DNA from: Pseudomonadota bacterium
GTDB lineage: Bacteria > Pseudomonadota > Gammaproteobacteria > Burkholderiales > Burkholderiaceae_C
Assembly (NCBI GenBank): GCA_020161065.1
Contig: JAIUPH010000011.1
Location: 124,001-188,000, forward strand
Direction: 5' to 3'
DNA length: 64,000 nucleotides
Shown here piece by piece: positions 1-64,000 of this stretch (positions are counted from its first letter, which is position 1; every line of letters starts with the position of its first letter). The notes beneath the pieces are model-generated. The model was given only the letters and a program-made list of their open reading frames with translations. It was not told the origin of the DNA and ran no database searches. A program made the translations under genes and the position numbers.

Positions 1-628
1 GTTCGACGGTGGCGCCTTCGGGGATGCGGCCGGCCGAGAGGTGGTTGATCTGCACCTTCGAACCGCCGGCCGCGGCGCCGGCGCCGCCGACGATCAGGTT
101 GCCCTGCGCCAGCGCGTAGATCTGGCCGTCGGCGCCCTTCAGCGGCGTGGCGATCAGCGTGCCGCCGCGCAGGCTCTTGGCGTTGCCGATCGAGGCCACC
201 GCCACGTCCAGCGGCTGGCCCGGCTGCGCGAACGGCGGCAGCGTGGCCGTCACCATCACCGCGGCGACGTTCTTCGATTGCACGGTGACGCCGGCCGGCA
301 GCGTGACGCCCATCTGCTGCAGCATGGCCTGCAGGCTTTGCGCGGTGAACGGCGCCTGCGTGGTCTGGTCGCCGGTGCCGTCGAGGCCGATCACCAGGCC
401 CAGGCCCTGCAGCGGGTTGTTGCGCACGCCCTGCACGCTGGCCAGTTCCTTGACGCGGGCAACCGCCGCCTTGGACGGCAGCGGCCACCACAGCGCGGCG
501 CTGGCCAGCACGAAGGCGATGGCGACCAACAGGCGGAGCCAAGCATCAGCCGCGGATCCGGCTTTGCCGGTTCGCTGGCGGAGCCCCCCTGGGGGGGAGG
601 CGCCGAAGGCGCTACGGGGGGGGGTCAT
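1..628 (-). CDS. flgI: Flagellar P-ring protein FlgI, N-terminal part (runs off left edge)
   Basis: FlgI forms the periplasmic P ring around the flagellar rod. The visible 209 codons read into the FlgI signature: [17 protein letters not shown], then [19 protein letters not shown], and [14 protein letters not shown]. The ATG at 628 overlaps the flgH stop as ATGA, which indicates translational coupling. The N-terminus is odd. About 30 residues ([19 protein letters not shown] and on) precede the hydrophobic signal segment [16 protein letters not shown], and they are encoded by a cluster of small GC palindromes (558-612). The leader is therefore probably repeat-derived; a later non-ATG start is possible. 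The remaining C-terminal part, and any flgJ, lie outside the window. Confidence 0.93.
558..612. repeat. Cluster of short GC-rich palindromes inside the flgI leader
   Basis: Three dyads sit within 55 bp: CCGGC-TTT-GCCGG at 558-570, a C6/G7 block around 573-597, and GCGCC-GAA-GGCGC at 600-612. They encode the unusual N-terminal extension of FlgI. The look is that of a dispersed repetitive element, but no second full copy occurs in this window. Confidence 0.55.
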
Positions 629-1314
629 ATCGGCAGCAGGCTGAGGAAGACGCGGCCCAGCCAGCCCATCACTTGCGCATCGGCCTGGGCGCCGCGGCCG
701 CGGTGCTCGAGCCGCACGTTGGCGATCTGCGTGCTGGGCACGGTGTTGCCGGCCTGGATGCTGCGCGGGTCGAGCTGGCCCGAGAAGCGCAGCGTGTCGA
801 CGTTGTTGTTGACGCCGATCTGCTTCTCGCCGGCCACCAGCAGGTGGCCGTTGGGCAGCACCTCGCGCACGATCACGGTGATGGTGCCGGTGAAGTCGTT
901 GCTGCTCTCGGTGGTGCCCTTGCCTTCGAAGGTGTTCGACCCGGTGGCCGAGGCGCTGGCGCGGCTCAGGCTCTTGACGAAGGGCAGCGCGCTGATGCCG
1001 CCGTCGACGGCGCCGTTCTTGTCGACCGAGCTGGTCGACTTGGCGCTGGCCGTGACCTTCTCGACGATCTGCACCGTCAGCGTGTCGCCGACCAGGCGCG
1101 CGCGCGGATCCTCGAACAGCGGCCGGTAGCTGGCGGCGCTGAAGATGGCGCCGGTGGGCACCGGCGCGGCCTGCGCCGGCGCGGCGGCCGGCAGCGGCTG
1201 CGGCTTGGTGTCGGTCATCTCCACCCGCGGGTACAGGAAGTCCTGCACCGTGCCCAGGCAGCCGGCCAGCGGCAGCGCCAGCAGCGCGATGCCTAACGAT
1301 CGAATCGAACGCAT
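625..1314 (-). CDS. flgH: Flagellar L-ring lipoprotein FlgH
   Basis: FlgH makes the outer-membrane L ring of the flagellar basal body. The protein has a lipoprotein signal ending in LPLAGC, so the mature N-terminal Cys should be acylated. The body carries the FlgH pattern, for example [36 protein letters not shown] and the end [10 protein letters not shown]. About 229 residues is normal for the family. The ATG at 1314 overlaps the flgG stop (TGATG). A GTG one codon upstream (1317) is an alternative start. It lies between flgG and flgI in the usual order. Confidence 0.96.
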
Positions 1315-2096
1315 CACAATTGCCCCAGCTTCTGCAGCATCTGGTCGGAGGTCTGGATGGCCTTCGAATTCAGCTCGTAGGCGCGCTGCGTCGCGATCAT
1401 CGAGACCAGTTCCTCCACCACGTTGACGTTGCTGCCCTCGACCATGCCTTGCGCCAGCGTGCCCAGGCCGGTGTTGCCCGGCGCCGCAGCCTGCGGCGCG
1501 CCGGAGCTGGCGCTCTCGGCGAACAGGTTGCCGCCGCGCGGCTCCAGGCCGGCCGGATTGATGAAGTTGGCGAGCTGGATCTGGCCCACCGTCTGCGCCG
1601 CGGTCTGCCCGGGCACGGTGGCGCTGACGGTGCCGTCCTGCGCGACGGTGACCTTCTGCGCGTTGGCCGGAATCGTGATGCCCGGCTGCAGCACCAGGCC
1701 GGCGTTGGTGACGAGCTGGCCGTTGGCGTCGATCTGGAACGAGCCGTCGCGCGTGTAGGCGGTGCTGCCGTCGGGCATGGTGATCTGGAAGAAGCCCTTG
1801 CCCTTGATGGCCAGGTCGAGGTCGCTGCTGCTTTGCTGCAGCGCGCCCTGGCTGAAGTTGCGCGTGGAAGCCGCCACGCGGGTGCCCAGGCCGACCTGCA
1901 ACCCGGTGGGCAGCACGCTTTGCGCGTCCACCGCCCCGCCGGTCTGGCGCAGGTTCTGGTACATCAGGTCTTCGAACACGACACCGCCACGCTTGAAGCC
2001 GTTGGTGCCGGTGTTGGCCAGGTTGTTGGCGATGGCGTCCAGCTTGGTCTGCTGGCCTTCCATCCCGGTCTTGGCGATCCAGAGTGATCGGATCAT
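1314..2096 (-). CDS. flgG: Flagellar distal rod protein FlgG
   Basis: FlgG is the distal rod protein of the flagellar basal body. I chose the ATG at 2096, preceded by GGGAG, because it gives the standard 260 residues starting [16 protein letters not shown]. The open frame extends 56 codons further upstream, but that part comes from repeat sequence. Rod/hook-family signatures are present at both ends: [18 protein letters not shown] near the N-terminus, and [20 protein letters not shown] with [16 protein letters not shown] at the C-terminus. A 347-bp repeat-filled gap separates it from flgF, which is unusual inside this otherwise tight operon. Confidence 0.97.
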
Positions 2097-2205
2097 GCGC
2101 GCTGCTCCCGCTAGTGGCGTTCGAGCCGCATCTTCGCCTTGGCTTGAGGTGGGCAAGCGGTCGATAAACCGCCGCTTTGCCCGCCAGATCGGCGCCGGGC
2201 CACCA

Positions 2206-2241
2206 CCCTCACCCCAGCCCTCTCCCGCACGCGGGAGAGGG
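2206..2241. repeat. REP-like palindrome (copy 1)
   Basis: The sequence begins CCCTCACCCCAGCCCTCTCC and continues into a perfect 10-bp stem (2219-2228 with 2231-2240) around an AC loop. The same unit recurs, in a doubled inverted form, at 41597-41686. Two copies with the same core in one window indicate a dispersed chromosomal repeat of the REP type. Confidence 0.75.
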
Positions 2242-2322
2242 AGCCGGAGGCACGGCGCGCCCACAGTCCCCTCGGGGACCGGTCGCCACAGGCGACCAGG
2301 GGGGGCGGCGGTGTTAGCGCCC

Positions 2323-2441
2323 TGAGCCCCCTCGGGTGGGCCGAGCCCGGACGAAGAACAGTCCCTGCGGACTGTTCTTCGCCTGCGAGGGCCGTCGCGC
2401 CTGCAAGCCCGACGGCGGCCGCCCCAGCGGCCGGGGGCTCA
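2323..2441. repeat. 119-bp element with 9-bp terminal inverted repeats and a central 13-bp hairpin
   Basis: The ends TGAGCCCCC (2323-2331) and GGGGGCTCA (2433-2441) are perfect inverted repeats. The centre is a perfect 13-bp stem (2352-2364 with 2369-2381) with loop CTGC. It carries no ORF, so it looks like a small non-coding mobile or MITE-like repeat. No U-run follows the hairpin, so it is a poor intrinsic terminator. Confidence 0.6.
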
Positions 2442-2443
2442 AA

Positions 2444-3172
2444 TCACGTTGGTGAAAGCAGCCGCGACGCCGCCTGATCCCGCGTCTCCGCCGTCTGCAG
2501 GCTCTTCATCTGCTGCTCGAACTGGCGCGAGGCGGCGATCATCGCCACCATGGTCTCCACCGGGCTGACGTTGGAGCCTTCCAGCGCCCCGCCCTGCAGC
2601 CGGGCCTGCGGGTCGGCGTCCAGCGGGTTGCCGTCGGCGGCGCGGAACAGGCCGTCGTCGCCGCGTTTGAGCGCGGCCTCCGGCGTCACCAGCTTCAGCC
2701 GGCCCACGGCCTGCGGGCGCGCGTTGCCGACGGTGGCGCTGATGGTGCCGTCGCCGGCCACCTCCAGCTGCGCCCCGGCCGGCACGGTGATCGGCCCACC
2801 GTCGCCCAGCACCAGGCGGCCGGTGGCGGTGACGATCTGGCCTTGCGCATCGACCTCCAGCGCGCCGGCGCGGGTATAGGCCTCGGTGCCGTCCTGGCCC
2901 TGCACGCTGAGCCAGGCATTGCCCTTCAGCGCCACGTCGAGGTCGCGGCCGGTGCTTTGGATGGGGCCGCCGGTGCTGTCGTAGCCGATCGTCGATTCCA
3001 GCGCGTAGGCGCGCGTGCTGGCGCCGTCGCCCTGCACCGGCACGGCGCGGAAGGCGGCCATCTCGGCGCGAAAGCCGTTGGTCGAGGCGTTGGCCAGGTT
3101 GTGCGCCAGCACGTCCTGGCGCTGCAGCGTGGCCTTGGCGCCGGACATCGACAGGTAGATCAGGCGGTCCAT
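2444..3172 (-). CDS. flgF: Flagellar proximal rod protein FlgF
   Basis: FlgF is a proximal rod component. The 242-residue product starts MDRLIYLSMSGAKATLQRQ, as FlgF proteins do. It keeps the N-terminal rod motif (LAHNLANASTNGFRAE) and the C-terminal one (ALEGSNVSPVETMVAMIAAS). It follows flgE by 25 bp on the same strand. The C-terminal tail after the shared motif is short, as expected for rod rather than hook proteins. Confidence 0.96.
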   Translation of the reverse strand: MDRLIYLSMSGAKATLQRQDVLAHNLANASTNGFRAEMAAFRAVPVQGDGASTRAYALESTIGYDSTGGPIQSTGRDLDVALKGNAWLSVQGQDGTEAYTRAGALEVDAQGQIVTATGRLVLGDGGPITVPAGAQLEVAGDGTISATVGNARPQAVGRLKLVTPEAALKRGDDGLFRAADGNPLDADPQARLQGGALEGSNVSPVETMVAMIAASRQFEQQMKSLQTAETRDQAASRLLSPT

Positions 3173-3197
3173 CGCTCAGGCCCCGGTTGGTTCGCGA

Positions 3198-4526
3198 TCA
3201 GCGCAGGTTGACCAGCGTCTGCATCACCTGGTCCATGGTCTTGATGCTTTGCGCGTTGGCCTGGTAGGCGCGCTGCGCGGTGATCATGTTGACCAGCTCG
3301 GCCGTCAGGTCGACGTTCGATTCCTCCAGCGCGCCGGCCTGCAGCACGCCCAGGTTGCCGTCGCCGGGCACGCCGGTCACCGGGTTGCCGCTGGCGTAGG
3401 TGGTGGCCCACATGTTGTCGCCGATGGGCTGCAGGCCCTGCAGGTTGCGGAAGTCGGCGATCTCGATCTGGCCGGCGCTCTTGGTCTGGCCGTTGGAGTA
3501 GCGCGCGGTGATGATGCCGTTCGATTCGATGCCCACCGAGCTGAGCTGGCCGGCGGTGAAGCCGTCCTGCGTGAGGTCGGTGACGCCGAACGACGAGGCG
3601 AACTGCGTCACGTCCATCGACAGCGTCATGCCGCTGATCGGCAACGGCAGCACGCCGTTGCTGCCGGCCGCGCCCTGCACGTCGGGGAAGGCGATCTCCA
3701 GCTCGTTGGTGTTGGGGTCGATCACGCCGGTGACGCCGGTGCCGCCGGTGAAGGCGGTGGGCACCGAGCCGTCGTCGCTGAAGGTGATGGTGCCGATCGG
3801 GTCCGGCGCGGCGCTGGTGCCGCCCACCGAGGCGCCGTTGGCCGTGACGTAGACGTTCCACTCGTCGGGGCCGGTGCCGTCGTTGACGGCCGAACGCTGG
3901 AAGTAGTACGTCAGCGCCACCGGGTCGCCCTTGGCGTCGTAGACGGTCAGCGAGGTGGCGCTGTTGAAGGTGCTGGAATCGGTGAAGTCGATCTTCGGCG
4001 ACGTGGCCGGCACGGTGATCGGCTTGGTCGAGTCGAGGTTGAGCTCCATCGCCGTCTTCTTGGTCGCCTGCGGCGCGATGCCGCCGGTGGGCAGCTGGAT
4101 CGGCACCGCCAGGCCGGCCTGGATCTGGCCGGTGCCGCGGTCGGCGGTGTAGCCGAGCAGCTTGTCGCCGGTGTTGTTGACGATGTAGCCGTCCTTGTCG
4201 ACCTTGAACTGGCCGTTGCGCGAGTACTTGGCGGGGCTGGCGCCGTCGCTCACCTGGAAGAAGCCGCGGCCGTTGATGGCGATGTCCAGCGCGTTGTCGG
4301 TGGCCGTGATGCTGCCCTGGCTGAACTGCTGCGCGATGGTGGCCAGCTGGGTGCCGATGCCCACGCCCGAGCCGGCCGAGGCGTTCAGCGCGGTGGCGTA
4401 GAAGTCGGAGAACTCGGCCCGCGACGCCTTGGCGCCATAGGTGCCGGCGTTGGCGATGTTGTTGCCGATGACCTCGAGATTCTTGCTCGTGGCGTTCAGT
4501 CCGGACAGGCCTTGCTGGAAGCTCAT
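3198..4526 (-). CDS. flgE: Flagellar hook protein FlgE
   Basis: FlgE polymerises into the flagellar hook. The 442-residue protein starts MSFQQGLSGLNATSKNLEVI and has the conserved NIANAGTYGAKASRAEFSDF segment. The central Thr/Asp-rich domains (about residues 140-330) are typical of the hook surface domain. It ends with LEESNVDLTAELVNMITAQ and IKTMDQVMQTLVNLR. The length fits the family. It lies 55 bp after flgD, its hook-cap scaffold, and 25 bp before flgF. Confidence 0.97.
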   Translation of the reverse strand: MSFQQGLSGLNATSKNLEVIGNNIANAGTYGAKASRAEFSDFYATALNASAGSGVGIGTQLATIAQQFSQGSITATDNALDIAINGRGFFQVSDGASPAKYSRNGQFKVDKDGYIVNNTGDKLLGYTADRGTGQIQAGLAVPIQLPTGGIAPQATKKTAMELNLDSTKPITVPATSPKIDFTDSSTFNSATSLTVYDAKGDPVALTYYFQRSAVNDGTGPDEWNVYVTANGASVGGTSAAPDPIGTITFSDDGSVPTAFTGGTGVTGVIDPNTNELEIAFPDVQGAAGSNGVLPLPISGMTLSMDVTQFASSFGVTDLTQDGFTAGQLSSVGIESNGIITARYSNGQTKSAGQIEIADFRNLQGLQPIGDNMWATTYASGNPVTGVPGDGNLGVLQAGALEESNVDLTAELVNMITAQRAYQANAQSIKTMDQVMQTLVNLR

Positions 4527-4581
4527 GAAATGTTCCTCGGCGCGCGCGGCGCCCGGTTGGGTGAGGTCTGAAAAAGGGCGT

Positions 4582-5244
4582 TCAGTCGTAGGTGACGACG
4601 CTGCTGGCGGGCACGGTGCCGTTGCGCGCCAGGGTCAGCGTCAGCGCGTTGCCGGCGGTGCTGACGGCCTGCACGCGGTCGATCATCAGCGTGCTGCTCT
4701 CGACGGCGGTCTTGCCGTTCATGGCGCTCACGCGGAAGGTGTAGGCGGCGCTGGCGGCGTTGCTGCCGGGCTTCCATTCGAAGTTGTGCAGCCCGGCGGT
4801 CTGCGCGCCGAGGTTGACGGTGCCCACCACCTGCTTGTTGGCGTCCAGCACCTCCACCGTCACCGAGGTGGCGCTGCCCGTCAGCGCCACGGCGCCGCGG
4901 CCGACGCCGCTGCTCATGTCCAGCGAGTTGCCTTCGAGCTTGACGTCGTGGCCGACCACGGCGGCCGCCTGCAGCGCCTGCATCTGCAGCAGGTGGCTGC
5001 CCAGCGCCTGCACCGACTCGTTGACCTTTTCGAGCTGGGTGACGGTGTTGATCTGCGCCATCTGCGTGGTCATCTGCGCGTTGTCCATCGGGTTCAGCGG
5101 ATCCTGGTTCTGGAGCTGCGTCACCAGCATGGTCAGGAAGCGGTCGGCGCTGGCCGTGGTATCGGACGACGACGCCTTGCTGCTGCTCTGCCCGTACAGC
5201 GCGTAGGCGTCGTTGACGGTGGTGCCGTCGGCGGTGATGGTCAT
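4582..5244 (-). CDS. flgD: Flagellar hook-capping/scaffold protein FlgD
   Basis: FlgD caps the growing hook and is needed for FlgE assembly. The 220-residue product has the conserved N-terminal signature FLTMLVTQLQNQDPLNPMDN (about residues 37-56), followed by AQMTTQMAQINTVTQLEKVN. A C-terminal FlgD Ig/tudor-like region follows, for example VNLGAQTAGLHNFEWKPGS. The start is preceded by AAGGAGCGCC. Spacing to flgC is 22 bp. Confidence 0.96.
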   Translation of the reverse strand: MTITADGTTVNDAYALYGQSSSKASSSDTTASADRFLTMLVTQLQNQDPLNPMDNAQMTTQMAQINTVTQLEKVNESVQALGSHLLQMQALQAAAVVGHDVKLEGNSLDMSSGVGRGAVALTGSATSVTVEVLDANKQVVGTVNLGAQTAGLHNFEWKPGSNAASAAYTFRVSAMNGKTAVESSTLMIDRVQAVSTAGNALTLTLARNGTVPASSVVTYD

Positions 5245-5266
5245 GCTGGCGCTCCTTGCGGCGGGG

Positions 5267-5689
5267 TCACACCTGCTGGCCCATCTGCAGCGTCTTCTGC
5301 ATCAGGCTCTTGGCGGTGTTCATCACTTCGATGCTGTTCTGGTACGAGCGCGAGGCCGAGATCATGTTGACCATCTCTTCCACCGCGTTGACGTTGCTGT
5401 AGGTGACGTAGCCGTCGGCGTCGGCGCTGGGATGCTTGGGGTCGTGCACGCGCCGGCCCTGCGCCTGGTCTTCGCGCACCGTGCTCACGCGCACGCCGGC
5501 CGCCGAGTCGTTGTGTCCCTGCTCGCCCATCAGCACGGTCTGGAACACCACCTGGCGCGCCTTGTAGGCCTGGCCGTCGGGCCCGGCCACCGTGTCGGCG
5601 TTGGCCAGGTTGGAGGCCACGACGTTGAGCCGCTGGCTTTGCGCGCTGACGGCGCTGCCGGCGACGTCGAAGATCTTCATCATGCTCAT
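5267..5689 (-). CDS. flgC: Flagellar proximal rod protein FlgC
   Basis: FlgC is a proximal rod protein. The 140-residue product reads MSMMKIFDVAGSAVSAQSQR, then NVVASNLANADTVAGPDG. It ends with the family motif NVNAVEEMVNMISASRSYQN and MQKTLQMGQQV. Its length is normal. It lies 13 bp downstream of flgB. An alternative start is at one of the next two ATG codons. Confidence 0.97.
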   Translation of the reverse strand: MSMMKIFDVAGSAVSAQSQRLNVVASNLANADTVAGPDGQAYKARQVVFQTVLMGEQGHNDSAAGVRVSTVREDQAQGRRVHDPKHPSADADGYVTYSNVNAVEEMVNMISASRSYQNSIEVMNTAKSLMQKTLQMGQQV

Positions 5690-5702
5690 GACGGCCCCCG
5701 GT

Positions 5703-6122
5703 TCAACCCTGGTTGTGCGACTTCATCGCGTCCAGCGTCGTCTTCACGCTGCTGTTGATGAAGCGCAGCGTGCTCTCGTACTTGAGCGCGTTCTCGGCGA
5801 AGCTGGCGCGTTCGCGGTCCATGTCGACGCTGTTGCCGTCGAGGTTGGTCTGCGAGGCCATCGCGTAGTTCAGGCGCGGCTGCGCGCTGCCGTTGCCGCC
5901 GTCGGGCGTCTGCGCCGCCAGCGCGGCGTTGTCGGCCAGCTTGAAGCCGCTGCTGCCGCCGCCGTTGGCCTGCTGCAGCGCCTGCGCGAAGTTGAAGTCG
6001 CGCGCCACGTAGCCCGGCGTGTCGGCATTGGCGATGTTGCTGGCGATCAGGCGCTGGCGCTCGGCCCGCAGGCCCAAGGCCCGGGTCTGGAAGTCCAGCG
6101 TCGATGTCAGACGGTTGATCAT
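5703..6122 (-). CDS. flgB: Flagellar proximal rod protein FlgB
   Basis: FlgB is the first proximal rod protein. The ATG at 6122 gives MINRLTSTLDFQTRALGLRA, matching the usual FlgB start. The conserved IASNIANADTPGYVARDF follows, and the C-terminus (ASFAENALKYESTLRFINS) is typical. ATG 6131 gives three more residues and is also possible. It is the first gene of the flgBCDEFGHI operon and is divergent from flgA; the 98-bp space between them must hold both promoters. I could not identify a sigma-54 or sigma-28 site there, which fits FlhDC-activated sigma-70 transcription (inference). Confidence 0.95.
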   Translation of the reverse strand: MINRLTSTLDFQTRALGLRAERQRLIASNIANADTPGYVARDFNFAQALQQANGGGSSGFKLADNAALAAQTPDGGNGSAQPRLNYAMASQTNLDGNSVDMDRERASFAENALKYESTLRFINSSVKTTLDAMKSHNQG

Positions 6123-6220
6123 CGGCCGCATTCTGGGAGCGCGGCGCCACCGACTGAAGCCGGAACAACAAGGCAAAGCCGGGCCATTTCAAAGCCGGCG
6201 GCCGCCGCGCGCCGACTACA

Positions 6221-6991
6221 GTGCCCGGCGTGAACCCACGCCCTGCCCGCCAACATTTCCTCGTCGCCGCCGCCTGGCTGGCCCTGGCCGCGCCGGCCTG
6301 GGCGCAGCCGGCCGAGCCGGCCATCGAGACCGCGATGGCCGAGCCGGTGCGCGCGCTGGTCGGCCAGAGCCTGCGGCTGCCGCCGGGCGTCGCCACCGGC
6401 GACAACGGCGCCGGCGCCGCCGGCCGGCCGGCACCGCGCGTCGAGATCGAGATCGGCAAGCTCGACCCGCGGCTGCGCCTGGCGCCGTGCAAGCGCATCG
6501 AGCCGCAACTGCCGCCGCAGGCCCAGCTGTGGGGCCGCACGCGCATCGGCCTGCGCTGCGTGGAGGGCGAGCGGCCCTGGCAGGTGTGGCTGCCGGTCAG
6601 CGTGAAGGTGTTCGCGCCGGCGCTGGTGGCGCGGCGCGCGCTGCCCGCCGGCACCGAGCTGGCGGCGGCCGACCTGCAGGTCGGCGAGGTCGACTGGGCC
6701 GCCGAGGCTCAAGCCCCGCTGACGCAGGCCGACAAGCTGATCGGGCGCAGCCTGGGCCGCGCGCTGCAGCCGGGCCAGGCCTTGCGCAACGGCGACCTGC
6801 GGCTGCGCCAGTGGTTCGGCGCCGGCGACACGGTGCAGATCCTGGCCCGCGGCGAGGGTTTTGCGGTCGGCGGCGAAGGCCAGGCGCTGACTCCGGGCAT
6901 CGAAGGGCAGCCGGTGCGGGTGCGCATCGAATCGGGCCGTATCCTCACCGGGGTGCCGGTGGCCGAGCGGCGCGTGGAACTGAGCTTGTGA
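6221..6991 (+). CDS. flgA: P-ring assembly chaperone FlgA
   Basis: FlgA is the periplasmic chaperone for FlgI assembly into the P ring. A signal peptide (FLVAAAWLALAAPAWA, residues about 13-28) precedes the mature chain. The C-terminal SAF-like half is recognisable: VVARRALPAGTELAAADLQV is approximated by LVARRALPAGTELAAADLQV, then LIGRSLGRALQPGQALRNGD and GEGFAVGGEGQALTPG. The start is a GTG at 6221; a second GTG at 6230 is possible. The gene is divergent from flgB, the normal arrangement. Confidence 0.94.
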   Translation: MPGVNPRPARQHFLVAAAWLALAAPAWAQPAEPAIETAMAEPVRALVGQSLRLPPGVATGDNGAGAAGRPAPRVEIEIGKLDPRLRLAPCKRIEPQLPPQAQLWGRTRIGLRCVEGERPWQVWLPVSVKVFAPALVARRALPAGTELAAADLQVGEVDWAAEAQAPLTQADKLIGRSLGRALQPGQALRNGDLRLRQWFGAGDTVQILARGEGFAVGGEGQALTPGIEGQPVRVRIESGRILTGVPVAERRVELSL

Positions 6992-7065
6992 TGGTGGACG
7001 ACGAGGGGCCGGCGGCCTTCTCCCCCTCGTCTGCGGGGGTTGGTGAAAAATTGTGAGTGCGGGCC

Positions 7066-7092
7066 TAAAGTCCGTGTAGGGCATGACCGATA
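7066..7092 (+). promoter_or_regulatory. Sigma-28 (FliA) promoter for flgMN
   Basis: TAAAGTCC at 7066-7073 and GACCGATA at 7085-7092 are separated by exactly 11 bp. The sigma-28 consensus is TAAAGTTT-N11-GCCGATAA. The site lies 64 bp upstream of the flgM ATG, so FliA would drive its own anti-sigma factor, the standard late feedback. Confidence 0.85.
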
Positions 7093-7156
7093 CCCTGAAC
7101 ACATCAACCGGGAAACCCCCGGTCAACGCCAAGGGTCCAGGCCCTGGGAGTCCAGC

Positions 7157-7447
7157 ATGAAGATCGGTTCACTCAACAACACGCAGCCCGTCACCACCAC
7201 CGCCACCGAGCGCAAGAACGGCAGCCCCACGGTTGACGGCAAGCGCACGGCCAGCGGCGACACGGTGGCCATCTCGGCGCAGGCCACGGCGCTGGCCGGC
7301 CAGGCCGACGACGGCAGCTTCGACGCCGGCAAGGTCGACCGCATCAGCCGCCAGATCAAGGACGGCAGCTACAAGGTCAACCCCGAGGCCATCGCCGACA
7401 AGCTGATCGCCAACGCCCGGGAACTGCTGAGCGGCAACAGCCACTGA
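7157..7447 (+). CDS. flgM: Anti-sigma-28 factor FlgM
   Basis: FlgM holds FliA inactive until the hook is complete, and is then exported. The ATG at 7157 follows TGGGAG and gives 96 residues beginning MKIGSLNNTQPVTTTATER. The C-terminal sigma-binding helices are clear: FDAGKVDRISRQIKDGSYKV, then NPEAIADKLIANARELL. The N-terminal half is low in hydrophobic residues, consistent with an unfolded export substrate. It lies 7 bp before flgN behind a sigma-28 promoter. Confidence 0.95.
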   Translation: MKIGSLNNTQPVTTTATERKNGSPTVDGKRTASGDTVAISAQATALAGQADDGSFDAGKVDRISRQIKDGSYKVNPEAIADKLIANARELLSGNSH

Positions 7448-7454
7448 CGGCAGG

Positions 7455-7865
7455 ATGCGCCCGATGCTGAGTTCGACCCTTGAACTACAGGCGCTGCGGC
7501 AGGTGGCGGAGCTCGAGCCGCCGCTGACCGAGCTGGAAAGCCGCCTGGGCGGCCTGGCCGAGGCGCTGCGCAGCAACGATGCGCAGGCCATCGAGAGCCA
7601 GGCCACCGAGCTGCACCGCGCATTGGCCCGCGCCGTCGGCCAGTTCGCCCGCGCCGCGCGCGAAGGCGCGGTGCCCGGCGTGCTGCGCCAGCGCCTGGCG
7701 CTGGCCGGCGGCCAGGTGGCCGCGCAACGCGAAGCCCTGGCCCGCGCCACCGCGGCGCTGGACCGCGCCATCGACGTGCTGCTGCCCGACCATCCGCTGC
7801 ACGGCGTTTACGGCGCCGCCGGCCTGTCGGAACGCCGCCCCGGCAGCGGCCGCCTGCAGGCCTGA
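7455..7865 (+). CDS. flgN: Flagellar export chaperone FlgN
   Basis: FlgN-family proteins are cytosolic chaperones for the hook-filament junction proteins FlgK and FlgL. This 136-residue protein is almost wholly helical and Leu/Ala/Glu-rich (ELESRLGGLAEALRSNDAQA), as FlgN proteins are, and ends in a low-complexity tail. Identification rests mainly on position directly after flgM and on size; sequence conservation in the family is low. A second ATG at 7464 is an alternative start. A strong terminator follows. Confidence 0.8.
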   Translation: MRPMLSSTLELQALRQVAELEPPLTELESRLGGLAEALRSNDAQAIESQATELHRALARAVGQFARAAREGAVPGVLRQRLALAGGQVAAQREALARATAALDRAIDVLLPDHPLHGVYGAAGLSERRPGSGRLQA

Positions 7866-7910
7866 CGCGAAACCGCGCCACCGATCACGACCCACCGATC
7901 ACGACCACGG

Positions 7911-7944
7911 GCCTTGCCGGCGACGGCAAGGCTTTTCGGCTTTT
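7911..7944 (+). terminator. Intrinsic terminator of flgMN
   Basis: A perfect 9-bp stem, GCCTTGCCG (7911-7919) with CGGCAAGGC (7924-7932), closes a GCGA loop. TTTT, CGGC and TTTT follow. It lies 46 bp after the flgN stop. A short direct repeat (CACCGATCACGACC, about 7879-7905) precedes it. Confidence 0.85.
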
Positions 7945-8023
7945 GGGCCGCTGGATGGGCGACGCGCACGGCCTGAACCTGAGCGGACGCCGCCGCACCG
8001 GCAGCGCGGCGCCGCACCAGAAC

Positions 8024-8368
8024 CTACCAGCGCAGCAGCAGAAACCCCGCCGCCGGCACGAACACCAGGCCGAAGGCGAGGATGGCGGCGGCGTTGAGGC
8101 CGAGCCGGTCGCGCAGCAGCGCGGTGAAGGCCAGCGCGGCGCACGCGAGTTGGAGCGCGGCCATGAAGAGCGCGGGCGCGCCGTCGACGAAGACGAACGT
8201 CCGTGTGAAGCGCCCAATGCCGTGGTGGAAGCCGCCGCCGTAGAGGATCAGCCACGCGCCGGTCAGCGACAGCACGCCGAAGATGGCGATGGCGATCTTG
8301 GCGGCAGTGGAGGTGGGAGGCTGACTCAACGGCGGGCCTGGCGGTTCAAATGCAAAGGCCGCCGGCAT
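8024..8368 (-). CDS. Small conserved membrane protein of unknown function
   Basis: I do not recognise a family. The 114-residue frame has about four hydrophobic spans: IAIAIFGVLSLTGAWLILYG, then ALFMAALQLACAALAFTALL, then NAAAILAFGLVFVPAAGFLL. It is therefore probably an inner-membrane protein. The ATG at 8368 falls inside the loop of the hairpin after fliA, so translation may instead begin at a downstream TTG (8329). It sits after fliA on the same strand, facing away from flgMN. Nothing ties it to motility beyond position. Confidence 0.55.
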   Translation of the reverse strand: MPAAFAFEPPGPPLSQPPTSTAAKIAIAIFGVLSLTGAWLILYGGGFHHGIGRFTRTFVFVDGAPALFMAALQLACAALAFTALLRDRLGLNAAAILAFGLVFVPAAGFLLLRW

Positions 8369-8382
8369 CGCGCGGCGGCCTT
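8355..8382 (-). terminator. Possible terminator after fliA
   Basis: AAGGCCGCC (8355-8363) pairs perfectly with GGCGGCCTT (8374-8382), leaving a 10-nt loop. In the minus direction it is followed by TTTGCATTTG, a weak U-tract. It begins 26 bp after the fliA stop and overlaps the first codons of the next ORF. Confidence 0.45.
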
Positions 8383-8407
8383 GGGGCCGATGATAGTCAG
8401 CCGCGGG

Positions 8408-9121
8408 CTACCACTCGCGCAGCCGCGTGCGCAGCCGTGCGATCGACTGGCTGTGCAGCTGGCAGACGCGGCTTTCGGTCACGCCGAGCACGGCGGCGAT
8501 CTCCTTGAGGTTCATGTCCTGCTCGTAGTACATGCTCATCACGAACTGCTCGCGCTCGGGCAGGTTCTTGATGGCCTCGACCAGGGCCTCGCGCATGCGC
8601 CGGTCCTGCAGCCGGCCCAGCGGGTTGGCGTCCTCGTCGGCGACGTGGCGGTCGAGGTAGTCCTCGTCGCCGTCGTCGCCGCTCATGTCTTCCAGGTAGA
8701 TGAGCTGGGTGCCGCGCACCTTGCCCAGCAGTTCCTGGTACTCCTTGAGCGACAGCGCCATTTCCTTGGCGATCTCGGCCTCGTGGGGCGCGCGGCCCAG
8801 CCGCTGTTCGAGCTTGTGCACGGCGGTCTCGATGGCGCGCTGCTGGCGGCGGTCGCCGCGGCTCATCCAGTCGCTGCCGCGCAGCTCGTCGAGCATGGCG
8901 CCGCGGATGCGCTGGGTGGCGAAGGTCTCGAACTGCACGCCCTGGTTGGCGTCGAAGCGCGACAGCGCGTCCGACAGGCCGATCATGCCGACCTGGATGA
9001 GGTCGTCCAGTTCGACGTTGGCCGGCAGCTTGGCGATCATCTGGTGGGCCAGGCGGCGGACCAGCGGGCTGTACTGCTTGAGCAGTGCGCCGGTATCGAG
9101 TTGTCCCTTGGCGGTGTACAT
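8408..9121 (-). CDS. fliA: Flagellar sigma factor FliA (sigma-28)
   Basis: FliA directs RNA polymerase to late flagellar, motor and chemotaxis promoters. The ATG at 9121 follows GGGAG and gives 237 residues. Region 2 reads LVRRLAHQMIAKLPANVELD, then FATQRIRGAMLDELRGSDW. Region 4 contains LPEREQFVMSMYYEQDMNLK and a helix-turn-helix IAAVLGVTESRVCQLHSQSI. It ends the flhBAFG-fliA run. Sigma-28-like sites before flgM, motA and cheY in this window are its likely local targets. Confidence 0.97.
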   Translation of the reverse strand: MYTAKGQLDTGALLKQYSPLVRRLAHQMIAKLPANVELDDLIQVGMIGLSDALSRFDANQGVQFETFATQRIRGAMLDELRGSDWMSRGDRRQQRAIETAVHKLEQRLGRAPHEAEIAKEMALSLKEYQELLGKVRGTQLIYLEDMSGDDGDEDYLDRHVADEDANPLGRLQDRRMREALVEAIKNLPEREQFVMSMYYEQDMNLKEIAAVLGVTESRVCQLHSQSIARLRTRLREW

Positions 9122-9146
9122 GGCGGTCGGCTCCCGTGGGCGGGGT

Positions 9147-9965
9147 CTAGAACGGTGAAGGCGCGGCGGCGCGCGCTGGCGGCGTCGAGCGTTGCGGGGT
9201 GGCGGGCAGGTGGGGCGCCGCTTCGTCCAGCGCCAGCTGCGCGGCCAGCAGCCGTTGCAGCGCGGGGTCTTGCGCGGCGGCGGGGTCGAACAGCGGATCC
9301 ACCGCCGCCCAGTCGTGCAGCACGGCGCCGAGGAAGCTGTCGGCACAGCTGGCCAGGCGCTCGGCGATGGCCGGCACGCGCGGGCGTTCCGGGTCGGCGG
9401 CAAGCACCAGGTCGAAGGTCATCAGGCCGCAGCGCTGCACCAGCAGCTTGGCGGCGGCATAAGCCTGCTTGATCGATTCCGGCCGGTCGGCGCCCACCAG
9501 CAGCGGGCGCAGCGGGCGGCGGCCGATGATGCGCGCCAGGTCGCTGGGGTCGGCGTGCAGCAGCATCAGGTCGTGGCCGGGCGCGGCGTCGAAGGCGGCG
9601 TCGATGAAGGCGGCGGCCGAGCCGTGGGTGTCCACGTGGGCCAGCGGCACGCCGCGCGCGGCCAGGTAGCTGAGGTGGTCGTCCAGCCGCTCGACGCCGG
9701 CGGCAAGGTCGAACAGCGCCGTCTCGTGCGGCGGCGGCGCGCTGCTGGCGGCGTCCACCACCAGCACGCGGCGGCCGTGCGCGGCCAGCGCGGCGCTCAG
9801 CGTCTCCAGCAGGGCCTGGCTGGCGGGCACGAAGGGGTTGGCGGCCACCGCCAGCAGGCGGCGGCGCGACGCGAACAGGCGACGCAGGCCGCTGGCCTGG
9901 TCGGCCGGTTGGCGCGCGGCGGCGGCAGCGAAGGCGGCGCGGCGCATGACGAAAGACTCGCCCAT
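9147..9965 (-). CDS. flhG: FlhG/FleN-like MinD-family protein lacking a Walker A motif
   Basis: In other bacteria FlhG is a MinD-type ATPase that sets flagellar number, working with FlhF. Position between flhF and fliA, the start QASGLRRLF, and the later LVVDA strand support the assignment. The Walker A loop (KGGVGKT) is absent. In its place is NPFVPASQALLETL (about residues 43-56) with no lysine, so ATP binding by the usual mode is unlikely. At 272 residues it is a little short, with an Ala/Pro-rich tail. It could be a degenerate FlhG with a purely structural role. Confidence 0.7.
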   Translation of the reverse strand: MGESFVMRRAAFAAAAARQPADQASGLRRLFASRRRLLAVAANPFVPASQALLETLSAALAAHGRRVLVVDAASSAPPPHETALFDLAAGVERLDDHLSYLAARGVPLAHVDTHGSAAAFIDAAFDAAPGHDLMLLHADPSDLARIIGRRPLRPLLVGADRPESIKQAYAAAKLLVQRCGLMTFDLVLAADPERPRVPAIAERLASCADSFLGAVLHDWAAVDPLFDPAAAQDPALQRLLAAQLALDEAAPHLPATPQRSTPPARAAAPSPF

Positions 9966-9968
9966 GGT

Positions 9969-11513
9969 TCAGGCCGCGTGCGCCAGGGCCGCGGCCGTGG
10001 CGGCGGGGTGGCCGGTGAACACCAGGCTCACGTCGTTGTTGTCGAGCTTCCAGGCGCTGGAGCCGCCGGCGCGCAGCGCGCGCTGCAGCAGCGCCTGGGC
10101 CGACAGGCGGTGCCAGTCCTCGGGCACGCGCTGGCCGTTGGCCACCGCCAGCACCTTGACCTTGTGGCGGATCAGCGCATCGAGCGCCGGCGCCAGCTTC
10201 ATGGCCTCGTCGATCTTCGACAGGATCACGCCGCGGCAGGTGTTGGCGCGGTAGGCGCCCAGCACGTCCTCGACGGTCTCGCCCTGGCTGGCGGCGTTGA
10301 CCACCAGCAGCCGGTTGACCGAGCGGTGGCTCAGCATGTCCAGCAGTTCCTTGGTGCGGGTGTCGCGCTGCGCCATGCCGGCGGTGTCGATCAGCACCAT
10401 CTTCTTGCCGGCCAGCAGTTCCAGCAGGTCGTCGAGCGAGGCGCGGTCGTGCGCGGTGTGCACCGGCACGCCGAGGATGCGGCCGTAGGCGCGCAGCTGT
10501 TCGTGCGCGGCAACGCGGTAGGCGTCCAGCGTGATCAGGCCCAGGTGGCCGGCGCCGTGCCGCGCGGCGAAGGCGGCGGCCAGCTTGGCGGTGCTGGTGG
10601 TCTTGCCGACGCCGGTGGGGCCGATCAGCGCGAACACGCCGCCCACGTCTTCCAGCGGGCTCTCGGCCTCGCCGGTGAGCAGGTTGCGCTGCAGCACGTT
10701 GCTGGCCCACTCGATCTCGTCGCCGTCGGCGGGCAGGCCGTCGACCAGCTTGCGCACCAGCACCGGCGAGAAGCCGCATTCGAGCAGGCGGTGCGACAGC
10801 AGCGCCTGGCGCGGCTGGCGCTGCAGCTTCTCGATGAAGGCCAGTTCGCCGAAACGTTGCTCGATCAGGCCGCGCACCGAGCGCAGCTCGCGCAGCATCT
10901 CGCCGTTCTCGGCCGGCGCGGCAGCAGGCATGGTGATCGGCGCGGCGCCGCGTTCCGGCGCGAAGCCCGCCAGCGCTTGCGCTGGCACGTGGGCGCGCTG
11001 CGGCGTCGAGCGCGGGCGCTGCAGTTCGTCGGCCAGCTCGGCGGCGATGTCGGGCTCGGGCAGCAGGCGGCGCGGCGCGGCGGGGGCGGCCGCGGCGGCC
11101 ATGGCGCTGACCGGCAGGGGCTGCGGCGCCGCCAGCGGCGCGGCGTCGCCCTGCCCCGCCATCTCGGAGCGGCGGCGCTTGAGCATGCGTTCGCGCACGT
11201 AGTCCTGGAACGACAGCGTGCTCATCGCCAGCTGCTCGACGTCTTGCTCCACCGGCCCGTCGGTGCGCGCGGCGGCGTGGCGCGCAGCGTGGGCGGCATG
11301 GGCGGCCGGCGCGGCGGGCGTGGCGGGCGTGGCACTCACGGTCGGCGCGTTGTACTTTTCCAGGTGCTGCAGGCTTTCGGGGGCCATCGCCAGCACCTCC
11401 ACGCCTTCGGGGCAGGGCCGGGTGGACATCACCACGGCGTCCTCGCCGAAGGTCTGGCGCACCAGGGCCAGGGCCTCGCGCGAGGTGCGGGCGGTGAAGC
11501 GCTTCAAGTTCAT
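9969..11513 (-). CDS. flhF: Flagellar SRP-like GTPase FlhF
   Basis: FlhF is an SRP-family GTPase that places the flagellum, usually at a pole. The 514-residue protein has an N-terminal basic/Ala-Pro-rich B domain starting MNLKRFTARTSREALALVRQ. The NG domain (about residues 210-500) has G1 GPTGVGKTTSTAKLAA, G3 LIDTAGMAQRD and G4-like ILSKIDEAMK. Its ATG overlaps the flhA stop (ATGA). Together with flhG this hints at polar flagellation, which is inference. Confidence 0.96.
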   Translation of the reverse strand: MNLKRFTARTSREALALVRQTFGEDAVVMSTRPCPEGVEVLAMAPESLQHLEKYNAPTVSATPATPAAPAAHAAHAARHAAARTDGPVEQDVEQLAMSTLSFQDYVRERMLKRRRSEMAGQGDAAPLAAPQPLPVSAMAAAAAPAAPRRLLPEPDIAAELADELQRPRSTPQRAHVPAQALAGFAPERGAAPITMPAAAPAENGEMLRELRSVRGLIEQRFGELAFIEKLQRQPRQALLSHRLLECGFSPVLVRKLVDGLPADGDEIEWASNVLQRNLLTGEAESPLEDVGGVFALIGPTGVGKTTSTAKLAAAFAARHGAGHLGLITLDAYRVAAHEQLRAYGRILGVPVHTAHDRASLDDLLELLAGKKMVLIDTAGMAQRDTRTKELLDMLSHRSVNRLLVVNAASQGETVEDVLGAYRANTCRGVILSKIDEAMKLAPALDALIRHKVKVLAVANGQRVPEDWHRLSAQALLQRALRAGGSSAWKLDNNDVSLVFTGHPAATAAALAHAA

Positions 11514-13612
11514 GCCAGGCCTCCGATGACGGATCCGATGCGGATGGAATGGGTCTCAGGAATCTCGCTGTGCGACAGCACCTTCAGCCGCGGCGCGGCG
11601 CGGCGCAGCAGCCGGGCCACCGGCACGCGCAGCACGTCGGGCACCAGCAGGCAGGCCGGCAGGCCGAGGTTTTCCTGCTTCTGCGCGGTCTCGGCGGCGC
11701 TCTTGGTCAGCGTGTCGGCGACGCCGGGGTCCAGCGCCGCGCCGTGCGGCGAGGTCAGCGCCTGCGCCACCAGGCGCTCCAGCTCGGGCTCCAGCGCAAT
11801 CACGTCGAGCTCCTTCACCGGGCCGTAGATCTGCTGCACGATCACCGGCGCCAGGCGCACGCGGATGCGGCTGGCCAGTTCGCCGGCGTCGCTGACGGTG
11901 GCGGCGTGCTCGGCCAGGCACTCGACGATCGAGCGCATGTCGCGGATGTGCACGCCTTCTTCCAGCAGCAGCTGCAGGACCTTCTGCAGGGTGGAGATTC
12001 CGACCATCTTGGGGACCACGTCTTCGATCAGTTTGGGTGCGAGCTTGGTGACGTGCTCCACCAGGGCCTGGGTCTCGGTGCGACCCAGCAACTTGGCAGC
12101 GTTCACCTGCATCAAGTGTGAAAGATGGGTGGCCACCACGGTGCCGCAATCAACGACCGTAAACCCATGCATTTGGGCCTGCTCCTTGTGGCGCTCGTCG
12201 ATCCAGACGGCGGGCAGGCCGAAGGCCGGATCGACCGTCTTGGCGCCCGGCAGCTGGATGGTGGCGCCGCCCGGATTGATGGCCAGGAACTGCCCCGGGA
12301 AGGCCTCGCCCTCGCCCACCACGGCGCCGCGCAGCGTGACGCGGTAGATGCTGGGCTTGAGGTCGAGGTTGTCGCGGATGTGCACCGGCGGCGGCAGGAA
12401 GCCGACCTCCTGGGCGAACTTCTTGCGCACGCCCTTGATGCGGCCCAGCAGGTCGCCGTTGGCGCCGACGCGCGCCTTGTCGACCAGCGCGATCAGCCGG
12501 TAGCCGACCTCCAGCCCCAGCACGTCCACCGGCGCCAGGTCGTCCCAGCTCGCCTCGGCGTTGGCCACCGGCGCCTCGCCGGGCACCGGCGGCTCGGCGG
12601 CGCGGGCGGCCGCCTGCTTGGCGCGGCGCGTCATCAGCCAGGCCAGCCAGCCCAAGGCGCCGCCGACGATCCAGAACACCAGGTGCGGCATGCCCGGCAC
12701 CAGGCCGAGGCCGAAGACGATGCCGGCGGCGATGGCCAGCGAGCGCGGCGAGGCGAACACCTGGCCGCGGATCTGGCTGCCGATGTCCTCGTCCTTGCCG
12801 ACGCGCGAGACCACCATCGCGCTGGCCACCGAGATCAGCAGCGAGGGGATCTGCGCCACCAGCGCGTCGCCGATGGCCAGCGTGACGTAGCTGCGCGCCG
12901 CCTCGGCGGCGCTCAGGCCGTGGCCGACCATGCCGATCACGAAGCCGCCGACCATCGAGATGAAGAGGATCAGCAGCCCCGCCATCGCGTCGCCGCGCAC
13001 GAACTTGCTGGCGCCGTCCATGCTGCCGAAGAAGTCGGCCTCCATGCCCACCTCGGCGCGGCGCTTCTTGGCCTCGGCCTCGTCGATCAGGCCGGCGTTG
13101 AGGTCGGCGTCGATCGCCATCTGCTTGCCGGGCATGGCGTCGAGGGTGAAGCGCGCGCCGACCTCGGCGATGCGCTCGGCGCCCTTGGTGACGACGACGA
13201 AGTTGATGACGACGAGGATCGCGAAGACGATCAGGCCGACCGCGAAGTTGTCGCCGATCAGCACGTGGCCGAAGCTCTCGATCACGCGGCCGGCGGCGCC
13301 GGGGCCGTTGTGGCCGTCCATCAGCACCACGCGGGTGGAGGCGACGTTGAGCGACAAGCGCATCAGCGTGGTCACCAGCAGCACGGTGGGCAGCGCCGCG
13401 AAGTCCAGCGGCTTGACCATCTGCGACGAGACCATCATCACCATCAGCGCGATGGCGATGTTCAGCGTGAACAGCAGGTCCAGCGCGAAGGGCGGCAGCG
13501 GCAGCACCATCATCGCCAGCATCAGCACGACGAAGGCGGGCATCGTCAGCGCCTTGGCGCCGGCGGCGTGCGGGCCCAGCAGGGCCTGCAGGCGGATCAT
13601 CTGGTCCTTCAT
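11510..13612 (-). CDS. flhA: Flagellar export gate protein FlhA
   Basis: FlhA forms the nonameric export gate of the flagellar type III apparatus. The 700-residue protein has about eight membrane spans in its first 330 residues. The FHIPEP-type motif is visible (ATRVVLMDGHNGPGAAGRVI; KGAERIAEVGARFTLDAMPG; KQMAIDADLNAGLIDEAEAK). A cytosolic domain follows, including DCGTVVATHLSHLMQVNAAK. The length is standard. It overlaps flhB and flhF by 4 bp on either side. Confidence 0.97.
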   Translation of the reverse strand: MKDQMIRLQALLGPHAAGAKALTMPAFVVLMLAMMVLPLPPFALDLLFTLNIAIALMVMMVSSQMVKPLDFAALPTVLLVTTLMRLSLNVASTRVVLMDGHNGPGAAGRVIESFGHVLIGDNFAVGLIVFAILVVINFVVVTKGAERIAEVGARFTLDAMPGKQMAIDADLNAGLIDEAEAKKRRAEVGMEADFFGSMDGASKFVRGDAMAGLLILFISMVGGFVIGMVGHGLSAAEAARSYVTLAIGDALVAQIPSLLISVASAMVVSRVGKDEDIGSQIRGQVFASPRSLAIAAGIVFGLGLVPGMPHLVFWIVGGALGWLAWLMTRRAKQAAARAAEPPVPGEAPVANAEASWDDLAPVDVLGLEVGYRLIALVDKARVGANGDLLGRIKGVRKKFAQEVGFLPPPVHIRDNLDLKPSIYRVTLRGAVVGEGEAFPGQFLAINPGGATIQLPGAKTVDPAFGLPAVWIDERHKEQAQMHGFTVVDCGTVVATHLSHLMQVNAAKLLGRTETQALVEHVTKLAPKLIEDVVPKMVGISTLQKVLQLLLEEGVHIRDMRSIVECLAEHAATVSDAGELASRIRVRLAPVIVQQIYGPVKELDVIALEPELERLVAQALTSPHGAALDPGVADTLTKSAAETAQKQENLGLPACLLVPDVLRVPVARLLRRAAPRLKVLSHSEIPETHSIRIGSVIGGLA

Positions 13613-14790
13613 GCTTCAGGCGTCCTCTTGCGCCGGCGCGCGGCGGCGGCCGGGCGTTGCGGGGCGTTTTGCGGGTCCAGCTCGGGCGGCACGGCGGGCG
13701 TCGGCGCGCTCAGCGCCGCGGCCGCCGCCGGCGTGGCGGCGCGGCGCAGCTGGTAGACCCAGGCCAGCACCTGCGCCACGGCGCCGAACAGCACGGCCGG
13801 AATCTCCTGGTCGATCTCGGCGTGCGCGTACAGCGCGCGCGCCAGCGGCGGCGCCTGCAGCACCGGCACCTGGTGCTCGGCGGCGAGGTCGCGGATGCGC
13901 AGCGCCAGCAGGTCGCTGCCCTTGGCGACGACGCGCGGCGCGGCCATCGTCGCCTCGTCGTACTTCAGCGCCACCGCGTAGTGGGTGGGGTTCATCACCA
14001 CGAGGTCGGCCTCGGGCACCGCGGCCAGCATGCGGCGGCGCGCCATCTGGCGCATGCGCGCCTTCATCTTGCCCTTGACCTCGGCGTTGCCCTCCTGCTC
14101 CTTGAACTCCTGCTTGACCTCGTCGAAGCTCATCTTCAACTGGTTGGCCAGCCGCCAGCGCTGCAGCGGCACGTCGACCAGCGCGAAGGCGCCCAGCGCC
14201 AGCACCAGCAGCATCACGCCGCCGCGCAGCAGCTCGGCCGAGCTGGCCAGCGCGGTGGCCAGCGGCTGGCCGCTGAGCGCGATGAACTCGCCCAGGTGCT
14301 GCTTGAGGTAGAGGCCGCCCACGGTCAGCAGCACGGCGGCCAGCAGGCAGGCCTTGAGCGTTTCCACCAACTGGTGGCGCGACAGCAGCCGCGGCAGCCC
14401 GGCCAGCGGGTTGAGCTTGTCGAACTTCGGCGCCAGCGGCTTGAGCGTGAAGTTCCAGCCGCCCGACAGCAGGCTGGCGGCCACCGCGGCCAGCGCCATC
14501 GCGATGCCCAGCGGCAGCACCATCAGCAGCATCTGCAGCACCTGGTCGAGCGCCTGGCGCGTCATCGCGTCGGAGGCGGCCAGCGTCTGCGCGTCGAAGC
14601 GCAGGCCGCGCGCCAGCATGCCGCGCAGGCGCTCGACGGCCGCCGGCGCCAGCGCCGCCAGCAGCAGCGTGCCGGCGCCGATCAGCGCCAGGTGGCCGAG
14701 GTCGCGCGAACGCGGCACCTGGCCGTCGCGGCGGGCTTTGAAGATCTTCCGCGCGGAGGCGGGCAGGTTGCGATTCTGGGCGTCGGCCAT
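13609..14790 (-). CDS. flhB: Flagellar export switch protein FlhB
   Basis: FlhB is the substrate-specificity switch of the flagellar export gate. Four membrane spans occupy about residues 30-210. The autocleavage motif NPTHY is present (VVMNPTHYAVALKYDEATMA), with the C-terminal FlhB domain following. The N-terminus is unusual: NRNLPASARKIFKARRDGQV replaces the common acidic/Thr-rich start, though the basic GQVPRSRDL element is kept. A basic, Ala/Pro-rich tail (RRRKRTPEA) extends it to 393 residues. Confidence 0.96.
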   Translation of the reverse strand: MADAQNRNLPASARKIFKARRDGQVPRSRDLGHLALIGAGTLLLAALAPAAVERLRGMLARGLRFDAQTLAASDAMTRQALDQVLQMLLMVLPLGIAMALAAVAASLLSGGWNFTLKPLAPKFDKLNPLAGLPRLLSRHQLVETLKACLLAAVLLTVGGLYLKQHLGEFIALSGQPLATALASSAELLRGGVMLLVLALGAFALVDVPLQRWRLANQLKMSFDEVKQEFKEQEGNAEVKGKMKARMRQMARRRMLAAVPEADLVVMNPTHYAVALKYDEATMAAPRVVAKGSDLLALRIRDLAAEHQVPVLQAPPLARALYAHAEIDQEIPAVLFGAVAQVLAWVYQLRRAATPAAAAALSAPTPAVPPELDPQNAPQRPAAAARRRKRTPEA

Positions 14791-14881
14791 GGCAGGTCGT
14801 GGCTCCAGGAGGGAGCCCCGTCATGGTGCCGTGGCGGCGGCGGCACTTGAGGCCGATAAGACGGGCTTTCCCGGCCCGATT

Positions 14882-16474
14882 TCAGGCCGTGGCGCTGAAG
14901 CCCGGGGCACCGGCGCCGGCGTACAGCGCCGCGCCGGTGGCCTTGAGTGCGCTGCCGTTCCAGTAGCGCACCGATTCGATGCCGCTCATCGTCAGCGAGG
15001 CCAGCGTGGTGACGGCGCCGGTCTTCTTGTCGCGCTTGGTCAGGGTGGCGCTGCTGCCGTCGCCGGCCACGCTCCAGGTGGCGCCGGACACCTTCTTCAG
15101 CAACAGCGTGTCGTTGCCGCTGCCGCCCACGGCCTGCAGGTTGCCGCCGGTCCAGTACAGGCTGTCGTCGCCGGCGCCGCCGTCGAGCGCGCCGCCCAGC
15201 GGGTTGGCGACGAAGCTGTCGCTGCCGCTGCCGCCCACCGCGCGCGTGAACTGGCTGCCGGCGGCGATGGTGAGGTTGTTCTGGCCGGTGTAGGTGGGCT
15301 TGCCGATCAGCGACGTGATCGTCTTGCCGCCGGACTTGAGCTTGGCGTACTCGGCCTTGCTGAACGGCATGTCGGAATAGGGGTCGACGACGCCGATCGA
15401 ACTGCGCTTGCCGGCGCGCAGGTCGACCACGTTGCGCCCGCTCTGGTTGGACAAATCGATCTCGCTGCCGGCGTTGGGGTTCCACACGGTGGCCGACATC
15501 GCCTGGTCGGACGCCCACGAGTAGGACTGCGCGCCGGCCGTCGTCGCGGCGCCGTACAAGTACTGCAGCGCCTGGATGTCGTAGGCCTGGTAGCTGCCGG
15601 CGTTGACCTGCGTCTTGCTGAAGGCGCCGCCCTCGTATTCGATGCGCGTCATGTCCTTGGCATCGTGGTAGGACATGATGGTGTTGCCGCGGTTGTCGGC
15701 GCTGCCGCTGAGGTAGGGCCCCGCCGTGCCGCCGCCGCCGGCGTTGTAGTTGCCCGGGTGCTTGAGGCCCAGCGCGTGCCCGGTCTCGTGCAGCAGCACC
15801 TGCCAGGAATAGCTGCCCTCGTCCCAGTCGTCGTGGAAGCCGGCCTGGTTGTTGGCCAGGAAGACCTGCGAGCCCTCGTTGGGATAGCGCGCGTAGCCGG
15901 CGCTGCTGGCCTGGGCGTTGCTGCCGTACTGGATGTCGCCGCCGCCGCTGACTTCGGTGAAGCTCACGTCGATCAGCGTCGACAGGTACTGGAAGGTGTC
16001 GCGCACGCGCTCGCGCTGGTCGCCGTCGAGCGCCTGGAAGCCGTTGGCGTCGCTGCCGCTCAGGCCGGCGGCGTTTTCGATGAAGCTGTAGGTCAGCGTC
16101 TTCTTGGCCGTCGCCGAAGGCTGCGCGCCGCTGGCGCCGGCGTCGTGGAACCAGCGGTTGCCGCCGGCCAGCAAGGCGTCGGTGGTGATGCGGCCGCTTT
16201 TCTTGATGCTGTCGGTGTAGTCGACCGTGGCCGCCGCGGCAGCCGTGCGGGCCGACGCCGGCGCGCTGCTGACGCCGCTGGCCGCGGCCACGCGCGCGCC
16301 TTCGGCCAGGCCGGCGGCCTGGCACTGCAGACAGTTGCAGACCACGCGCGTGGTCGGCGCACCCAAGGTGTAGCTCGTCACCGTGGCCAGTGGCGAGCCG
16401 TGCTTGCGCGAGGCGCCGACCTTGGCCGCAGAGTCCAATTCGACGGGGCCCAGCGCTCCCAATGTGATTTGCAT
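14882..16474 (-). CDS. Serralysin-like (M10B) zinc metalloprotease with RTX-type repeats
   Basis: This is a probable secreted metalloendopeptidase. The zinc site is HETGHALGLKH (H229, H233 and H239, with E230 as catalytic base), followed by the Met-turn NTIMSYHDA (M267). Near residues 400-450 there are three RTX-like units (GGSGSDSF, GGAGDDSLY, GGSGNDTLL), which normally bind Ca2+ and accompany type I secretion. No Sec signal is seen, consistent with that route, but no ABC/HlyD/TolC genes are in the window. The ATG at 16474 follows GGAGG and gives 530 residues. Its place between cheZ and flhB is unusual and suggests insertion into the motility cluster. Confidence 0.88.
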   Translation of the reverse strand: MQITLGALGPVELDSAAKVGASRKHGSPLATVTSYTLGAPTTRVVCNCLQCQAAGLAEGARVAAASGVSSAPASARTAAAAATVDYTDSIKKSGRITTDALLAGGNRWFHDAGASGAQPSATAKKTLTYSFIENAAGLSGSDANGFQALDGDQRERVRDTFQYLSTLIDVSFTEVSGGGDIQYGSNAQASSAGYARYPNEGSQVFLANNQAGFHDDWDEGSYSWQVLLHETGHALGLKHPGNYNAGGGGTAGPYLSGSADNRGNTIMSYHDAKDMTRIEYEGGAFSKTQVNAGSYQAYDIQALQYLYGAATTAGAQSYSWASDQAMSATVWNPNAGSEIDLSNQSGRNVVDLRAGKRSSIGVVDPYSDMPFSKAEYAKLKSGGKTITSLIGKPTYTGQNNLTIAAGSQFTRAVGGSGSDSFVANPLGGALDGGAGDDSLYWTGGNLQAVGGSGNDTLLLKKVSGATWSVAGDGSSATLTKRDKKTGAVTTLASLTMSGIESVRYWNGSALKATGAALYAGAGAPGFSATA

Positions 16475-16602
16475 GACCTGCCTCCAAAGCCGGCGTGTCG
16501 TTCGCCGGAACAACGGCCGTTTCGGCCCGCAATTGAGGGCATCAAATGCGGACGGACGAAGGCCTTGTGAAGTCGGTCACGAAAATCGGGATTCCAGAAG
16601 AC

Positions 16603-16626
16603 GACGAGAGCCCGCGGGCTCTCGTC
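16603..16626 (-). terminator. Perfect 24-bp palindrome downstream of cheZ
   Basis: The 12-bp half GACGAGAGCCCG is followed at once by its exact complement. It starts 37 bp after the cheZ stop. In the minus direction it is followed by GTCTTCTGG, a weak U-tract. It may end the motAB-cheYZ transcript before the protease gene, or stabilise the mRNA 3' end. Confidence 0.5.
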
Positions 16627-16662
16627 TCGTGCGCGCGCCGGGCGGCGCGGCGGCCGGGCGGA

Positions 16663-17343
16663 TCAGAAGCCCAGGCTGGCCAGCAGGTCGTCGACCTCGC
16701 CCTGGTTGGCCACCACGTCGGTGCGGCCTTCGGGGTTGACCACGGGGCCGTTGAGCACGTTGGGGTCGACCTTCTCGCGGTGCTCGGGCGGCACCACCTG
16801 CACCAGCAGCTTGACGAGGCTGTCTTCCAGCTCGTTGGCCAGCTTGACGACCTTGGCGACGACCTGGCCGGTGAGGTCGTGGAAGTCCTGCGCCAGCATG
16901 ATGTCGGTCAGGTGCTGGTCGACGCTGGCCGAGCGCGCCTCGACCTCGGCGACGAAGTTGAACACCGCGCCCGAGGCGACGGCGCGCACCGGGTCGGCGC
17001 CCAGCTTGGCGGCCAGCTCGCGCGTGTGGTCGGAAATGCAGCGCTGCTCGGCCTTGGCGCGGTCGACCGAGGTCAGCACCTTGTCGGCGGCGGTCGCGGT
17101 CTTCTCGGCGATGTAGGCCAGGCGGCTGCGCGCGTCGGGCAGGCCGTCGGCGGCCACCTGCAGTTGCGGCATCACGCCCAGCTGCTGCAGCGTGTCGTGC
17201 AGCAGCCGCGTCAGGGCGCCCAGTTGCAGGTAGACGTCCTCCGACGTGGCCGACTGGCCCACCGGCAGCGACAAGGGCGCCGGCACGGGCACCGACGAGG
17301 GTTCGGCCCGTTGCAGCAGGGTCTGTGCGCTTTCCATCTTCAT
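16663..17343 (-). CDS. cheZ: CheY-phosphate phosphatase CheZ
   Basis: CheZ dephosphorylates CheY-P at the pole or motor. The active segment DIMLAQDFHDLTGQVVAKVV (about residues 140-160) contains the catalytic Gln-Asp pair of the family. The C-terminal CheY-tethering peptide QGEVDDLLASLGF is intact. The rest is a long helical hairpin, and 226 residues is normal. It lies 26 bp after cheY. No cheA, cheW, cheR or cheB is in the window. Confidence 0.95.
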   Translation of the reverse strand: MKMESAQTLLQRAEPSSVPVPAPLSLPVGQSATSEDVYLQLGALTRLLHDTLQQLGVMPQLQVAADGLPDARSRLAYIAEKTATAADKVLTSVDRAKAEQRCISDHTRELAAKLGADPVRAVASGAVFNFVAEVEARSASVDQHLTDIMLAQDFHDLTGQVVAKVVKLANELEDSLVKLLVQVVPPEHREKVDPNVLNGPVVNPEGRTDVVANQGEVDDLLASLGF

Positions 17344-17369
17344 GCGGCTCTCCTGTTGGCTGCGGCGCG

Positions 17370-17768
17370 TCAGGCGGTGGCGGCCAGCTTTTGCAGGATC
17401 TTCTGCACCTTCTCTTCCAGCGTCGCCTTGGTGAAGGGCTTGACGATGTAGCCGGCGGCGCCGCTTTGCGCGGCCAGCACGATGTCTTCCTTGCGCGCCT
17501 CGGCCGTCACCATCAGCACCGGCAGGTGCTTGAGGCCGTCGTCGGCCTTGATGTTCTTCAGCAGCTCGAAGCCGTTCATGTTGGGCATGTTGATGTCCGA
17601 GACCACGAAGTCGAACTTGCCCGAGCGCAGCAGGTTGAGGGCGACCACGCCGTCCTCGGCCTCTTCGGCGTAGTTGCAGCCCATCTCCTTGAGCAGGCCG
17701 CGGACGATGCGGCGCATGGTGGAGAAGTCGTCGACGATCAGGAACTTCAGGTCGGTGGCGTTGCTCAT
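17370..17768 (-). CDS. cheY: Chemotaxis response regulator CheY
   Basis: CheY-P binds the flagellar switch and changes rotation direction. The 132-residue single receiver domain has the acidic pair in FLIVDDF (D13, D14), the phospho-acceptor in [16 protein letters not shown] (about D58), the Thr in LMVTAEA and the Lys in VKPF. It is followed closely by cheZ. A sigma-28-like site lies about 50-80 bp upstream. Confidence 0.97.
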
Positions 17769-17819
17769 GGCGGGTGGCCTCGTGCGGATGGCGGCGGATT
17801 CGGGTAGGAAGTTGATGCG

Positions 17820-17847
17820 TTATCGGTCGGCACGCGGCCGGACTTGA
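17820..17847 (-). promoter_or_regulatory. Candidate sigma-28 promoter for cheYZ
   Basis: On the minus strand the -10 box is ACCGATAA (17820-17827), matching GCCGATAA at 7 of 8 bases. TCAAGTCC (17840-17847) lies 12 bp further upstream. The -35 match is partial and the spacer is one base longer than the usual 11. Its place between motB and cheY fits a secondary late promoter. Confidence 0.5.
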
Positions 17848-17871
17848 CCCCGCGGCCGCGACGTTATGCGC

Positions 17872-18828
17872 TCAACGCCGCGGCGGCACCAACTGCGGCG
17901 CAATCGACGCGGGTTTGTCGGCGCCCTCCTCGGCCGCCGGCTCGACGACGTCGGGCGCGGTGCGGAAGAAGCGGTCTTCGGCCTCGCGGTTCATCACGAT
18001 GATGCTGATGCGGCGGTTGGTCGGCGCCAACGGGTCCTTGGGCTCGAACAGCGAGCTGGCCGCCAGCCCCTGCACGCGCAGAGGCCGGTCTTCGGGCAGG
18101 CCGCCGGCCATCAGCTCGCGGCGCGAGGCGTTGGCGCGGTCGGCCGAGAGCTCCCAGTTGCTGTAGCCGCGGTCGCCGCCGCCGAAGGGCGCGGCATCGG
18201 TGTGGCCCTCCAGCGTCAGCCGGTTGGGCACCTCGCCCAGCACCGAGCCGATGGCGCGCAGCAGGTCGCGCATGTAGGGTTTGACGGCCGCCGAGCCGCT
18301 GTCGAACATCGGCCGGTTGCCTTCGTCGACGATCTGGATGCGCAGCCCGTCGCGCGTCATGTCCAGGCGGATCTGGCTGCTCATCGCCGACAGCGTGGCA
18401 TTGGCGGCGATCTTCTGCTCGATGCGTTCTTTCAGCTCGTCCAGCGCCTTCTGCTCGGCGCGCAGTTGCTCGGCCTTCAGCGCCTGCAGGTTGACGGTCT
18501 TGCGCTTTGCCTCGACGTCGCCGTTCTTCACCTGGCCGGTGCTGCGCGACAAGTCCTGCCCGCCGCCCTTGATGACGTGCGAAGCGTCGCCCGAGCCCTG
18601 GCCGCCGCCCAGCAGCGAGACTTTCAGCGGGGTGCTGAAGTAGTCGGCAATGCCCTTCTTGTCGCCTTCGGTCGTGCTGCCCAGCAGCCACATGAGCAGG
18701 AAGAAGGCCATCATCGCCGTCACGAAGTCGGCATAGGCAATCTTCCACGCGCCGCCATGGGCGGCATGGCCGCCCTTCTTGACGCGCTTGATGATGATCG
18801 GCTGCAGCTTTTTCGCATCACCGGCCAT
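17872..18828 (-). CDS. motB: Flagellar motor stator protein MotB
   Basis: MotB anchors the stator to peptidoglycan and forms the proton channel with MotA. The N-terminal span KIAYADFVTAMMAFFLLMWL (about residues 29-48) carries the essential Asp in YADF. A plug and linker are followed by an OmpA-like domain: MFDSGSAAVKPYMRDLL, then TLEGHTDAAPF, and LSADRANASRREL. It starts 2 bp after motA. The length of 318 residues is typical. Confidence 0.96.
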   Translation of the reverse strand: MAGDAKKLQPIIIKRVKKGGHAAHGGAWKIAYADFVTAMMAFFLLMWLLGSTTEGDKKGIADYFSTPLKVSLLGGGQGSGDASHVIKGGGQDLSRSTGQVKNGDVEAKRKTVNLQALKAEQLRAEQKALDELKERIEQKIAANATLSAMSSQIRLDMTRDGLRIQIVDEGNRPMFDSGSAAVKPYMRDLLRAIGSVLGEVPNRLTLEGHTDAAPFGGGDRGYSNWELSADRANASRRELMAGGLPEDRPLRVQGLAASSLFEPKDPLAPTNRRISIIVMNREAEDRFFRTAPDVVEPAAEEGADKPASIAPQLVPPRR

Positions 18829-18830
18829 GG

Positions 18831-19691
18831 CTACTTCTTCCCTTTGACGTGGCCTTCCAGCTCGGTGAAGGTCGGCCGGTCACCCGAGTACAGCACCTTG
18901 CGGCCGAACTCGATGGCCACCTGCGGCGCATAACCCTGCATCGACGCCAACAGCGTGGTCTTGATGCATTGCAGCTCCTTGCCGGCGTCTTCCACCTTCT
19001 GCTCCAGCAGGCCGCCCAGCGGCTCGACGAAGCCGTAGGCCAGCAAGATGCCGAGGAAGGTGCCGACCAGCGCCGAGCCGATCATGCCGCCCAGCACCGC
19101 CGGCGGCTGGCCGACCGAGCCCATGGTGTTGACCACGCCCAGCACCGCGGCCACGATGCCGAAGGCCGGCAGGCCGCCGGCCAGCCGCGCGATGGCTGCA
19201 ACGGCGGCGTGCTCTTCCTGGTGGTGGGTCTCGATCTCGCTGTCCATCAGCGATTCGATCTCGTGCGCGTTGAGATTGCCCGACACCATCATGCGCAGGT
19301 AGTCGGTGATGAACTCGGTCACGTGGTGGTCGTTGCCCACCGTCGGGTACTTCTGGAACAGCGGGCTGCTGTGCGGGTCCTCGACGTCCTTCTCGATCGA
19401 CATCAGGCCTTCCTTGCGCGCCTTCTGCAGGATGTCGTACATCAGCGCCAGCAGCTCCATGTAGCGCGCCTTGCTGAAGCGGCTGCCCTTGAAGCACGCG
19501 CCCAGCCCGCGCAGCGAAGCCTTCACCACCTTCATCTGGTTGTTGGCCAGGAAGGCGCCCAGCGCGGCGCCGAAGATGGTGATCAACTCGAACGGCAGCG
19601 CATGCAGGATGACGCTGATGTTGCCGCCGTGCGCGATGTAGACGCCGAAGATGCACCCCAGCGCCAGGACCCAGCCGATGATGACGAACAT
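18831..19691 (-). CDS. motA: Flagellar motor stator protein MotA
   Basis: MotA is the four-span stator subunit that converts proton flow to torque. The 286-residue protein starts MFVIIGWVLALGCIFGVYIA. The cytoplasmic loop carries charged residues. The proline-bearing fourth-span region and the family motif GIVAAVLGVVNTMGSVGQPP are present, followed by GALVGTFLGILLAYG in near-identical form. A sigma-28 promoter lies 60-86 bp upstream, at the end of the preceding methyltransferase gene. Confidence 0.97.
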   Translation of the reverse strand: MFVIIGWVLALGCIFGVYIAHGGNISVILHALPFELITIFGAALGAFLANNQMKVVKASLRGLGACFKGSRFSKARYMELLALMYDILQKARKEGLMSIEKDVEDPHSSPLFQKYPTVGNDHHVTEFITDYLRMMVSGNLNAHEIESLMDSEIETHHQEEHAAVAAIARLAGGLPAFGIVAAVLGVVNTMGSVGQPPAVLGGMIGSALVGTFLGILLAYGFVEPLGGLLEQKVEDAGKELQCIKTTLLASMQGYAPQVAIEFGRKVLYSGDRPTFTELEGHVKGKK

Positions 19692-19750
19692 GATGAGTTT
19701 TTAGTCAGGCACGCCCCGAACGACTTCGGGACGACGGAGATCTGGCGGGG

Positions 19751-19777
19751 TTATCGGCCATCGCTGCACTTCTTTGA
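19751..19777 (-). promoter_or_regulatory. Sigma-28 promoter for motAB, overlapping the methyltransferase stop codon
   Basis: On the minus strand TCAAAGAA (19770-19777), an 11-bp spacer, and a perfect GCCGATAA (19751-19758) form a FliA promoter. The TAA of the -10 box is also the stop codon of the upstream gene. motA begins 60 bp downstream. Confidence 0.82.
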
Positions 19778-20524
19778 GTCCATGCGGTACAGCCACAGCG
19801 GGCGGCCGCCGCCGGCGTCCAGCCGCCGCCAGGGCTGCACGCCCGGCACCGCGAATTCCAGGCTCACCAGCCAGGCGCCGCGGGGCAGTTCGGCCTCGGC
19901 CTTGGCCCAGGCGCGCGCCATGCTTTCGGGGCGCTGGAACAGGTAGACGAGTTGCAGGCCGCGCCAGTCGCCGGCCCACAGGTCGCCGCGGCGCACCGCG
20001 GCAAAGCGGCAGCGGCGCGCGCAGGCCCAGGCCAGCAGCGCGCTCCACTCCACGCCTTCGATGCGCGCCGCCGGCCAGGCGGCGTGCAAGGCGCGCAGGC
20101 CGTGCCCGAGGCCGCAGCCGGCGTCGAGCACGCGCGCGCCGGCCGGCAGCGCGATGGCAGCGGCCAGCGGCCGCAGCGCGTGGCGCGGCGTCGGGAACAG
20201 CGGGGCGTCGGACCAGGCGCGCAGCGGATAGGCCAGCACCAGCGGCAGCGCCGCCAGCAGCCAGGCCCAGGCCGGCGCTGCCGTGCCCAGCGCCAGGCTG
20301 GACAGCGGAAAGCCGGCCGCGACGATCAGCCGCCGCCAGCCGCCCTGCACGCCGAAGGCCAGCGCCGCGCCCAGTGCGCTGGCCAGCAGCGCGCTGGGGC
20401 CCGGCGGCAGGGCGCAGGCGCGCGCCGCCGCAAAGCCGGCCCAAGCCAGCGCCCAGGCCAGCAGCGCCGGCAGCGGCCAGCGCAGCGGCGGCAACGGCCA
20501 GCGCGAGGCAGGAATGGTCTTCAC
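19751..20524 (-). CDS. Class I SAM-dependent methyltransferase-like membrane protein
   Basis: The C-terminal half has a Rossmann SAM-binding motif, ARVLDAGCGLGHGLRALHAA, followed by IEGVEWSALLAWACARR. The N-terminal half is hydrophobic (LPALLAWALAWAGFAAARAC and further spans), so it is likely membrane-anchored. The substrate is unknown. I chose a GTG at 20524 because the frame upstream runs through the flhDC terminator; start confidence is low. It lies between flhC and motA, and its last codons contain the motAB promoter. A flagellar or surface target is a guess from position only. Confidence 0.72.
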   Translation of the reverse strand: MKTIPASRWPLPPLRWPLPALLAWALAWAGFAAARACALPPGPSALLASALGAALAFGVQGGWRRLIVAAGFPLSSLALGTAAPAWAWLLAALPLVLAYPLRAWSDAPLFPTPRHALRPLAAAIALPAGARVLDAGCGLGHGLRALHAAWPAARIEGVEWSALLAWACARRCRFAAVRRGDLWAGDWRGLQLVYLFQRPESMARAWAKAEAELPRGAWLVSLEFAVPGVQPWRRLDAGGGRPLWLYRMDSKKCSDGR

Positions 20525-20631
20525 GGCTGCAGTGTCGATCGCGCGGCCGGCCGGCCAAGGGCCGATGAAGCGGGCCTTCGCCTGCCAGTTGCGCCCGGTC
20601 GGCGAACGCCGGCGCGGCTTTCGGCCGCCCC

Positions 20632-20666
20632 AAAAGAAAACGGGCGGATCCGTGAGGATCCGCCCG
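20632..20666 (-). terminator. Intrinsic terminator of flhDC
   Basis: A perfect 11-bp stem (20641-20651 with 20656-20666) closes a 4-nt loop and, in the minus direction, is followed by TTTTCTTTTG. A second hairpin (GCACAG/CTGTGC, 20670-20685) lies just before it. Both fall 88-141 bp after the flhC stop. Confidence 0.9.
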
Positions 20667-20772
20667 AAAGCACAGAGGACTGTGCCAGGAGGAGACAAAC
20701 CTTCAAATGCTGCGCATGGATGCAGTTTCGGCCGCTCGGCCGCCGTTCTGCAACGCCGTCGCTGGCAGCATT

Positions 20773-21372
20773 TCACGCAGCGGTGGCGGCCTTGCGCGGC
20801 TCGGCGCGCGAAGCGGCATCAATTCGCGGTTCGCTGTGGAGTTGCAGCGAGCCGGCGGCCTTGCCCTTGCCGGCGCGCGCCGGCGGCTCGCACAGGCCGC
20901 AGACGTAGTGGCGGGCGATTTCGTGCGGATGGGTGATGAAGTGGCCGCCGCACTTGCTGCAAGGCGTCATCGTCAGCATGCCGTTGTCGACGAACTTCAC
21001 CAGCCGCCAGGCGCGGGTGACGCTGAGCATCGGCTCCAGCCCCTGCGCGCTGATCTGCTCCAGGTAGAGCTGGTAGGCCTTGATCACGGTGTCGATCTCG
21101 TCGAGCTCGGCCACCTTGTTGAGGTATTCGTGGGTGTTCAGGAACAGGCTGGCGTGGATGTTGGGCTGCCAGGTCATGAACCAGTCGGTGGAGAACGGCA
21201 GCTGGCCCTTGCTGGGGCTGCGGCCCGAGACTTCCTTGTACAGGCGCAGCAGCCGCTCGTAGCTCAAGTCGGTTTCGCTTTCCAGCACCTGCAGCCGCGC
21301 GCCCAGGTGGATCAGCGTGACCGCACGTTCGATCTGGCGGGCTTCACTGAGGATGCTCTTGTTGCGGGCCAT
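20773..21372 (-). CDS. flhC: Flagellar master activator subunit FlhC
   Basis: FlhC joins FlhD in the FlhD4C2 activator of class II flagellar promoters. The 199-residue protein starts MARNKSILSEARQIERAVTL. Four zinc-ligand cysteines are present, in TPCSKCGGHF and HYVCGLCEPP. The C-terminal 30 residues are an Ala/Lys-rich extension. It follows flhD by 51 bp and ends before a strong terminator. Confidence 0.97.
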   Translation of the reverse strand: MARNKSILSEARQIERAVTLIHLGARLQVLESETDLSYERLLRLYKEVSGRSPSKGQLPFSTDWFMTWQPNIHASLFLNTHEYLNKVAELDEIDTVIKAYQLYLEQISAQGLEPMLSVTRAWRLVKFVDNGMLTMTPCSKCGGHFITHPHEIARHYVCGLCEPPARAGKGKAAGSLQLHSEPRIDAASRAEPRKAATAA

Positions 21373-21423
21373 GTTGCGTTCTCCTTCCTTGTGTACTGAT
21401 TCGGGGGACCGTCGACAGCCGGG

Positions 21424-21747
21424 TCAGGCCGCTTCCTGGTGGCGGCCGGCCATCAGGATCGAGGCATGCAGGCGCGACACGCCTTCGTTGGCGGCGCCCT
21501 TGCCGTGGCTGGTGAGCAGGTTCCACACCAGGTCGTCGTCCATGCGGAAGCGGCACAGCAGCGTGTTGCCGGTGGCGATCTTCATCATCTGCGCCGAGGT
21601 CAGCGCGCCGATCAGGCCGGCGGTCTCTTCGCTGATGCCCAGCCGGAACAGCGCCTGGTCGCGGTCGCTGCGGATCAGGCTCTGGGCCAGCATCAGGTAC
21701 GACAGGTTGGCTTCGCGGATTTCGGCAAGGATCTGTTCGGAGGTCAT
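21424..21747 (-). CDS. flhD: Flagellar master activator subunit FlhD
   Basis: FlhD is the partner of FlhC in the master regulator complex. The ATG at 21747 gives 107 residues starting MTSEQILAEIREANLSYLML, as in the family. AQSLIRSDRDQALFRLGISE and ANEGVSRLHASILMAG follow. The open frame extends further upstream, but that region is AT-richer and looks like the flhDC promoter and leader. A dyad GTTTCA-GCG-TGAAAC lies about 35 bp upstream of the start. Confidence 0.96.
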   Translation of the reverse strand: MTSEQILAEIREANLSYLMLAQSLIRSDRDQALFRLGISEETAGLIGALTSAQMMKIATGNTLLCRFRMDDDLVWNLLTSHGKGAANEGVSRLHASILMAGRHQEAA

Positions 21748-21882
21748 GGCGGCGGGCTTTCGGTTGAAGTGGCGTTGCGTTTCAGCGTGAAACGAACTGT
21801 AGAGATTCAAACTGGGCCGCAACATCAGGCCATTTCCGTCGCTGCAGTCCCGCATCTTCCATGCCCCTTGTCAGACAGATTC

Positions 21883-24693
21883 CTACACGGTGTCAGCCTC
21901 GCCACTGCGGCGCAGCGTCAAGGCGACGATCACCGGGGCGATGGCCGCCTGCAGCCGCGCGCGCGCCTCGGCGTCGCCGGGCGCGCGCTGCAGCGCCGCC
22001 GCCGCGCCGACCAGCGCCTCGGCGCCCAGCGAGCCGGCGATGCTGCCGAGGTCCTGCGCCAGGCGGCGCGCGCGCTCGGGCCGGCCGGCGGCCATGGCCT
22101 CGTCGAAGCTCTGCGGCCAGCCGGCCATGAAGACGCTGGCATGCTCGACCAGGCGCTCGAACAGCAGTTCGTCGCCGCCCAGGCGGCGCACCCCGGCGGC
22201 CTCGTCGAGCACGGCCGCCGGCACGCGCGTCGGCGCCGCCTGCGGTTCCGCCGCCGGCAGCGGCGCCGGCGCGGCTGGCCGCGCCAGCTGGCGCAGCGCG
22301 TCGATGAGCTGCTGCTTGAAGAAGGGCTTGGACAGGTGGCGGTCGCAGCCGGCGTCCAGGCTGGCTTGCACGTCGCTGGCGAAGGCGTTGGCCGTCAGCG
22401 CCACCACGGGGGTGCGGCGGCGGCCTTGCGCCGCCTCGGCGGCCTCCAGCCGGCGCAGCTCGCGGGTGACGCTGAGGCCGTCCAGCCCCGGCATCTGCAC
22501 GTCGAGGAAAGCGATCTCGAAGCGCTGGCGGCGCAGCAGTTCCAGCGCCATCGGGCCGTTGCCGACCACCTCCAGCGCCAGCGGCTGGTCGGCCAGCATG
22601 GCGCGGAAGATGTAGACGTTGACCTCGTTGTCCTCGGCCAGCAGCACGCGCAGCGGCGCCGCCGGGCCGGCCGCGGCGTCGGCCGGCGGCGCCGACGGTG
22701 CTGGCGCGTCCGGCGCTTCGGCCGGCTCGGCCGGCACGACGGCCGGCGGCAGCGGCAGGCGCAGCGCGAACACGCTGCCGACGCCTGGCGTGCTGCGCAC
22801 CTGCACCGAGCCGCCCATGCGCTGGGCCACGCTGCGCGTCAGCGCCAGCCCCAGGCCGGTGCCGCCGTACAGCCGCGTGATGCTGCCATCGGCCTGGGCA
22901 AAGGGCTCGAACACCGTCTCCAGCTTGCTGGGCGCGATGCCGATGCCGGTGTCGGCCACCTCGAACAGGATGAGCCCGGCGTGCTCGGGGTCGTGGCCCA
23001 CGGTCAGCCGCACCTCGCCCTCGTGGGTGAACTTGATGGCGTTGCCGACCAGGTTCATCAGCCCCTGCTCCAGGCGCTGGCGGTTGCCGAGCACGCCGTC
23101 GGGCAGGTCGGCGGCCAGGTCCAGGCGCAGCCGCAGGCCCTTGCCCTCGGCGCGCGGGCGCATCAGCGCGGCCAGGTGGCGCAGGCTGCGCTGCAGCGAG
23201 AACGGCTGCAGTTCGAGCTGCAGGCGGTCGGCCTCGATCTTCGACAGGTCGAGCAGGTCGTTGATCAGCTCGTGCAGCGCGCTGCCCGACTCGCGGAACA
23301 CCTGCACGTGCTGGCGCTGCTCGGCCGTCAGCGGGCTGTCGGCCAGCAGGTCGGCGACGCCCAGCAAGGCATTCAGCGGCGTGCGCATCTCGTGGCTGAT
23401 GTTGGCCAGGAAGGCGCTCTTGGCGCGCGCCGCGTCGGCGGCCACGGCGGCCTGCTGCGCCAGTTGGCGCTCGTGCGCGGCCTGGCGCCGCTGGTAGGCC
23501 AGCAGCGACAGCGCCAGCCCCAGGCCCAGCGCCAGCAGCGGCGCCGCCCACAGGCTGGGCTGGCGCTCCAACAGCAGCGCCGCCAGCGCCAGCGCGGCGC
23601 CCACCCCCAGCGCCAGGCCGGCGGCGGCCGCGTCGCGGCCGGGCGAGGGCCGGCCGCGCAGCACGGTCCAGGCCGCGGGCAGCAGCGCCACCAGCAGCAG
23701 CAGCCCGTTGAGCGCCGGCGACGGCGGCCGCACCCAGGCGCCTTCACGCAGCGCCGCGTAGGCCTGGGCCAGCGCCACGGTGCCCGACATCTGGCCCTGC
23801 ACCGTCATCACCGAATCGGCCAGCAAGGCGCTGCTGCCGATGAAGACCACGCGCCCCTGCACCGGCTGGCGCAGCGCGGCGGCGTCGCGGCGGCCGAGCG
23901 CGGTGTCGGCCAGCTCGGCGAAGGGCCGCACCGCCGGCCAGGCCTGGCGTGCCGGAAAGGCCAGGTGCAGCGAGCCGGCGGCGTCCACCGGCGGCAGCGG
24001 CGCCGCGCCGTCCACCGCCTGCAGCACGGCCAGCGACATCAACGGCAGGCGCAGCGCGCCGGCGTCGTGCCACAGCGGCAGGCGGCGCAGCACGCCGTCG
24101 GCGTCCAGCGGCGTGGTGATCACGCCCAGCGGCGGCGGCCGCTGCGCCGCCGACCACACGGTGGGCGTGGGCAGCGCCAGCGCCGGCCAATCGTGCACCG
24201 GCCGCGCCGCCGGCACCGACGAGGCCAGCGCCGCCGCGGCCGGCGTGAAGCGGCCGCTGCCGTGCTGCAGCCCGGCGGCCGCCAGCACCACCGGCGCGCC
24301 GGGACGCGCCAGCGCGCGGGCCAGCGCCGTGTCGCCGGGCTGGGCATCGGCCAGCAGCAGGTCGATGGCGATGCCGCGCGCCCCCAGCTCGCGCAGCTGC
24401 TCGATGGCCAGCGCATAGACGTCGCGCTTGAAGGGCCAGGGGCCGAAGCTGTCCTTCAGCGCGGCGAGCGAGGCATCGTCGATGTCGAACACCAGCACGC
24501 CGCCATCGGCCTGCGTCGGCGCCAGGCGGCGCAGCTGCCAGTCGATGCCGCCGCGCGACAGCCAGGCGTTCAGCGGCGACAGCAGCACCAGCAGGCCGAT
24601 GGCCGCCGCGCTGCACCAGATCCACCAGGGCCGCGCGGCCGCGGCAGCGCGGTTCGCGCTCGCGCCCTCGGCCGGGCCCTTGAACCGTCTCAT
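21883..24693 (-). CDS. CHASE2-domain hybrid sensor histidine kinase with degenerate Hpt domain
   Basis: This is a membrane sensor kinase of about 936 residues. A first span (residues 24-44) leads to a periplasmic CHASE2 domain (about 45-325; [20 protein letters not shown] is its signature). Two or three spans follow (about 328-400). The HisKA phospho-acceptor is H434 in [14 protein letters not shown]. HATPase boxes are at [24 protein letters not shown] and [10 protein letters not shown] receiver domain has LAEDNEVN and D731 in AFLDVQMPG. The final domain looks like Hpt, but the expected His is Gln ([16 protein letters not shown]). It is coupled by ATGA to the LysM-FecR gene, a common pairing. 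No cognate output regulator is adjacent. Confidence 0.9.
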
Positions 24694-26354
24694 GGCACCA
24701 GCAGCAAGGTGAACGGCAGCAGCCACCACCACCAGCGCGACGGCGGCGGCTCGGGCACGTCGACGATCTGCGCGGTGCCGAAGGCGCCTTCGCGCCCGTC
24801 GCTGGCTTCGCTGGCCAGCGTGCGCACGCGCACGAAGTAGCGGCCGGGCTCCAGGCCGGCCAGCCGTTCCTGCGTGTCGGCGGTCTCGCGGTCGATGCGC
24901 GGGGCGCTGAAGGCCGCGTCGGCCGCCACCTGCAACTGGTAGCGCGCGCCGGCCACGCCGGCCGCCGACCAGCTGACGGTGACACCGCCGTCGTCCAGCC
25001 GCGCCGGCTGCTGGTCCGGCGGCTGCGGCGGGGGTTGCAGCCGGCGCATGGCCTGCGCGTCGCCCCAGGGGCCGGGGTGGCCATCGGCGCGCACGCCGGC
25101 CACGCGCCAGCGGTAGCGCCCGGGCGGCAGGCTGACCTCGGCCTGCGCGGCATCGAGGTCGTCGCGCGTCAGCAGCGGTTTGGCGAAGTCGTCGCCGGCG
25201 GCCGCCACCTGCAGCCGGTAGCGCGCCGCCTCGGGGTTGCGCGACCAGGCCAGCACGATGGGCTCCTGGTCGAGGCTTTCATCGGCGCGCGGCCGCAGCA
25301 GGAACGGCGGCTCGGGCCGCGCGGCCAGCTCGAAATCGAGCTGCGCGTCCTGGCCTTCGATGGCGCGGCCATCGGCGGCGCGCGCCAGCAGCCGGTATTC
25401 GCCATCGGGCAGCGGCAGCCGCCAGCTCGCCAGCGGCGGCGTGAACACCGCTTCGGCCAGCAGCCGCGACGGCGTGCCGCGGTCATGCACCTGCAGCCGG
25501 ACATGGTGCACGCCGCCGTCGGCCGCCAGCGGCAGCTGCAGCAGCACGCGCTCCAGCCGCCGCGGCACGCCGTCGAGCGCCGGCGCCGGCAGCAGCGGTT
25601 GCGGCGTTAGCACGATGCCGCCGGCCTCGGCCCGCGTGCCGTAGCCGCCGTCGACGGCCTGCGCGCCCACCGCCACGCGGCCGTGCACCACCTCGGCCAG
25701 CGTCAGCCCGTCGTCGACGCGGGCGCGGAACGCCGTGCCGCGCACGCCCAGGTTGACCACCGGCGTGCGGATCTGCATCTGTGACGGCGGCTGCTGCACC
25801 GGCACGTCGGCCTGCACGCTGCCGCGTTCGAGCTGCAACTGCATCTGCACCGGCGCGCCGCCGCCCAGCCGCGCGTGCTCCTGCACGCGCAACCGGCTGT
25901 CGGGGCCCAGCGCGGTGCGCGTGCCGTCGGCAAAGCGCAGCGAGGCCGAAGACTGCGGCCCGGTGACGATCTGCTCGCCCGCCGCCACCTCGGCAGCGGC
26001 GGCCAGCGGCCGGCGGCCGTCGGGGCCTTCGACGAAGACCTCGCCATGCACGTGCAGCACCTCGGCCGCCGCCGGCTGGCGGCGCAGCATCGCGTACGGG
26101 ATCTGCAGCGTGCTGCCGGGCTGCAGCCGCCGCGGGTTGGCAATGCCGTTGAGGCGCTGCACTTCTTGCCAGCGCGCCTGCGGCTGCAACAGCCGGGCAT
26201 GCAGGCCGATTAAGGTGTCGCCGCGTTCGATGCGGTAGGACCACAGCTCGCCGGCGGCCGCGGTCGCTGGCACCGGCGCTGCCGGCAGCGCGGCCGATGC
26301 GGCGGGAACGGCTGCGGCCACGGCCATCCGCAAACTCCAGCGCAGCGCCTGCAT
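24690..26354 (-). CDS. LysM and FecR domain envelope protein
   Basis: The ATG at 26354 follows GGGGAGAGGC. A signal peptide (about residues 1-24) leads to a LysM module ([17 protein letters not shown], then [13 protein letters not shown]), likely binding peptidoglycan. A FecR domain follows ([52 protein letters not shown]). The second half has two or three Ig/FN3-like segments ([27 protein letters not shown]), and the protein ends in a Trp-rich C-terminal span. It probably feeds the coupled CHASE2 kinase by sensing cell-wall state; that role is inference. Confidence 0.85.
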
Positions 26355-26510
26355 CACCGCCTCTCCCCGGCCGCGGGGCTTCAAGCGCCCCGTCGAAACG
26401 CAATATACCCGTGGGGCCGATCAGCCGTGCCTTGTCCCGGCAATTCGGCCCATGGCCGGCGCGGGCACCGGCCTAGCATGCCGAGCACCCCGACGAAAGG
26501 CCCCAAGCGC

Positions 26511-27950
26511 ATGACCGCCGCCACCCTTGATGCCCCGCTCGCCCCGGACGGCCTGTTGCAGCGCCTGGAGCAGTTGGAAGCCTTCGCCGCCCAGGCCAGC
26601 GCGGCCATCGACCAGCTCGTCGGCGCCGTGGTCGACGCGCAGCAGGCGCAAGCCGCCACGCCCTCCGCCGTCGACCAGCAGGCCCAGGAGCTGCAGGCCA
26701 CCAAGGCCAAGCTGCGCGAGCTGGAACAGCAACTGGCGCTGGAGCGCGCCACACGCGACCTGGCCGGCGTGTCGCGCATGCACCCCAAGGCGCGGCGCGC
26801 GGTGTTCGTCGGCACCACCTATTTCGGCTGTAATGTCAAGTACGCCTGGCTGGCCGCGCAGGCCCAGGCGCAGGCGCGCGGCATCGACGTCTGGTTCCTG
26901 CCCTTCAATGCCGAGCAGCAGCGCCTGGTGGCCGCGCTCGGCGGCCAGTGCCTGCCGCCTTCGTATGCCGAGTGGACGCCCGAGCACCTGCACGTGGCGC
27001 TGTCGGCCGCGGTGCTGGTGACCAGCGACCACTTCCTCAACCCCAACCCCTATGCCGCCGCGCTGCTGGCCGGCGCGCGCCACCTGCAGTTGTGGCACGG
27101 CGTCTCGATCAAGGAGATCGGCCTGCGCAACCTGGCGCCCGGGCGCGCGCTGGGGCCGCACTTCGCGCGCGTGCTGGCCACCTGCGGCCCCTATGCGCGG
27201 ATGCTGGGCACCGCCGCCGCCGGCGAAGCCGAATGGCGCCGGTGGTTTGCTTTCGAGCGTTATGCGCCGGTCGGCTATCCGCGCAACGACGTGCTGCACC
27301 GCCAGCCGACCGAGGCCGACCTCGCCGGCTGCGACCGCGACACCTACGAGCGCGCCCGCGCCGCGCTGGCGCGCGGCAAGCGCGTGATCCTCTACGCCCC
27401 CACCTTCCGCGACGGCCGGCCCGACTGGGTGCTGCACGCCGGCCTCGACAAGCTGGCCCAGGCCGCGGCCCAGGGCGGCGACCTGCTGGTCGTCAACCTG
27501 CACCCGGTGGAAAGCCCGCAGATCCCCAAGCTGGCGCCGCTGCTGCCCGGCGTGGCCTTCGTCGCGCCGCGCACCGACCTCTACCCGCTGCTCGGCCAGG
27601 CCTCGGCGCTGGTGACCGACTACTCGTCGGTGATGTTCGACTACCTGCACGTCGACCGCCCGGTGCTGCTGTTCCGGCCCGACCACGCGGCCTATACGCA
27701 GAAGTCGCGCAAGCTCTTCGACGACAAGCTGAGCGCCCTGCCCGGCCCGCTGTTCGACGACGCCGCCACGCTGGCCCGCGCCCTGCGCCGCGCCGACCTG
27801 GGCCAGACGCCGGCGCACGCGCAGGCGCGCCGGCAATTGCGCGAACAATGGTTCGACCACCACGACGGCGGCGCGGCCGAGCGGCTGCTGACGGTGATCG
27901 ACGACGAACTGGCAATCGCCGGCGCCGGCGCGCCGGACCCCGCAGCCTGA
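26511..27950 (+). CDS. CDP-glycerol glycerophosphotransferase family protein (TagB/TagF-like)
   Basis: The family transfers glycerol-phosphate from CDP-glycerol to a polymer. Diagnostic pieces are LWHGVSIKEIGLRNLAPG, LYAPTFRDGRPDW, NLHPVES and LVTDYSSVMFDYLHVDRPVL. The first 90 residues are a helical, probably coiled-coil, extension rich in Ala/Gln/Glu. I chose ATG 26511 (after GAAAGG) over 26478. In Gram-positives such enzymes make teichoic acids; in Gram-negatives they decorate capsules or lipopolysaccharide. A TagD-like cytidylyltransferase at 34.9 kb could supply CDP-glycerol. Confidence 0.85.
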   Translation: MTAATLDAPLAPDGLLQRLEQLEAFAAQASAAIDQLVGAVVDAQQAQAATPSAVDQQAQELQATKAKLRELEQQLALERATRDLAGVSRMHPKARRAVFVGTTYFGCNVKYAWLAAQAQAQARGIDVWFLPFNAEQQRLVAALGGQCLPPSYAEWTPEHLHVALSAAVLVTSDHFLNPNPYAAALLAGARHLQLWHGVSIKEIGLRNLAPGRALGPHFARVLATCGPYARMLGTAAAGEAEWRRWFAFERYAPVGYPRNDVLHRQPTEADLAGCDRDTYERARAALARGKRVILYAPTFRDGRPDWVLHAGLDKLAQAAAQGGDLLVVNLHPVESPQIPKLAPLLPGVAFVAPRTDLYPLLGQASALVTDYSSVMFDYLHVDRPVLLFRPDHAAYTQKSRKLFDDKLSALPGPLFDDAATLARALRRADLGQTPAHAQARRQLREQWFDHHDGGAAERLLTVIDDELAIAGAGAPDPAA

Positions 27951-28020
27951 TCGCGCACCGCTCGGGCCGTGGTCATCGGCCCAAGCCGCGCCAGCGACCG
28001 CCCGACCCGCCCTACCCGCC

Positions 28021-29589
28021 CTACAACAGCCACTGAATCGGCAGCAACGACAGCGCCCACAGCAGCGCGCGCTGCAAGGCGGTGGTGCCGGGCTCGATCT
28101 CGGTGGTGGTGGGCTGGCCGTGGTCCAGGCCTTGCCATTGCAGCTGCCCCTGCGGGCCGAGCTGCAGCCGGTAGGCCATCTGCGGCAGGCGTTCGTCGAG
28201 CGCCTGGCCGAGCTGGCGCGCCAGCGTCGGCGCGTCGATGACGAAGCCCATCTCGCAGTTCAGCAGCGCGCTGCGCGGGTCGAAGTTGAACGAGCCCAGG
28301 AACAGCGTGCGCTCGTCGATCGCGAAGGTCTTGGCGTGCACGCTTTCGCCGCCGCCGGAGAAGCGCGTCTGAGCCAGCTTCAGCGCCGCACGCCCCTGGG
28401 CGTCGAGCGCCCGCGCCTCGAACAGCTGCACGCCGCTCTTCAGCAAGGGCTCGCGCGCCGGCGCGTAGCCGGCGTGCACCAGCGGCACGTCGCTGACCTT
28501 CACGCCGTTGGTCACCACGCGCGTCGGCAGGCCGCGCTGCGCCAGCGCCGACAGCAGCGCGGTGCCCGGCTCGCCGGGCACGAAGTAGCCCGACACCAGG
28601 TCGAGCCGCTGGCGCGCGCCGGCCAGCAGGGCGGCGATTTCGCGCGCCATCAGGTCGTCGCGCAGGGCGTCGGACAGCGCCTTGTCGGGATGGTCGGCCA
28701 CCAGCCGCACCGGCGCCCAGCTCAGCCCCTGCTGCTGGCCGCGCCACAGCAGCCGGGCCAGCGCGTCGCCGGCGGCGGCGCGGTATTCGTCGGCCAGAGC
28801 GTCGTGCGCGGGCGGCGGCCGGCGGTAGCCCGCCAGCGCCTCGGGCGGCGGCGCGCGCAGCAGGGTCTCGGCGTCGTAGGCCGCGGCGCTGGACCAGTAG
28901 CGGTCGAACGTGGCCTGCACGTCGGGTACCACGGCGCCGACGGCCAGCGCGTCGACGTCGATGAACAAGCCGCGCGCCTTGGCGCCGAAGTACACGTCGC
29001 CGACGTTGCGGCCGCCGACGACGGTGAGCGCGCCGTCCACCGTCAACGACTTGTTGTGCATGCGGCGGTTCAGCCGCGGGAAGTCGAACAGGTAGTTCAG
29101 CGGCCGCAGCGCGCGCAGCGTGAGCGGGTTGAACAGCCGCACCGCGATGTTGGGATGGGCGTTGACCGCGGCCCACATGCCGTCGAGCCCGGCGGTGGGG
29201 TTGTCGTCGATCAGCAGCCGCACGCGCACGCCGCGGTCGGCGGCGGCGACGATCTCGCTGAGCAGCATGCGCCCGGAGAGGTCATCTTCCCAGATGTAGT
29301 ACTGCGCGTCGACGCTGCGCCGGGCCTCGCGCACCAGGCCCAGGCGCACCGCGAAGGCATCGACGCCATCGGGCAGCAGCAGCAGGCCGGTGGCGGCGGG
29401 CTGAGCGTGGGCGCGCAGCAGCGCATCCACCTGCTCGGCCAGCGCGCCGCGGCCGGCCTGCAGCGGCAGTTCGGCGGCCGCCCGGCCGCGCGCCGGCAGC
29501 GGAAAGGCCAGCTTGAGCACCAGCGCCAGCAGTGCCAGGCCCGCCAGCAGTGCCAGCGGAATGCCGATCCAGGGCGGCGGCAGGCGCAT
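28021..29589 (-). CDS. Phospholipase D family protein, cardiolipin synthase-like
   Basis: Two HKD motifs are present: RMHNKSLTVDGALTVVGGRN and VHAKTFAIDERTLFLGSFNF. An N-terminal span (PPWIGIPLALLAGLALLALV) anchors it in the membrane. The ATG at 29589 gives 522 residues. The pattern, with YYIWEDDLSGRMLLSEI, fits ClsC-type cardiolipin synthases, which join phospholipids into cardiolipin. It is the last gene of a four-gene membrane operon (antiporter, DUF389, MscS, this gene), 11 bp after mscS. It converges on the glycerophosphotransferase gene. Confidence 0.88.
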   Translation of the reverse strand: MRLPPPWIGIPLALLAGLALLALVLKLAFPLPARGRAAAELPLQAGRGALAEQVDALLRAHAQPAATGLLLLPDGVDAFAVRLGLVREARRSVDAQYYIWEDDLSGRMLLSEIVAAADRGVRVRLLIDDNPTAGLDGMWAAVNAHPNIAVRLFNPLTLRALRPLNYLFDFPRLNRRMHNKSLTVDGALTVVGGRNVGDVYFGAKARGLFIDVDALAVGAVVPDVQATFDRYWSSAAAYDAETLLRAPPPEALAGYRRPPPAHDALADEYRAAAGDALARLLWRGQQQGLSWAPVRLVADHPDKALSDALRDDLMAREIAALLAGARQRLDLVSGYFVPGEPGTALLSALAQRGLPTRVVTNGVKVSDVPLVHAGYAPAREPLLKSGVQLFEARALDAQGRAALKLAQTRFSGGGESVHAKTFAIDERTLFLGSFNFDPRSALLNCEMGFVIDAPTLARQLGQALDERLPQMAYRLQLGPQGQLQWQGLDHGQPTTTEIEPGTTALQRALLWALSLLPIQWLL

Positions 29590-29600
29590 GACGGCGGCCT

Positions 29601-30560
29601 TCAGCGCGGCGGCGGCGGCGCTTCGGCCTCGGCCGCGGTTTGGGCTTGGGCTTGGGCTTGGGCCAGCCGCAGCCGGCTGTAGAACTCGTCGGTGGCGGCC
29701 GCCACGTCGCCATGGCCGGGCGGGCCGACCCAGAACCGCACCTGCAACTGCGCGCCGGCGCCAAAGGCGCTCAAGGCGTTGACCAGCACCTGCGGTTCGG
29801 GCGTGGCCTGCACGTGTGCGCACTCGCCCAGCACGCGCAGCGCCAGCGCCTTGGTGTCGGCCAGCGGTTCGTCGCCGGCCAGCGGCAGCATCAGCGTGAC
29901 GCGGCGCGACTGGCGCGCCTGGATCACCTGCACGCGGTTGGTGTAGAGGTCGCTGTTGGGGATGACGACCAGCCGGTTGTCGGCCGTGCGCAGCAGCGTG
30001 GCGCGCACCTGGATGTCTTCGACCACGCCTTCGTCGGCGCTGCTGACGATGAGGTCGCCGATCTGGAACGGCCGCGTGATGAGGATCAGCAGTCCGGCCA
30101 GCAGGTTCTGGAAGATGTCCTTGAACGCGAAGCCCACGGCCACGCCGCCGACGCCCAGCGCGCCCAGCACCGACGAGGCGGTGATCGACGGCACCACCAG
30201 CGACAGCGCGACCATCAGGCCGAACAACAGCAGCAGCCAGCGCAGCAGCCGGCTGAGCACGATCACCACGTTGCGCGGCTGCTGCGTGCGTTCGAGCAGC
30301 GCGCCCAGCGCGGCCGAGCCGGCGCGCGCGCCGGCCCAGAACAGGCCGAACACCAGCAGCGCAATCGCCACCTTGGGCAGCGCGGCCATCAGGCCGTCGG
30401 CCATCTCGTGCGCGGTGCGCGCGGCGCTCTGCAGCTCGAAGCCGAACGACGCGGGCGACGCAGGCGACGCGGGCGACGCGCTCGACGTGGCGCCCGCTGC
30501 CGTGGCGGCGGGCACCGCGGTGGCGGCGGCGAAAGCGGCGGTCGCGGCGTTGGTCGTCAT
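29601..30560 (-). CDS. MscS-family mechanosensitive channel
   Basis: Small-conductance mechanosensitive channels release solutes on osmotic downshock. Three spans are followed by the pore helix and beta domain: SSVLGALGVGGVAVGFAFKD, then IFQNLLAGLLILITRPFQIG, then VIPNSDLYTNRV. The 319 residues match the minimal MscS layout. Both ends are low in complexity: four copies of a 9-bp unit encode SPASPASPAS near residue 30 (30450-30486), and a 6-bp repeat encodes AQAQAQAQ near the C-terminus (29640-29662). Its start overlaps the DUF389 stop. Confidence 0.92.
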   Translation of the reverse strand: MTTNAATAAFAAATAVPAATAAGATSSASPASPASPASFGFELQSAARTAHEMADGLMAALPKVAIALLVFGLFWAGARAGSAALGALLERTQQPRNVVIVLSRLLRWLLLLFGLMVALSLVVPSITASSVLGALGVGGVAVGFAFKDIFQNLLAGLLILITRPFQIGDLIVSSADEGVVEDIQVRATLLRTADNRLVVIPNSDLYTNRVQVIQARQSRRVTLMLPLAGDEPLADTKALALRVLGECAHVQATPEPQVLVNALSAFGAGAQLQVRFWVGPPGHGDVAAATDEFYSRLRLAQAQAQAQTAAEAEAPPPPR

Positions 30561-31972
30561 GGCCTGCGCGCCGCCTGCAAGGGACGCGCCTCGACCTCGA
30601 AGCGCAGTTGCACCGCGTCAGTCTTGGTGCGCGACTTGAACCATTCGGTCAGCCGCTGGCGCGCCGCCGCCGGCAGCGGGCGCGGCGTGCTCACCACCAG
30701 GTACAAAAGCGGCCGGCGGCCGCCGCTGACGGGCATGATCAGCCCCTCGCCCACCACCACGTCGCCGACCTCGGGGTACAGCGAGCGCAACTCGCGCACC
30801 AGGTCGTCGGCCTGGCGCGGCAACTGCTCGCGCAAGGCCTGCGCCTCGGTGAGCACGCGGATGCGCTCGTCGCGCTCCTGCACGCGCACCTGGCTTTCGC
30901 GCAGCAGGTCGTTCAGCAGGCTGGTCTTCAGCGCCGTCACGTCGAACTTGGCGTCGCCCACCTGGTGCAGCACGAGGTGGGCGCCTTCCAGCGCGCGCTC
31001 CGACGCCAGCCGCTGCTCGATGACCTTCACCTGGTCGGGCGGCACCGGCTCGCCGATCAACGAGACGTCGATGCTGCGGCGCGCGGGGTCGATGCGCGTC
31101 TCGATCACCTGCGTGTGCGCGAAGACGAAGGCGCCGGCCACGAACTGCTGGGCCTGCGCGCGGAACACCTCCTGGCGCACCAGGTTGACCGCCAGGTACA
31201 CGCTGGGCAGCGCAGTGCCCAGCGCCAGCACCCACATGCCGACGCGCACGCGCTGGCCGGCGCCGGCGCCGGCCACGCGGCGCGCGCGCAAGCCCACGGC
31301 GCGCACGCCGACCGCGGTGGCCACGGCGATGAACACGCAGTTGATGGCGTACAGGTACATGGCGCCGCCGAAGAAGCGCCAGTTGCCGGTGGCCAGGCCG
31401 AAGCCGGCGGTGCACACCGGCGGCATCAAGGCGGTGGCGATGGCCACGCCGGGGATGACGTTGGACTTCTCGCGCCGCGTGATGCCGACGATGCCGGCCA
31501 GGCCGCCGAACAAAGCAATCAAAACGTCCCACAACGTGGGCGTGGTGCGCGCCAGCAGTTCGGACTGCGCCTCGCGCAGCGGCGTCAGCATGAAGTACAG
31601 CGCCGACACCACCAGGCTGATGCCGGTGGCGATGGCCAGGTTGGCCAGCGAGCGCCTGGCCAGGTCGAAGTCGAGCACCGCCAGGCCCAGGCCGGCGCCC
31701 ATGATCGGCCCCATCAGCGGCGAGATCAGCATGGCGCCGATGATCACCGCCGTCGAATTGACGTTGAGCCCGACCGACGCCACGATGATGGCGAACATCA
31801 GGATCCACGGCGTGGCGCCGCGAAGCTCGACGCCGTCGCGGATGCGCGCTTCGATCTCGGCGTCGTCCGCCTTGTCCTGGCGCAGGCTGAAGCGCGCGTT
31901 CAGCAGCCGCCGGTAGCGGCGCAGCCGGCGCTGGCGCGGGTCTGCGTTGGTGGGTGCGGCGTCGGTGCTCAC
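30557..31972 (-). CDS. DUF389 family membrane protein
   Basis: The central membrane domain has the DUF389 pattern: STAVIIGAMLISPLMGPIMG, then VIPGVAIATALMPPVCTAGF, with several more spans up to about residue 230. A soluble C-terminal region of about 220 residues follows. The family function is not established; a transport role has been suggested. I chose the GTG at 31972 because it overlaps the antiporter stop (GTGA). The frame remains open upstream, but that part is antisense-like composition within the antiporter gene. Confidence 0.85.
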   Translation of the reverse strand: MSTDAAPTNADPRQRRLRRYRRLLNARFSLRQDKADDAEIEARIRDGVELRGATPWILMFAIIVASVGLNVNSTAVIIGAMLISPLMGPIMGAGLGLAVLDFDLARRSLANLAIATGISLVVSALYFMLTPLREAQSELLARTTPTLWDVLIALFGGLAGIVGITRREKSNVIPGVAIATALMPPVCTAGFGLATGNWRFFGGAMYLYAINCVFIAVATAVGVRAVGLRARRVAGAGAGQRVRVGMWVLALGTALPSVYLAVNLVRQEVFRAQAQQFVAGAFVFAHTQVIETRIDPARRSIDVSLIGEPVPPDQVKVIEQRLASERALEGAHLVLHQVGDAKFDVTALKTSLLNDLLRESQVRVQERDERIRVLTEAQALREQLPRQADDLVRELRSLYPEVGDVVVGEGLIMPVSGGRRPLLYLVVSTPRPLPAAARQRLTEWFKSRTKTDAVQLRFEVEARPLQAARRP

Positions 31973-33234
31973 AACAGCATGAAGGCCGCCGCGGCCACCA
32001 GCGTGGGCCCCAGCGCGGCCAGCAGCAAGCCGCCCGGGTTGACCGCCTCGTCGGCGAAGTGCCGCTGCAGCAGCGACAGGCCGGCCGGGTTGGGCGCATT
32101 GGCGATCACGGTCAGGCCGCCGCCGGTGACGGCGCCGGCCACCAGCGCGTACTTGAACTCCGGCGTCAGGCCCTGCACCAGCGAGCCCAGGTAGGTGAGC
32201 GCGGCGTTGTCGGTGAACGCCGTGAGCAGCGTGGCGCCGACGAACACCTGGTCGGCCGTCATCGACAGCAGCAGCGGCTGCAGCCACCAGTCCTGCAGCC
32301 CGCCCAGCACCACCAGGCCGGCCAGGAAGAAGGCCACCAGCAGCGCCTCGCGCACCAGCAGCGGATCGTGGTGGCGCTCGAAGGCGCGCGCCAGGCCGAT
32401 GAACAGCATCAGCAGCCCGAGCACGAACTCCGGGTCGTGCGAGAAGCGCACCAGGCCGGCCAGCAGCGCCGCGTGCAGCAGCACCATGGCAACCGGCACC
32501 GGCGGCTGCGAGGCATCGGCCGCCGGCTCGCGCCAGTCCAGCGCCTTCAGCTCGCGCAGGAACAGCAGCGTGGCGCCGGTGGCATTGACCACCACCGCCA
32601 GCGCCGCGCGCCAGCCGAAGTGGCTGAGCATGAAGGCCGTGTCCCACTGCCAGGTGGCGGCCACCATCAGCACCGGCGGCGCCGCGAAGTGCGTGAGCGT
32701 GCCGCCGATCGACACGTTGACGAACAACACGCCCAGCGTGCCGTACTTCAGCCGCGTCGACACCGGCAGCGAGTAGATGCGCTTGGACAGGATCAGCGCC
32801 GCCAGCGTCATGGCCGCCGGCTCGGTGATGAACGAGCCCATCAAGGGCACCAGCGCCAGCACCACCCAGTAGAACGACACCGCGCCCGGCAGCGGCAGCG
32901 CGCGCGCCACGCCGCGGACCAGGGCCGAGGCGGTGCGGATCACCGGCCGGCTGGCCGCCACCACCATGATGGCGAAGACGAACACCGCTTCGCTGAAGTT
33001 GCGCGAGCGCACGTACGCGACCGCGGGCTCCGAGCCCTCGGTGAAGAACATCAGCGTGACCAGCACCATGGCCCAGAAGCCGAACACCACCTCGACTTCG
33101 CCCAGCAGATGCCAGACGCCGGCATAACGCCCGCCGCGCGCGGCGATGGTGTCGAAGCGGCTGGCCGCGAAGGTGTGGAGGATGGCCAGCGCGAACAGCG
33201 CCGTGGCGATCAACTGGGTGGTCGTGGGCCTCAC
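31969..33234 (-). CDS. Putative Na+/H+ antiporter
   Basis: The 421-residue protein has about 11 membrane spans and resembles the Na_H_antiport_3-type family. Recognisable parts are VVLALVPLMGSFITEPAAMT, NVSIGGTLTHFAAPPVLMVA and TAFTDNAALTYLGSLV, with conserved Asp/Asn residues inside spans. It would exchange cations across the inner membrane. It starts the operon running to DUF389, MscS and the cardiolipin synthase. Ion specificity cannot be told from sequence. Confidence 0.8.
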   Translation of the reverse strand: MRPTTTQLIATALFALAILHTFAASRFDTIAARGGRYAGVWHLLGEVEVVFGFWAMVLVTLMFFTEGSEPAVAYVRSRNFSEAVFVFAIMVVAASRPVIRTASALVRGVARALPLPGAVSFYWVVLALVPLMGSFITEPAAMTLAALILSKRIYSLPVSTRLKYGTLGVLFVNVSIGGTLTHFAAPPVLMVAATWQWDTAFMLSHFGWRAALAVVVNATGATLLFLRELKALDWREPAADASQPPVPVAMVLLHAALLAGLVRFSHDPEFVLGLLMLFIGLARAFERHHDPLLVREALLVAFFLAGLVVLGGLQDWWLQPLLLSMTADQVFVGATLLTAFTDNAALTYLGSLVQGLTPEFKYALVAGAVTGGGLTVIANAPNPAGLSLLQRHFADEAVNPGGLLLAALGPTLVAAAAFMLL

Positions 33235-33443
33235 GGCGCGGGACTGCTTTCGATGGTGACAGCGCTCGAAGGCGCTCGGGGCGAAGCGGCCATCCTAACG
33301 CGAGTCACGGCGACTCCCTGCGAGTCCCCACGCCGCCCGGCGCGCAGCGCGGAAGTAACATGCCAGCCGAACGGTGCTGTCGCAGGCCGTCGCGGCGGCG
33401 CGCGGGTGCACGCCGCCGTTTCAACCGTAGGAGGACATCGGAC

Positions 33444-33878
33444 ATGATCGATCGAAAACTTCAAGCGCTGGCCGGCTGCGCCGCCGCCGCCGGGCTGGCA
33501 CTGGCGATGGCCCTGCCCGCCGCGGCGCAGACCGGCGCCGCGGCGCCGGTGGCCGGCGCCGTGCGGCTGGGCGTGGCGGTGGCCGAGATGGACGTCGTCG
33601 CCAAGGGCTGGAGCGCGAAGAAGAGCGTGCTGGGCCACAACGTCGTCAACGACGAAGGCAAGAAGATCGCCAGCGTCGAAGACCTCATCGTCGCGCCCGA
33701 CCAGAAGGTGTCGTTCGCCATCCTCGACGTCGGCGGCTTCCTCGGCATGGGCGAGCGCCGCGTCGCGGTGCCGGTGGAACAGCTCAAGCCCGGCCCGAAG
33801 GGCAGCTTCCTGCTGCCCGGCGCCACCAAGGACGCCTTGAAGCAACTGCCGCACTTCGTCTACGCCAAGGCCCATTGA
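33444..33878 (+). CDS. Exported PRC-barrel domain protein
   Basis: The ATG at 33444 follows TAGGAGGAC. A signal peptide (GLALAMALPAAAQ, cleavage near residue 27) precedes a single PRC-barrel domain: KSVLGHNVVNDEGKKIASVE, then DLIVAPDQKVSFAILDVGGF and RRVAVPVEQLKP. The mature protein is about 117 residues and periplasmic. PRC barrels bind proteins or RNA; its role here is unknown. It lies 31 bp before the CDF transporter and may be cotranscribed. Confidence 0.85.
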   Translation: MIDRKLQALAGCAAAAGLALAMALPAAAQTGAAAPVAGAVRLGVAVAEMDVVAKGWSAKKSVLGHNVVNDEGKKIASVEDLIVAPDQKVSFAILDVGGFLGMGERRVAVPVEQLKPGPKGSFLLPGATKDALKQLPHFVYAKAH

Positions 33879-33909
33879 GGCACGGCCCGCCGCCGCGCGC
33901 GAACACGCC

Positions 33910-34878
33910 ATGACCGGCGCCGGCCAGGCCGCCGAGGGCGCGGGCGAAAGCCTGCGCACCGTGCTGGTGGCGCTGGCCGTGAACGCCTTGATCGCGTCGG
34001 CCAAGAGCGTGGCGGCCGCCATCAGCGGCTCGGCCGCGATGCTGGCCGAGGCGGCGCATTCCTGGGTCGATGCCGGCAACGGCATCTTCCTGCTGCTGGC
34101 CGAGCGGCGCGCCGCGCGCGCGCCGACCGCGCTGCACCCCATGGGCTTCGGCCGGTCGGCCTACGTGTGGGCCATGGTCGCCGGCTTCGGGCTGTTCACC
34201 GCCGGCGCCGCGGTGTCGGTGATGCACGGCATCGCCGCCTTGCGCGCCGGCCCGGCGGCCGGCGCGGCGCAGGACACCACGCTGGCCTATGTGGTGCTGG
34301 CCGTGGCCTTCGTGCTGGAGTCGGTGTCGTTCCTGCAGGCGCGGCGCCAGGTGGCGCAGGCGGCACGCTCGCGCGGCCGGCAGCCCTGGGCCTTCGTGCT
34401 GGGCACCTCGCAGACCACGCTGCGCTCGATCTACCTCGAAGACATCACCGCGCTGGGCGGCATCGTCATCGCCGCGCTGGCGCTGTGGCTGGGCGAACGC
34501 ACCGGCAATCCGATGTACGACGCGGTGGGCTCCATCCTCGTGGGCCTGTTGCTGGGCGCGGTGGCCATCGTGCTGATCGTTCGCAATGCGCAGTTTCTGG
34601 TGGGCGACCCCGGCACGCCCGAGATGCGCGCCGCGCTGCGCGACTGGCTGCTGCAGCAGCGCGACGTGCAGCGCGTGGGCACCATGCACATCGAGTTCGT
34701 GGGCCCCGGGCGCGTGCTGGTGGTGGCCGCGGTCGGCCTTGCCGGCGACCCCGTGGCCTCGGTGCTGGCGCGGCGGCTGCGCGCGCTGGAGGACGAACTG
34801 TGCCGGCTGCAGCCCGCGGTGGCGCGCTGCCTGCTGACGGTGGGCTTGCCGGACGGCGACGAGGCCTGCGCGCCGTAG
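33910..34878 (+). CDS. Cation diffusion facilitator (CDF) family transporter
   Basis: CDF proteins export Zn2+, Fe2+ or other divalent metals by proton antiport. The 322-residue protein has the N-terminal span signature AVNALIASAKSVAAAISGSA, followed by AAHSWVDAGN, which carries the HxxxD metal site of span II. A second site occurs later (YLEDITALGG). A C-terminal cytosolic domain includes DVQRVGTMHIEFVGPGRVLV. Metal choice is not clear. It follows the PRC-barrel gene on the plus strand. Confidence 0.88.
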   Translation: MTGAGQAAEGAGESLRTVLVALAVNALIASAKSVAAAISGSAAMLAEAAHSWVDAGNGIFLLLAERRAARAPTALHPMGFGRSAYVWAMVAGFGLFTAGAAVSVMHGIAALRAGPAAGAAQDTTLAYVVLAVAFVLESVSFLQARRQVAQAARSRGRQPWAFVLGTSQTTLRSIYLEDITALGGIVIAALALWLGERTGNPMYDAVGSILVGLLLGAVAIVLIVRNAQFLVGDPGTPEMRAALRDWLLQQRDVQRVGTMHIEFVGPGRVLVVAAVGLAGDPVASVLARRLRALEDELCRLQPAVARCLLTVGLPDGDEACAP

Positions 34879-34893
34879 CGGCGCGTGCGGCCC

Positions 34894-35391
34894 TCAGGCC
34901 CGCGCGCGCACGGCGGCGACGACCTCGGCCTTCAACTCGGTGCTCGACACGCCTTCGGTGCGCGGCAGGTAGACCACGTCGCACAGCGGCTTGAACTCGT
35001 CGAAGCGCCCTTCCCAGTCGCTGCCCATCACCAGCGCATCGGCGCCATGGGCGACGATGTCGTGCGCCTTCTGGCCCCAGTCGGTCTCGGGGATCACCGC
35101 GTCGACCCAGCGGCAGGCGGCCACCATCGCCGCGCGGTCGGCGTACGGCACGACCGACTGCTTGCCCTTGACGGCGTTGAACTCGTCGGTGGAGACGGCG
35201 ACCACCAGGCGGTCGTAGCGCTGGCGGATGCGCTCGAACAAGCGCACGTGGCCGATGTGGAACAGGTCGTAGGTGCCGTAGGTCAGCGCGACGGTGGGCA
35301 CCGTGGAGCGCGGCGCAATGGTGGGCGCGGCCGGGCCGGCGCCGGTGCCGACTGAAGACGGACGAACGGCAGGAGCGGCGGGCAGGCTCAT
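34894..35391 (-). CDS. Glycerol-3-phosphate cytidylyltransferase-like (TagD family)
   Basis: The family makes CDP-glycerol (or a similar CDP-polyol) from CTP. The nucleotide-binding HIGH motif is in LTYGTYDLFHIGHVRLFERI. Other TagD features are VAVSTDEFNAVKGK, IPETDWGQKAHDI, MGSDWEGRFDEF and the closing YLPRTEGVSSTELK with the ISSTxIK-type element. About 30 Ala/Pro-rich residues precede the domain, so the true start may be later. It converges on the CDF gene and lies after dctP. It is the likely partner of the glycerophosphotransferase at 26.5 kb. Confidence 0.85.
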   Translation of the reverse strand: MSLPAAPAVRPSSVGTGAGPAAPTIAPRSTVPTVALTYGTYDLFHIGHVRLFERIRQRYDRLVVAVSTDEFNAVKGKQSVVPYADRAAMVAACRWVDAVIPETDWGQKAHDIVAHGADALVMGSDWEGRFDEFKPLCDVVYLPRTEGVSSTELKAEVVAAVRARA

Positions 35392-35529
35392 CGCGGCGGG
35401 GCTTTCGGCAATCGGGTGACGGCGGCCGCCGCACGCGGCCGCTCCGATGCCGAATCTAGGCCGCCGCCGCCGCCGGCAAAGCCCCGAACAAGCGCCCGCC
35501 GGCGGCCTTGTTCGCCGCCTGGCGCCGCT

Positions 35530-36579
35530 TCAGGTCTTGCCGTTCTTGGCGATCAGCGACTTGGCCGCCGCCAGCAGGTCCTTGCCCTTGAAGCCGCGCT
35601 TGTCCATGTCGGCCACCCATTCCTCGTCGACGTGGCTGGACAGCTTGATGAACTCTTCGCGCTGCGCCGCGGTGAACTGGTAGATCTGGTTGCCGCGGTC
35701 CACGGCGGCCTTGCGGCCCAGCGCGTCGTTGCCCTGCTGCGTCTTGCCCAGCCAGGCCGAGGTGGCGAGGCCCGAGTTGGCGTCGATCACCTTCTTCAGG
35801 TCGGGCGCCAGGCCGTCGTAGCGGGCCTTGTTCATCGCCATCACGAAGGTGGTGGTGTAGAGCGCGCCGCCGCTGTTGTCGAACTCGCTGTGGTACTTGG
35901 TCAACTCGTGCACCTTGACCGAAGGCACCACCTCCCAGGGGATCACGCAGGCGTCGATCGTGCCCTTGCTCAGCGCGTCGGGAATCTGCGGCAGCGGCAT
36001 GCCCACCGGCGTGGCGCCCACCGCCTGCAGCATCTTGGTGACCAGCCGCGTCGGGCCGCGCACCTTCATGCCCTTCAAGTCGGCGACGCTCTTGATCGGC
36101 TTGTGCGCCGAGTGGAACATGCCGGGCCCGTGCACCTGAAGCGCCAGCACGTGGGTCTCCTTGAACTCGTCGGGGCAATAGGTCTGGTAGTACTCCCAGT
36201 AGGCCTTGGAGGTGGCCTCGGCGTTGTTCATCATGAACGGCAGCTCGAACACCTCGATGCGCGGGAAGCGCCCGGCCGTGTTGCCGGGCAGCGTCCACAC
36301 CACGTCGACCACGCCGTCGCGCGCCTGGTCGTACAACTGCACCGGCGTGCCGCCGAGCTGCATGGCCGGGTAGCCCTCGAACTTGATGCGGCCGCCGCTG
36401 TCCTTCTCGACCTTCTCCATCCAGGGCTTGTGCATCGACAGCCAGACGTTGCTCATCGGCGCCATGAAGGTGTGGAACTTGAGCGTGACCGTCTGCTGCG
36501 CCAACGCGGCCAGCGGCGTGCCCAGCGTCGTGGCGGCAGCAGCGGCGGCGCCGCCGCTGATCAGGGTGCGACGTTTCAT
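35530..36579 (-). CDS. TRAP transporter periplasmic substrate-binding protein (DctP-type)
   Basis: This protein captures an organic anion for the DctQM permease. The leader [20 protein letters not shown] carries paired basic residues of Tat type and ends near AALA. The mature chain has the DctP fold signature: FELPFMMNNAEATSKAYWEY, DLKGMKVRGPTRLVTKMLQA and the ligand-binding Arg region. The length of 349 residues is usual. It is the last of the QMP genes, an order different from the common PQM. The substrate is unknown; context suggests an aromatic or amine compound. Confidence 0.93.
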   Translation of the reverse strand: MKRRTLISGGAAAAAATTLGTPLAALAQQTVTLKFHTFMAPMSNVWLSMHKPWMEKVEKDSGGRIKFEGYPAMQLGGTPVQLYDQARDGVVDVVWTLPGNTAGRFPRIEVFELPFMMNNAEATSKAYWEYYQTYCPDEFKETHVLALQVHGPGMFHSAHKPIKSVADLKGMKVRGPTRLVTKMLQAVGATPVGMPLPQIPDALSKGTIDACVIPWEVVPSVKVHELTKYHSEFDNSGGALYTTTFVMAMNKARYDGLAPDLKKVIDANSGLATSAWLGKTQQGNDALGRKAAVDRGNQIYQFTAAQREEFIKLSSHVDEEWVADMDKRGFKGKDLLAAAKSLIAKNGKT

Positions 36580-36666
36580 CGAAGGTCTCCAGGTAAGGCG
36601 AAATCGGCAAAGCCGGCAACTTAACGACCGGCGCGCCGCGCGGCCGTCCCGGTTTTCCCTAGGACG

Positions 36667-37986
36667 CTAGTTGATGAAGCGCACCAGCCACAGCGGCACG
36701 ATCGGGAAGAACAGGAACAGCATGGTGCGCAGCACGTCGCTGATGAGGAACGGGAACACGCCGCGGTAGGTCTCGGCCATCGGCACGTCCTTGGCCATGC
36801 CGTTGACGATGTAGACGTTGAGCCCCACCGGCGGCGCGATGAGCCCGAAGCCCACCGTCATCAACACCATGATGCCGAACCAGATGGCCGCCATGTCCTT
36901 GGGCATGCCGAAGTCGAGCGCCATCACCATCGGGAAGAAGATGGGAATGGTTAGCAGCAGCATCGACAGCTCGTCCATCACCGCGCCCAGCAGCACGTAG
37001 AACAGCAGGATGGCCACCACGATCCACAGCGGCGACAGCCCCCAGCTGCCGACCACCGCGGCCAGCTGGTTGGGCACCTGGGTCAGCGCCAGCGCCGAGT
37101 TCATGAGGTCGGCGCCGATGAAGATGAAGAAGATCATCGCCGCGCTGGCCGCCGTGCCGTAGAAGCACTGCTTGAACTTCTCGAAGGTCATGCCGCCGCG
37201 CAGCAGCGCGGTGAGGAAGGTGGTGGTGGCGCCGACCGCCGCGCCTTCGGTCGGCGTGAACAGGCCGCCGTAGATGCCGCCGAACACCAGCGCGAAGATC
37301 AGCAGGATGGGCGCGATGCCCATCACCGCGCGCAGGCTCATGCGCGGCGGCGTGTCTTCGACCTCGGGCGCGTGGCCGGGATACAGGCGCACGTAGATCG
37401 CCACCGCGACCATGTAGCCGACCATCGCGATCAGCCCCGGCACCACGGCGGCGGCGAACAGCTTGCTGATGTTCTGCTCGGTGAGGATGGCGTAGATCAC
37501 CAGCACGATCGACGGCGGCAGCTGGATGCCCAGCGTGCCGCCGGCGGCGAGCGTTCCGGTGGCGATGCGGCCGGAGTAGCCGTGGCGCGTCATCTCCGGC
37601 AGCGCCACGCTGGTGATGGTGGCCGCGGTGGCCACCGACGAGCCGCTGATCGCGCCGAAGGCCGCGCAGGCCAGCAGCGAGGCCATCGCCAGCCCGCCCT
37701 TGAAGCGCCCCATCACCGAGGCCGCGAACTCGAACAGCGCCTTGCTGATGCCGCCGTGCGTGGCGAACTGCCCCATCAGGATGAACAGCGGGATCACCGA
37801 CAGGTCATAACTGGCGAAACGCGCGAACGCCTGGGTGTTGAGGAAATTGGCGTACGGCAGCCAGCCAGCCTGCAGCAGGTAGCCGATGGACCCGGCGGCG
37901 AACATGCTCACCGCGATCGGCACGCGCAGCGCCATCAGCAGCAGCATCGAGCCGAAGATCAGCCCGGTCAGCATCAGCGGCGTCAT
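36667..37986 (-). CDS. TRAP transporter large permease subunit (DctM-type)
   Basis: DctM forms the Na+-coupled transport channel. The ATG at 37986 overlaps the dctQ stop and gives 439 residues starting MTPLMLTGLIFGSMLLLMAL. There are about 12 spans, with family motifs CAAFGAISGSSVATAATITS, IATGTLAAGGTLGIQLPPSI and TPTEGAAVGATTTFLTALL. The frame remains open upstream through dctQ, but that is shadow sequence. It is 87 bp before dctP. Confidence 0.95.
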   Translation of the reverse strand: MTPLMLTGLIFGSMLLLMALRVPIAVSMFAAGSIGYLLQAGWLPYANFLNTQAFARFASYDLSVIPLFILMGQFATHGGISKALFEFAASVMGRFKGGLAMASLLACAAFGAISGSSVATAATITSVALPEMTRHGYSGRIATGTLAAGGTLGIQLPPSIVLVIYAILTEQNISKLFAAAVVPGLIAMVGYMVAVAIYVRLYPGHAPEVEDTPPRMSLRAVMGIAPILLIFALVFGGIYGGLFTPTEGAAVGATTTFLTALLRGGMTFEKFKQCFYGTAASAAMIFFIFIGADLMNSALALTQVPNQLAAVVGSWGLSPLWIVVAILLFYVLLGAVMDELSMLLLTIPIFFPMVMALDFGMPKDMAAIWFGIMVLMTVGFGLIAPPVGLNVYIVNGMAKDVPMAETYRGVFPFLISDVLRTMLFLFFPIVPLWLVRFIN

Positions 37987-38459
37987 GCGGCGGCTTCCTG
38001 GTCGAAGCCGCGCAGCGCCTGCGCCAGGCCGATCACCGCGGTCAGCGCCAGCGGCGGCACCATGCCGACGTAGACGGTCCATTCGGGCAGGCCCATCATC
38101 ATCGAGCCGGCGCCCGAGTTCCAGGCGTTGATGCCGCCGATGGCGGTGCGCCAGGCCAGCAGCCCCATCGCCAGCGCCACCGTGAAGGCGCCCATGCGGT
38201 CGAGCCCGTCCTGCACCGACTGCGGCGCGCGGTTGGTGAAGAAGTCGACGATGATGTTGTTGCGCCGCACCTGGCACCAGGGCATGAACAGCGCGATGGC
38301 CGCGCCGGCCGCGAAGCCCGACAGCTCGAACGCGCCGACGATGCTCCAGCCCGTGGTATTGCGGCCGATCAGGCTGATGCAGGTCATCAAGGTGATGACG
38401 ATGATCAGCACGCCGGCCAGGATGGCGCACAGCTTGGCCAGCTGCTCCAGCAGTTTCAT
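37983..38459 (-). CDS. TRAP transporter small permease subunit (DctQ-type)
   Basis: DctQ is the four-span small membrane subunit that joins DctM. The 158-residue protein has spans near residues 10-30, 45-65, 88-108 and 130-150. The pair-family pattern VGAFELSGFAAGAAIALFMP, CQVRRNNIIVDFFTNRAP is clear. It is the first TRAP gene, 120 bp after the ligase gene, and overlaps dctM by 4 bp. Confidence 0.92.
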   Translation of the reverse strand: MKLLEQLAKLCAILAGVLIIVITLMTCISLIGRNTTGWSIVGAFELSGFAAGAAIALFMPWCQVRRNNIIVDFFTNRAPQSVQDGLDRMGAFTVALAMGLLAWRTAIGGINAWNSGAGSMMMGLPEWTVYVGMVPPLALTAVIGLAQALRGFDQEAAA

Positions 38460-38579
38460 GACGCCCCTCAGGAAGATGCCGCCGCGGCCAACGCCTCACG
38501 TCGCCGGGCAACGATGGAGCCGGATTCTTGGGCCGGCCCGGCGGCCGTCAATGCTGATCTTTCCCGATCGCCCGGCCGC

Positions 38580-40070
38580 TCAATAGCGTGAGAAATACTC
38601 TCGCCGCTGCCAGTCGTCCTGGTCCTCGGCCTGCGCGTGGCGCTGCGCTTCCGATCGCTTGATGCGGCCGAGCAGGCGCACGAAGTCGGCGCCGAAGCCC
38701 TGGGTCATCACCGCGCTGGCCTCCAGCGCGTCGAGCGCGGCGTCCAGGCTGGTGGGCAGCGCCGGGCCGCCGTCGGCATAGGGCGCGTCGGTGGCCGGCG
38801 GCGGCTGCAGGCCGCGCTGCAGGCCGTCCAGCCCGGCGTGCACCTGCGAGGCCATGTAGAGGTAGGGGTTGGCCATCGGCTCGCCGATGCGGTTCTCGAT
38901 GCGCGTGCCGGCGTCGCCCGGCGCGCCCAGCACGCGCAGCATGGCGCCGCGGTTGTCGCGCCCCCACAGCGCGGCCAGCGGCGCCAGCGCGTTGGGCCGG
39001 AAGCGCGCGAAGGCGTTGACCGTGCTGCAGCCGAACACCGCGGCCGCGGCGGCATGCTGCAGCAGCCCGGCCAGCCAGGCGGCGCCGGCGTCGGACAAGG
39101 TGGCGCGCGCGTCGTTGGCCGTGGGCAAGGCCGCGCCGGCGGCCGGCGCGTCGCGCATGAAGGCGTTGCGGCCGTCGGCGCGGCTGACCAGCGACTGGTG
39201 CAAGTGCCAGCCGCTGGACATGATGTTGGGAAACGGCGGCCGGCACATGAAGGTGGCGTGGTAGCCGGCGCGCTGCAGCGCCTGGCGCACGCCGTTGCGG
39301 AACAGCACCATGCGGTCGGCCGCGGTCAGCGCGTCGGCCACGTCGAACACCGCCTCGAATTGGCTGGGGCCGAGCTCGATCTCCAGCGAGCGCAGCGGCA
39401 GCGCGAGGCCTTGCGCGGTGCGGCGCACGATGTCCAGCATGGCGTGCGCGCGGTCGGCCCAGGCTTCGGACAGCAGGTTGTAGCCCGGGTGCAGCAGCGC
39501 CACCTGCGGCGGCTCGCCGGGCCAGGCGGCGGCGGCCGGGTCGTCGCGCTCGGCGACGATGCGGTAGACGTGGAACTCGACCTCCAGCCCGCAATGCAAC
39601 TCGTAGCCCTGCGCCGCCAGCCGCTGCAGCGCGGCTTGCAGCACGCGGCGCGGGTCCAGCGCGACGGGGCTGCCATCGGCGAACCAGGGCTCGCCGCGCA
39701 GCCAGGCGGTGCCCGGCGCCCAGGGCAGCATCACCAGGCTGGCGGGATCGGGCAGCAGCAGCAGGTTGCCGGCGCCGAACAGGTCGGCGAAGCCCGGCAG
39801 TTCGGCCTGGGTGCCGCGCTCGAACACCTTGAACGCGGTGCGGTCGGAGGTGTCCTTGAGCATCAGCGTGTTGACCAGGCCCAGGCCGTCGCGCAGCGCC
39901 GAGGGCAGCGCCTCGGGCATCAGCGTCTTGCCGCGCAGCATGCCGTGCAGGTCGCACCAGCCGACGCGGACCTGCTCGACGCCTTGCGCCTGCAGCGTCT
40001 GCAGCAGCGCCTGGCAGGCAGCCTCGCGCCCGGCGTCGTGCACGCCGCAGCGCTGGGCGAAGCCGCTCAA
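38580..40070 (-). CDS. Glutamine synthetase-like gamma-glutamyl ligase
   Basis: The protein has the glutamine synthetase fold of the GlnA/PuuA group: VGWCDLHGMLRGKTLMPEAL near the start, GLEVEFHVY (metal-binding Glu), ELGPSQFEAVFDVAD, SSGWHLHQSL, and TRIENRIGEPMANPYLYMAS. Such relatives join glutamate to amines using ATP. The TTG at 40070 overlaps the Rieske stop (TTGA); a GTG at 40043 is the alternative. Translational coupling to a ring-hydroxylating oxygenase recalls gamma-glutamylanilide synthase in aniline degradation. The amine here is unknown. It is clearly distinct from the puuA paralogue at 53.7 kb. Confidence 0.88.
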   Translation of the reverse strand: MSGFAQRCGVHDAGREAACQALLQTLQAQGVEQVRVGWCDLHGMLRGKTLMPEALPSALRDGLGLVNTLMLKDTSDRTAFKVFERGTQAELPGFADLFGAGNLLLLPDPASLVMLPWAPGTAWLRGEPWFADGSPVALDPRRVLQAALQRLAAQGYELHCGLEVEFHVYRIVAERDDPAAAAWPGEPPQVALLHPGYNLLSEAWADRAHAMLDIVRRTAQGLALPLRSLEIELGPSQFEAVFDVADALTAADRMVLFRNGVRQALQRAGYHATFMCRPPFPNIMSSGWHLHQSLVSRADGRNAFMRDAPAAGAALPTANDARATLSDAGAAWLAGLLQHAAAAAVFGCSTVNAFARFRPNALAPLAALWGRDNRGAMLRVLGAPGDAGTRIENRIGEPMANPYLYMASQVHAGLDGLQRGLQPPPATDAPYADGGPALPTSLDAALDALEASAVMTQGFGADFVRLLGRIKRSEAQRHAQAEDQDDWQRREYFSRY

Positions 40071-41443
40071 GACGCGGCCTCGGCCGCGGTGCCGGGCGCC
40101 GGCGCGGCCGCGGCCAGCCAGGGCGCGCCCTGGCGCTTGGCCTGCACCTGCGCGGTCCAGAAGCGCTCCCAGTCCTGCGCCGGGGCGATGCAGTCGATGG
40201 TGTCGGGCGCCGTGGCCGCCTGCGCCGGGCGCGGCGGCGGCTTGCCGGCGGCCACGGCGTCGATGGCGGCCATCAGCGCGCGGCGGTTGGCCATTATCAC
40301 CTTGTCGCTGGTGCCCAGGTGCTCGCGCGTGCGGTCCTGCAGCGCGCCCATGCTCTCCACCGCCCACTGGTCGTGCACGTTGATGTCGTTCTCGCCCATT
40401 CCGAGGTAGGTGCGCGTGCGCTGTTCGGCGCTGTCGTAGCCCCAGTCGTTGTGGCGGCCCTTCTTGGGCACGTAGTCGGGCAGGTTCACCGCGTCCAGCC
40501 GCTGGCGGCGCATCTCTTCCTTGTCCAGCGGATCGGCATAACTGGTGAAGAACGAGTACCAGTAGGTGTTGACGTCGTCCACCGGCACGTGGAGCTGGGT
40601 GATGGTGATGGTCTCCGACAGCGGGATCACGAAGGTGTACGGGAACAGCGCGTTGGTCACCCGCACGTGGGTGAGCTGGTCGTTGATCAGGCGCAGCGTG
40701 GTCAGCCGCAGGTGGCCGTCGGCCAGGTTCTCGTGGCGGATCTCGGGGCGGTGGAACTCGCGCATCACGCGCGTCATCGGCCAGCGCTCGCCGTCCACCG
40801 CGCCGACGCTGGCGCCGCGGAACTGGCGGCCGTAGGTGTGCGACAAGTCCTCGTCCTGCAGGAAGCGGTGCAGGAAGGAGGCGTGCGCCGGATCGATGCC
40901 GACCTCGAAGGCCTGCAGCCAGTTGCACTTCCATAGCCCCTTGAAGGCGAAGCTGTGGCTGGCCGGCGCGCGGAACGCGTCGATCGCCGGCAGCGGCGCG
41001 GGCTCGCTGCCTTCGTCGCCCAGCCAGGCGAACAGCACGCCGGCCACCTCGCGCACCGGGTACGAGCGCTGGCGCACGCGCTGGCACAGCGTGGAGCCGT
41101 AGGGCTCGGCCGGCGTTTCCAGGCAGCTGCCGGCGGCGTCGAACTTCCAGCCGTGGAAGGGGCAGCGCACGCCGTCGCCTTCGTGCCGCGCGAAGGCCAG
41201 GTCGGCGCCGCGGTGCGGGCAGTCGCGATCGAGCAGGCCCCAGCGGCCTTGCTCGTCCTTGAAGAGGATGAAGTCCTGCCCGAGCAGCCGCACCGCCTTC
41301 AGCGGCCGTTCGGCCATGCGCGGGTCGAAGCGCGGATCGAACTCGTCGACCAGGGCCGCCGGGTGCCAGTAGTGGCGCATCAAGGCGCCGCCCGCCGTGC
41401 CGGGACCGATGCGGGTGATGCGTTCGTTGTGTTCGGCTTGCAT
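40067..41443 (-). CDS. Rieske non-heme iron oxygenase, alpha subunit
   Basis: This is a ring-hydroxylating oxygenase or demethylase. The Rieske cluster ligands are C75 and H77 (DCPHRGAD) and C94 and H97 (RCPFHGWKF). The mononuclear iron facial triad is in FEVGIDPAHASFLHRF (D184 region, H187, H192). At 458 residues it resembles phthalate 4,5-dioxygenase-type and related single-component alpha subunits. No reductase or ferredoxin gene is adjacent, so electrons must come from elsewhere. It opens the operon running to the ligase and TRAP genes. The substrate is not evident from sequence. Confidence 0.9.
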   Translation of the reverse strand: MQAEHNERITRIGPGTAGGALMRHYWHPAALVDEFDPRFDPRMAERPLKAVRLLGQDFILFKDEQGRWGLLDRDCPHRGADLAFARHEGDGVRCPFHGWKFDAAGSCLETPAEPYGSTLCQRVRQRSYPVREVAGVLFAWLGDEGSEPAPLPAIDAFRAPASHSFAFKGLWKCNWLQAFEVGIDPAHASFLHRFLQDEDLSHTYGRQFRGASVGAVDGERWPMTRVMREFHRPEIRHENLADGHLRLTTLRLINDQLTHVRVTNALFPYTFVIPLSETITITQLHVPVDDVNTYWYSFFTSYADPLDKEEMRRQRLDAVNLPDYVPKKGRHNDWGYDSAEQRTRTYLGMGENDINVHDQWAVESMGALQDRTREHLGTSDKVIMANRRALMAAIDAVAAGKPPPRPAQAATAPDTIDCIAPAQDWERFWTAQVQAKRQGAPWLAAAAPAPGTAAEAAS

Positions 41444-41765
41444 GCCAGACCTCGCAGCGTGACGGTGATGCGTCGGAGTCTAGCGGCGGCGGGCGGCGCC
41501 GGCCGGCTGCCGGTAAACCCGCGCATGCGCGGCGCTCGATTGCCCCGACGGTTCGTATCGGCGAGCAGCAAGTTCAGTAAGATGTTTCCGCGACGACCCT
41601 CACCCCAACCCTCTCCCGCACGCGGGAGAGGGAGTGAAGCGAGACGCCCTCTCCACCGGAAACGGGGGAGAGGGTTGGGGTGAGGGGGTGCGGCGGGTCA
41701 TGCCAAGCTTCGTTGCCAACAGAAATCATGATGCGCCACGACTGCAACGCGCGGAGCCGTTTGCG
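41444..41765. other. Gene-free stretch before the small antitoxin-like ORF
   Basis: This 322-bp gap carries the upstream (promoter) region of the Rieske operon at its left and a 90-bp perfect inverted repeat element at 41597-41686. No convincing coding sequence is seen in it. Confidence 0.65.
41597..41686. repeat. 90-bp element with perfect 21-bp inverted ends (REP-like doublet)
   Basis: The arm at 41597-41617 begins CCCTCACCCCAACCCTCTCC, and its exact complement is at 41666-41686. Inside, CTCTCCCGC (41611-41619) pairs with GCGGGAGAG (41622-41630). It is two facing copies of the unit seen singly at 2206-2241, the arrangement typical of REP doublets (BIME-like). Confidence 0.8.
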
Positions 41766-41969
41766 ATGACAACCGCCGGCAAGACCATCGAGCATTGCCG
41801 CACGCGCGCCGAGTTCATCGCGCGCGGCCTGGCTTCGCGCGAGGAGGCCAGACGCACCGGCGAGTTCCGTCCGGCGCGCGAGGTGCATGCCGAGTTGGCG
41901 CGGATGCTCGAGAAGGCCAAGGCAAGGCTCCTGGCCAAGCGCGATCGACTCGAAGACGACGATCACTGA
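41766..41969 (+). CDS. Small charged protein, possibly an orphan antitoxin
   Basis: The 67-residue frame starts MTTAGKTIEHCRTRAEFIAR and is predicted helical and strongly charged (HAELARMLEKAKARLLAKRD). Size and composition resemble small antitoxins that precede RelE/ParE-type toxins, but no toxin follows; the next genes are convergent. The start is preceded by GGAGCCG. A weak, non-family call; it could be non-coding. Confidence 0.45.
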   Translation: MTTAGKTIEHCRTRAEFIARGLASREEARRTGEFRPAREVHAELARMLEKAKARLLAKRDRLEDDDH

Positions 41970-41996
41970 CCCGCGGCCGTTGGCGCGGCAGGCTGC

Positions 41997-42853
41997 CTAC
42001 AACCCCCGCACCATCTCCACGTGGGCGATGCCGGCCTCGTCGAACTGCGGGCCGCGCGGCTGGAAGCCGGCGCGCAGGTAGAACGGCGCGGCGCTGAGCT
42101 GGGCGTGCAGCAGCACCTCGCGGTCGCCGCGGGCGCGGGCCTCAACCATCAGCGCATCGAGCACGGCGCGGCCGATGTGGCTGCCGCGCATGGCCGGCAG
42201 CACGGCCATGCGGCCGATCTTGGCGGTGCCGGGCACGTGCTCCAGCAGCCGCCCGGTGGCCAGCGGCATGCCGAAGCGGTTGTAGGCCACCGCGTGCAGG
42301 CAGCCGGCGTCGGCGGCGTCCCACTCCATCTCGGCGGGGATCTTCTGCTCGTCGATGAAGACGGCGGCGCGGATCTTCTGCGCCTCGCGGCCCAGCTCGT
42401 CCCAGGGGCCGACGCGCACGTCGACCATGGGCTTGCCGGCCTCGAAGCCGAGCAGCACCTCGCGCAGGTCGGGCGGCACCGGGCGGCTCGCCATCGTGGC
42501 CGGGTCGGCGAAGACGTAGACCAGCTCGCCGCGCACCAGCCGCTCGTCGCCGCGCAGCACGGCGCCTTCGAACACCAGCGACGAGTTGCCGATGCGCGCG
42601 CAGCGCACGGCCACCTGCAACTGGTCGTCGTAGCGCGCCGAGCCTTCGTATTCGACCGTGGCCTTGCGCACGTAGAGGTCGCCCTGCAGCAGCTCCATGG
42701 TCTCGTGGTACGGCAGCGCCAGCGCGCGCCAGTAGCCGGCGATGGCGGTGTCGAAGTACATCAGGTAGTGGCCGTTGAAGACGATCTTCTGCATGTCGAC
42801 CTCGGCCCAGCGCACGCGCAGGCGGTCGAAGAAGCGGTAGTCCGATCGGTGGT

Positions 42854-42857
<4 letters not shown>
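41997..42857 (-). CDS. Hotdog thioesterase-GNAT acetyltransferase fusion
   Basis: Residues 1 to about 140 form a 4-hydroxybenzoyl-CoA thioesterase-type hotdog domain, with VRWAEVDMQKIVFNGHYLMY including the catalytic Asp region. Residues about 150-286 form a GNAT domain: AVFIDEQKIPAEMEWDAAD, then IGRMAVLPAMRGSHIGRAVL, the acetyl-CoA binding loop. Both domains use acyl-CoA. The ATG at 42857 overlaps the esterase stop (ATGA). The substrate is unknown. Confidence 0.85.
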
Positions 42858-43846
<989 letters not shown>

Positions 43847-43905
43847 ACTGGCGGCCCTGCCCTCGCCGGCCGCGCCCGGCTCATCGGTCTCACCTGAACC
43901 CTGCC

Positions 43906-45054
43906 ATGGCCCGCATCCTGTACCTGACCCAGATCGACATCGACTTCGGCGTGATCAGCCTGCTGCCCGAGGAATGCCGGCGCATCGGCATCGCCAAGCC
44001 GCTGGTCGTCACCGACCCCGGCGTGCGCGCCGCCGGCGTGCTGCTGCCGGCGCTGGACGCGCTGGGCGCGCTGCCGCACGCGGTGTTCGATCAGACGCCC
44101 AGCAACCCCACCGAGGCCGGCGTGCGCGCCGCCTGCGCCGTCTATCGGGCCGAGGGCTGCGACGGCTTGATCGCCGTCGGCGGCGGCAGCAGCATCGACC
44201 TCGCCAAGGGCGTGGCGATCGCCGCCACGCACGACGGGCCGCTGAAGACCTACGCGACGATCGAAGGCGGCAGCCCGAAGATCAGCGAGCGCGCGGCGCC
44301 GCTGATCGCCGTGCCGACGACGGCCGGCACCGGCAGCGAGGTGGCGCGCGGCGCCATCGTGATCGTCGACGACGGCCGCAAGCTGGGCTTCCACAGCTGG
44401 CACTTGATGCCCAAGGCCGCGCTGCTCGACCCCGCGCTGACGCTGGGCCTGCCGCCGCTGCTGACCGCGGCCACCGGCATGGACGCGATCGCGCATTGCA
44501 TGGAAACCTTCATGGCGCCGGCCGTCAACCCGCCGGCCGACGGCATTGCGCTGGACGGGCTGCAGCGCGGCTGGGCACACATCGAGCGCGCCACCCGCGA
44601 CGGCCAGGACCGCGACGCCCGCTGGGCCATGATGAGCGCCAGCATGCAAGGCGCCATGGCGTTCCAGAAGGGGCTGGGCTGCGTGCATTCGCTGTCGCAC
44701 AGCCTGGGCGGCGTCAACCCGCGGCTGCACCACGGCACGCTCAACGCGATGTTTTTGCCGGCGGTGATCGCCTTCAACGCCGGCGCGCCCAGCATCCAGG
44801 CAGAGCGCCGCTTGCAGCGCATGGCCCAGGCCATGGGCCTGAGCGGCTGCGACGAGCGCGGCAGCGAACTGGGCTCCGCCATCCGCGCGATGAACGCCCG
44901 CCTCGGCCTGCCGACCGGGCTGCGCGCGATGGGCGTGAGCGAAGACCAGTTCGACCGCGTGATCGACGGCGCGATGGCCGACCACTGCCACAAGACCAAC
45001 CCGCGCCTGGCGACGCGCGATGACTATCGGGCGATGCTGGAGCAGTCGATGTAG
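43906..45054 (+). CDS. Iron-containing (group III) alcohol dehydrogenase
   Basis: The 382-residue protein has the NAD(P)-binding GLIAVGGGSSIDLAKGVAIA, the following PTTAGTGSEVARGAIVIV, and metal ligands in GMDAIAHCMETF, HSLSHSLGG and LHHGTLNAM. It would interconvert an alcohol and an aldehyde or ketone. It stands alone on the plus strand, divergent from the esterase, so no pathway is clear. Confidence 0.9.
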   Translation: MARILYLTQIDIDFGVISLLPEECRRIGIAKPLVVTDPGVRAAGVLLPALDALGALPHAVFDQTPSNPTEAGVRAACAVYRAEGCDGLIAVGGGSSIDLAKGVAIAATHDGPLKTYATIEGGSPKISERAAPLIAVPTTAGTGSEVARGAIVIVDDGRKLGFHSWHLMPKAALLDPALTLGLPPLLTAATGMDAIAHCMETFMAPAVNPPADGIALDGLQRGWAHIERATRDGQDRDARWAMMSASMQGAMAFQKGLGCVHSLSHSLGGVNPRLHHGTLNAMFLPAVIAFNAGAPSIQAERRLQRMAQAMGLSGCDERGSELGSAIRAMNARLGLPTGLRAMGVSEDQFDRVIDGAMADHCHKTNPRLATRDDYRAMLEQSM

Positions 45055-45071
45055 CGCGGCCGCGAGACCGC

Positions 45072-45467
45072 CTATCCCGCTTTGACTTCGTTCAACAGCT
45101 CAGGGTGGCGGTCCAGCACCTTCAGCAGCTTGACCAGTGCCAACGGCGGTTTGGTCTTGCCGTTCTCGTAGCGCGAAAACGCATTGACGCCGCCGCCGAA
45201 GATCTCGGCCGCTTCGCGCTGGTCCAGCGCCAGCTTCTTGCGAACGCTGGCAATGAAGCCGGGATCGACGATGCTGGCGTTGACTTGGCGATTGAAGGCC
45301 AGCATGGCCGCGCTCACGCGCGCCGATTCCGCCGCATCCAGCACGCTTTCGCCGCAGGCCGGACAGTGGTCGCCGGCCACCGCCGCAATGGTGGTCGCTT
45401 CGCCCTTGTAGGTATACCGCAGGTCACGGACGTCGTGCACCAGTTCGGCCGCCGCGCAGATGGGCAT
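45072..45467 (-). pseudogene. mqsA: MqsA-like antitoxin, frameshifted at its first codons
   Basis: MqsA binds MqsR toxin and represses the operon. The C-terminal HTH is intact: KKLALDQREAAEIFGGGVNA, then FSRYENGKTKPPLAL, and VLDRHPELLNEVKAG. The N-terminal zinc domain has DHCPACGES, but the first CPxC is broken. The original start appears to be ATG 45472 (ATG CGA TGC CC), reading MRCP, one base short of joining ATC TGC (IC) and AAAELVHD. Internal ATG 45467 gives 131 residues beginning MPIC, without the first Cys. It may still produce a DNA-binding repressor. A sequencing error is possible. Confidence 0.75.
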
Positions 45468-45474
45468 CGCATGT

Positions 45475-45678
45475 TCACAAGTCCTTGAAAGACACGATGA
45501 GCAGGTCATCGACGACCGTCGGTTTCAGATAGACCTCGCCCGCTGCCGTCCTGGGCCGGTACACGTCCTGCCAGATGCGGTGATCGGCATGCGTGGTCAT
45601 GCTCTTGTGGAAATCTTGCAGCGTCAGCGCCTTGACCACGCCGATCATGGCGTCGAAATTTGGCCCAGCGTCCAGCAA
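45475..45678 (-). pseudogene. mqsR: MqsR-like mRNA interferase toxin, 5'-truncated
   Basis: The 67 residues match the C-terminal two-thirds of MqsR: LQDFHKSMTTHADHRIWQDV, then YRPRTAAGEVYLKP and VVDDLLIVSFKDL. Normal MqsR is about 98 residues, so roughly 30 N-terminal residues are missing. The only in-frame start is a TTG within the terminator that follows aceA. Upstream the frame runs into the terminator and the aceA end. It is most likely an inactive remnant. Its stop is 2 bp before the original mqsA ATG. Confidence 0.8.
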
Positions 45679-45715
45679 AAAGGCCCAGCCGACAACGTCG
45701 CTGGGCCTTTTGCTG
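45672..45715 (-). terminator. Intrinsic terminator of aceA
   Basis: GGCCCAGC (45682-45689) pairs with GCTGGGCC (45700-45707), flanked by A5 and T4 runs and then CCAGC/GCTGG. In the minus direction the stem is followed by TTTTT. It starts 33 bp after the aceA stop and, being symmetric, could also act on the plus strand. It overlaps the 5' end of the mqsR remnant. Confidence 0.88.
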
Positions 45716-45747
45716 GATGCCGCCGGCAGGCCGCCGGCGGCTCGTCT

Positions 45748-47046
<1,299 letters not shown>

Positions 47047-47129
47047 CGGAGGGCTCCAGTTGCGAGTGGGTTCAAACGAAGGATTCAACGCCTTCAGGCT
47101 AACCGCCGCGCCGGCGGCTGCCAAGACTT

Positions 47130-47147
47130 ATGTCTTATATAAGACAT
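47130..47147. promoter_or_regulatory. Perfect 18-bp palindrome upstream of aceA
   Basis: ATGTCTTATATAAGACAT is its own reverse complement and lies 84-101 bp upstream of the aceA start. Its TATATA core could overlap a -10 box. A dimeric regulator (for example GntR type) is the likely reader; which one is unknown. Confidence 0.65.
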
Positions 47148-47186
47148 TAGATCGAAGCGTTAGCAATCAATGAGTTATCGACGATC

Positions 47187-47286
47187 TTCCACATCGTGAA
47201 CTCATGTTCTTGCATATGGTGAATTTTGCTGCACTGCCGCAGACCTGAATTCCGCATCGTGAAAGCCAGCTTTCGCGATGCAGGAA
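47187..47286. promoter_or_regulatory. Four operator-like repeats between aceA and the amidotransferase gene
   Basis: Related imperfect dyads are TTCCACATCGTGAA (47187-47200), TTCTTGCATATGGTGAA (47207-47223), TTCCGCATCGTGAA (47250-47263) and, on the other strand, TTCCTGCATCGCGAA (47272-47286). Start-to-start distances are 20, 43 and 22 bp, close to two, four and two helical turns. TTC/GAA dyads like these are reminiscent of IclR-family operators (inference). Confidence 0.6.
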
Positions 47287-47294
47287 TCCGCCCC

Positions 47295-48011
47295 TCAGCT
47301 TCGCGGCACCGCGCTCAGCCAGTGCGCGTACACCGTGTCGGCCAGCGCCTGGTGGGCCGCCAGTTCGCTGTCCAGGCCGGCGCGCAGCGCCGCCGCGCCC
47401 TGCACGCTGGCCGGGTGCTGCTGCTGCGCCGCCAGCCAGCGCGCGCCGTCGTCGGCCGCCCAGCGCTGCAGCTTGGCCGCGTCGATCTCGACGTGGAACT
47501 GCATCCCCAGGTGCGGGCCGATGGCAAAGGCCTGCTGCGGGCAGGCGGCGCTGCCGGCCAGGTGCTGCGCGCCCGGTGGCAGCGCGAAAGCCTCGTAGTG
47601 CCACTGGAACGCCGTGGCTTGGCGGCGGCCGCCGAACCAGGCGCGCGCGGCGTCACTGTCGGCGATGTCGATGGCCTGCCAGCCGACCTCGGGCGCCGGC
47701 GAAGCGGTTACCGGCGCGCCGAGCGCCCGCGCCATCAACTGCCCGCCCAGGCAGTGGCCGATGACGGGCCGGCCGGCGGCCATGGCCTGGCGGATCAGGT
47801 CCTCGGCCCGGCGCAGCGAGGGCAGCGGGTCGTTGGCGCTCATCTCGCCGCCCAGCACGGCCAGCGCCGAGAAGGCGTCGATGCGCTCGGGGAAGGCGTC
47901 GCCGGCCTCGGTGTTGCGCCGCTCGACCGGCACGCCGCGGCGCTGCAGCCAGTCGCCGAAGTAGGCCGGGCCGTCGGCCGACAGGTGCTGCAGGATGAGG
48001 ACGGGCTTCAT
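47295..48011 (-). CDS. Class I glutamine amidotransferase-like protein
   Basis: This is a stand-alone GMP-synthase-type amidotransferase or gamma-glutamyl hydrolase. The nucleophile Cys is in VIGHCLGGQLMARALG, and the His-Glu pair is in LGMQFHVEIDAAKL. An EVGWQAIDI element after the Cys is typical of this group. The substrate is unknown. It is divergent from agmatinase (47 bp apart) and may serve the polyamine island by hydrolysing a gamma-glutamyl amine, which is inference. Confidence 0.85.
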   Translation of the reverse strand: MKPVLILQHLSADGPAYFGDWLQRRGVPVERRNTEAGDAFPERIDAFSALAVLGGEMSANDPLPSLRRAEDLIRQAMAAGRPVIGHCLGGQLMARALGAPVTASPAPEVGWQAIDIADSDAARAWFGGRRQATAFQWHYEAFALPPGAQHLAGSAACPQQAFAIGPHLGMQFHVEIDAAKLQRWAADDGARWLAAQQQHPASVQGAAALRAGLDSELAAHQALADTVYAHWLSAVPRS

Positions 48012-48058
48012 GCCGGGTTGGGTTCCAATGCGACACCACCAGTGTGCCCTGCCCCGCC

Positions 48059-48982
48059 ATGACCTCGTTCGCCTACCTCTCCGACCAACGTTTCATGAAG
48101 CTCGACGCGGCGCCCGGCCGGCGCTTCGGGCTGGCCGGCATCTGCTGGGACGGCAGCGTCACCAACCGCCCGGGCGCGCGCTTCGGGCCGCGCGCCATCC
48201 GCCAGGCCAGCGCCATGCTGTGCGACGGCACGCACCCGCACTTCGACACCACGCCCGACGGCCACCTGGCCGACCTGGGCGACCTGGCGCTGCCCAACAC
48301 CTCGCTCGACGGCATGCGCGCCGCGCTGGCGCCGCTGCTGCCGCCGCTGCTGGCGCGGCAGCACATGGTGTGGCTGGGCGGCGACCACTCCATCACCTTG
48401 CCGCTGCTGCGCGCCTACACGGCGCACCTGGGGCGGCCGCCGGCGGTGATCCACTTCGACGCGCATTGCGACACCTGGCAGGACCACTTCGGCGAACCCA
48501 GCGGCCACGGCACCTGGGTCTACGAGGCCATCGAGCAAGGCCTGGCGCTGGCGCAGGGCTTCGTGCAGATCGGCATCCGCTCGGCGGGCGTGCGCGCGGC
48601 GCGCGAGTATGTGCGCGACCAGGGCGGGCTGATCTTCACCGCGCGCGACCTGCGCGGGCTGGAGAGCACCGCGCAATTGCAACCGGTGCTGCAGGCCATC
48701 ACCGCGCGGCTGCAGTCGCTGGGCAACCCACCGGTGTACTTGTCACTGGACATCGACTGCCTGGACCCCGCCTTCGCCCCCGGCACCGGCACGCCCGAGC
48801 CCGGCGGCCTCAGCACCAACCAGGTGCTGACGCTGCTGGAAGAGCTGGCTGGCCTGCCCTTCGTCGGCATGGATTGCGTCGAGGTCTCGCCGCCCTACGA
48901 CCACGCCGAGCTGAGCAGCTACGCCGCGGCGCAGCTGGTCTGGACCTACCTCTGCGGGCAGTTGGCGCGCCACCCCGGGTAG
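48059..48982 (+). CDS. speB: Agmatinase / ureohydrolase
   Basis: SpeB-type enzymes split agmatine to putrescine and urea using two Mn2+. The metal motifs are LGGDHSITLP, HFDAHCDTW and LSLDIDCLDPAFAPGTGTPE. The ATG at 48059 gives 307 residues beginning MTSFAYLSDQRFMKLD. Guanidinobutyrase or a similar guanidino-hydrolase is the alternative. Position at the head of the polyamine genes supports agmatinase. Confidence 0.88.
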   Translation: MTSFAYLSDQRFMKLDAAPGRRFGLAGICWDGSVTNRPGARFGPRAIRQASAMLCDGTHPHFDTTPDGHLADLGDLALPNTSLDGMRAALAPLLPPLLARQHMVWLGGDHSITLPLLRAYTAHLGRPPAVIHFDAHCDTWQDHFGEPSGHGTWVYEAIEQGLALAQGFVQIGIRSAGVRAAREYVRDQGGLIFTARDLRGLESTAQLQPVLQAITARLQSLGNPPVYLSLDIDCLDPAFAPGTGTPEPGGLSTNQVLTLLEELAGLPFVGMDCVEVSPPYDHAELSSYAAAQLVWTYLCGQLARHPG

Positions 48983-49048
48983 CTTGATCCTGCGCAACCC
49001 GGGCCCGGGCAGCGCCTCAAGAATCCGGGCAAACCCTGGAGAGCCGCC

Positions 49049-49576
49049 ATGTCCGACGCTGCCGTCCACAAGTCCCGCCCCGTCCGCAGCCCGGCGCCGG
49101 CGCTGCCCAGCTTCGAGTCGCTCGACCGCACGCATGCCCAGGTGCTGCAGGTGCTCAAGCAGTTCGACCAGTTGCTGCAGCACCTGGACGACAACGGCGC
49201 CGACAGCGTGGCGCAGGCCAGCGCGCAGGCGATCCACGATTTCTTCACCGGCAGCGCACGCCAGCACCACGCCGACGAGGAACGCCTGGTGTTCCCCGGC
49301 CTGCTGGCCAGCGGCGACGCCGAGATGGTGCAGCACGTCAAGCGCCTGCAGCAGGACCACGGCTGGCTGGAAGAAGACTGGCTCGAACTGGCGCCGCAGA
49401 TCGAGGCCATCGCGACCGGCTACAACTGGTACGACACCAGCGTGCTGCGCCACGCGCTGCCCATCTTCACGGCGCTGTACGAAGAGCACATCGGCCTCGA
49501 AGAATCGCTGATCTACCCCGAGGCCAAGCGCCGCCAGCAGGCGCTGGCCGACGGCGCCCGCCAGCGCACGGCCTGA
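49049..49576 (+). CDS. Hemerythrin HHE-domain protein
   Basis: A soluble four-helix bundle of 175 residues that would hold a di-iron site. Ligands are visible as LDRTHAQVLQ, ARQHHADEERLVFP, LQQDHGWLEEDW, and EEHIGLEESLIYPEA. Such proteins sense or store O2, NO or iron. It follows agmatinase by 66 bp on the same strand, but any functional link is unclear. Confidence 0.88.
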   Translation: MSDAAVHKSRPVRSPAPALPSFESLDRTHAQVLQVLKQFDQLLQHLDDNGADSVAQASAQAIHDFFTGSARQHHADEERLVFPGLLASGDAEMVQHVKRLQQDHGWLEEDWLELAPQIEAIATGYNWYDTSVLRHALPIFTALYEEHIGLEESLIYPEAKRRQQALADGARQRTA

Positions 49577-49584
49577 CGCCGGGG

Positions 49585-50079
49585 CTACAGGCTCAGCGCC
49601 GTCGTCTTCTTCACCGTGCGCAGCACCAGCATGCTGTTGCTGCGCACCACGCCGGGCAGCCGCGGCAGCACCTCGGCGTGGAAGCGCTCCAGGTCTTCCG
49701 CGTCGCGGTAGACGAAGCGCACCAGGTAGTCGTTGCTGCCGGCGACGTAGAAGCAGTCCAGGATCTCGGGCTGGTCGCGCACCGCCTGCTCGAAGGCATC
49801 CAGCCGCGCCGGCTGCGTGCTTTCCAGGTTGATGATGGTGTAGCTGGTGCCGTGGCGGCCCACCGCGCGCGCGTTCACCAGCGCCACGTACTGGGCGATC
49901 ACGCCGGCGTCTTCCAGCGCCTTCACGCGGCGCAGGCAGGCCGACGGCGACAGGTGCACGCGCTCGGCCAGGTCGACGTTCGACAAGCGCCCGTCGGCCT
50001 GCAGTTCGGCCAGGATGGCGCGGTCGATGCTGTCGATGATTTCTGCATCGCGTTGCGTGCTGTCGACCGTCTTTCGCAT
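49585..50079 (-). CDS. Lrp/AsnC family transcriptional regulator
   Basis: An N-terminal winged helix (DRAILAELQADGRLSNVDLA, then LSPSACLRRVKALEDAGVIA) is followed by a RAM ligand-binding domain (AGSNDYLVRFVYRDAEDLER). The length of 164 residues is standard. It is divergent from the aminotransferase-puu genes, with a 134-bp shared promoter space, so it is the probable local regulator. An amino acid or polyamine product would be the likely effector. Confidence 0.93.
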   Translation of the reverse strand: MRKTVDSTQRDAEIIDSIDRAILAELQADGRLSNVDLAERVHLSPSACLRRVKALEDAGVIAQYVALVNARAVGRHGTSYTIINLESTQPARLDAFEQAVRDQPEILDCFYVAGSNDYLVRFVYRDAEDLERFHAEVLPRLPGVVRSNSMLVLRTVKKTTALSL

Positions 50080-50213
50080 GATGTGCGAATACTACTTGCG
50101 CGCGCCGCAGAAAGTTGCGCCGACGAGGGTAGCCGCCGATGCAAGCCGCAAGCACATTGCGCCGCCGCTTGCCTAGACTGCGTGCTTTGCCTTTCACCCG
50201 CAGGAGTGGCCGC

Positions 50214-51521
50214 ATGAGCATCGACCTCGACGCCTTCTGGATGCCCTTCACCGCCAACCGCCAGTTCAAGAAGGAACCCCGGCTGCTGGCCCGTGCCGAC
50301 GGCATGTACTACTGGGACGACGGCGGCCGCCAGGTGCTGGACGCCGCGTCGGGCCTGTGGTGCGTCAACGCCGGCCACAACCGCGCGCCCATCGTCAAGG
50401 CCATCCAGACGCAGGCCGCCGAACTGGACTTCGCGCCCACCTTCCAGATGGGCCACCCCAAGGCCTTCGAGCTGGCGGCGGCGCTGGTGAAGATCGCGCC
50501 GCCGGGCATGGAGAAGGTGTTCTTCACCAACTCGGGCTCCGAATCGGTGGAAACGGCGCTGAAGATGGCCATCGCCTACCACCGCGCGCGCGGTGAAGGC
50601 ACGCGCACGCGGCTGATCGGGCGCGAGCGCGGCTACCACGGCGTCAACTTCGGCGGCATCTCGGTAGGCGGCATCGTCGGCAACCGCAAGACCTTCGGCA
50701 CGCTGCTGGCCGGCGTCGACCACATCCGCCACACCCACGACCCCGCGCGCAACGCCTTCAGCGTGGGCCAGCCGGCGTTCGGCGCCGAACTGGCCGACGA
50801 CCTGGAGCGCCTGGTGGCGCTGCACGACGCCTCGACCATCGCCGCGGTGATCGTCGAGCCGGTGGCCGGCTCCACCGGCGTGCTGCTGCCGCCCGTAGGC
50901 TACCTGCAGCGCCTGCGCGAGATCTGCGACCGCCACGGCATCCTGCTGATCTTCGACGAGGTCATCACCGGCTTCGGGCGCACCGGCACGCCTTTCGGTG
51001 CGCTGACTTTCGGCGTTACGCCGGACCTGATGACGCTGGCCAAGGGCATCACCAACGGCTGCGTGCCGATGGGCGCCGTGCTGTGCCAGCGCAAGATCCA
51101 CGACGCCTTCATGAACGGGCCCGAGCACCTGATCGAGTTCGCCCACGGCTACACCTATTCGGCGCACCCGCTGGCCTGCGCCGCCGCCCTGGCGACGCTG
51201 CAGCTCTACCAGGACGAAGGCCTGCTCACCCGCGCCGGCGAGCTGCAGGCCTACTTCGGCGAATGCGTGCACGCGCTGAAGAGCGAGGCCAACGTCATCG
51301 ACATCCGCAACATCGGCCTGGTGGCCGGCATCGAGCTGCAGCCGCGCCCGGGCGACCCCGGCAAGCGCGCCTACGACGTCTTCACCGACTGCTACCGCCA
51401 GGGCGTGATGGTGCGCGTGACGGGCGACATCATCGCGCTGTCGCCGCCGCTGATCGTGCAGCGCGCGCAGATCGACCACATCGTCGACACCTTGCGCACC
51501 GCGCTGCGCCGGGCGGCGTAG
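50214..51521 (+). CDS. Class III omega-amino-acid:pyruvate aminotransferase
   Basis: This PLP enzyme moves the amino group of an omega-amino acid or diamine to pyruvate. The ATG at 50214 follows AGGAG. Signatures are GLWCVNAGHNRAPIVKAIQT, FFTNSGSESVETALKMAIAY, and LIFDEVITGFGRTGTPFGAL, with the PLP lysine in LAKGITNG. The 435 residues resemble beta-alanine:pyruvate transaminase. It opens the puu cluster and may act on GABA or beta-alanine made from polyamines. Confidence 0.92.
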   Translation: MSIDLDAFWMPFTANRQFKKEPRLLARADGMYYWDDGGRQVLDAASGLWCVNAGHNRAPIVKAIQTQAAELDFAPTFQMGHPKAFELAAALVKIAPPGMEKVFFTNSGSESVETALKMAIAYHRARGEGTRTRLIGRERGYHGVNFGGISVGGIVGNRKTFGTLLAGVDHIRHTHDPARNAFSVGQPAFGAELADDLERLVALHDASTIAAVIVEPVAGSTGVLLPPVGYLQRLREICDRHGILLIFDEVITGFGRTGTPFGALTFGVTPDLMTLAKGITNGCVPMGAVLCQRKIHDAFMNGPEHLIEFAHGYTYSAHPLACAAALATLQLYQDEGLLTRAGELQAYFGECVHALKSEANVIDIRNIGLVAGIELQPRPGDPGKRAYDVFTDCYRQGVMVRVTGDIIALSPPLIVQRAQIDHIVDTLRTALRRAA

Positions 51522-51533
51522 CCGGCCGGCTTC

Positions 51534-52832
51534 ATGCGCCTGCTGGCGATCGACCAGGCCCTCGCCCGCGACTCGTACTACGCCGCCACGGCGCAGCGCG
51601 CGCAGCGCTTCGCGCCGCTGCAGGGCGACGCGCAGGCCGACGTGGCCATCGTCGGCGGCGGGCTCGCCGGCCTGTGCGCGGCGCTGGACCTGGCCGCGCG
51701 CGGCCGCCGCGTGGTGCTGCTGGAAGCGCGCGAACTCGGCTGGGGCGCCAGCGGCCGCAACGGCGGCCAGGCCATCCACGGCCTGGCCTGCGAGCCCTCG
51801 GTCATCGAAAGCCAGCTCGGCCTGGACGAGGCGCGCCGCGTGTGGGCGATGTCGATCGAGGCGCTCGACCTGCTGCGCCAGCGCATCGCGCAGCACGGCA
51901 TCGATTGCGACTGGCGCGACGGCTACCTGGGCCTGGCCACCAGCGCGCGCAAGGGCGCCGAGCTGCAGGCCTGGGCCGACCGGCTGGAGCGCGTCTACGG
52001 CTACCCGCTGGCGCGCATCGCGCCGGCCGAGGTGGGGCGCTGGATCGCCAGCGAGCGCTTCCACAGCGGCGTGCACGACCCGCGCTCGGGCCACCTGCAC
52101 CCGCTGAAGTACACGCTGGGCATCGCCGCCGCGGCGGCCGCCGCCGGCGTGCAACTGCACGAGCAGACGCCCGTCACCGCGCTGCGCCAGGGCGCGCGGC
52201 CGCAGCTGGTGACGGCGCACGGCACCGTCAGCGCCGCCCAGGTGCTGCTGGCCGGCAACGTCTACCTGCAAGGCCTGGTGCCGCCGCTGGAGCCGCGCAT
52301 CATGCCGGCCGGCACCTACATCGCCTGCACTCAAACGTTGGGCGAGGCGCGCGCCACCGCGCTGGTGCCCAGCCGCTCGGCGGTGTGCGACACCAACTTC
52401 GTGCTCGACTACTTCCGCACCACGGCCGACCACCGGCTGCTGTACGGCGGCCGCGTCAGCTACAGCACCGCCACACCGGCCGACCTGGCCGAGAGCATGC
52501 GCCAGCGCATGCTGGCCACCTTCCCGCAGCTGCAAGGCGTCGAGGTCGACCATGCCTGGGGCGGCTTCGTCGACATCACGATGAACCGCGCGCCCGACTT
52601 CGGCCGCGTCGGCGGCAACGTCTACTACCTGCAGGGCTTCTCAGGCCACGGCCTGGCGCTGACCGGGCTGGCCGGGCGCCTGGTGGCCGACGCGATGACC
52701 GGCGACGCCTCGCGCTTCGACGTCTTCGCGCGCCTCAAGCACCGGCCCTTCCCCGGCGGGCGGCTGCTGCGCCGGCCCAGCCTCGTGCTGGGCATGGCGT
52801 GGTACCGCTTGCGCGATATGCTCGCGGCATGA
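51534..52832 (+). CDS. puuB: FAD-dependent gamma-glutamylputrescine oxidoreductase-like
   Basis: PuuB oxidises gamma-glutamylputrescine to gamma-glutamyl-aminobutyraldehyde. The DAO-family FAD fold begins ADVAIVGGGLAGLCAALDLA, then VLLEARELGWGASGRNGGQA. The C-terminal FAD part is NVYYLQGFSGHGLALTGLAG. At 432 residues it is the size of E. coli PuuB. It is flanked by the aminotransferase (12 bp) and puuD (ATGA overlap). Confidence 0.88.
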   Translation: MRLLAIDQALARDSYYAATAQRAQRFAPLQGDAQADVAIVGGGLAGLCAALDLAARGRRVVLLEARELGWGASGRNGGQAIHGLACEPSVIESQLGLDEARRVWAMSIEALDLLRQRIAQHGIDCDWRDGYLGLATSARKGAELQAWADRLERVYGYPLARIAPAEVGRWIASERFHSGVHDPRSGHLHPLKYTLGIAAAAAAAGVQLHEQTPVTALRQGARPQLVTAHGTVSAAQVLLAGNVYLQGLVPPLEPRIMPAGTYIACTQTLGEARATALVPSRSAVCDTNFVLDYFRTTADHRLLYGGRVSYSTATPADLAESMRQRMLATFPQLQGVEVDHAWGGFVDITMNRAPDFGRVGGNVYYLQGFSGHGLALTGLAGRLVADAMTGDASRFDVFARLKHRPFPGGRLLRRPSLVLGMAWYRLRDMLAA

Positions 52833-53620
52833 CGAAGGCGCTCAACCCCTCGGTCATGCCGCGCGCGCCCGTGGTGCTGGTGCCGGCTTGCAACAAGCGG
52901 CTGGGCGAGCACCCCTTCCACGTGGTCGGCAAGAAGTACATCGACGCCGTGCGCCTGGCCGGCGCGCTGCCGCTGATGGTGCCGCACGCCGAGGCCGACG
53001 AGATCGACGCGCTGCTCGACATGGCCGACGGCGTGCTGCTGACGGGCTCGGTCTCCAACGTCCACCCGTCGCACTTCGGCCAGGCGGTGCTCGACCCGCA
53101 ACTGCCGCTGGACCCGCTGCGCGACGGCTGGACGCTGCCGCTGGTGCCCAAGGTCATCGCGCGCGGCATGCCGCTGCTGGCCATCTGCCGCGGCGCGCAG
53201 GAAGCCAACGTGGCGCTCGGCGGCACGCTGCACCAGGCGGTGCACGACGCCGGCCCCTTCAACGACCACCGCGCCGACGACGCGCGCCCGGTCGAGGTGC
53301 AGTACGGTCCTTCGCACCCCGTGCGCCTGCGCGCGGGCGGCCTGCTGCAAGCCATCCTGCAGCAAGGCGAAGTCACCGTGAACTCGGTGCACGGCCAGGG
53401 CCTGGACCGCCTGGCGCCGGGCCTGCGCGTGGAAGCCACGGCGCCCGACGGGCTGGTCGAGGCGTTCTCGGTCGAAGGCGCGCCGGGCTTCGTGCTGGCG
53501 CTGCAATGGCACCCCGAGTGGCGCGCCGCCGACAACCCGGTCTCGGTGCAGCTGTTCAAAGCTTTCGGCCAGGCGCTGCGCAACTACCGCGACCGCGTGC
53601 GGGGCCCCTTGCCCGCCTGA
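52829..53620 (+). CDS. puuD: Gamma-glutamyl-GABA hydrolase (peptidase C26)
   Basis: PuuD hydrolyses gamma-glutamyl-GABA to GABA and glutamate. The Cys nucleophile is in PLLAICRGAQEANVALGGTL, and the His-Glu pair is in VLALQWHPEW. VNSVHGQGLDRLAPGL is the usual linking element. The ATG at 52829 overlaps the puuB stop and gives 263 residues. It lies 111 bp before puuA. Confidence 0.92.
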   Translation: MTKALNPSVMPRAPVVLVPACNKRLGEHPFHVVGKKYIDAVRLAGALPLMVPHAEADEIDALLDMADGVLLTGSVSNVHPSHFGQAVLDPQLPLDPLRDGWTLPLVPKVIARGMPLLAICRGAQEANVALGGTLHQAVHDAGPFNDHRADDARPVEVQYGPSHPVRLRAGGLLQAILQQGEVTVNSVHGQGLDRLAPGLRVEATAPDGLVEAFSVEGAPGFVLALQWHPEWRAADNPVSVQLFKAFGQALRNYRDRVRGPLPA

Positions 53621-53731
53621 AGCCCGCGGGCGGCGGCGCGCGACGCGCGCGCGGCTGGCCGCATCCGCAGACCCCGGCTTCCCGCCGCCGCGACACTTGC
53701 GCGGCGGCCCCATCCGCATACCGAGTGCCCC

Positions 53732-55099
53732 ATGACGACGAGAGAACTGTTCACCTTCAGCGAGCTGGAACACTGGCTCGACCAGCACCGCGTGACCGAG
53801 ATCGAATGCCTGGTGCCCGATCTCACCGGCGTGGCGCGCGGCAAGATCCTGCCGCGCGAGAAATTCACCGAAGACCGCGGCATGCGCCTGCCCGAGGCCG
53901 TGGTGGCGATGGGCGTGACCGGCGAGTTCCCCGAGGAGGGGCCGTACTACGACGTCATCACGCCGACCGACCGCGACATGCAGTTGCGCCCCGACCCCAG
54001 CACCGTGCGCATCGTGCCCTGGGCCACCGACCCCACCGCGCAGGTCATTCACGACTGCTACGACCGCGACGGCCAGCGCGTGCCGTTCGCGCCGCGCTCG
54101 GTGCTGCGCCGGGTGTGCGACCTGTATGCCGAGCAGGGCTGGTCGCCGGTGGTGGCGCCCGAGTTGGAGTTCTACCTGGTGGCCCGCAACACCGACCCCG
54201 ACGTGCCGCTGAAGCCGCCGGTCGGCCGCAGCGGCCGCAGCGAGACCAGCCGCCAGGCCTATTCGATCGACGCGGTCAACGAGTTCGACCCGCTGTTCGA
54301 GGACGTCTACGACTACTGCGAGAAGATGGAGCTCAACGTCGACACCCTCATCCACGAGGTCGGCGCCGGGCAGATGGAGATCAACTTCTTCCACGCCCAC
54401 CCGCTGGGGCTGGCCGACGAGGTGTTCCTGTTCAAGCGCACGGTGCGCGAGGCGGCGCTGCGCCACGACATGTTCGCCACCTTCATGGCCAAGCCCATCG
54501 CCGGCGAGCCCGGCAGCGCCATGCACGTGCACCAGAGCGTGGTGCGCACCGGCGACGGGCACAACATCTTCAGCAACGAGGACGGCACGCCCAGCCAGGA
54601 GTTCTACTGGTACATCGGCGGGCTGCAGAAGTACATCCCGGCGGCGATGGCACTGTTCGCGCCTTACGTCAACAGTTATCGGCGGCTGGCCCGCTTCACG
54701 GCCGCGCCGATCAACATCCAGTGGGGCACCGACAACCGCACCGTCGGCATCCGCAGCCCGCTGGCGCCGCCGGCGGCGCGGCGCATCGAGAACCGCGTCA
54801 TCGGCGCCGACGCCAACCCCTACGTGGCGCTGGCGGCCACGCTGGCCTGCGGCTACCTGGGCGTGCGCAACCGCATCGAGCCGTCGCCCGAATGCAAGGG
54901 CGACGCCTACCTCGGCGAATACCAGCTTCCGCGCAGCCTGGGCGAGGCGCTGGCGCTGCTGCGCGCCGAGCGCGACCTGGCCAGCGTGCTGGGCGAAGGC
55001 TTCATCACGGTGTACACCGAGGTCAAGGAGATCGAGTACGCCGAGTTCATGAAGGTGATCTCGCCGTGGGAACGCGAGCACCTGCTGCTGCACGTCTGA
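53732..55099 (+). CDS. puuA: Gamma-glutamylputrescine synthetase
   Basis: PuuA ligates glutamate to putrescine with ATP. The glutamine synthetase fold is seen in ECLVPDLTGVARGKILPREK, VAPELEFYLVARNTDPD, GAGQMEINFFH, GSAMHVHQSVV, and RRIENRVIGADANPYVALAA. At 455 residues, and in a cluster with puuB, puuD and potFGHI, it is the polyamine enzyme rather than GlnA. It is 11 bp before the next aminotransferase. Confidence 0.93.
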   Translation: MTTRELFTFSELEHWLDQHRVTEIECLVPDLTGVARGKILPREKFTEDRGMRLPEAVVAMGVTGEFPEEGPYYDVITPTDRDMQLRPDPSTVRIVPWATDPTAQVIHDCYDRDGQRVPFAPRSVLRRVCDLYAEQGWSPVVAPELEFYLVARNTDPDVPLKPPVGRSGRSETSRQAYSIDAVNEFDPLFEDVYDYCEKMELNVDTLIHEVGAGQMEINFFHAHPLGLADEVFLFKRTVREAALRHDMFATFMAKPIAGEPGSAMHVHQSVVRTGDGHNIFSNEDGTPSQEFYWYIGGLQKYIPAAMALFAPYVNSYRRLARFTAAPINIQWGTDNRTVGIRSPLAPPAARRIENRVIGADANPYVALAATLACGYLGVRNRIEPSPECKGDAYLGEYQLPRSLGEALALLRAERDLASVLGEGFITVYTEVKEIEYAEFMKVISPWEREHLLLHV

Positions 55100-55110
55100 G
55101 GAGGGCCGAG

Positions 55111-56490
55111 ATGAACACCCGCACCACGCAAGAGCTGCAGGCGGCCGACGCCGCCCACTTCCTGCACCCCTTCACCGACCACCTGGGCCTGGCCAAAAAA
55201 GGCGCGCGCGTCATCACGCGCGCCGACAACATCTACCTGTGGGACAGCGACGGCCACAAGATCCTCGACGCCATGAGCGGCCTGTGGTGCGTGAACGTCG
55301 GCTACGGGCAGCAGGCGCTGGTCGACGCGGCCACGCGCCAGATGCGGCAGCTGCCGTTCTACAACGCCTTCTTCCAGACCGCCACGCCGCCGGCCATCGA
55401 GCTGGCCGAGCTGCTGGCTTCAGTGACGCCGCCGCACTTCAAGCGCGTGTTCTTCAGCGGCTCGGGCAGCGAAGGCAACGACACCGTGGTGCGCATGGTG
55501 CGCCGCTACTGGGACCTGCTGGGCCAGCCGCAGCGCCAGGTCATCATCAGCCGCCACAACGCCTACCACGGCAGCACCATGGCCGGCGCCTCGCTGGGCG
55601 GCATGGCCGGCATGCACGCGCAAGGCGGGCTGCCGATCCCCGGCATCGTGCACATCGAGCAACCCTACTGGTGGGCGCACGGCCGTGGCCTGTCCAAAGA
55701 CGATTTCGGCCGGCTCGCCGCGTCGTGGCTGGAAGACAAGATCCAGGAGGTCGGCGCCGAGAACGTCGCCGCCTTCATCGGCGAGCCGGTGCAGGGCGCC
55801 GGCGGCGTGATCATCCCGCCGGCCACCTACTGGCCCGAGATCCAGCGCATCTGCGACGCCCACGGCATCCTGCTGGTGTCCGACGAAGTGATCTGCGGCT
55901 TCGGCCGCACCGGGCAGTGGTTCGGCTGCGAGACGCTGGGCTTCAAGCCCGACCTGATGACCTTCGCCAAGGGCGTGACCAGCGGCTACGTGCCGCTGGG
56001 CGGCGTGATGGTGGGCGACCGCGTCGCGGACGTGCTGGTGCAGCAGGGCGGCGAGTTCGCGCACGGCTACACCTATTCGGGGCATCCGGTGGCCTGCGCG
56101 GTGGGCATTGCCAACATCAAGCTCATCCAGCAGCTCGATCTGGTGCGCCACGTGCGCGAAGACGTGGGCCCGCTTCTTGCTGAAGCCTATGCGCAACTGA
56201 GCGAACACCCGCTGGTGGGCAGCGCCGAGACCTGCGGCCTGATGGCCGCGCTGCTGCTCGTCAAGGACAAGGCCCGCGGCACGGCGTTCGCCGAAGATCG
56301 GGAGGTCGGCATGCTGTGCCGCAGCCACTGCTTTCGCGAAGGGCTGATCATGCGCGCCGTGGGCGACCGCATGATCATCGCGCCGCCGCTGGTGATCACT
56401 CGCGCGCAGGTCGACGAGATGGTGGCGCTGATCCGCCGCTGCCTCGACCTGACGCTGGCCGACGTCACGGCCCGCGGCTGGTTGTCATGA
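55111..56490 (+). CDS. Putrescine aminotransferase-like class III aminotransferase
   Basis: A PLP enzyme resembling SpuC, which moves the amino group of putrescine (or its glutamylated form) to pyruvate. The ATG at 55111 follows GAGGAGGGCC. Motifs are GLWCVNVGYGQQALVDAATR, FFSGSGSEGNDTVVRMVRRY, LLVSDEVICGFGRTGQWFGC, and the PLP lysine in FAKGVTSGYVPLGG. The 459 residues are normal. It offers a transamination route beside the PuuB oxidation route. Confidence 0.92.
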   Translation: MNTRTTQELQAADAAHFLHPFTDHLGLAKKGARVITRADNIYLWDSDGHKILDAMSGLWCVNVGYGQQALVDAATRQMRQLPFYNAFFQTATPPAIELAELLASVTPPHFKRVFFSGSGSEGNDTVVRMVRRYWDLLGQPQRQVIISRHNAYHGSTMAGASLGGMAGMHAQGGLPIPGIVHIEQPYWWAHGRGLSKDDFGRLAASWLEDKIQEVGAENVAAFIGEPVQGAGGVIIPPATYWPEIQRICDAHGILLVSDEVICGFGRTGQWFGCETLGFKPDLMTFAKGVTSGYVPLGGVMVGDRVADVLVQQGGEFAHGYTYSGHPVACAVGIANIKLIQQLDLVRHVREDVGPLLAEAYAQLSEHPLVGSAETCGLMAALLLVKDKARGTAFAEDREVGMLCRSHCFREGLIMRAVGDRMIIAPPLVITRAQVDEMVALIRRCLDLTLADVTARGWLS

Positions 56491-56657
56491 GGCCCGGCGC
56501 CGCGGCGCCGGGGCCAACCGCTGCCGGCCTACCCAATTCATGCGATGGCCGACCCCGTGCGTGCACCCGATCATCGCTTTCGGCCTTAGCCTAGACTCGT
56601 CGACAGTTAACTGCTTCACAAGCCCCCACTCCACACAGCCCACCCGGAGGTTTCTTG

Positions 56658-57773
56658 ATGAGCGCGAAGTCTTTCCGCCCGGCCGCCCTGCTGGCCGCTG
56701 CCGCCCTGGCCCTGGCCGCCACCGGGCTGCGAGCCCAGGAAGAAGAAAAGGTCGTCAACGTCTACAACTGGTCGGACTACATCGCCGAAGACACGCTGAA
56801 GAACTTCGAGAAGGAAACGGGCATCAAGGTCCGCTACGACAACTTCGACAACAACGAGATCCTGCATGCCAAGCTGGTGGCCGGCAAGACCGGCTACGAC
56901 GTGGTGGTGCCGTCGTCGAACTGGGCCAAGCTGCAGGTCGACGGCGGGCTGCTGCGCAAGATCGACAAGAGCCAGATCCCCAACCTGAAGTACCTCGATC
57001 CCTCGGTGCTGAAGCAGTTGTCGGCGATGGACCCGGGCAACGAGTACATGGTCGACTGGCTGTGGGGCTACACCACGGTGGGCATCAACGTCGACAAGGT
57101 AAAGGCCGCGCTGGGCAGCACGCCGATGCCCGACAACGTCTGGGACCTGGTGTTCAAGCCCGAGTACATCAGCAAGCTCAAGAGCTGCGGCGTGAGCTTC
57201 CTGGATTCGGCCACCGAAGTCATCCCGGCCGCGCTGCACTACCTGGGCAAGCCCTCGTTCAGCAAGAACCCGTCGGATTACGGCGCCGCGGCCTCGCTGC
57301 TGAAGGCCGTGCGGCCCTACATCACGCTGTTCAGCAGCTCGGGCTACATCAACGATATGGCCAACGGCAGCATCTGCCTGGCGCTCGGCTGGTCGGGCGA
57401 CATCAACATCGCGCGCCAGCGCGCCATCGACGGCAAGACCGGCAACAACATCCAGGCGCTGCTGCCCAAGAGCGGCGGGCTGCTGTTCTTCGACGTGATG
57501 GTGATCCCGGCCGACGCGCCGCGCCCGGGCAACGCGCACAAGTTCATCAACTACATCCTGCGCCCCGAGGTGCACGCCGGGCTGACCAACAAGGTCTTCT
57601 ACGCCAACCCGAACATCGAGTCGAAGAAGTTCGTCAAGCCCGAGGTGGCGGCCAACCCCACGGTGTTCCTGTCGCCCGCCGAACTGGCGCGCATGGTGCC
57701 GCCCGATTCGCTGAACAACGACCTGCGCCGGCTGATGACGCGCACCTACACGTCCTTCAAGACCGGGCTGTGA
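56658..57773 (+). CDS. potF: Polyamine ABC transporter substrate-binding protein
   Basis: PotF binds putrescine or spermidine in the periplasm. The ATG at 56658 follows GGAGG. A signal peptide (LLAAAALALAATGLRAQ) precedes KVVNVYNWSDYIAEDTLKNF, the hallmark of the PotD/PotF group. LGWSGDINIARQRAIDG and PKSGGLLFFDVMVIPADAP contribute ligand-site residues. About 371 residues is usual. The four pot genes overlap one another by 4 bp. Confidence 0.94.
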   Translation: MSAKSFRPAALLAAAALALAATGLRAQEEEKVVNVYNWSDYIAEDTLKNFEKETGIKVRYDNFDNNEILHAKLVAGKTGYDVVVPSSNWAKLQVDGGLLRKIDKSQIPNLKYLDPSVLKQLSAMDPGNEYMVDWLWGYTTVGINVDKVKAALGSTPMPDNVWDLVFKPEYISKLKSCGVSFLDSATEVIPAALHYLGKPSFSKNPSDYGAAASLLKAVRPYITLFSSSGYINDMANGSICLALGWSGDINIARQRAIDGKTGNNIQALLPKSGGLLFFDVMVIPADAPRPGNAHKFINYILRPEVHAGLTNKVFYANPNIESKKFVKPEVAANPTVFLSPAELARMVPPDSLNNDLRRLMTRTYTSFKTGL

Positions 57774-58876
57774 CCTTGGCGGCCGCGGCGCCGGCGTTCC
57801 TGCAGATCCAGGGCGTCACCAAGGACTTCGGCGGCTACAAGGCCGTCGACAACGTCAGCCTGGACGTGCGGCAGGGCGAGATCTTCGCGCTGCTGGGCTC
57901 GTCGGGCTGCGGCAAGACGACGCTGCTGCGCATGCTGGCGGGCTTCGAGACGCCGAGCAGCGGCCGCATCGTGCTGGAAGGGCGCGACCTGGCGGAAATG
58001 CCGCCGTACGAATGCCCGATCAACATGATGTTCCAGTCGTACGCGCTGTTCCCGCACCTCACGGTGTGGGAGAACATCGCCTTCGGGCTGAAGCGCGAAG
58101 GCATGGCCAAGGGGCCGCTGACGGCGCGCGTCGAAGAGATGCTGGCGCTGGTGCAGCTGGGCAAGTTCGCGCAGCGCAAGCCGCACCAGCTGTCGGGCGG
58201 CCAGCAGCAGCGCGTGGCGCTGGCGCGCAGCCTGGCCAAGCGCCCCAAGCTGCTGCTGCTGGACGAGCCGCTGGGCGCGCTCGACAAGAAGCTGCGCGAG
58301 CAGACGCAGATCGAGCTGGTCAACATCATCGAGAAGGTGGGCGTCACCTGCGTGATGGTCACGCACGACCAGGAAGAGGCCATGACCATGGCCAGCCGCA
58401 TCGCGGTGATGAGCGAGGGCCGCTTCCTGCAGGTGGGCGCTCCGGGCGAGATCTACGAGACGCCGGCCACCCGCTTCGTGGCCGACTTCATCGGCAACGT
58501 CAACCTGATGGACGGCACGCTGACGGTGGACGAGCCCGACCACGTCATCATCAGCTGCGCCGACTGCCGGCACTACGTGGGCCACGGCATCACCGGCACC
58601 GAAGGCATGCCGGTGACGGTGGCGCTGCGGCCCGAGAAGATCCACCTCAGCCGCCACCCGCCCGCCGGCGAAGGCGAGTTCAACCGCGTGGAAGGCACCG
58701 TGAAGGAGATGTCGTACTTCGGCGCCTTCACCGTGTACCAGCTGCAGCTGGCCAGCGGCGCCATGCTCAAGGTGAGCCTGGCCAACACGCAACGCCACCG
58801 CGACGACGCCTTCACCTGGGGCGACCCGGTGTGGGCGCACTGGTCGCGCTCGGCCCACGTGGTGCTGACGCAGTGA
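57770..58876 (+). CDS. potG: Polyamine ABC transporter ATP-binding protein
   Basis: PotG energises polyamine uptake. Walker A is LLGSSGCGKTTLLRMLAGFE, the signature is LSGGQQQRVALARSLAKRPK, Walker B is LLLLDEPLGALDKKLR, and the His switch is VMVTHDQEEAM. A C-terminal TOBE domain follows. The start is a GTG at 57770 that overlaps the potF stop (GTGA), giving 368 residues. Confidence 0.95.
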   Translation: MTLAAAAPAFLQIQGVTKDFGGYKAVDNVSLDVRQGEIFALLGSSGCGKTTLLRMLAGFETPSSGRIVLEGRDLAEMPPYECPINMMFQSYALFPHLTVWENIAFGLKREGMAKGPLTARVEEMLALVQLGKFAQRKPHQLSGGQQQRVALARSLAKRPKLLLLDEPLGALDKKLREQTQIELVNIIEKVGVTCVMVTHDQEEAMTMASRIAVMSEGRFLQVGAPGEIYETPATRFVADFIGNVNLMDGTLTVDEPDHVIISCADCRHYVGHGITGTEGMPVTVALRPEKIHLSRHPPAGEGEFNRVEGTVKEMSYFGAFTVYQLQLASGAMLKVSLANTQRHRDDAFTWGDPVWAHWSRSAHVVLTQ

Positions 58877-59796
58877 CGAAGGCCCTGCGCCGTTTGTTCA
58901 GCGGCCGCGGCGCGGTCGTCGGGCTGCCCTACGCCTTCCTGCTGCTGTTCTTCCTGCTGCCGTTCTTCATCGTCTTCAAGATCAGCGTCTCCGAGATGGA
59001 GGCCGTCACCTTCAAGGACGTGCTGACGCTCAAGGAAGGCGTGCTGCAGCTCACCGTGAAGTTCGGCAACTACGTCTTCATCACGCAGGACGCGCTGTAC
59101 TTCAAGACCTACCTGGCCAGCCTGAAGTACGCCGCCGCCACCACGCTGCTGTGCCTGGCCATCGGCTACCCGTTTGCCTACTTCATGGCGCGCGCGCGCG
59201 CCACCGTGCAGCCGGCGCTGCTGATGCTGGTGATGCTGCCGTTCTGGACCAGCTTCCTGCTGCGCGTTTACGCCTGGCGCGGGCTGCTGGCCGAGGACGG
59301 CTGGGTGGCCGAGGCGCTGATCGCCATCGGCGCCGACCAGGCGATGGCCGCGCTGGGGCTGATCGCCGCGCCCGGCAAGCTGCTGCATTCGCCGTTCTCG
59401 CTGGTGCTGGGCATGACCTACACCTACCTGCCCTTCATGGTGCTGCCGCTGTACGGCAACTTGGCCAAGATGGACCTGCGGCTGCTCGAAGCCGCCGCCG
59501 ACCTCGGCGCCACGCCGTGGGTGGCGTTCTGGAAGGTCACGGTGCCGCTGTCCAAGGCCGGCATCATCGCCGGCAGCATGCTGGTGTTCATCCCCTGTGT
59601 CGGCGAGTTCGTCATCCCCGAGCTGCTGGGCGGCCCCGAGACGCTGATGATCGGCCGCGTGATCTGGGACGAGTTCTTCAGCAACAACGACTGGCCGATG
59701 GCCTCCACCGTGGCGGTGGTGATGATCCTGCTCATCATCGTGCCGCTGGCGGTGTTCAACAAATACCAGGCCGAGGCGCAGGAGGCGCGGCGATGA
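58873..59796 (+). CDS. potH: Polyamine ABC transporter permease (PotH-type)
   Basis: This is one of two inner-membrane permeases of the polyamine importer. Six spans are seen, starting GLPYAFLLLFFLLPFFIVFK. The EAA loop that contacts PotG is LLEAAADLGATPWVAFWKVT. The GTG at 58873 overlaps the potG stop. The length of 307 residues is normal. Confidence 0.93.
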   Translation: MTKALRRLFSGRGAVVGLPYAFLLLFFLLPFFIVFKISVSEMEAVTFKDVLTLKEGVLQLTVKFGNYVFITQDALYFKTYLASLKYAAATTLLCLAIGYPFAYFMARARATVQPALLMLVMLPFWTSFLLRVYAWRGLLAEDGWVAEALIAIGADQAMAALGLIAAPGKLLHSPFSLVLGMTYTYLPFMVLPLYGNLAKMDLRLLEAAADLGATPWVAFWKVTVPLSKAGIIAGSMLVFIPCVGEFVIPELLGGPETLMIGRVIWDEFFSNNDWPMASTVAVVMILLIIVPLAVFNKYQAEAQEARR

Positions 59797-60632
59797 GGGG
59801 CGCGCGCTTCAACGCCTGGTTCGGCCGCGGCTGGCTGTCGGCGGGCTACCTCTTCCTGTACCTGCCGATCGTCGCGCTGGTGGTGTATTCGTTCAACGAC
59901 TCGCCGATCCCCAACGTCTGGCGCGGCTTCACGCTGAAGTGGTTCGCGCGGCTGCCGGCCGACACCGAGATGGTCAACGGGCTGTGGCTGAGCCTGAAGA
60001 TCGCCTTCCTCACCGCCTGCGGCGCGGTGGTGCTGGGCACGATGGCGGCGTTCGCGCTCGTCAAGTACCGGCGCTTTCGCGGCCGCACGCTGTTCAGCGG
60101 CATGGTCAACGCGCCGCTGGTGATGCCCGAGGTGGTGGTCGGCCTGTCGCTGCTGCTGATGCTGGTGCAGATGCAGCGCGCGCTGGGCTACCCCGAGCGC
60201 GGCCTGTTCACCATCTGGCTGGGCCATTTGCTGCTGGGCATGGCCTACGCCACGGTGGTGATCCAGTCGCGCCTGCAGGACCTCAACCCGCAGCTCGAAG
60301 AAGCGGCGATGGACCTCGGCGCGCGGCCCTCGCAGGTGTTCTGGCTGGTGACGCTGCCGATGATCGCGCAGTCGATGGTGTCGGCCTGGCTGCTGACCTT
60401 CACCATCAGCCTGGACGACGTGGTGCTCTCGGCCTTTTTGTCGGGCCCCGGCGCCACCACCATGCCGCTGGTCATCTTCAGCCGCGCGCGGCTGGGCCTC
60501 AACCCCAGCGTCAACGCCGTGGCCACCATCACCGTGGCGCTGGTCAGCGTGGGCGTCATCGCCACCAGCTACCTGATCGCGCGCGCCGAACGGCGCCGGG
60601 CGCAGGAAGCCGCCGCCGCCGCGCGCGCCTGA
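59793..60632 (+). CDS. potI: Polyamine ABC transporter permease (PotI-type)
   Basis: The second permease of the polyamine importer. It starts MRGARFNAWFGRGWLSAGYL and has about six spans. The EAA loop is QLEEAAMDLGARPSQVFWLV, and TFTISLDDVVLSAFLSGPG is typical of PotC/PotI. The ATG at 59793 overlaps the potH stop. 279 residues. Confidence 0.94.
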   Translation: MRGARFNAWFGRGWLSAGYLFLYLPIVALVVYSFNDSPIPNVWRGFTLKWFARLPADTEMVNGLWLSLKIAFLTACGAVVLGTMAAFALVKYRRFRGRTLFSGMVNAPLVMPEVVVGLSLLLMLVQMQRALGYPERGLFTIWLGHLLLGMAYATVVIQSRLQDLNPQLEEAAMDLGARPSQVFWLVTLPMIAQSMVSAWLLTFTISLDDVVLSAFLSGPGATTMPLVIFSRARLGLNPSVNAVATITVALVSVGVIATSYLIARAERRRAQEAAAAARA

Positions 60633-60634
60633 GC

Positions 60635-60673
60635 GAAGAAGAACCGCCGAAGAAGAACCGCCGAAGAAGCGCC
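60635..60673 (+). repeat. Tandem 14-bp repeat upstream of the porin gene
   Basis: GAAGAAGAACCGCC occurs at 60635-60648 and 60649-60662, with a partial third copy to 60673. It starts right after the potI stop and ends about 35 bp before the porin ATG. Copy-number slippage there could alter spacing of the porin leader. Confidence 0.7.
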
Positions 60674-60707
60674 GAACAACCCCGACCACACCCCGAGGAG
60701 AACCCAG

Positions 60708-62147
60708 ATGAGACTCGTCGCCCGCACCGCCGTGGCCCTGGCCGCCGCTGCTGCGCTGCCTGCCCTGGCTCAGAGCAACGCCGAGCTGCTGCAGGAGTTG
60801 AAGGCCCTGAAGGACCGTGTGCTGGAACTCGAAAAGAAGCTGCAGGCGGCGGCCACGGCGCCAACGCCGGCCGCCGCGCCGGCCACCGCCACGGCCGCGG
60901 CACCGGCCACCGCACCGGCCGGCATGACGCCCGAGCAGGCGCGCGAGCTCAACCGCATCACGGTCAAGGCCGAGGCGATGCAGGACAGCTTTGCCGACCT
61001 CGGCTACAAGGGCCTGAAGATCAGCGGCGCCATCGATCCCACCTGGATCTACAACCGCCGCCAGGACAACTCGACCTTCGTGCTGCTGAACAACGGCGGC
61101 GCCCGCTACACCTACGACAACAGCTACTTCGGCATGGCGGTGCTCGACTTCGAGAAGGAAACCGACAGCGGCACCAAGTGGAAGCTGACGCTGGCGCCGG
61201 AGCGCGGCACGGGCTCGCTGTTCAACGGCTCGGTCGTGCACGAGGCCTCGGTCAGCCTGCCGCTGACCGACCTGCAGACGCGGCTGTGGGTGGGCCAGAT
61301 CCCCGACTGGACGGGCTATGAGTACACCATGCCCAAGGACAACAAGCTCATCACCCACAACCTGCTGTTCGACACCATGGCCCCCACCGCCTACACCGGC
61401 GCCGTGCTCGACGTGAAGCGCGGCAAGTGGTGGACGCGCGTGGGCCTGGCCAACATGAACACCGCGCGGCGCACGCCGGGCAACAAGACGCCGGCCTTCA
61501 TCTACCGCGTGGATTACAGCAAGGGCGAGTTCGAGGGCTTCGGCTTCACCGGCTTGCACGGCAAGGCCACCAACTACGCCGCCGACGGCACCTGGGTCGA
61601 CGCCGACGGCGTGGAACAAGGCTTTGCCGACGCCGGCCGCGACACCGCCATCAACCTGCTCGAATTCGACGCCTACTTCGTGCGCGGCGACTGGTCGGTG
61701 TTCGGCCAGGTCAGCTACGGCCAGCAGAAGAAGGCCGCCATCTACAACAGCGACGGCGTGCTGCGCGACGCGCGCTGGTGGGGCGTGTCGACGACGGCGG
61801 CCTACAAGATCACGCCGCGGCTGGAGAGCGTGCTGCGCGCCGACTTCACGTCGAACAAGCGCAACGGCGGCGGCCTGCTCGGCTACAGCTACGACGACTA
61901 CGTCAACGGCATCGGCCGCGGCCTGCTGGCCGACGGCAGCTACGCCAAGGGCGCCGACGTGGGCAGCAACCGCTGGGCGCTGTCGCTGGGCATGAACTAC
62001 CTGTACGACGAGTTCACGCTCTTCAAGCTGGAGTTCCGCCACGACGGCGCCAGCCAGCCGGTGTTCGCCTCGATGTCGGGCAACGGCATCAAGGGCTACA
62101 GCAAGAGCAACCAGTTGCTGGGCGCCTCGGTGGTCGTGAAGTTCTGA
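60708..62147 (+). CDS. DUF3138-like outer-membrane porin
   Basis: A signal peptide (ALAAAAALPALAQ) leads to a short coiled coil (NAELLQELKALKDRVLELEK), an Ala/Pro/Thr linker, and about 16 predicted beta strands rich in alternating aromatic residues. The chain ends LLGASVVVKF, with the terminal Phe of outer-membrane barrels. The 479 residues fit the DUF3138 group found in betaproteobacteria. Behind potFGHI it probably passes polyamines or related cations across the outer membrane; the substrate is inferred. Confidence 0.82.
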   Translation: MRLVARTAVALAAAAALPALAQSNAELLQELKALKDRVLELEKKLQAAATAPTPAAAPATATAAAPATAPAGMTPEQARELNRITVKAEAMQDSFADLGYKGLKISGAIDPTWIYNRRQDNSTFVLLNNGGARYTYDNSYFGMAVLDFEKETDSGTKWKLTLAPERGTGSLFNGSVVHEASVSLPLTDLQTRLWVGQIPDWTGYEYTMPKDNKLITHNLLFDTMAPTAYTGAVLDVKRGKWWTRVGLANMNTARRTPGNKTPAFIYRVDYSKGEFEGFGFTGLHGKATNYAADGTWVDADGVEQGFADAGRDTAINLLEFDAYFVRGDWSVFGQVSYGQQKKAAIYNSDGVLRDARWWGVSTTAAYKITPRLESVLRADFTSNKRNGGGLLGYSYDDYVNGIGRGLLADGSYAKGADVGSNRWALSLGMNYLYDEFTLFKLEFRHDGASQPVFASMSGNGIKGYSKSNQLLGASVVVKF

Positions 62148-63056
62148 TTGCGCGCACACCGGCCTCCCGTCACCGCCGCCTACTTGTCGCTGGCCGCCAG
62201 CATGGCGCTGGTGGGCAGCTACGTCGGCCTGTCCAAGCTGCTGGTGGCGGTGTTCCCCGTCTTCCTGCTGGCCTGGCTGCGCTTTGGCATCGCGGCGCTG
62301 GCCATGGCGCACTGGGTCCGGCGCACGCCGGCCGAGGCGCCGCTGTCGCGCCACGACCGCTGGCTGCTGTTCTGGGAAAGCTTCCTCGGCAACTTCCTGT
62401 TCAGCGTGTGCATGCTGTACGGCGTGAAGCTCAGCTCGGCCGTCGCCGCCGGCGTGGCGATGGCCGGCATCCCGGCCGCGGTGGCGCTGCTGTCGTGGCT
62501 GGTGATGCGCGAGCACATCGCCCCGCGCGTCTGGCTGGCCATCGCCTGCGCCGCATCGGGCATCGCGCTGCTGGCGCTGGCGGGCCACGACGGCGCGGCG
62601 CCGCTGTCGGCGCTGGGCTTCGCGCTGCTGATGGGCGCGGTGTTCTGCGAGGCCTGCTACGTGGTCATCGGCAAGCGGCTGACGGGCAACGTCGCGCCGC
62701 GGCGCATCAGCGCGCTCATCAACCTGTGGGGGCTGGCGCTGGTCACGCCGTTCGGCCTGTGGCAGGCGCTGGCCTTCGACTTCAGCGGCGTGCCAGCGCC
62801 GACCTGGGGCCTGCTGGTGTTCTACGCGCTGGCCGCCAGCATGGTGACGGTGTGGCTGTGGATGAAGGGCCTGCAGCACGTGCCGGCAGCGCGTGCCGGC
62901 GTCTTCAGCGTGATGCTGCCGGTGAGCGCGGCGCTGATCGGCGTGGTGGTGCTGGGCGAACCCTTCACCGGCCTGCACGCGCTGGCCTTCGCGATGGCGC
63001 TGGCCGGGTTGCTGCTGGCGACCTGGCCGGCGCGTGAGTCGACGGCCAGTTGCTGA
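62148..63056 (+). CDS. EamA/DMT family transporter
   Basis: A small-molecule exporter of ten predicted spans with two EamA repeats: the first opens AASMALVGSYVGLSKLLVAV and closes CAASGIALLALAG, and the second closes VVVLGEPFTGLHALAFAMAL. The TTG at 62148 directly follows the porin TGA; no better in-frame start was seen. The last ten codons lie in the first unit of a 35-bp tandem repeat, so the native C-terminus may have changed. Confidence 0.85.
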   Translation: MRAHRPPVTAAYLSLAASMALVGSYVGLSKLLVAVFPVFLLAWLRFGIAALAMAHWVRRTPAEAPLSRHDRWLLFWESFLGNFLFSVCMLYGVKLSSAVAAGVAMAGIPAAVALLSWLVMREHIAPRVWLAIACAASGIALLALAGHDGAAPLSALGFALLMGAVFCEACYVVIGKRLTGNVAPRRISALINLWGLALVTPFGLWQALAFDFSGVPAPTWGLLVFYALAASMVTVWLWMKGLQHVPAARAGVFSVMLPVSAALIGVVVLGEPFTGLHALAFAMALAGLLLATWPARESTASC

Positions 63057-63139
63057 GTCCGCCGGCGCGTGTGTCGACGGCCAGTTTTTGAGTCGGCCGG
63101 CGCGTGAGTTGACGGCCCGTTGCTGAGTCCGCCGGCGCG
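63026..63139. repeat. Three tandem 35-bp repeats plus a partial copy
   Basis: Units start at 63026, 63061 and 63096, each beginning GCCGGCGCGTG, with a partial copy at 63131-63139. Units differ by a few substitutions but keep length exactly. The first unit holds the C-terminal codons and stop of the EamA gene, and the array ends just before the aldolase stop. There are no spacers, so it is not CRISPR. Confidence 0.88.
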
Positions 63140-63142
63140 GCG

Positions 63143-63802
63143 TTATGCACCGCCTGGCTGGCCGTAGCCGCGAAAGCGCTCGATCACCGCGGCCATCTCA
63201 GCCTCGCTCAGCAGCGCCGGCTCGCCCACCGACACCGCGCGCAGGTAGCTGTCGCACAGCGATTCGATCTCGATCGTCACCTTCATCGCCTCGGGCAGCG
63301 TGGCGCCGGCGCTGACGAGGCCGTGCGTGGCCAGCAGCGCGGCCTTGCGGCCGTGCATGGCCTGCACCACCGCGGCCGACAGCTCGGGCGTGCCGAACAG
63401 GTGGTACGGCGCGCAGCGCACGTCGGCGCCGCCGGCCACTGCCACCATGTAGTGGAAGGCCGGCAGCGGCCGCCGCAGGCAGGCCAGCGCGGTGGCATGC
63501 GTGGGGTGGGTGTGCACGACGGCGTTCAGCTCGGGCCGCGCCTGGTACAGCGCCTGGTGGAAATGCCATTCCGACGACGGCGCCCGGGCGCCGCGGCGGC
63601 TGCCGTCGAAGCCCAGCCACACCAGGTCGGCGGCGGCGCAATCGGCCGCGCCCATGCCCGTGGGCGTGATCAGCATGCCCTCGCCCCAGCGCTGGCTGAG
63701 GTTGCCGGTGCTGCCGCGGTTGAGGCCCAGCGCGTCCAGCCGCTGCAGCGCAGCGATGAGTTGATCGCGCCGCGTGGTTTCGTCGAACGTTGGGGTGTTC
63801 AT
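63143..63802 (-). CDS. Class II aldolase, probably of the 5'-deoxynucleoside DHAP shunt
   Basis: The family splits a ketose-1-phosphate to DHAP and an aldehyde. The zinc ligands are in [13 protein letters not shown], and ATHGLVSAG supplies a later His. The catalytic Glu is in APSSEWHFH. The N-terminal [18 protein letters not shown] is typical. Its ATG overlaps the mtnA stop, so the substrate is likely 5-methylthioribulose- or 5-deoxyribulose-1-phosphate. Fuculose- or rhamnulose-type aldolase is the alternative. 219 residues. Confidence 0.85.
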
Positions 63803-64000
63803 CGGGTCTGCGCGATCAAGGCCACCAGCGCCGCTTCGTCGGCCGCCACCACGCCGTGCTCGGTGATGAGCCCGCTCACCAGCCGCGCCGGCGTGACGTC
63901 GAAGGCCGGGTTGGCGGCCGCGCTGCCGTCGGGCGTGAGCTGAATCTCCAGCACGCAGCCGTCGGCCGTGCGGCCCGACAGGTGCGTGACCTCGCGCGCG
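63799..64000 (-). CDS. mtnA: S-methyl-5-thioribose-1-phosphate isomerase, C-terminal part (runs off right edge)
   Basis: MtnA isomerises methylthioribose-1-phosphate to the ribulose form. Only the last 66 codons are present: [20 protein letters not shown], then [20 protein letters not shown], matching the conserved C-terminus of MtnA (NPAFDVTP...ITE.GV). The stop overlaps the aldolase start. The catalytic half is outside the window. Confidence 0.85.

Follow-up and report, generated by a model that had tools for sequence, protein, structure and literature searches.

The overlapping Rieske oxygenase (RO) and glutamine synthetase (GS)-like genes of the window, by which we mean the whole 64,000-nucleotide stretch of DNA that was analysed, probably encode a sad-type module, accompanied by an importer, for the glutamylation-dependent oxidative deamination of an acid-bearing arylamine; we place the probability of this reading, which is derived from sequence, at roughly 70%. 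The features concerned are the following (window coordinates).

40067..41443, reverse strand: RO alpha subunit, 458 aa, phthalate/isophthalate-dioxygenase (LigXa_C) type, SadA-like (Pfam, PDB by sequence, fold match of the model)
38580..40070, reverse strand: GS-like ligase, 496 aa, TTG start, putative SadB-like glutamyl-arylamine ligase (Pfam, alignment, tree, fold)
40067..40070, reverse strand: four-base overlap TTGA of RO stop and ligase start (sequence, pair survey)
37983..38459, reverse strand: dctQ, TRAP small permease subunit (Pfam)
36667..37986, reverse strand: dctM, TRAP large permease subunit (Pfam, further profile models)
35530..36579, reverse strand: dctP, TRAP substrate-binding protein (Pfam, further profile models, tree)
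39855..39857, reverse strand: Lys72 codon of the ligase, matching in position the tunnel residue F75' of NpaA1 (alignment)
39840..39842, reverse strand: Arg77 codon of the ligase (alignment)
40661..40663, reverse strand: Arg261 codon of the RO, equivalent to R234 of IPDO and R244 of PDO (alignment)

The TGA stop of the RO gene and the TTG start of the ligase gene share the bases TTGA, an overlap that the original prediction had claimed and that is kept in relatives. It had also placed dctQMP behind the pair on the same strand, which the coordinates and Pfam assignments confirm. Across the pairs surveyed, the ligase start lies no more than 5 bases from the RO stop in 101 of 150 (median -4), and translational coupling is the likely meaning of the overlap. 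dctQ and dctM likewise overlap by 4 bases, and 120 bases separate the ligase gene from dctQ. Terminator-like sites were absent from a scan of positions 34500-42000, and the one weak promoter-like site that it returned (0.3 expected) falls in this gap. Elsewhere in the window, a second, PuuA-like GS is encoded at 53732-55099, and polyamine genes are found about 13 kb from the pair. The TTG start, this second GS and the absence of a ferredoxin gene from the operon had no place in the original prediction.

The association of the two genes is widely conserved. Among 299 genomes of the family, the ligase gene occurs in 67, the RO gene in 66 and both in 64. Of 155 distinct sad-like loci, 143 have the RO gene immediately upstream of the ligase gene. 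Thus, the pairing is not incidental, as it might have been had the genes not been found together elsewhere. The distances among ROs and among ligases are also correlated (r 0.92 over 139 pairs; the maximum of 999 permutations was 0.12). All 9 of the loci titled Hydrogenophaga among those compared have the order RO-GS-ferredoxin, and in N. resinovorum SA1, which degrades sulfanilate, one locus of plasmid pSA3 carries RO-GS and a maleylacetate reductase.

Rieske and GS-like genes within one operon have been described for sadABD, the 4-aminobenzenesulfonate 3,4-dioxygenase of Hydrogenophaga intermedia PBC, which removes the ring amine by dioxygenation (PMC5632844). A sad-type module is marked by a Rieske gene immediately ahead of a GS-like gene on one strand and coupled to it, as is seen in the window, and by the formation of 4-sulfocatechol from 4-aminobenzenesulfonate; conservation falls within the same bacterial family in both cases. 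The PBC genes (WP_009515254, WP_009515256, WP_009515258) are likened to those of the window by genus and gene order only. The architecture of the window is that of sadABD, and its kind is therefore already known. The expectation of a different gamma-glutamyl-amine catabolic system is partly borne out; the window is distinct from the aniline type in Rieske family, gene content and ligase tunnel. In contrast to sadABD, the window operon is without a ferredoxin gene and has a TRAP importer directly behind the pair. These two features, the importer being restricted to a sub-lineage, are new here, together with a ligase tunnel signature of Lys72 and a basic residue 77.

The C-terminal domain of the ligase matches Gln-synt_C (232 bits, above cut-off), and the N-terminal domain model falls below its cut-off (Pfam). 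The glutamyl-arylamine ligases (GoaS: NpaA1, AtdA1) are its closest relatives in sequence and fold, and the GS active-site residues are retained. By sequence, the ligase is placed beside NpaA1 and AtdA1 and not with PuuA or GlnA. The latter identities, which in a pair not conserved elsewhere would have made the coupling look incidental, were rejected on tree position and on NCBIfam equivalog scores far under cut-off: gamma-glutamylputrescine synthetase, 181.5 against 650 bits; GlnA, 165.9 against 429.15; type III GS, 194.8 against 469.6. In the ligase tree, the window falls in clade A (33 rows, support 100/100) with Hydrogenophaga loci L103 and L130, and the SA1 ligase (L192) falls in a neighbouring set; the node joining all Lys72 ligases is weak (84/41). 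One locus (L077) is assigned to clade B by the identity threshold of the residue and distance counts and to clade A by the tree, which leaves the summed counts unaffected. All 143 RO-paired ligases have Lys at position 72, where 6 of the 7 aniline-type ligases have Phe and the remaining one His. Position 77 carries a basic residue (R, K or H) in 142 of the 143, whereas each of the 7 aniline-type ligases has S, A, T or G there. These two residues at the amine tunnel may form a signature separating acid-type from aniline-type ligases. The AlphaFold models (ligase, mean pLDDT 77.8, loop 72-85 below 50, so that the Lys72 loop is unresolved; RO, mean 72.6, residues 328-377 below 50) are of low confidence in parts and were therefore used for fold only, not pocket geometry.

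The RO has Rieske (59 bits) and LigXa_C (72.6 bits) domains, both above cut-off, and is by sequence of the phthalate/isophthalate type, unlike the oxygenase of the aniline system. Residues C75, H77, C94, H97, H187, H192 and R261 are present in 139 of 139 aligned ROs, and D370 in 133 of 139, that of the window included. We take the first four to be the Rieske Cys/His ligands, H187 and H192 the iron-binding histidines, and D370 the likely third iron ligand (model pLDDT below 50 there). PDO and IPDO of Comamonas testosteroni KF1 have the fold, family and carboxylate-binding arginine of this RO, but act on amine-free substrates, and His257 of IPDO corresponds to Gln283 in the window; to our knowledge, neither system includes a GS partner. 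According to PMC12445078, R234 of IPDO and R244 of PDO bind the substrate carboxylate. Because this arginine is also found in dioxygenases of non-amino substrates, Arg261 argues for an acid rather than for an amine.

The aniline and 1-naphthylamine systems (atdA1-5, tdn, dca, npaA1-5) likewise combine a GS-like ligase with a Rieske oxygenase, the ligase glutamylating the ring amine before the oxygenase acts (PMC11335346), and NpaA1 is the closest solved structure to the window ligase. A pathway of this type for neutral arylamines such as aniline, chloroanilines or naphthylamine is nevertheless very unlikely here and was discarded because the gene content, the Rieske family and the pocket residues all differ. 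The oxygenases of these systems belong to a different Rieske family and consist of alpha and beta subunits (the aniline-type RO of locus L093 carries PF00848); their gene clusters place the GS gene first and include an amidotransferase-like gene, seen in control loci L197 and L198. In the window operon, Pfam reveals neither an amidotransferase gene nor, after the LigXa_C-type RO, a beta subunit gene, which bears out the prediction that these partners are missing. In the ligase, Lys takes the place of the aromatic tunnel residue, and the aniline-type ligases form a tree group of their own, supported at 97/81 when two remote rows are included and at 97/46 without them. PuuA, or gamma-glutamylputrescine synthetase, is also a GS-fold enzyme that glutamylates an amine, and the polyamine genes of the window could invite a pathway of the PuuA or IpuC type for polyamines or alkylamines, beside which the oxygenase is an incidental neighbour. 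This is the most improbable of the alternatives, as PuuA acts on aliphatic polyamines and is remote in sequence, the PuuA-like GS of the same window being very distant from the RO-linked ligase in the tree; the equivalog scores and the conserved pairing also speak against it. We know of no PuuA with a Rieske partner.

Acid-bearing arylamines are suggested by the neighbours of the pair, which in independent lineages are aromatic-acid genes. Outside the clade of the window, Caballeronia insecticola and Methylobacterium nodulans have PnbB (4-hydroxylaminobenzoate lyase) and nitroreductase genes next to RO-GS, 16 of 32 clade-B loci have a homologue of a PcaR/PcaU/PobR-type regulator no more than 8 kb away, pca genes adjoin the Palleronia ligase gene, and benzoate-CoA ligase occurs in 7 of 23 loci compared. 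The 90 loci of clade A contain neither PnbB nor pca genes (0/90 each); within 10.5 kb downstream they carry gentisate 1,2-dioxygenase (26/90), 3-hydroxybenzoate 6-monooxygenase (18/90) and FAH-family hydrolase (41/90) genes. Together with the clear separation of clade A in the ligase tree, this suggests that the same chemistry could here serve another aminoaromatic acid (3-aminobenzoate, aminosalicylate or a natural arylamine acid) and feed a gentisate-type route or some different one, 4-aminobenzoate then being a substrate in clade B only. We regard this as a serious but rather unlikely alternative. The gentisate genes, first taken as the downstream pathway, were kept only as part of this rival because dioxygenation yields vicinal diols, of which gentisate (a 2,5-diol) is no direct product, and because the set is absent beside the pair of the window, the two gentisate-dioxygenase-like genes of this genome being located elsewhere and below cut-off. 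In clade A the gentisate genes are often preceded by a divergent MarR gene and could constitute an operon of their own. The mab cluster for 3-aminobenzoate of Comamonas QT12 offered no link, the terms 'glutamine synthetase' and 'Rieske' being absent from the main text of PMC9584955. Among listings and abstracts of open-licence papers and in passages of PMC4539516, no statement on the natural substrate of sad-type enzymes was found. The importer, correctly predicted as an addition relative to the aniline pathway, might instead carry an unrelated organic acid and adjoin RO-GS simply because both belong to one aromatic-acid island. In many relatives, homologous TRAP genes follow gentisate genes; TRAP is missing directly after the ligase gene in 80 of 90 clade-A loci, and the 120-base gap holds the weak promoter-like site. 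This too seems doubtful, since the window dctP groups with those of other loci having TRAP behind RO-GS, and in a FastTree topology, read without support values, the DctP of pair-linked, gentisate-free loci fall into a single cluster, separate from almost all of those linked to gentisate genes, as if specialised. In Pseudooceanicola, moreover, a different TRAP set immediately precedes the Lys72 ligase gene.

A plant-type ferredoxin gene (sadD) accompanies the pair in most clade-A relatives; none was found in the window operon, the 120-base gap included, or seen in loci L043, L054 and L150. The closest ferredoxin of this genome (58%) is on another contig, and candidates lie outside the operon. 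One neighbour cluster (c24), apparently in the wrong frame, overlies ferredoxin and reductase genes (compare the annotated JS666 locus). A LigB-type extradiol dioxygenase of the genome (contig C31) scores 544 bits against a cut-off of 317, and against the protocatechuate 4,5-dioxygenase fusion model the LigB-type protein scores 531 bits, under the cut-off of 837; no protein of the genome exceeded the pcaH cut-off in the profile search.

For the sad-type module we infer the following steps. An aromatic acid with an amino group would be imported by the TRAP transporter, and the ligase would make its gamma-glutamyl anilide with ATP and glutamate, while Lys72 and the basic residue 77 would grip the acid group of the ring, a carboxylate or a sulfonate, where the tunnel opens. 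The RO, gripping the acid group through Arg261 and supplied with electrons by a ferredoxin and reductase presumably encoded elsewhere, would then dioxygenate the amide-bearing carbon and its neighbour, and the nitrogen would leave as glutamine or ammonia to give a catechol-type acid. Conversion of 4-aminobenzoate to protocatechuate, whose ring the LigB-type enzyme would probably open, is the leading candidate in this genome, a tentative choice at somewhat less than even odds.

Conservation, pocket residues and neighbouring genes thus yield a testable claim on the sad-type substrate, for which the transporter offers a further test. Glutamylation has been described for anilines, alkylamines and polyamines, and may be a common route for aminoaromatic acids too. 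The sad-type pair could be the core of a widespread natural aminobenzoate-type pathway, with 4-aminobenzoate as ancestral substrate, a ligase that activates the acid-bearing arylamine and whose tunnel is gated by a basic clamp (Lys72 and Arg/Lys77) rather than an aromatic residue, a phthalate-type RO removing the glutamylated amine, TRAP, LIV-type ABC or MFS importers plugged in by lineage, and sulfanilate degradation as a by-use. We advance this possibility with reserve, its chances falling a little below one in two; if true, it would explain the occurrence of the sad operon in bacteria never exposed to the dye chemical.

The Rieske oxygenase and the glutamine-synthetase-like ligase of the window are followed by a TRAP importer, and each product matches its Pfam model or models (in brackets) over the cut-off:

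41443..40067, minus strand, Rieske oxygenase (Rieske and LigXa_C)
40070..38580, minus strand, glutamine-synthetase-like ligase (Gln-synt_C)
38459..37983, minus strand, dctQ (DctQ)
37986..36667, minus strand, dctM (DctM)
36579..35530, minus strand, dctP (DctP)

The original prediction that the ligase start overlaps the oxygenase stop is borne out, the TTG start codon being sited within that stop (shared bases TTGA), and dctQMP do follow on the same strand. The GC content of the operon lies within the range of the window.

The gene pair is conserved elsewhere. Of 299 genomes of the family, 67 contain the ligase (E no higher than 1e-60), 66 the oxygenase (E no higher than 1e-90) and 64 both. More specifically, G065, G095 and G166 possess the ligase without the oxygenase, that of G095 (locus L091) being of the aniline type, and G209 and G291 possess the oxygenase without the ligase. 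Across the phylum, 20 of 398 genomes, the window's own included, have a ligase match with E no higher than 1e-80. The oxygenase gene lies just upstream of the ligase gene in 56 of the 60 loci initially fetched. Pooling genome, contig and plasmid sets gave 164 distinct loci, or 155 once nine with aniline-type or remote ligases were set aside, and in 143 of these the oxygenase is directly upstream on the same strand. Six of the 12 exceptions are at most 0.5 kb from a contig end (L136, L146, L153, L158, L162, L170); in the others the oxygenase match is on a different contig of the genome (L076), 2.7 kb upstream (L243), on the opposite strand (L195) or elsewhere within the locus (L194, L220), and none was found in locus L245. 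Measured from the oxygenase stop, the ligase start has a median position of -4 and is no more than 5 bases away in 101 of the 150 pairs. Pairwise distances of the two enzymes correlate with r 0.92 over 139 pairs (maximum of 999 permutations, 0.12), and with 0.78 inside clade A, which includes the window and Hydrogenophaga ligases, and 0.94 inside clade B.

The ligases also share a tunnel signature. As described in the available part of PMC11335346, the amine tunnel of the glutamyl-arylamine ligase NpaA1 has a bottleneck of F75', F86' and W235, with further specificity sites at M81' and V201; all five letters match those expected in the 8wwu chain at a single offset of 15. At the F75' column, the window's ligase and all 143 oxygenase-paired ligases (group A 110, group B 33) carry Lys72, as do those of L194, L195, L220 and L245. 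Six of the seven aniline-type ligases have Phe there and the seventh His, while both remote ligases have Phe. Residue 77 is basic (Arg, Lys or His) in all but one of the 143, the exception having Gln, whereas the seven aniline-type ligases have Ser, Ala, Thr or Gly. The model does not fix the loop bearing these residues, so that a salt bridge from Lys72 and residue 77 to a ring acid is an inference.

Neighbouring genes were counted by tblastn with single queries, in 90 clade A loci having sufficient downstream sequence and in 32 clade B loci. Clade A has ferredoxin in 69, dctP in 46, FAH-family hydrolase in 41, upstream GntR in 40, dctM in 38, upstream MaiA in 34, MarR in 31, ABM in 29, gentisate dioxygenase in 26 and 3-hydroxybenzoate 6-monooxygenase in 18, with no match in the 90 for LIV-type binding protein, 4-hydroxylaminobenzoate lyase (PnbB) or pca genes. 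Clade B has LIV-type binding protein in 18, GntR in 14, ferredoxin in 13, ferredoxin reductase in 11, GATase or gamma-glutamyl hydrolase in four and PnbB in two, with TRAP and gentisate dioxygenase in none of the 32. A homologue of PcaR/PcaU/PobR-type regulators, a family assignment read on L235 alone (319 bits, cut-off 284.75), lies within 8 kb in 16 of the 32. The fullest set, in Polaromonas JS666, comprises GntR, oxygenase, ligase, ferredoxin, reductase, LIV transporter and GATase. PnbB (PF16155, 201 bits) and nitroreductase genes adjoin the pair in Caballeronia insecticola; the Methylobacterium nodulans locus has a PnbB homologue (61%) and a nitroreductase, that of Cupriavidus pinatubonensis a nitroreductase, and Palleronia pcaGH and further pca genes near the ligase. 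Benzoate-CoA ligase occurs in seven of 23 compared loci (eight by tblastn). The neighbours in other lineages are genes for monocyclic aromatic acids.

TRAP genes directly follow the ligase in 10 of the 90 clade A loci, the window and nine others. In a FastTree phylogeny rooted at the midpoint, support values not considered, the DctP proteins of 11 loci with TRAP behind the pair and no gentisate genes (the nine of those ten in which DctP is complete, together with the manually added L136 and L067) form one group, and gentisate-linked DctP proteins fall outside it, except L047 at its base. Pseudooceanicola carries a different TRAP set immediately ahead of its Lys72 ligase. These observations are consistent with import of an aminoaromatic acid, short of proof.

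Near the Lys72 ligase and TRAP set of Pseudooceanicola algae p111 (L220), the oxygenase is apparently split (9819-11048 and 11094-11492) into a catalytic part (LigXa_C 97.9 bits, no Rieske domain match) and an adjoining 132-aa Rieske-domain protein (74.8 bits). The catalytic part in Palleronia L194 likewise lacks a Rieske match, and no Pfam match was obtained for the small gene that follows. A small CHMI-like gene of the tautomerase family immediately follows the Lys72 ligase in L192 (10488-10829), L194 (10442-10792) and L220 (8347-8685), and is clustered in L232 too. On the Shinella and Stutzerimonas plasmids (L217, L218), the ligases belong to the aniline group and are accompanied by genes for alpha/beta oxygenase and alpha/beta hydrolase, in Stutzerimonas also by an MFS transporter. 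On a Nostoc HK-01 plasmid (L219), a ligase close to the arylamine group (36%) has no Rieske-annotated gene within 6 kb.

In the window's own genome, the closest homologue of the clade A ferredoxin (58%) is on contig C4, where inspection of the ORF list by eye found no oxygenase gene nearby; a second (48%) on C37 adjoins a reductase homologue, and the top three reductase homologues reach 37-43%. A second phthalate-type Rieske oxygenase (C33:294112-295302) is 44% identical over its first part. No pcaH above cut-off was found in this genome, and its two gentisate-dioxygenase-like genes are both under cut-off. A LigB-type extradiol dioxygenase on C31, which exceeds the cut-off of a class III beta-subunit model but not the one set for the protocatechuate 4,5-dioxygenase fusion, and a homoprotocatechuate dioxygenase on C4 suggest that the genome is probably able to use protocatechuate. 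Elsewhere in the window are:

43906-45054, 4-hydroxybutyrate dehydrogenase (660 bits, cut-off 500)
45748-47124, isocitrate lyase (818 bits, cut-off 562)
48044-60632, plus strand, a polyamine-type run with the following genes
within the run, plus strand, agmatinase (333 bits, cut-off 302)
within the run, plus strand, omega-aminotransferase AptA (749 bits, cut-off 500)
within the run, plus strand, FAD oxidase
53732-55099, plus strand, PuuA-like glutamine synthetase, preceded by an apparent class-C26 hydrolase (by eye; frame searched without match)
within the run, plus strand, second aminotransferase (by eye)
within the run, plus strand, PotF-like binding protein (394.5 bits, under the 636 cut-off)

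The known counterpart is the sulfanilate dioxygenase system sadABD of Hydrogenophaga. In the available part of PMC5632844, sad catalyses the first deamination, which yields 4-sulfocatechol; the authors call it fairly conserved across all Hydrogenophaga genomes reported by then and expect it to have a natural original substrate. The order oxygenase-ligase-ferredoxin is found in nine of nine loci titled Hydrogenophaga, and one locus of pSA3, from the sulfanilate degrader N. resinovorum SA1, combines the pair with ferredoxin, reductase and maleylacetate reductase genes. Gan et al. reportedly found in 2012 (Microbiology) that sadB was required for activity in E. coli. Judged from sequence, the window pair is a member of the sad-type set by gene order, family and tree rather than by a direct comparison with SadA and SadB; its operon lacks a ferredoxin gene, the counterpart of sadD, and is TRAP-linked. 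The operon is a slightly reduced, TRAP-linked variant of sad, and its mode of working can be likened to the glutamylation-dependent dioxygenation of an aromatic amine.
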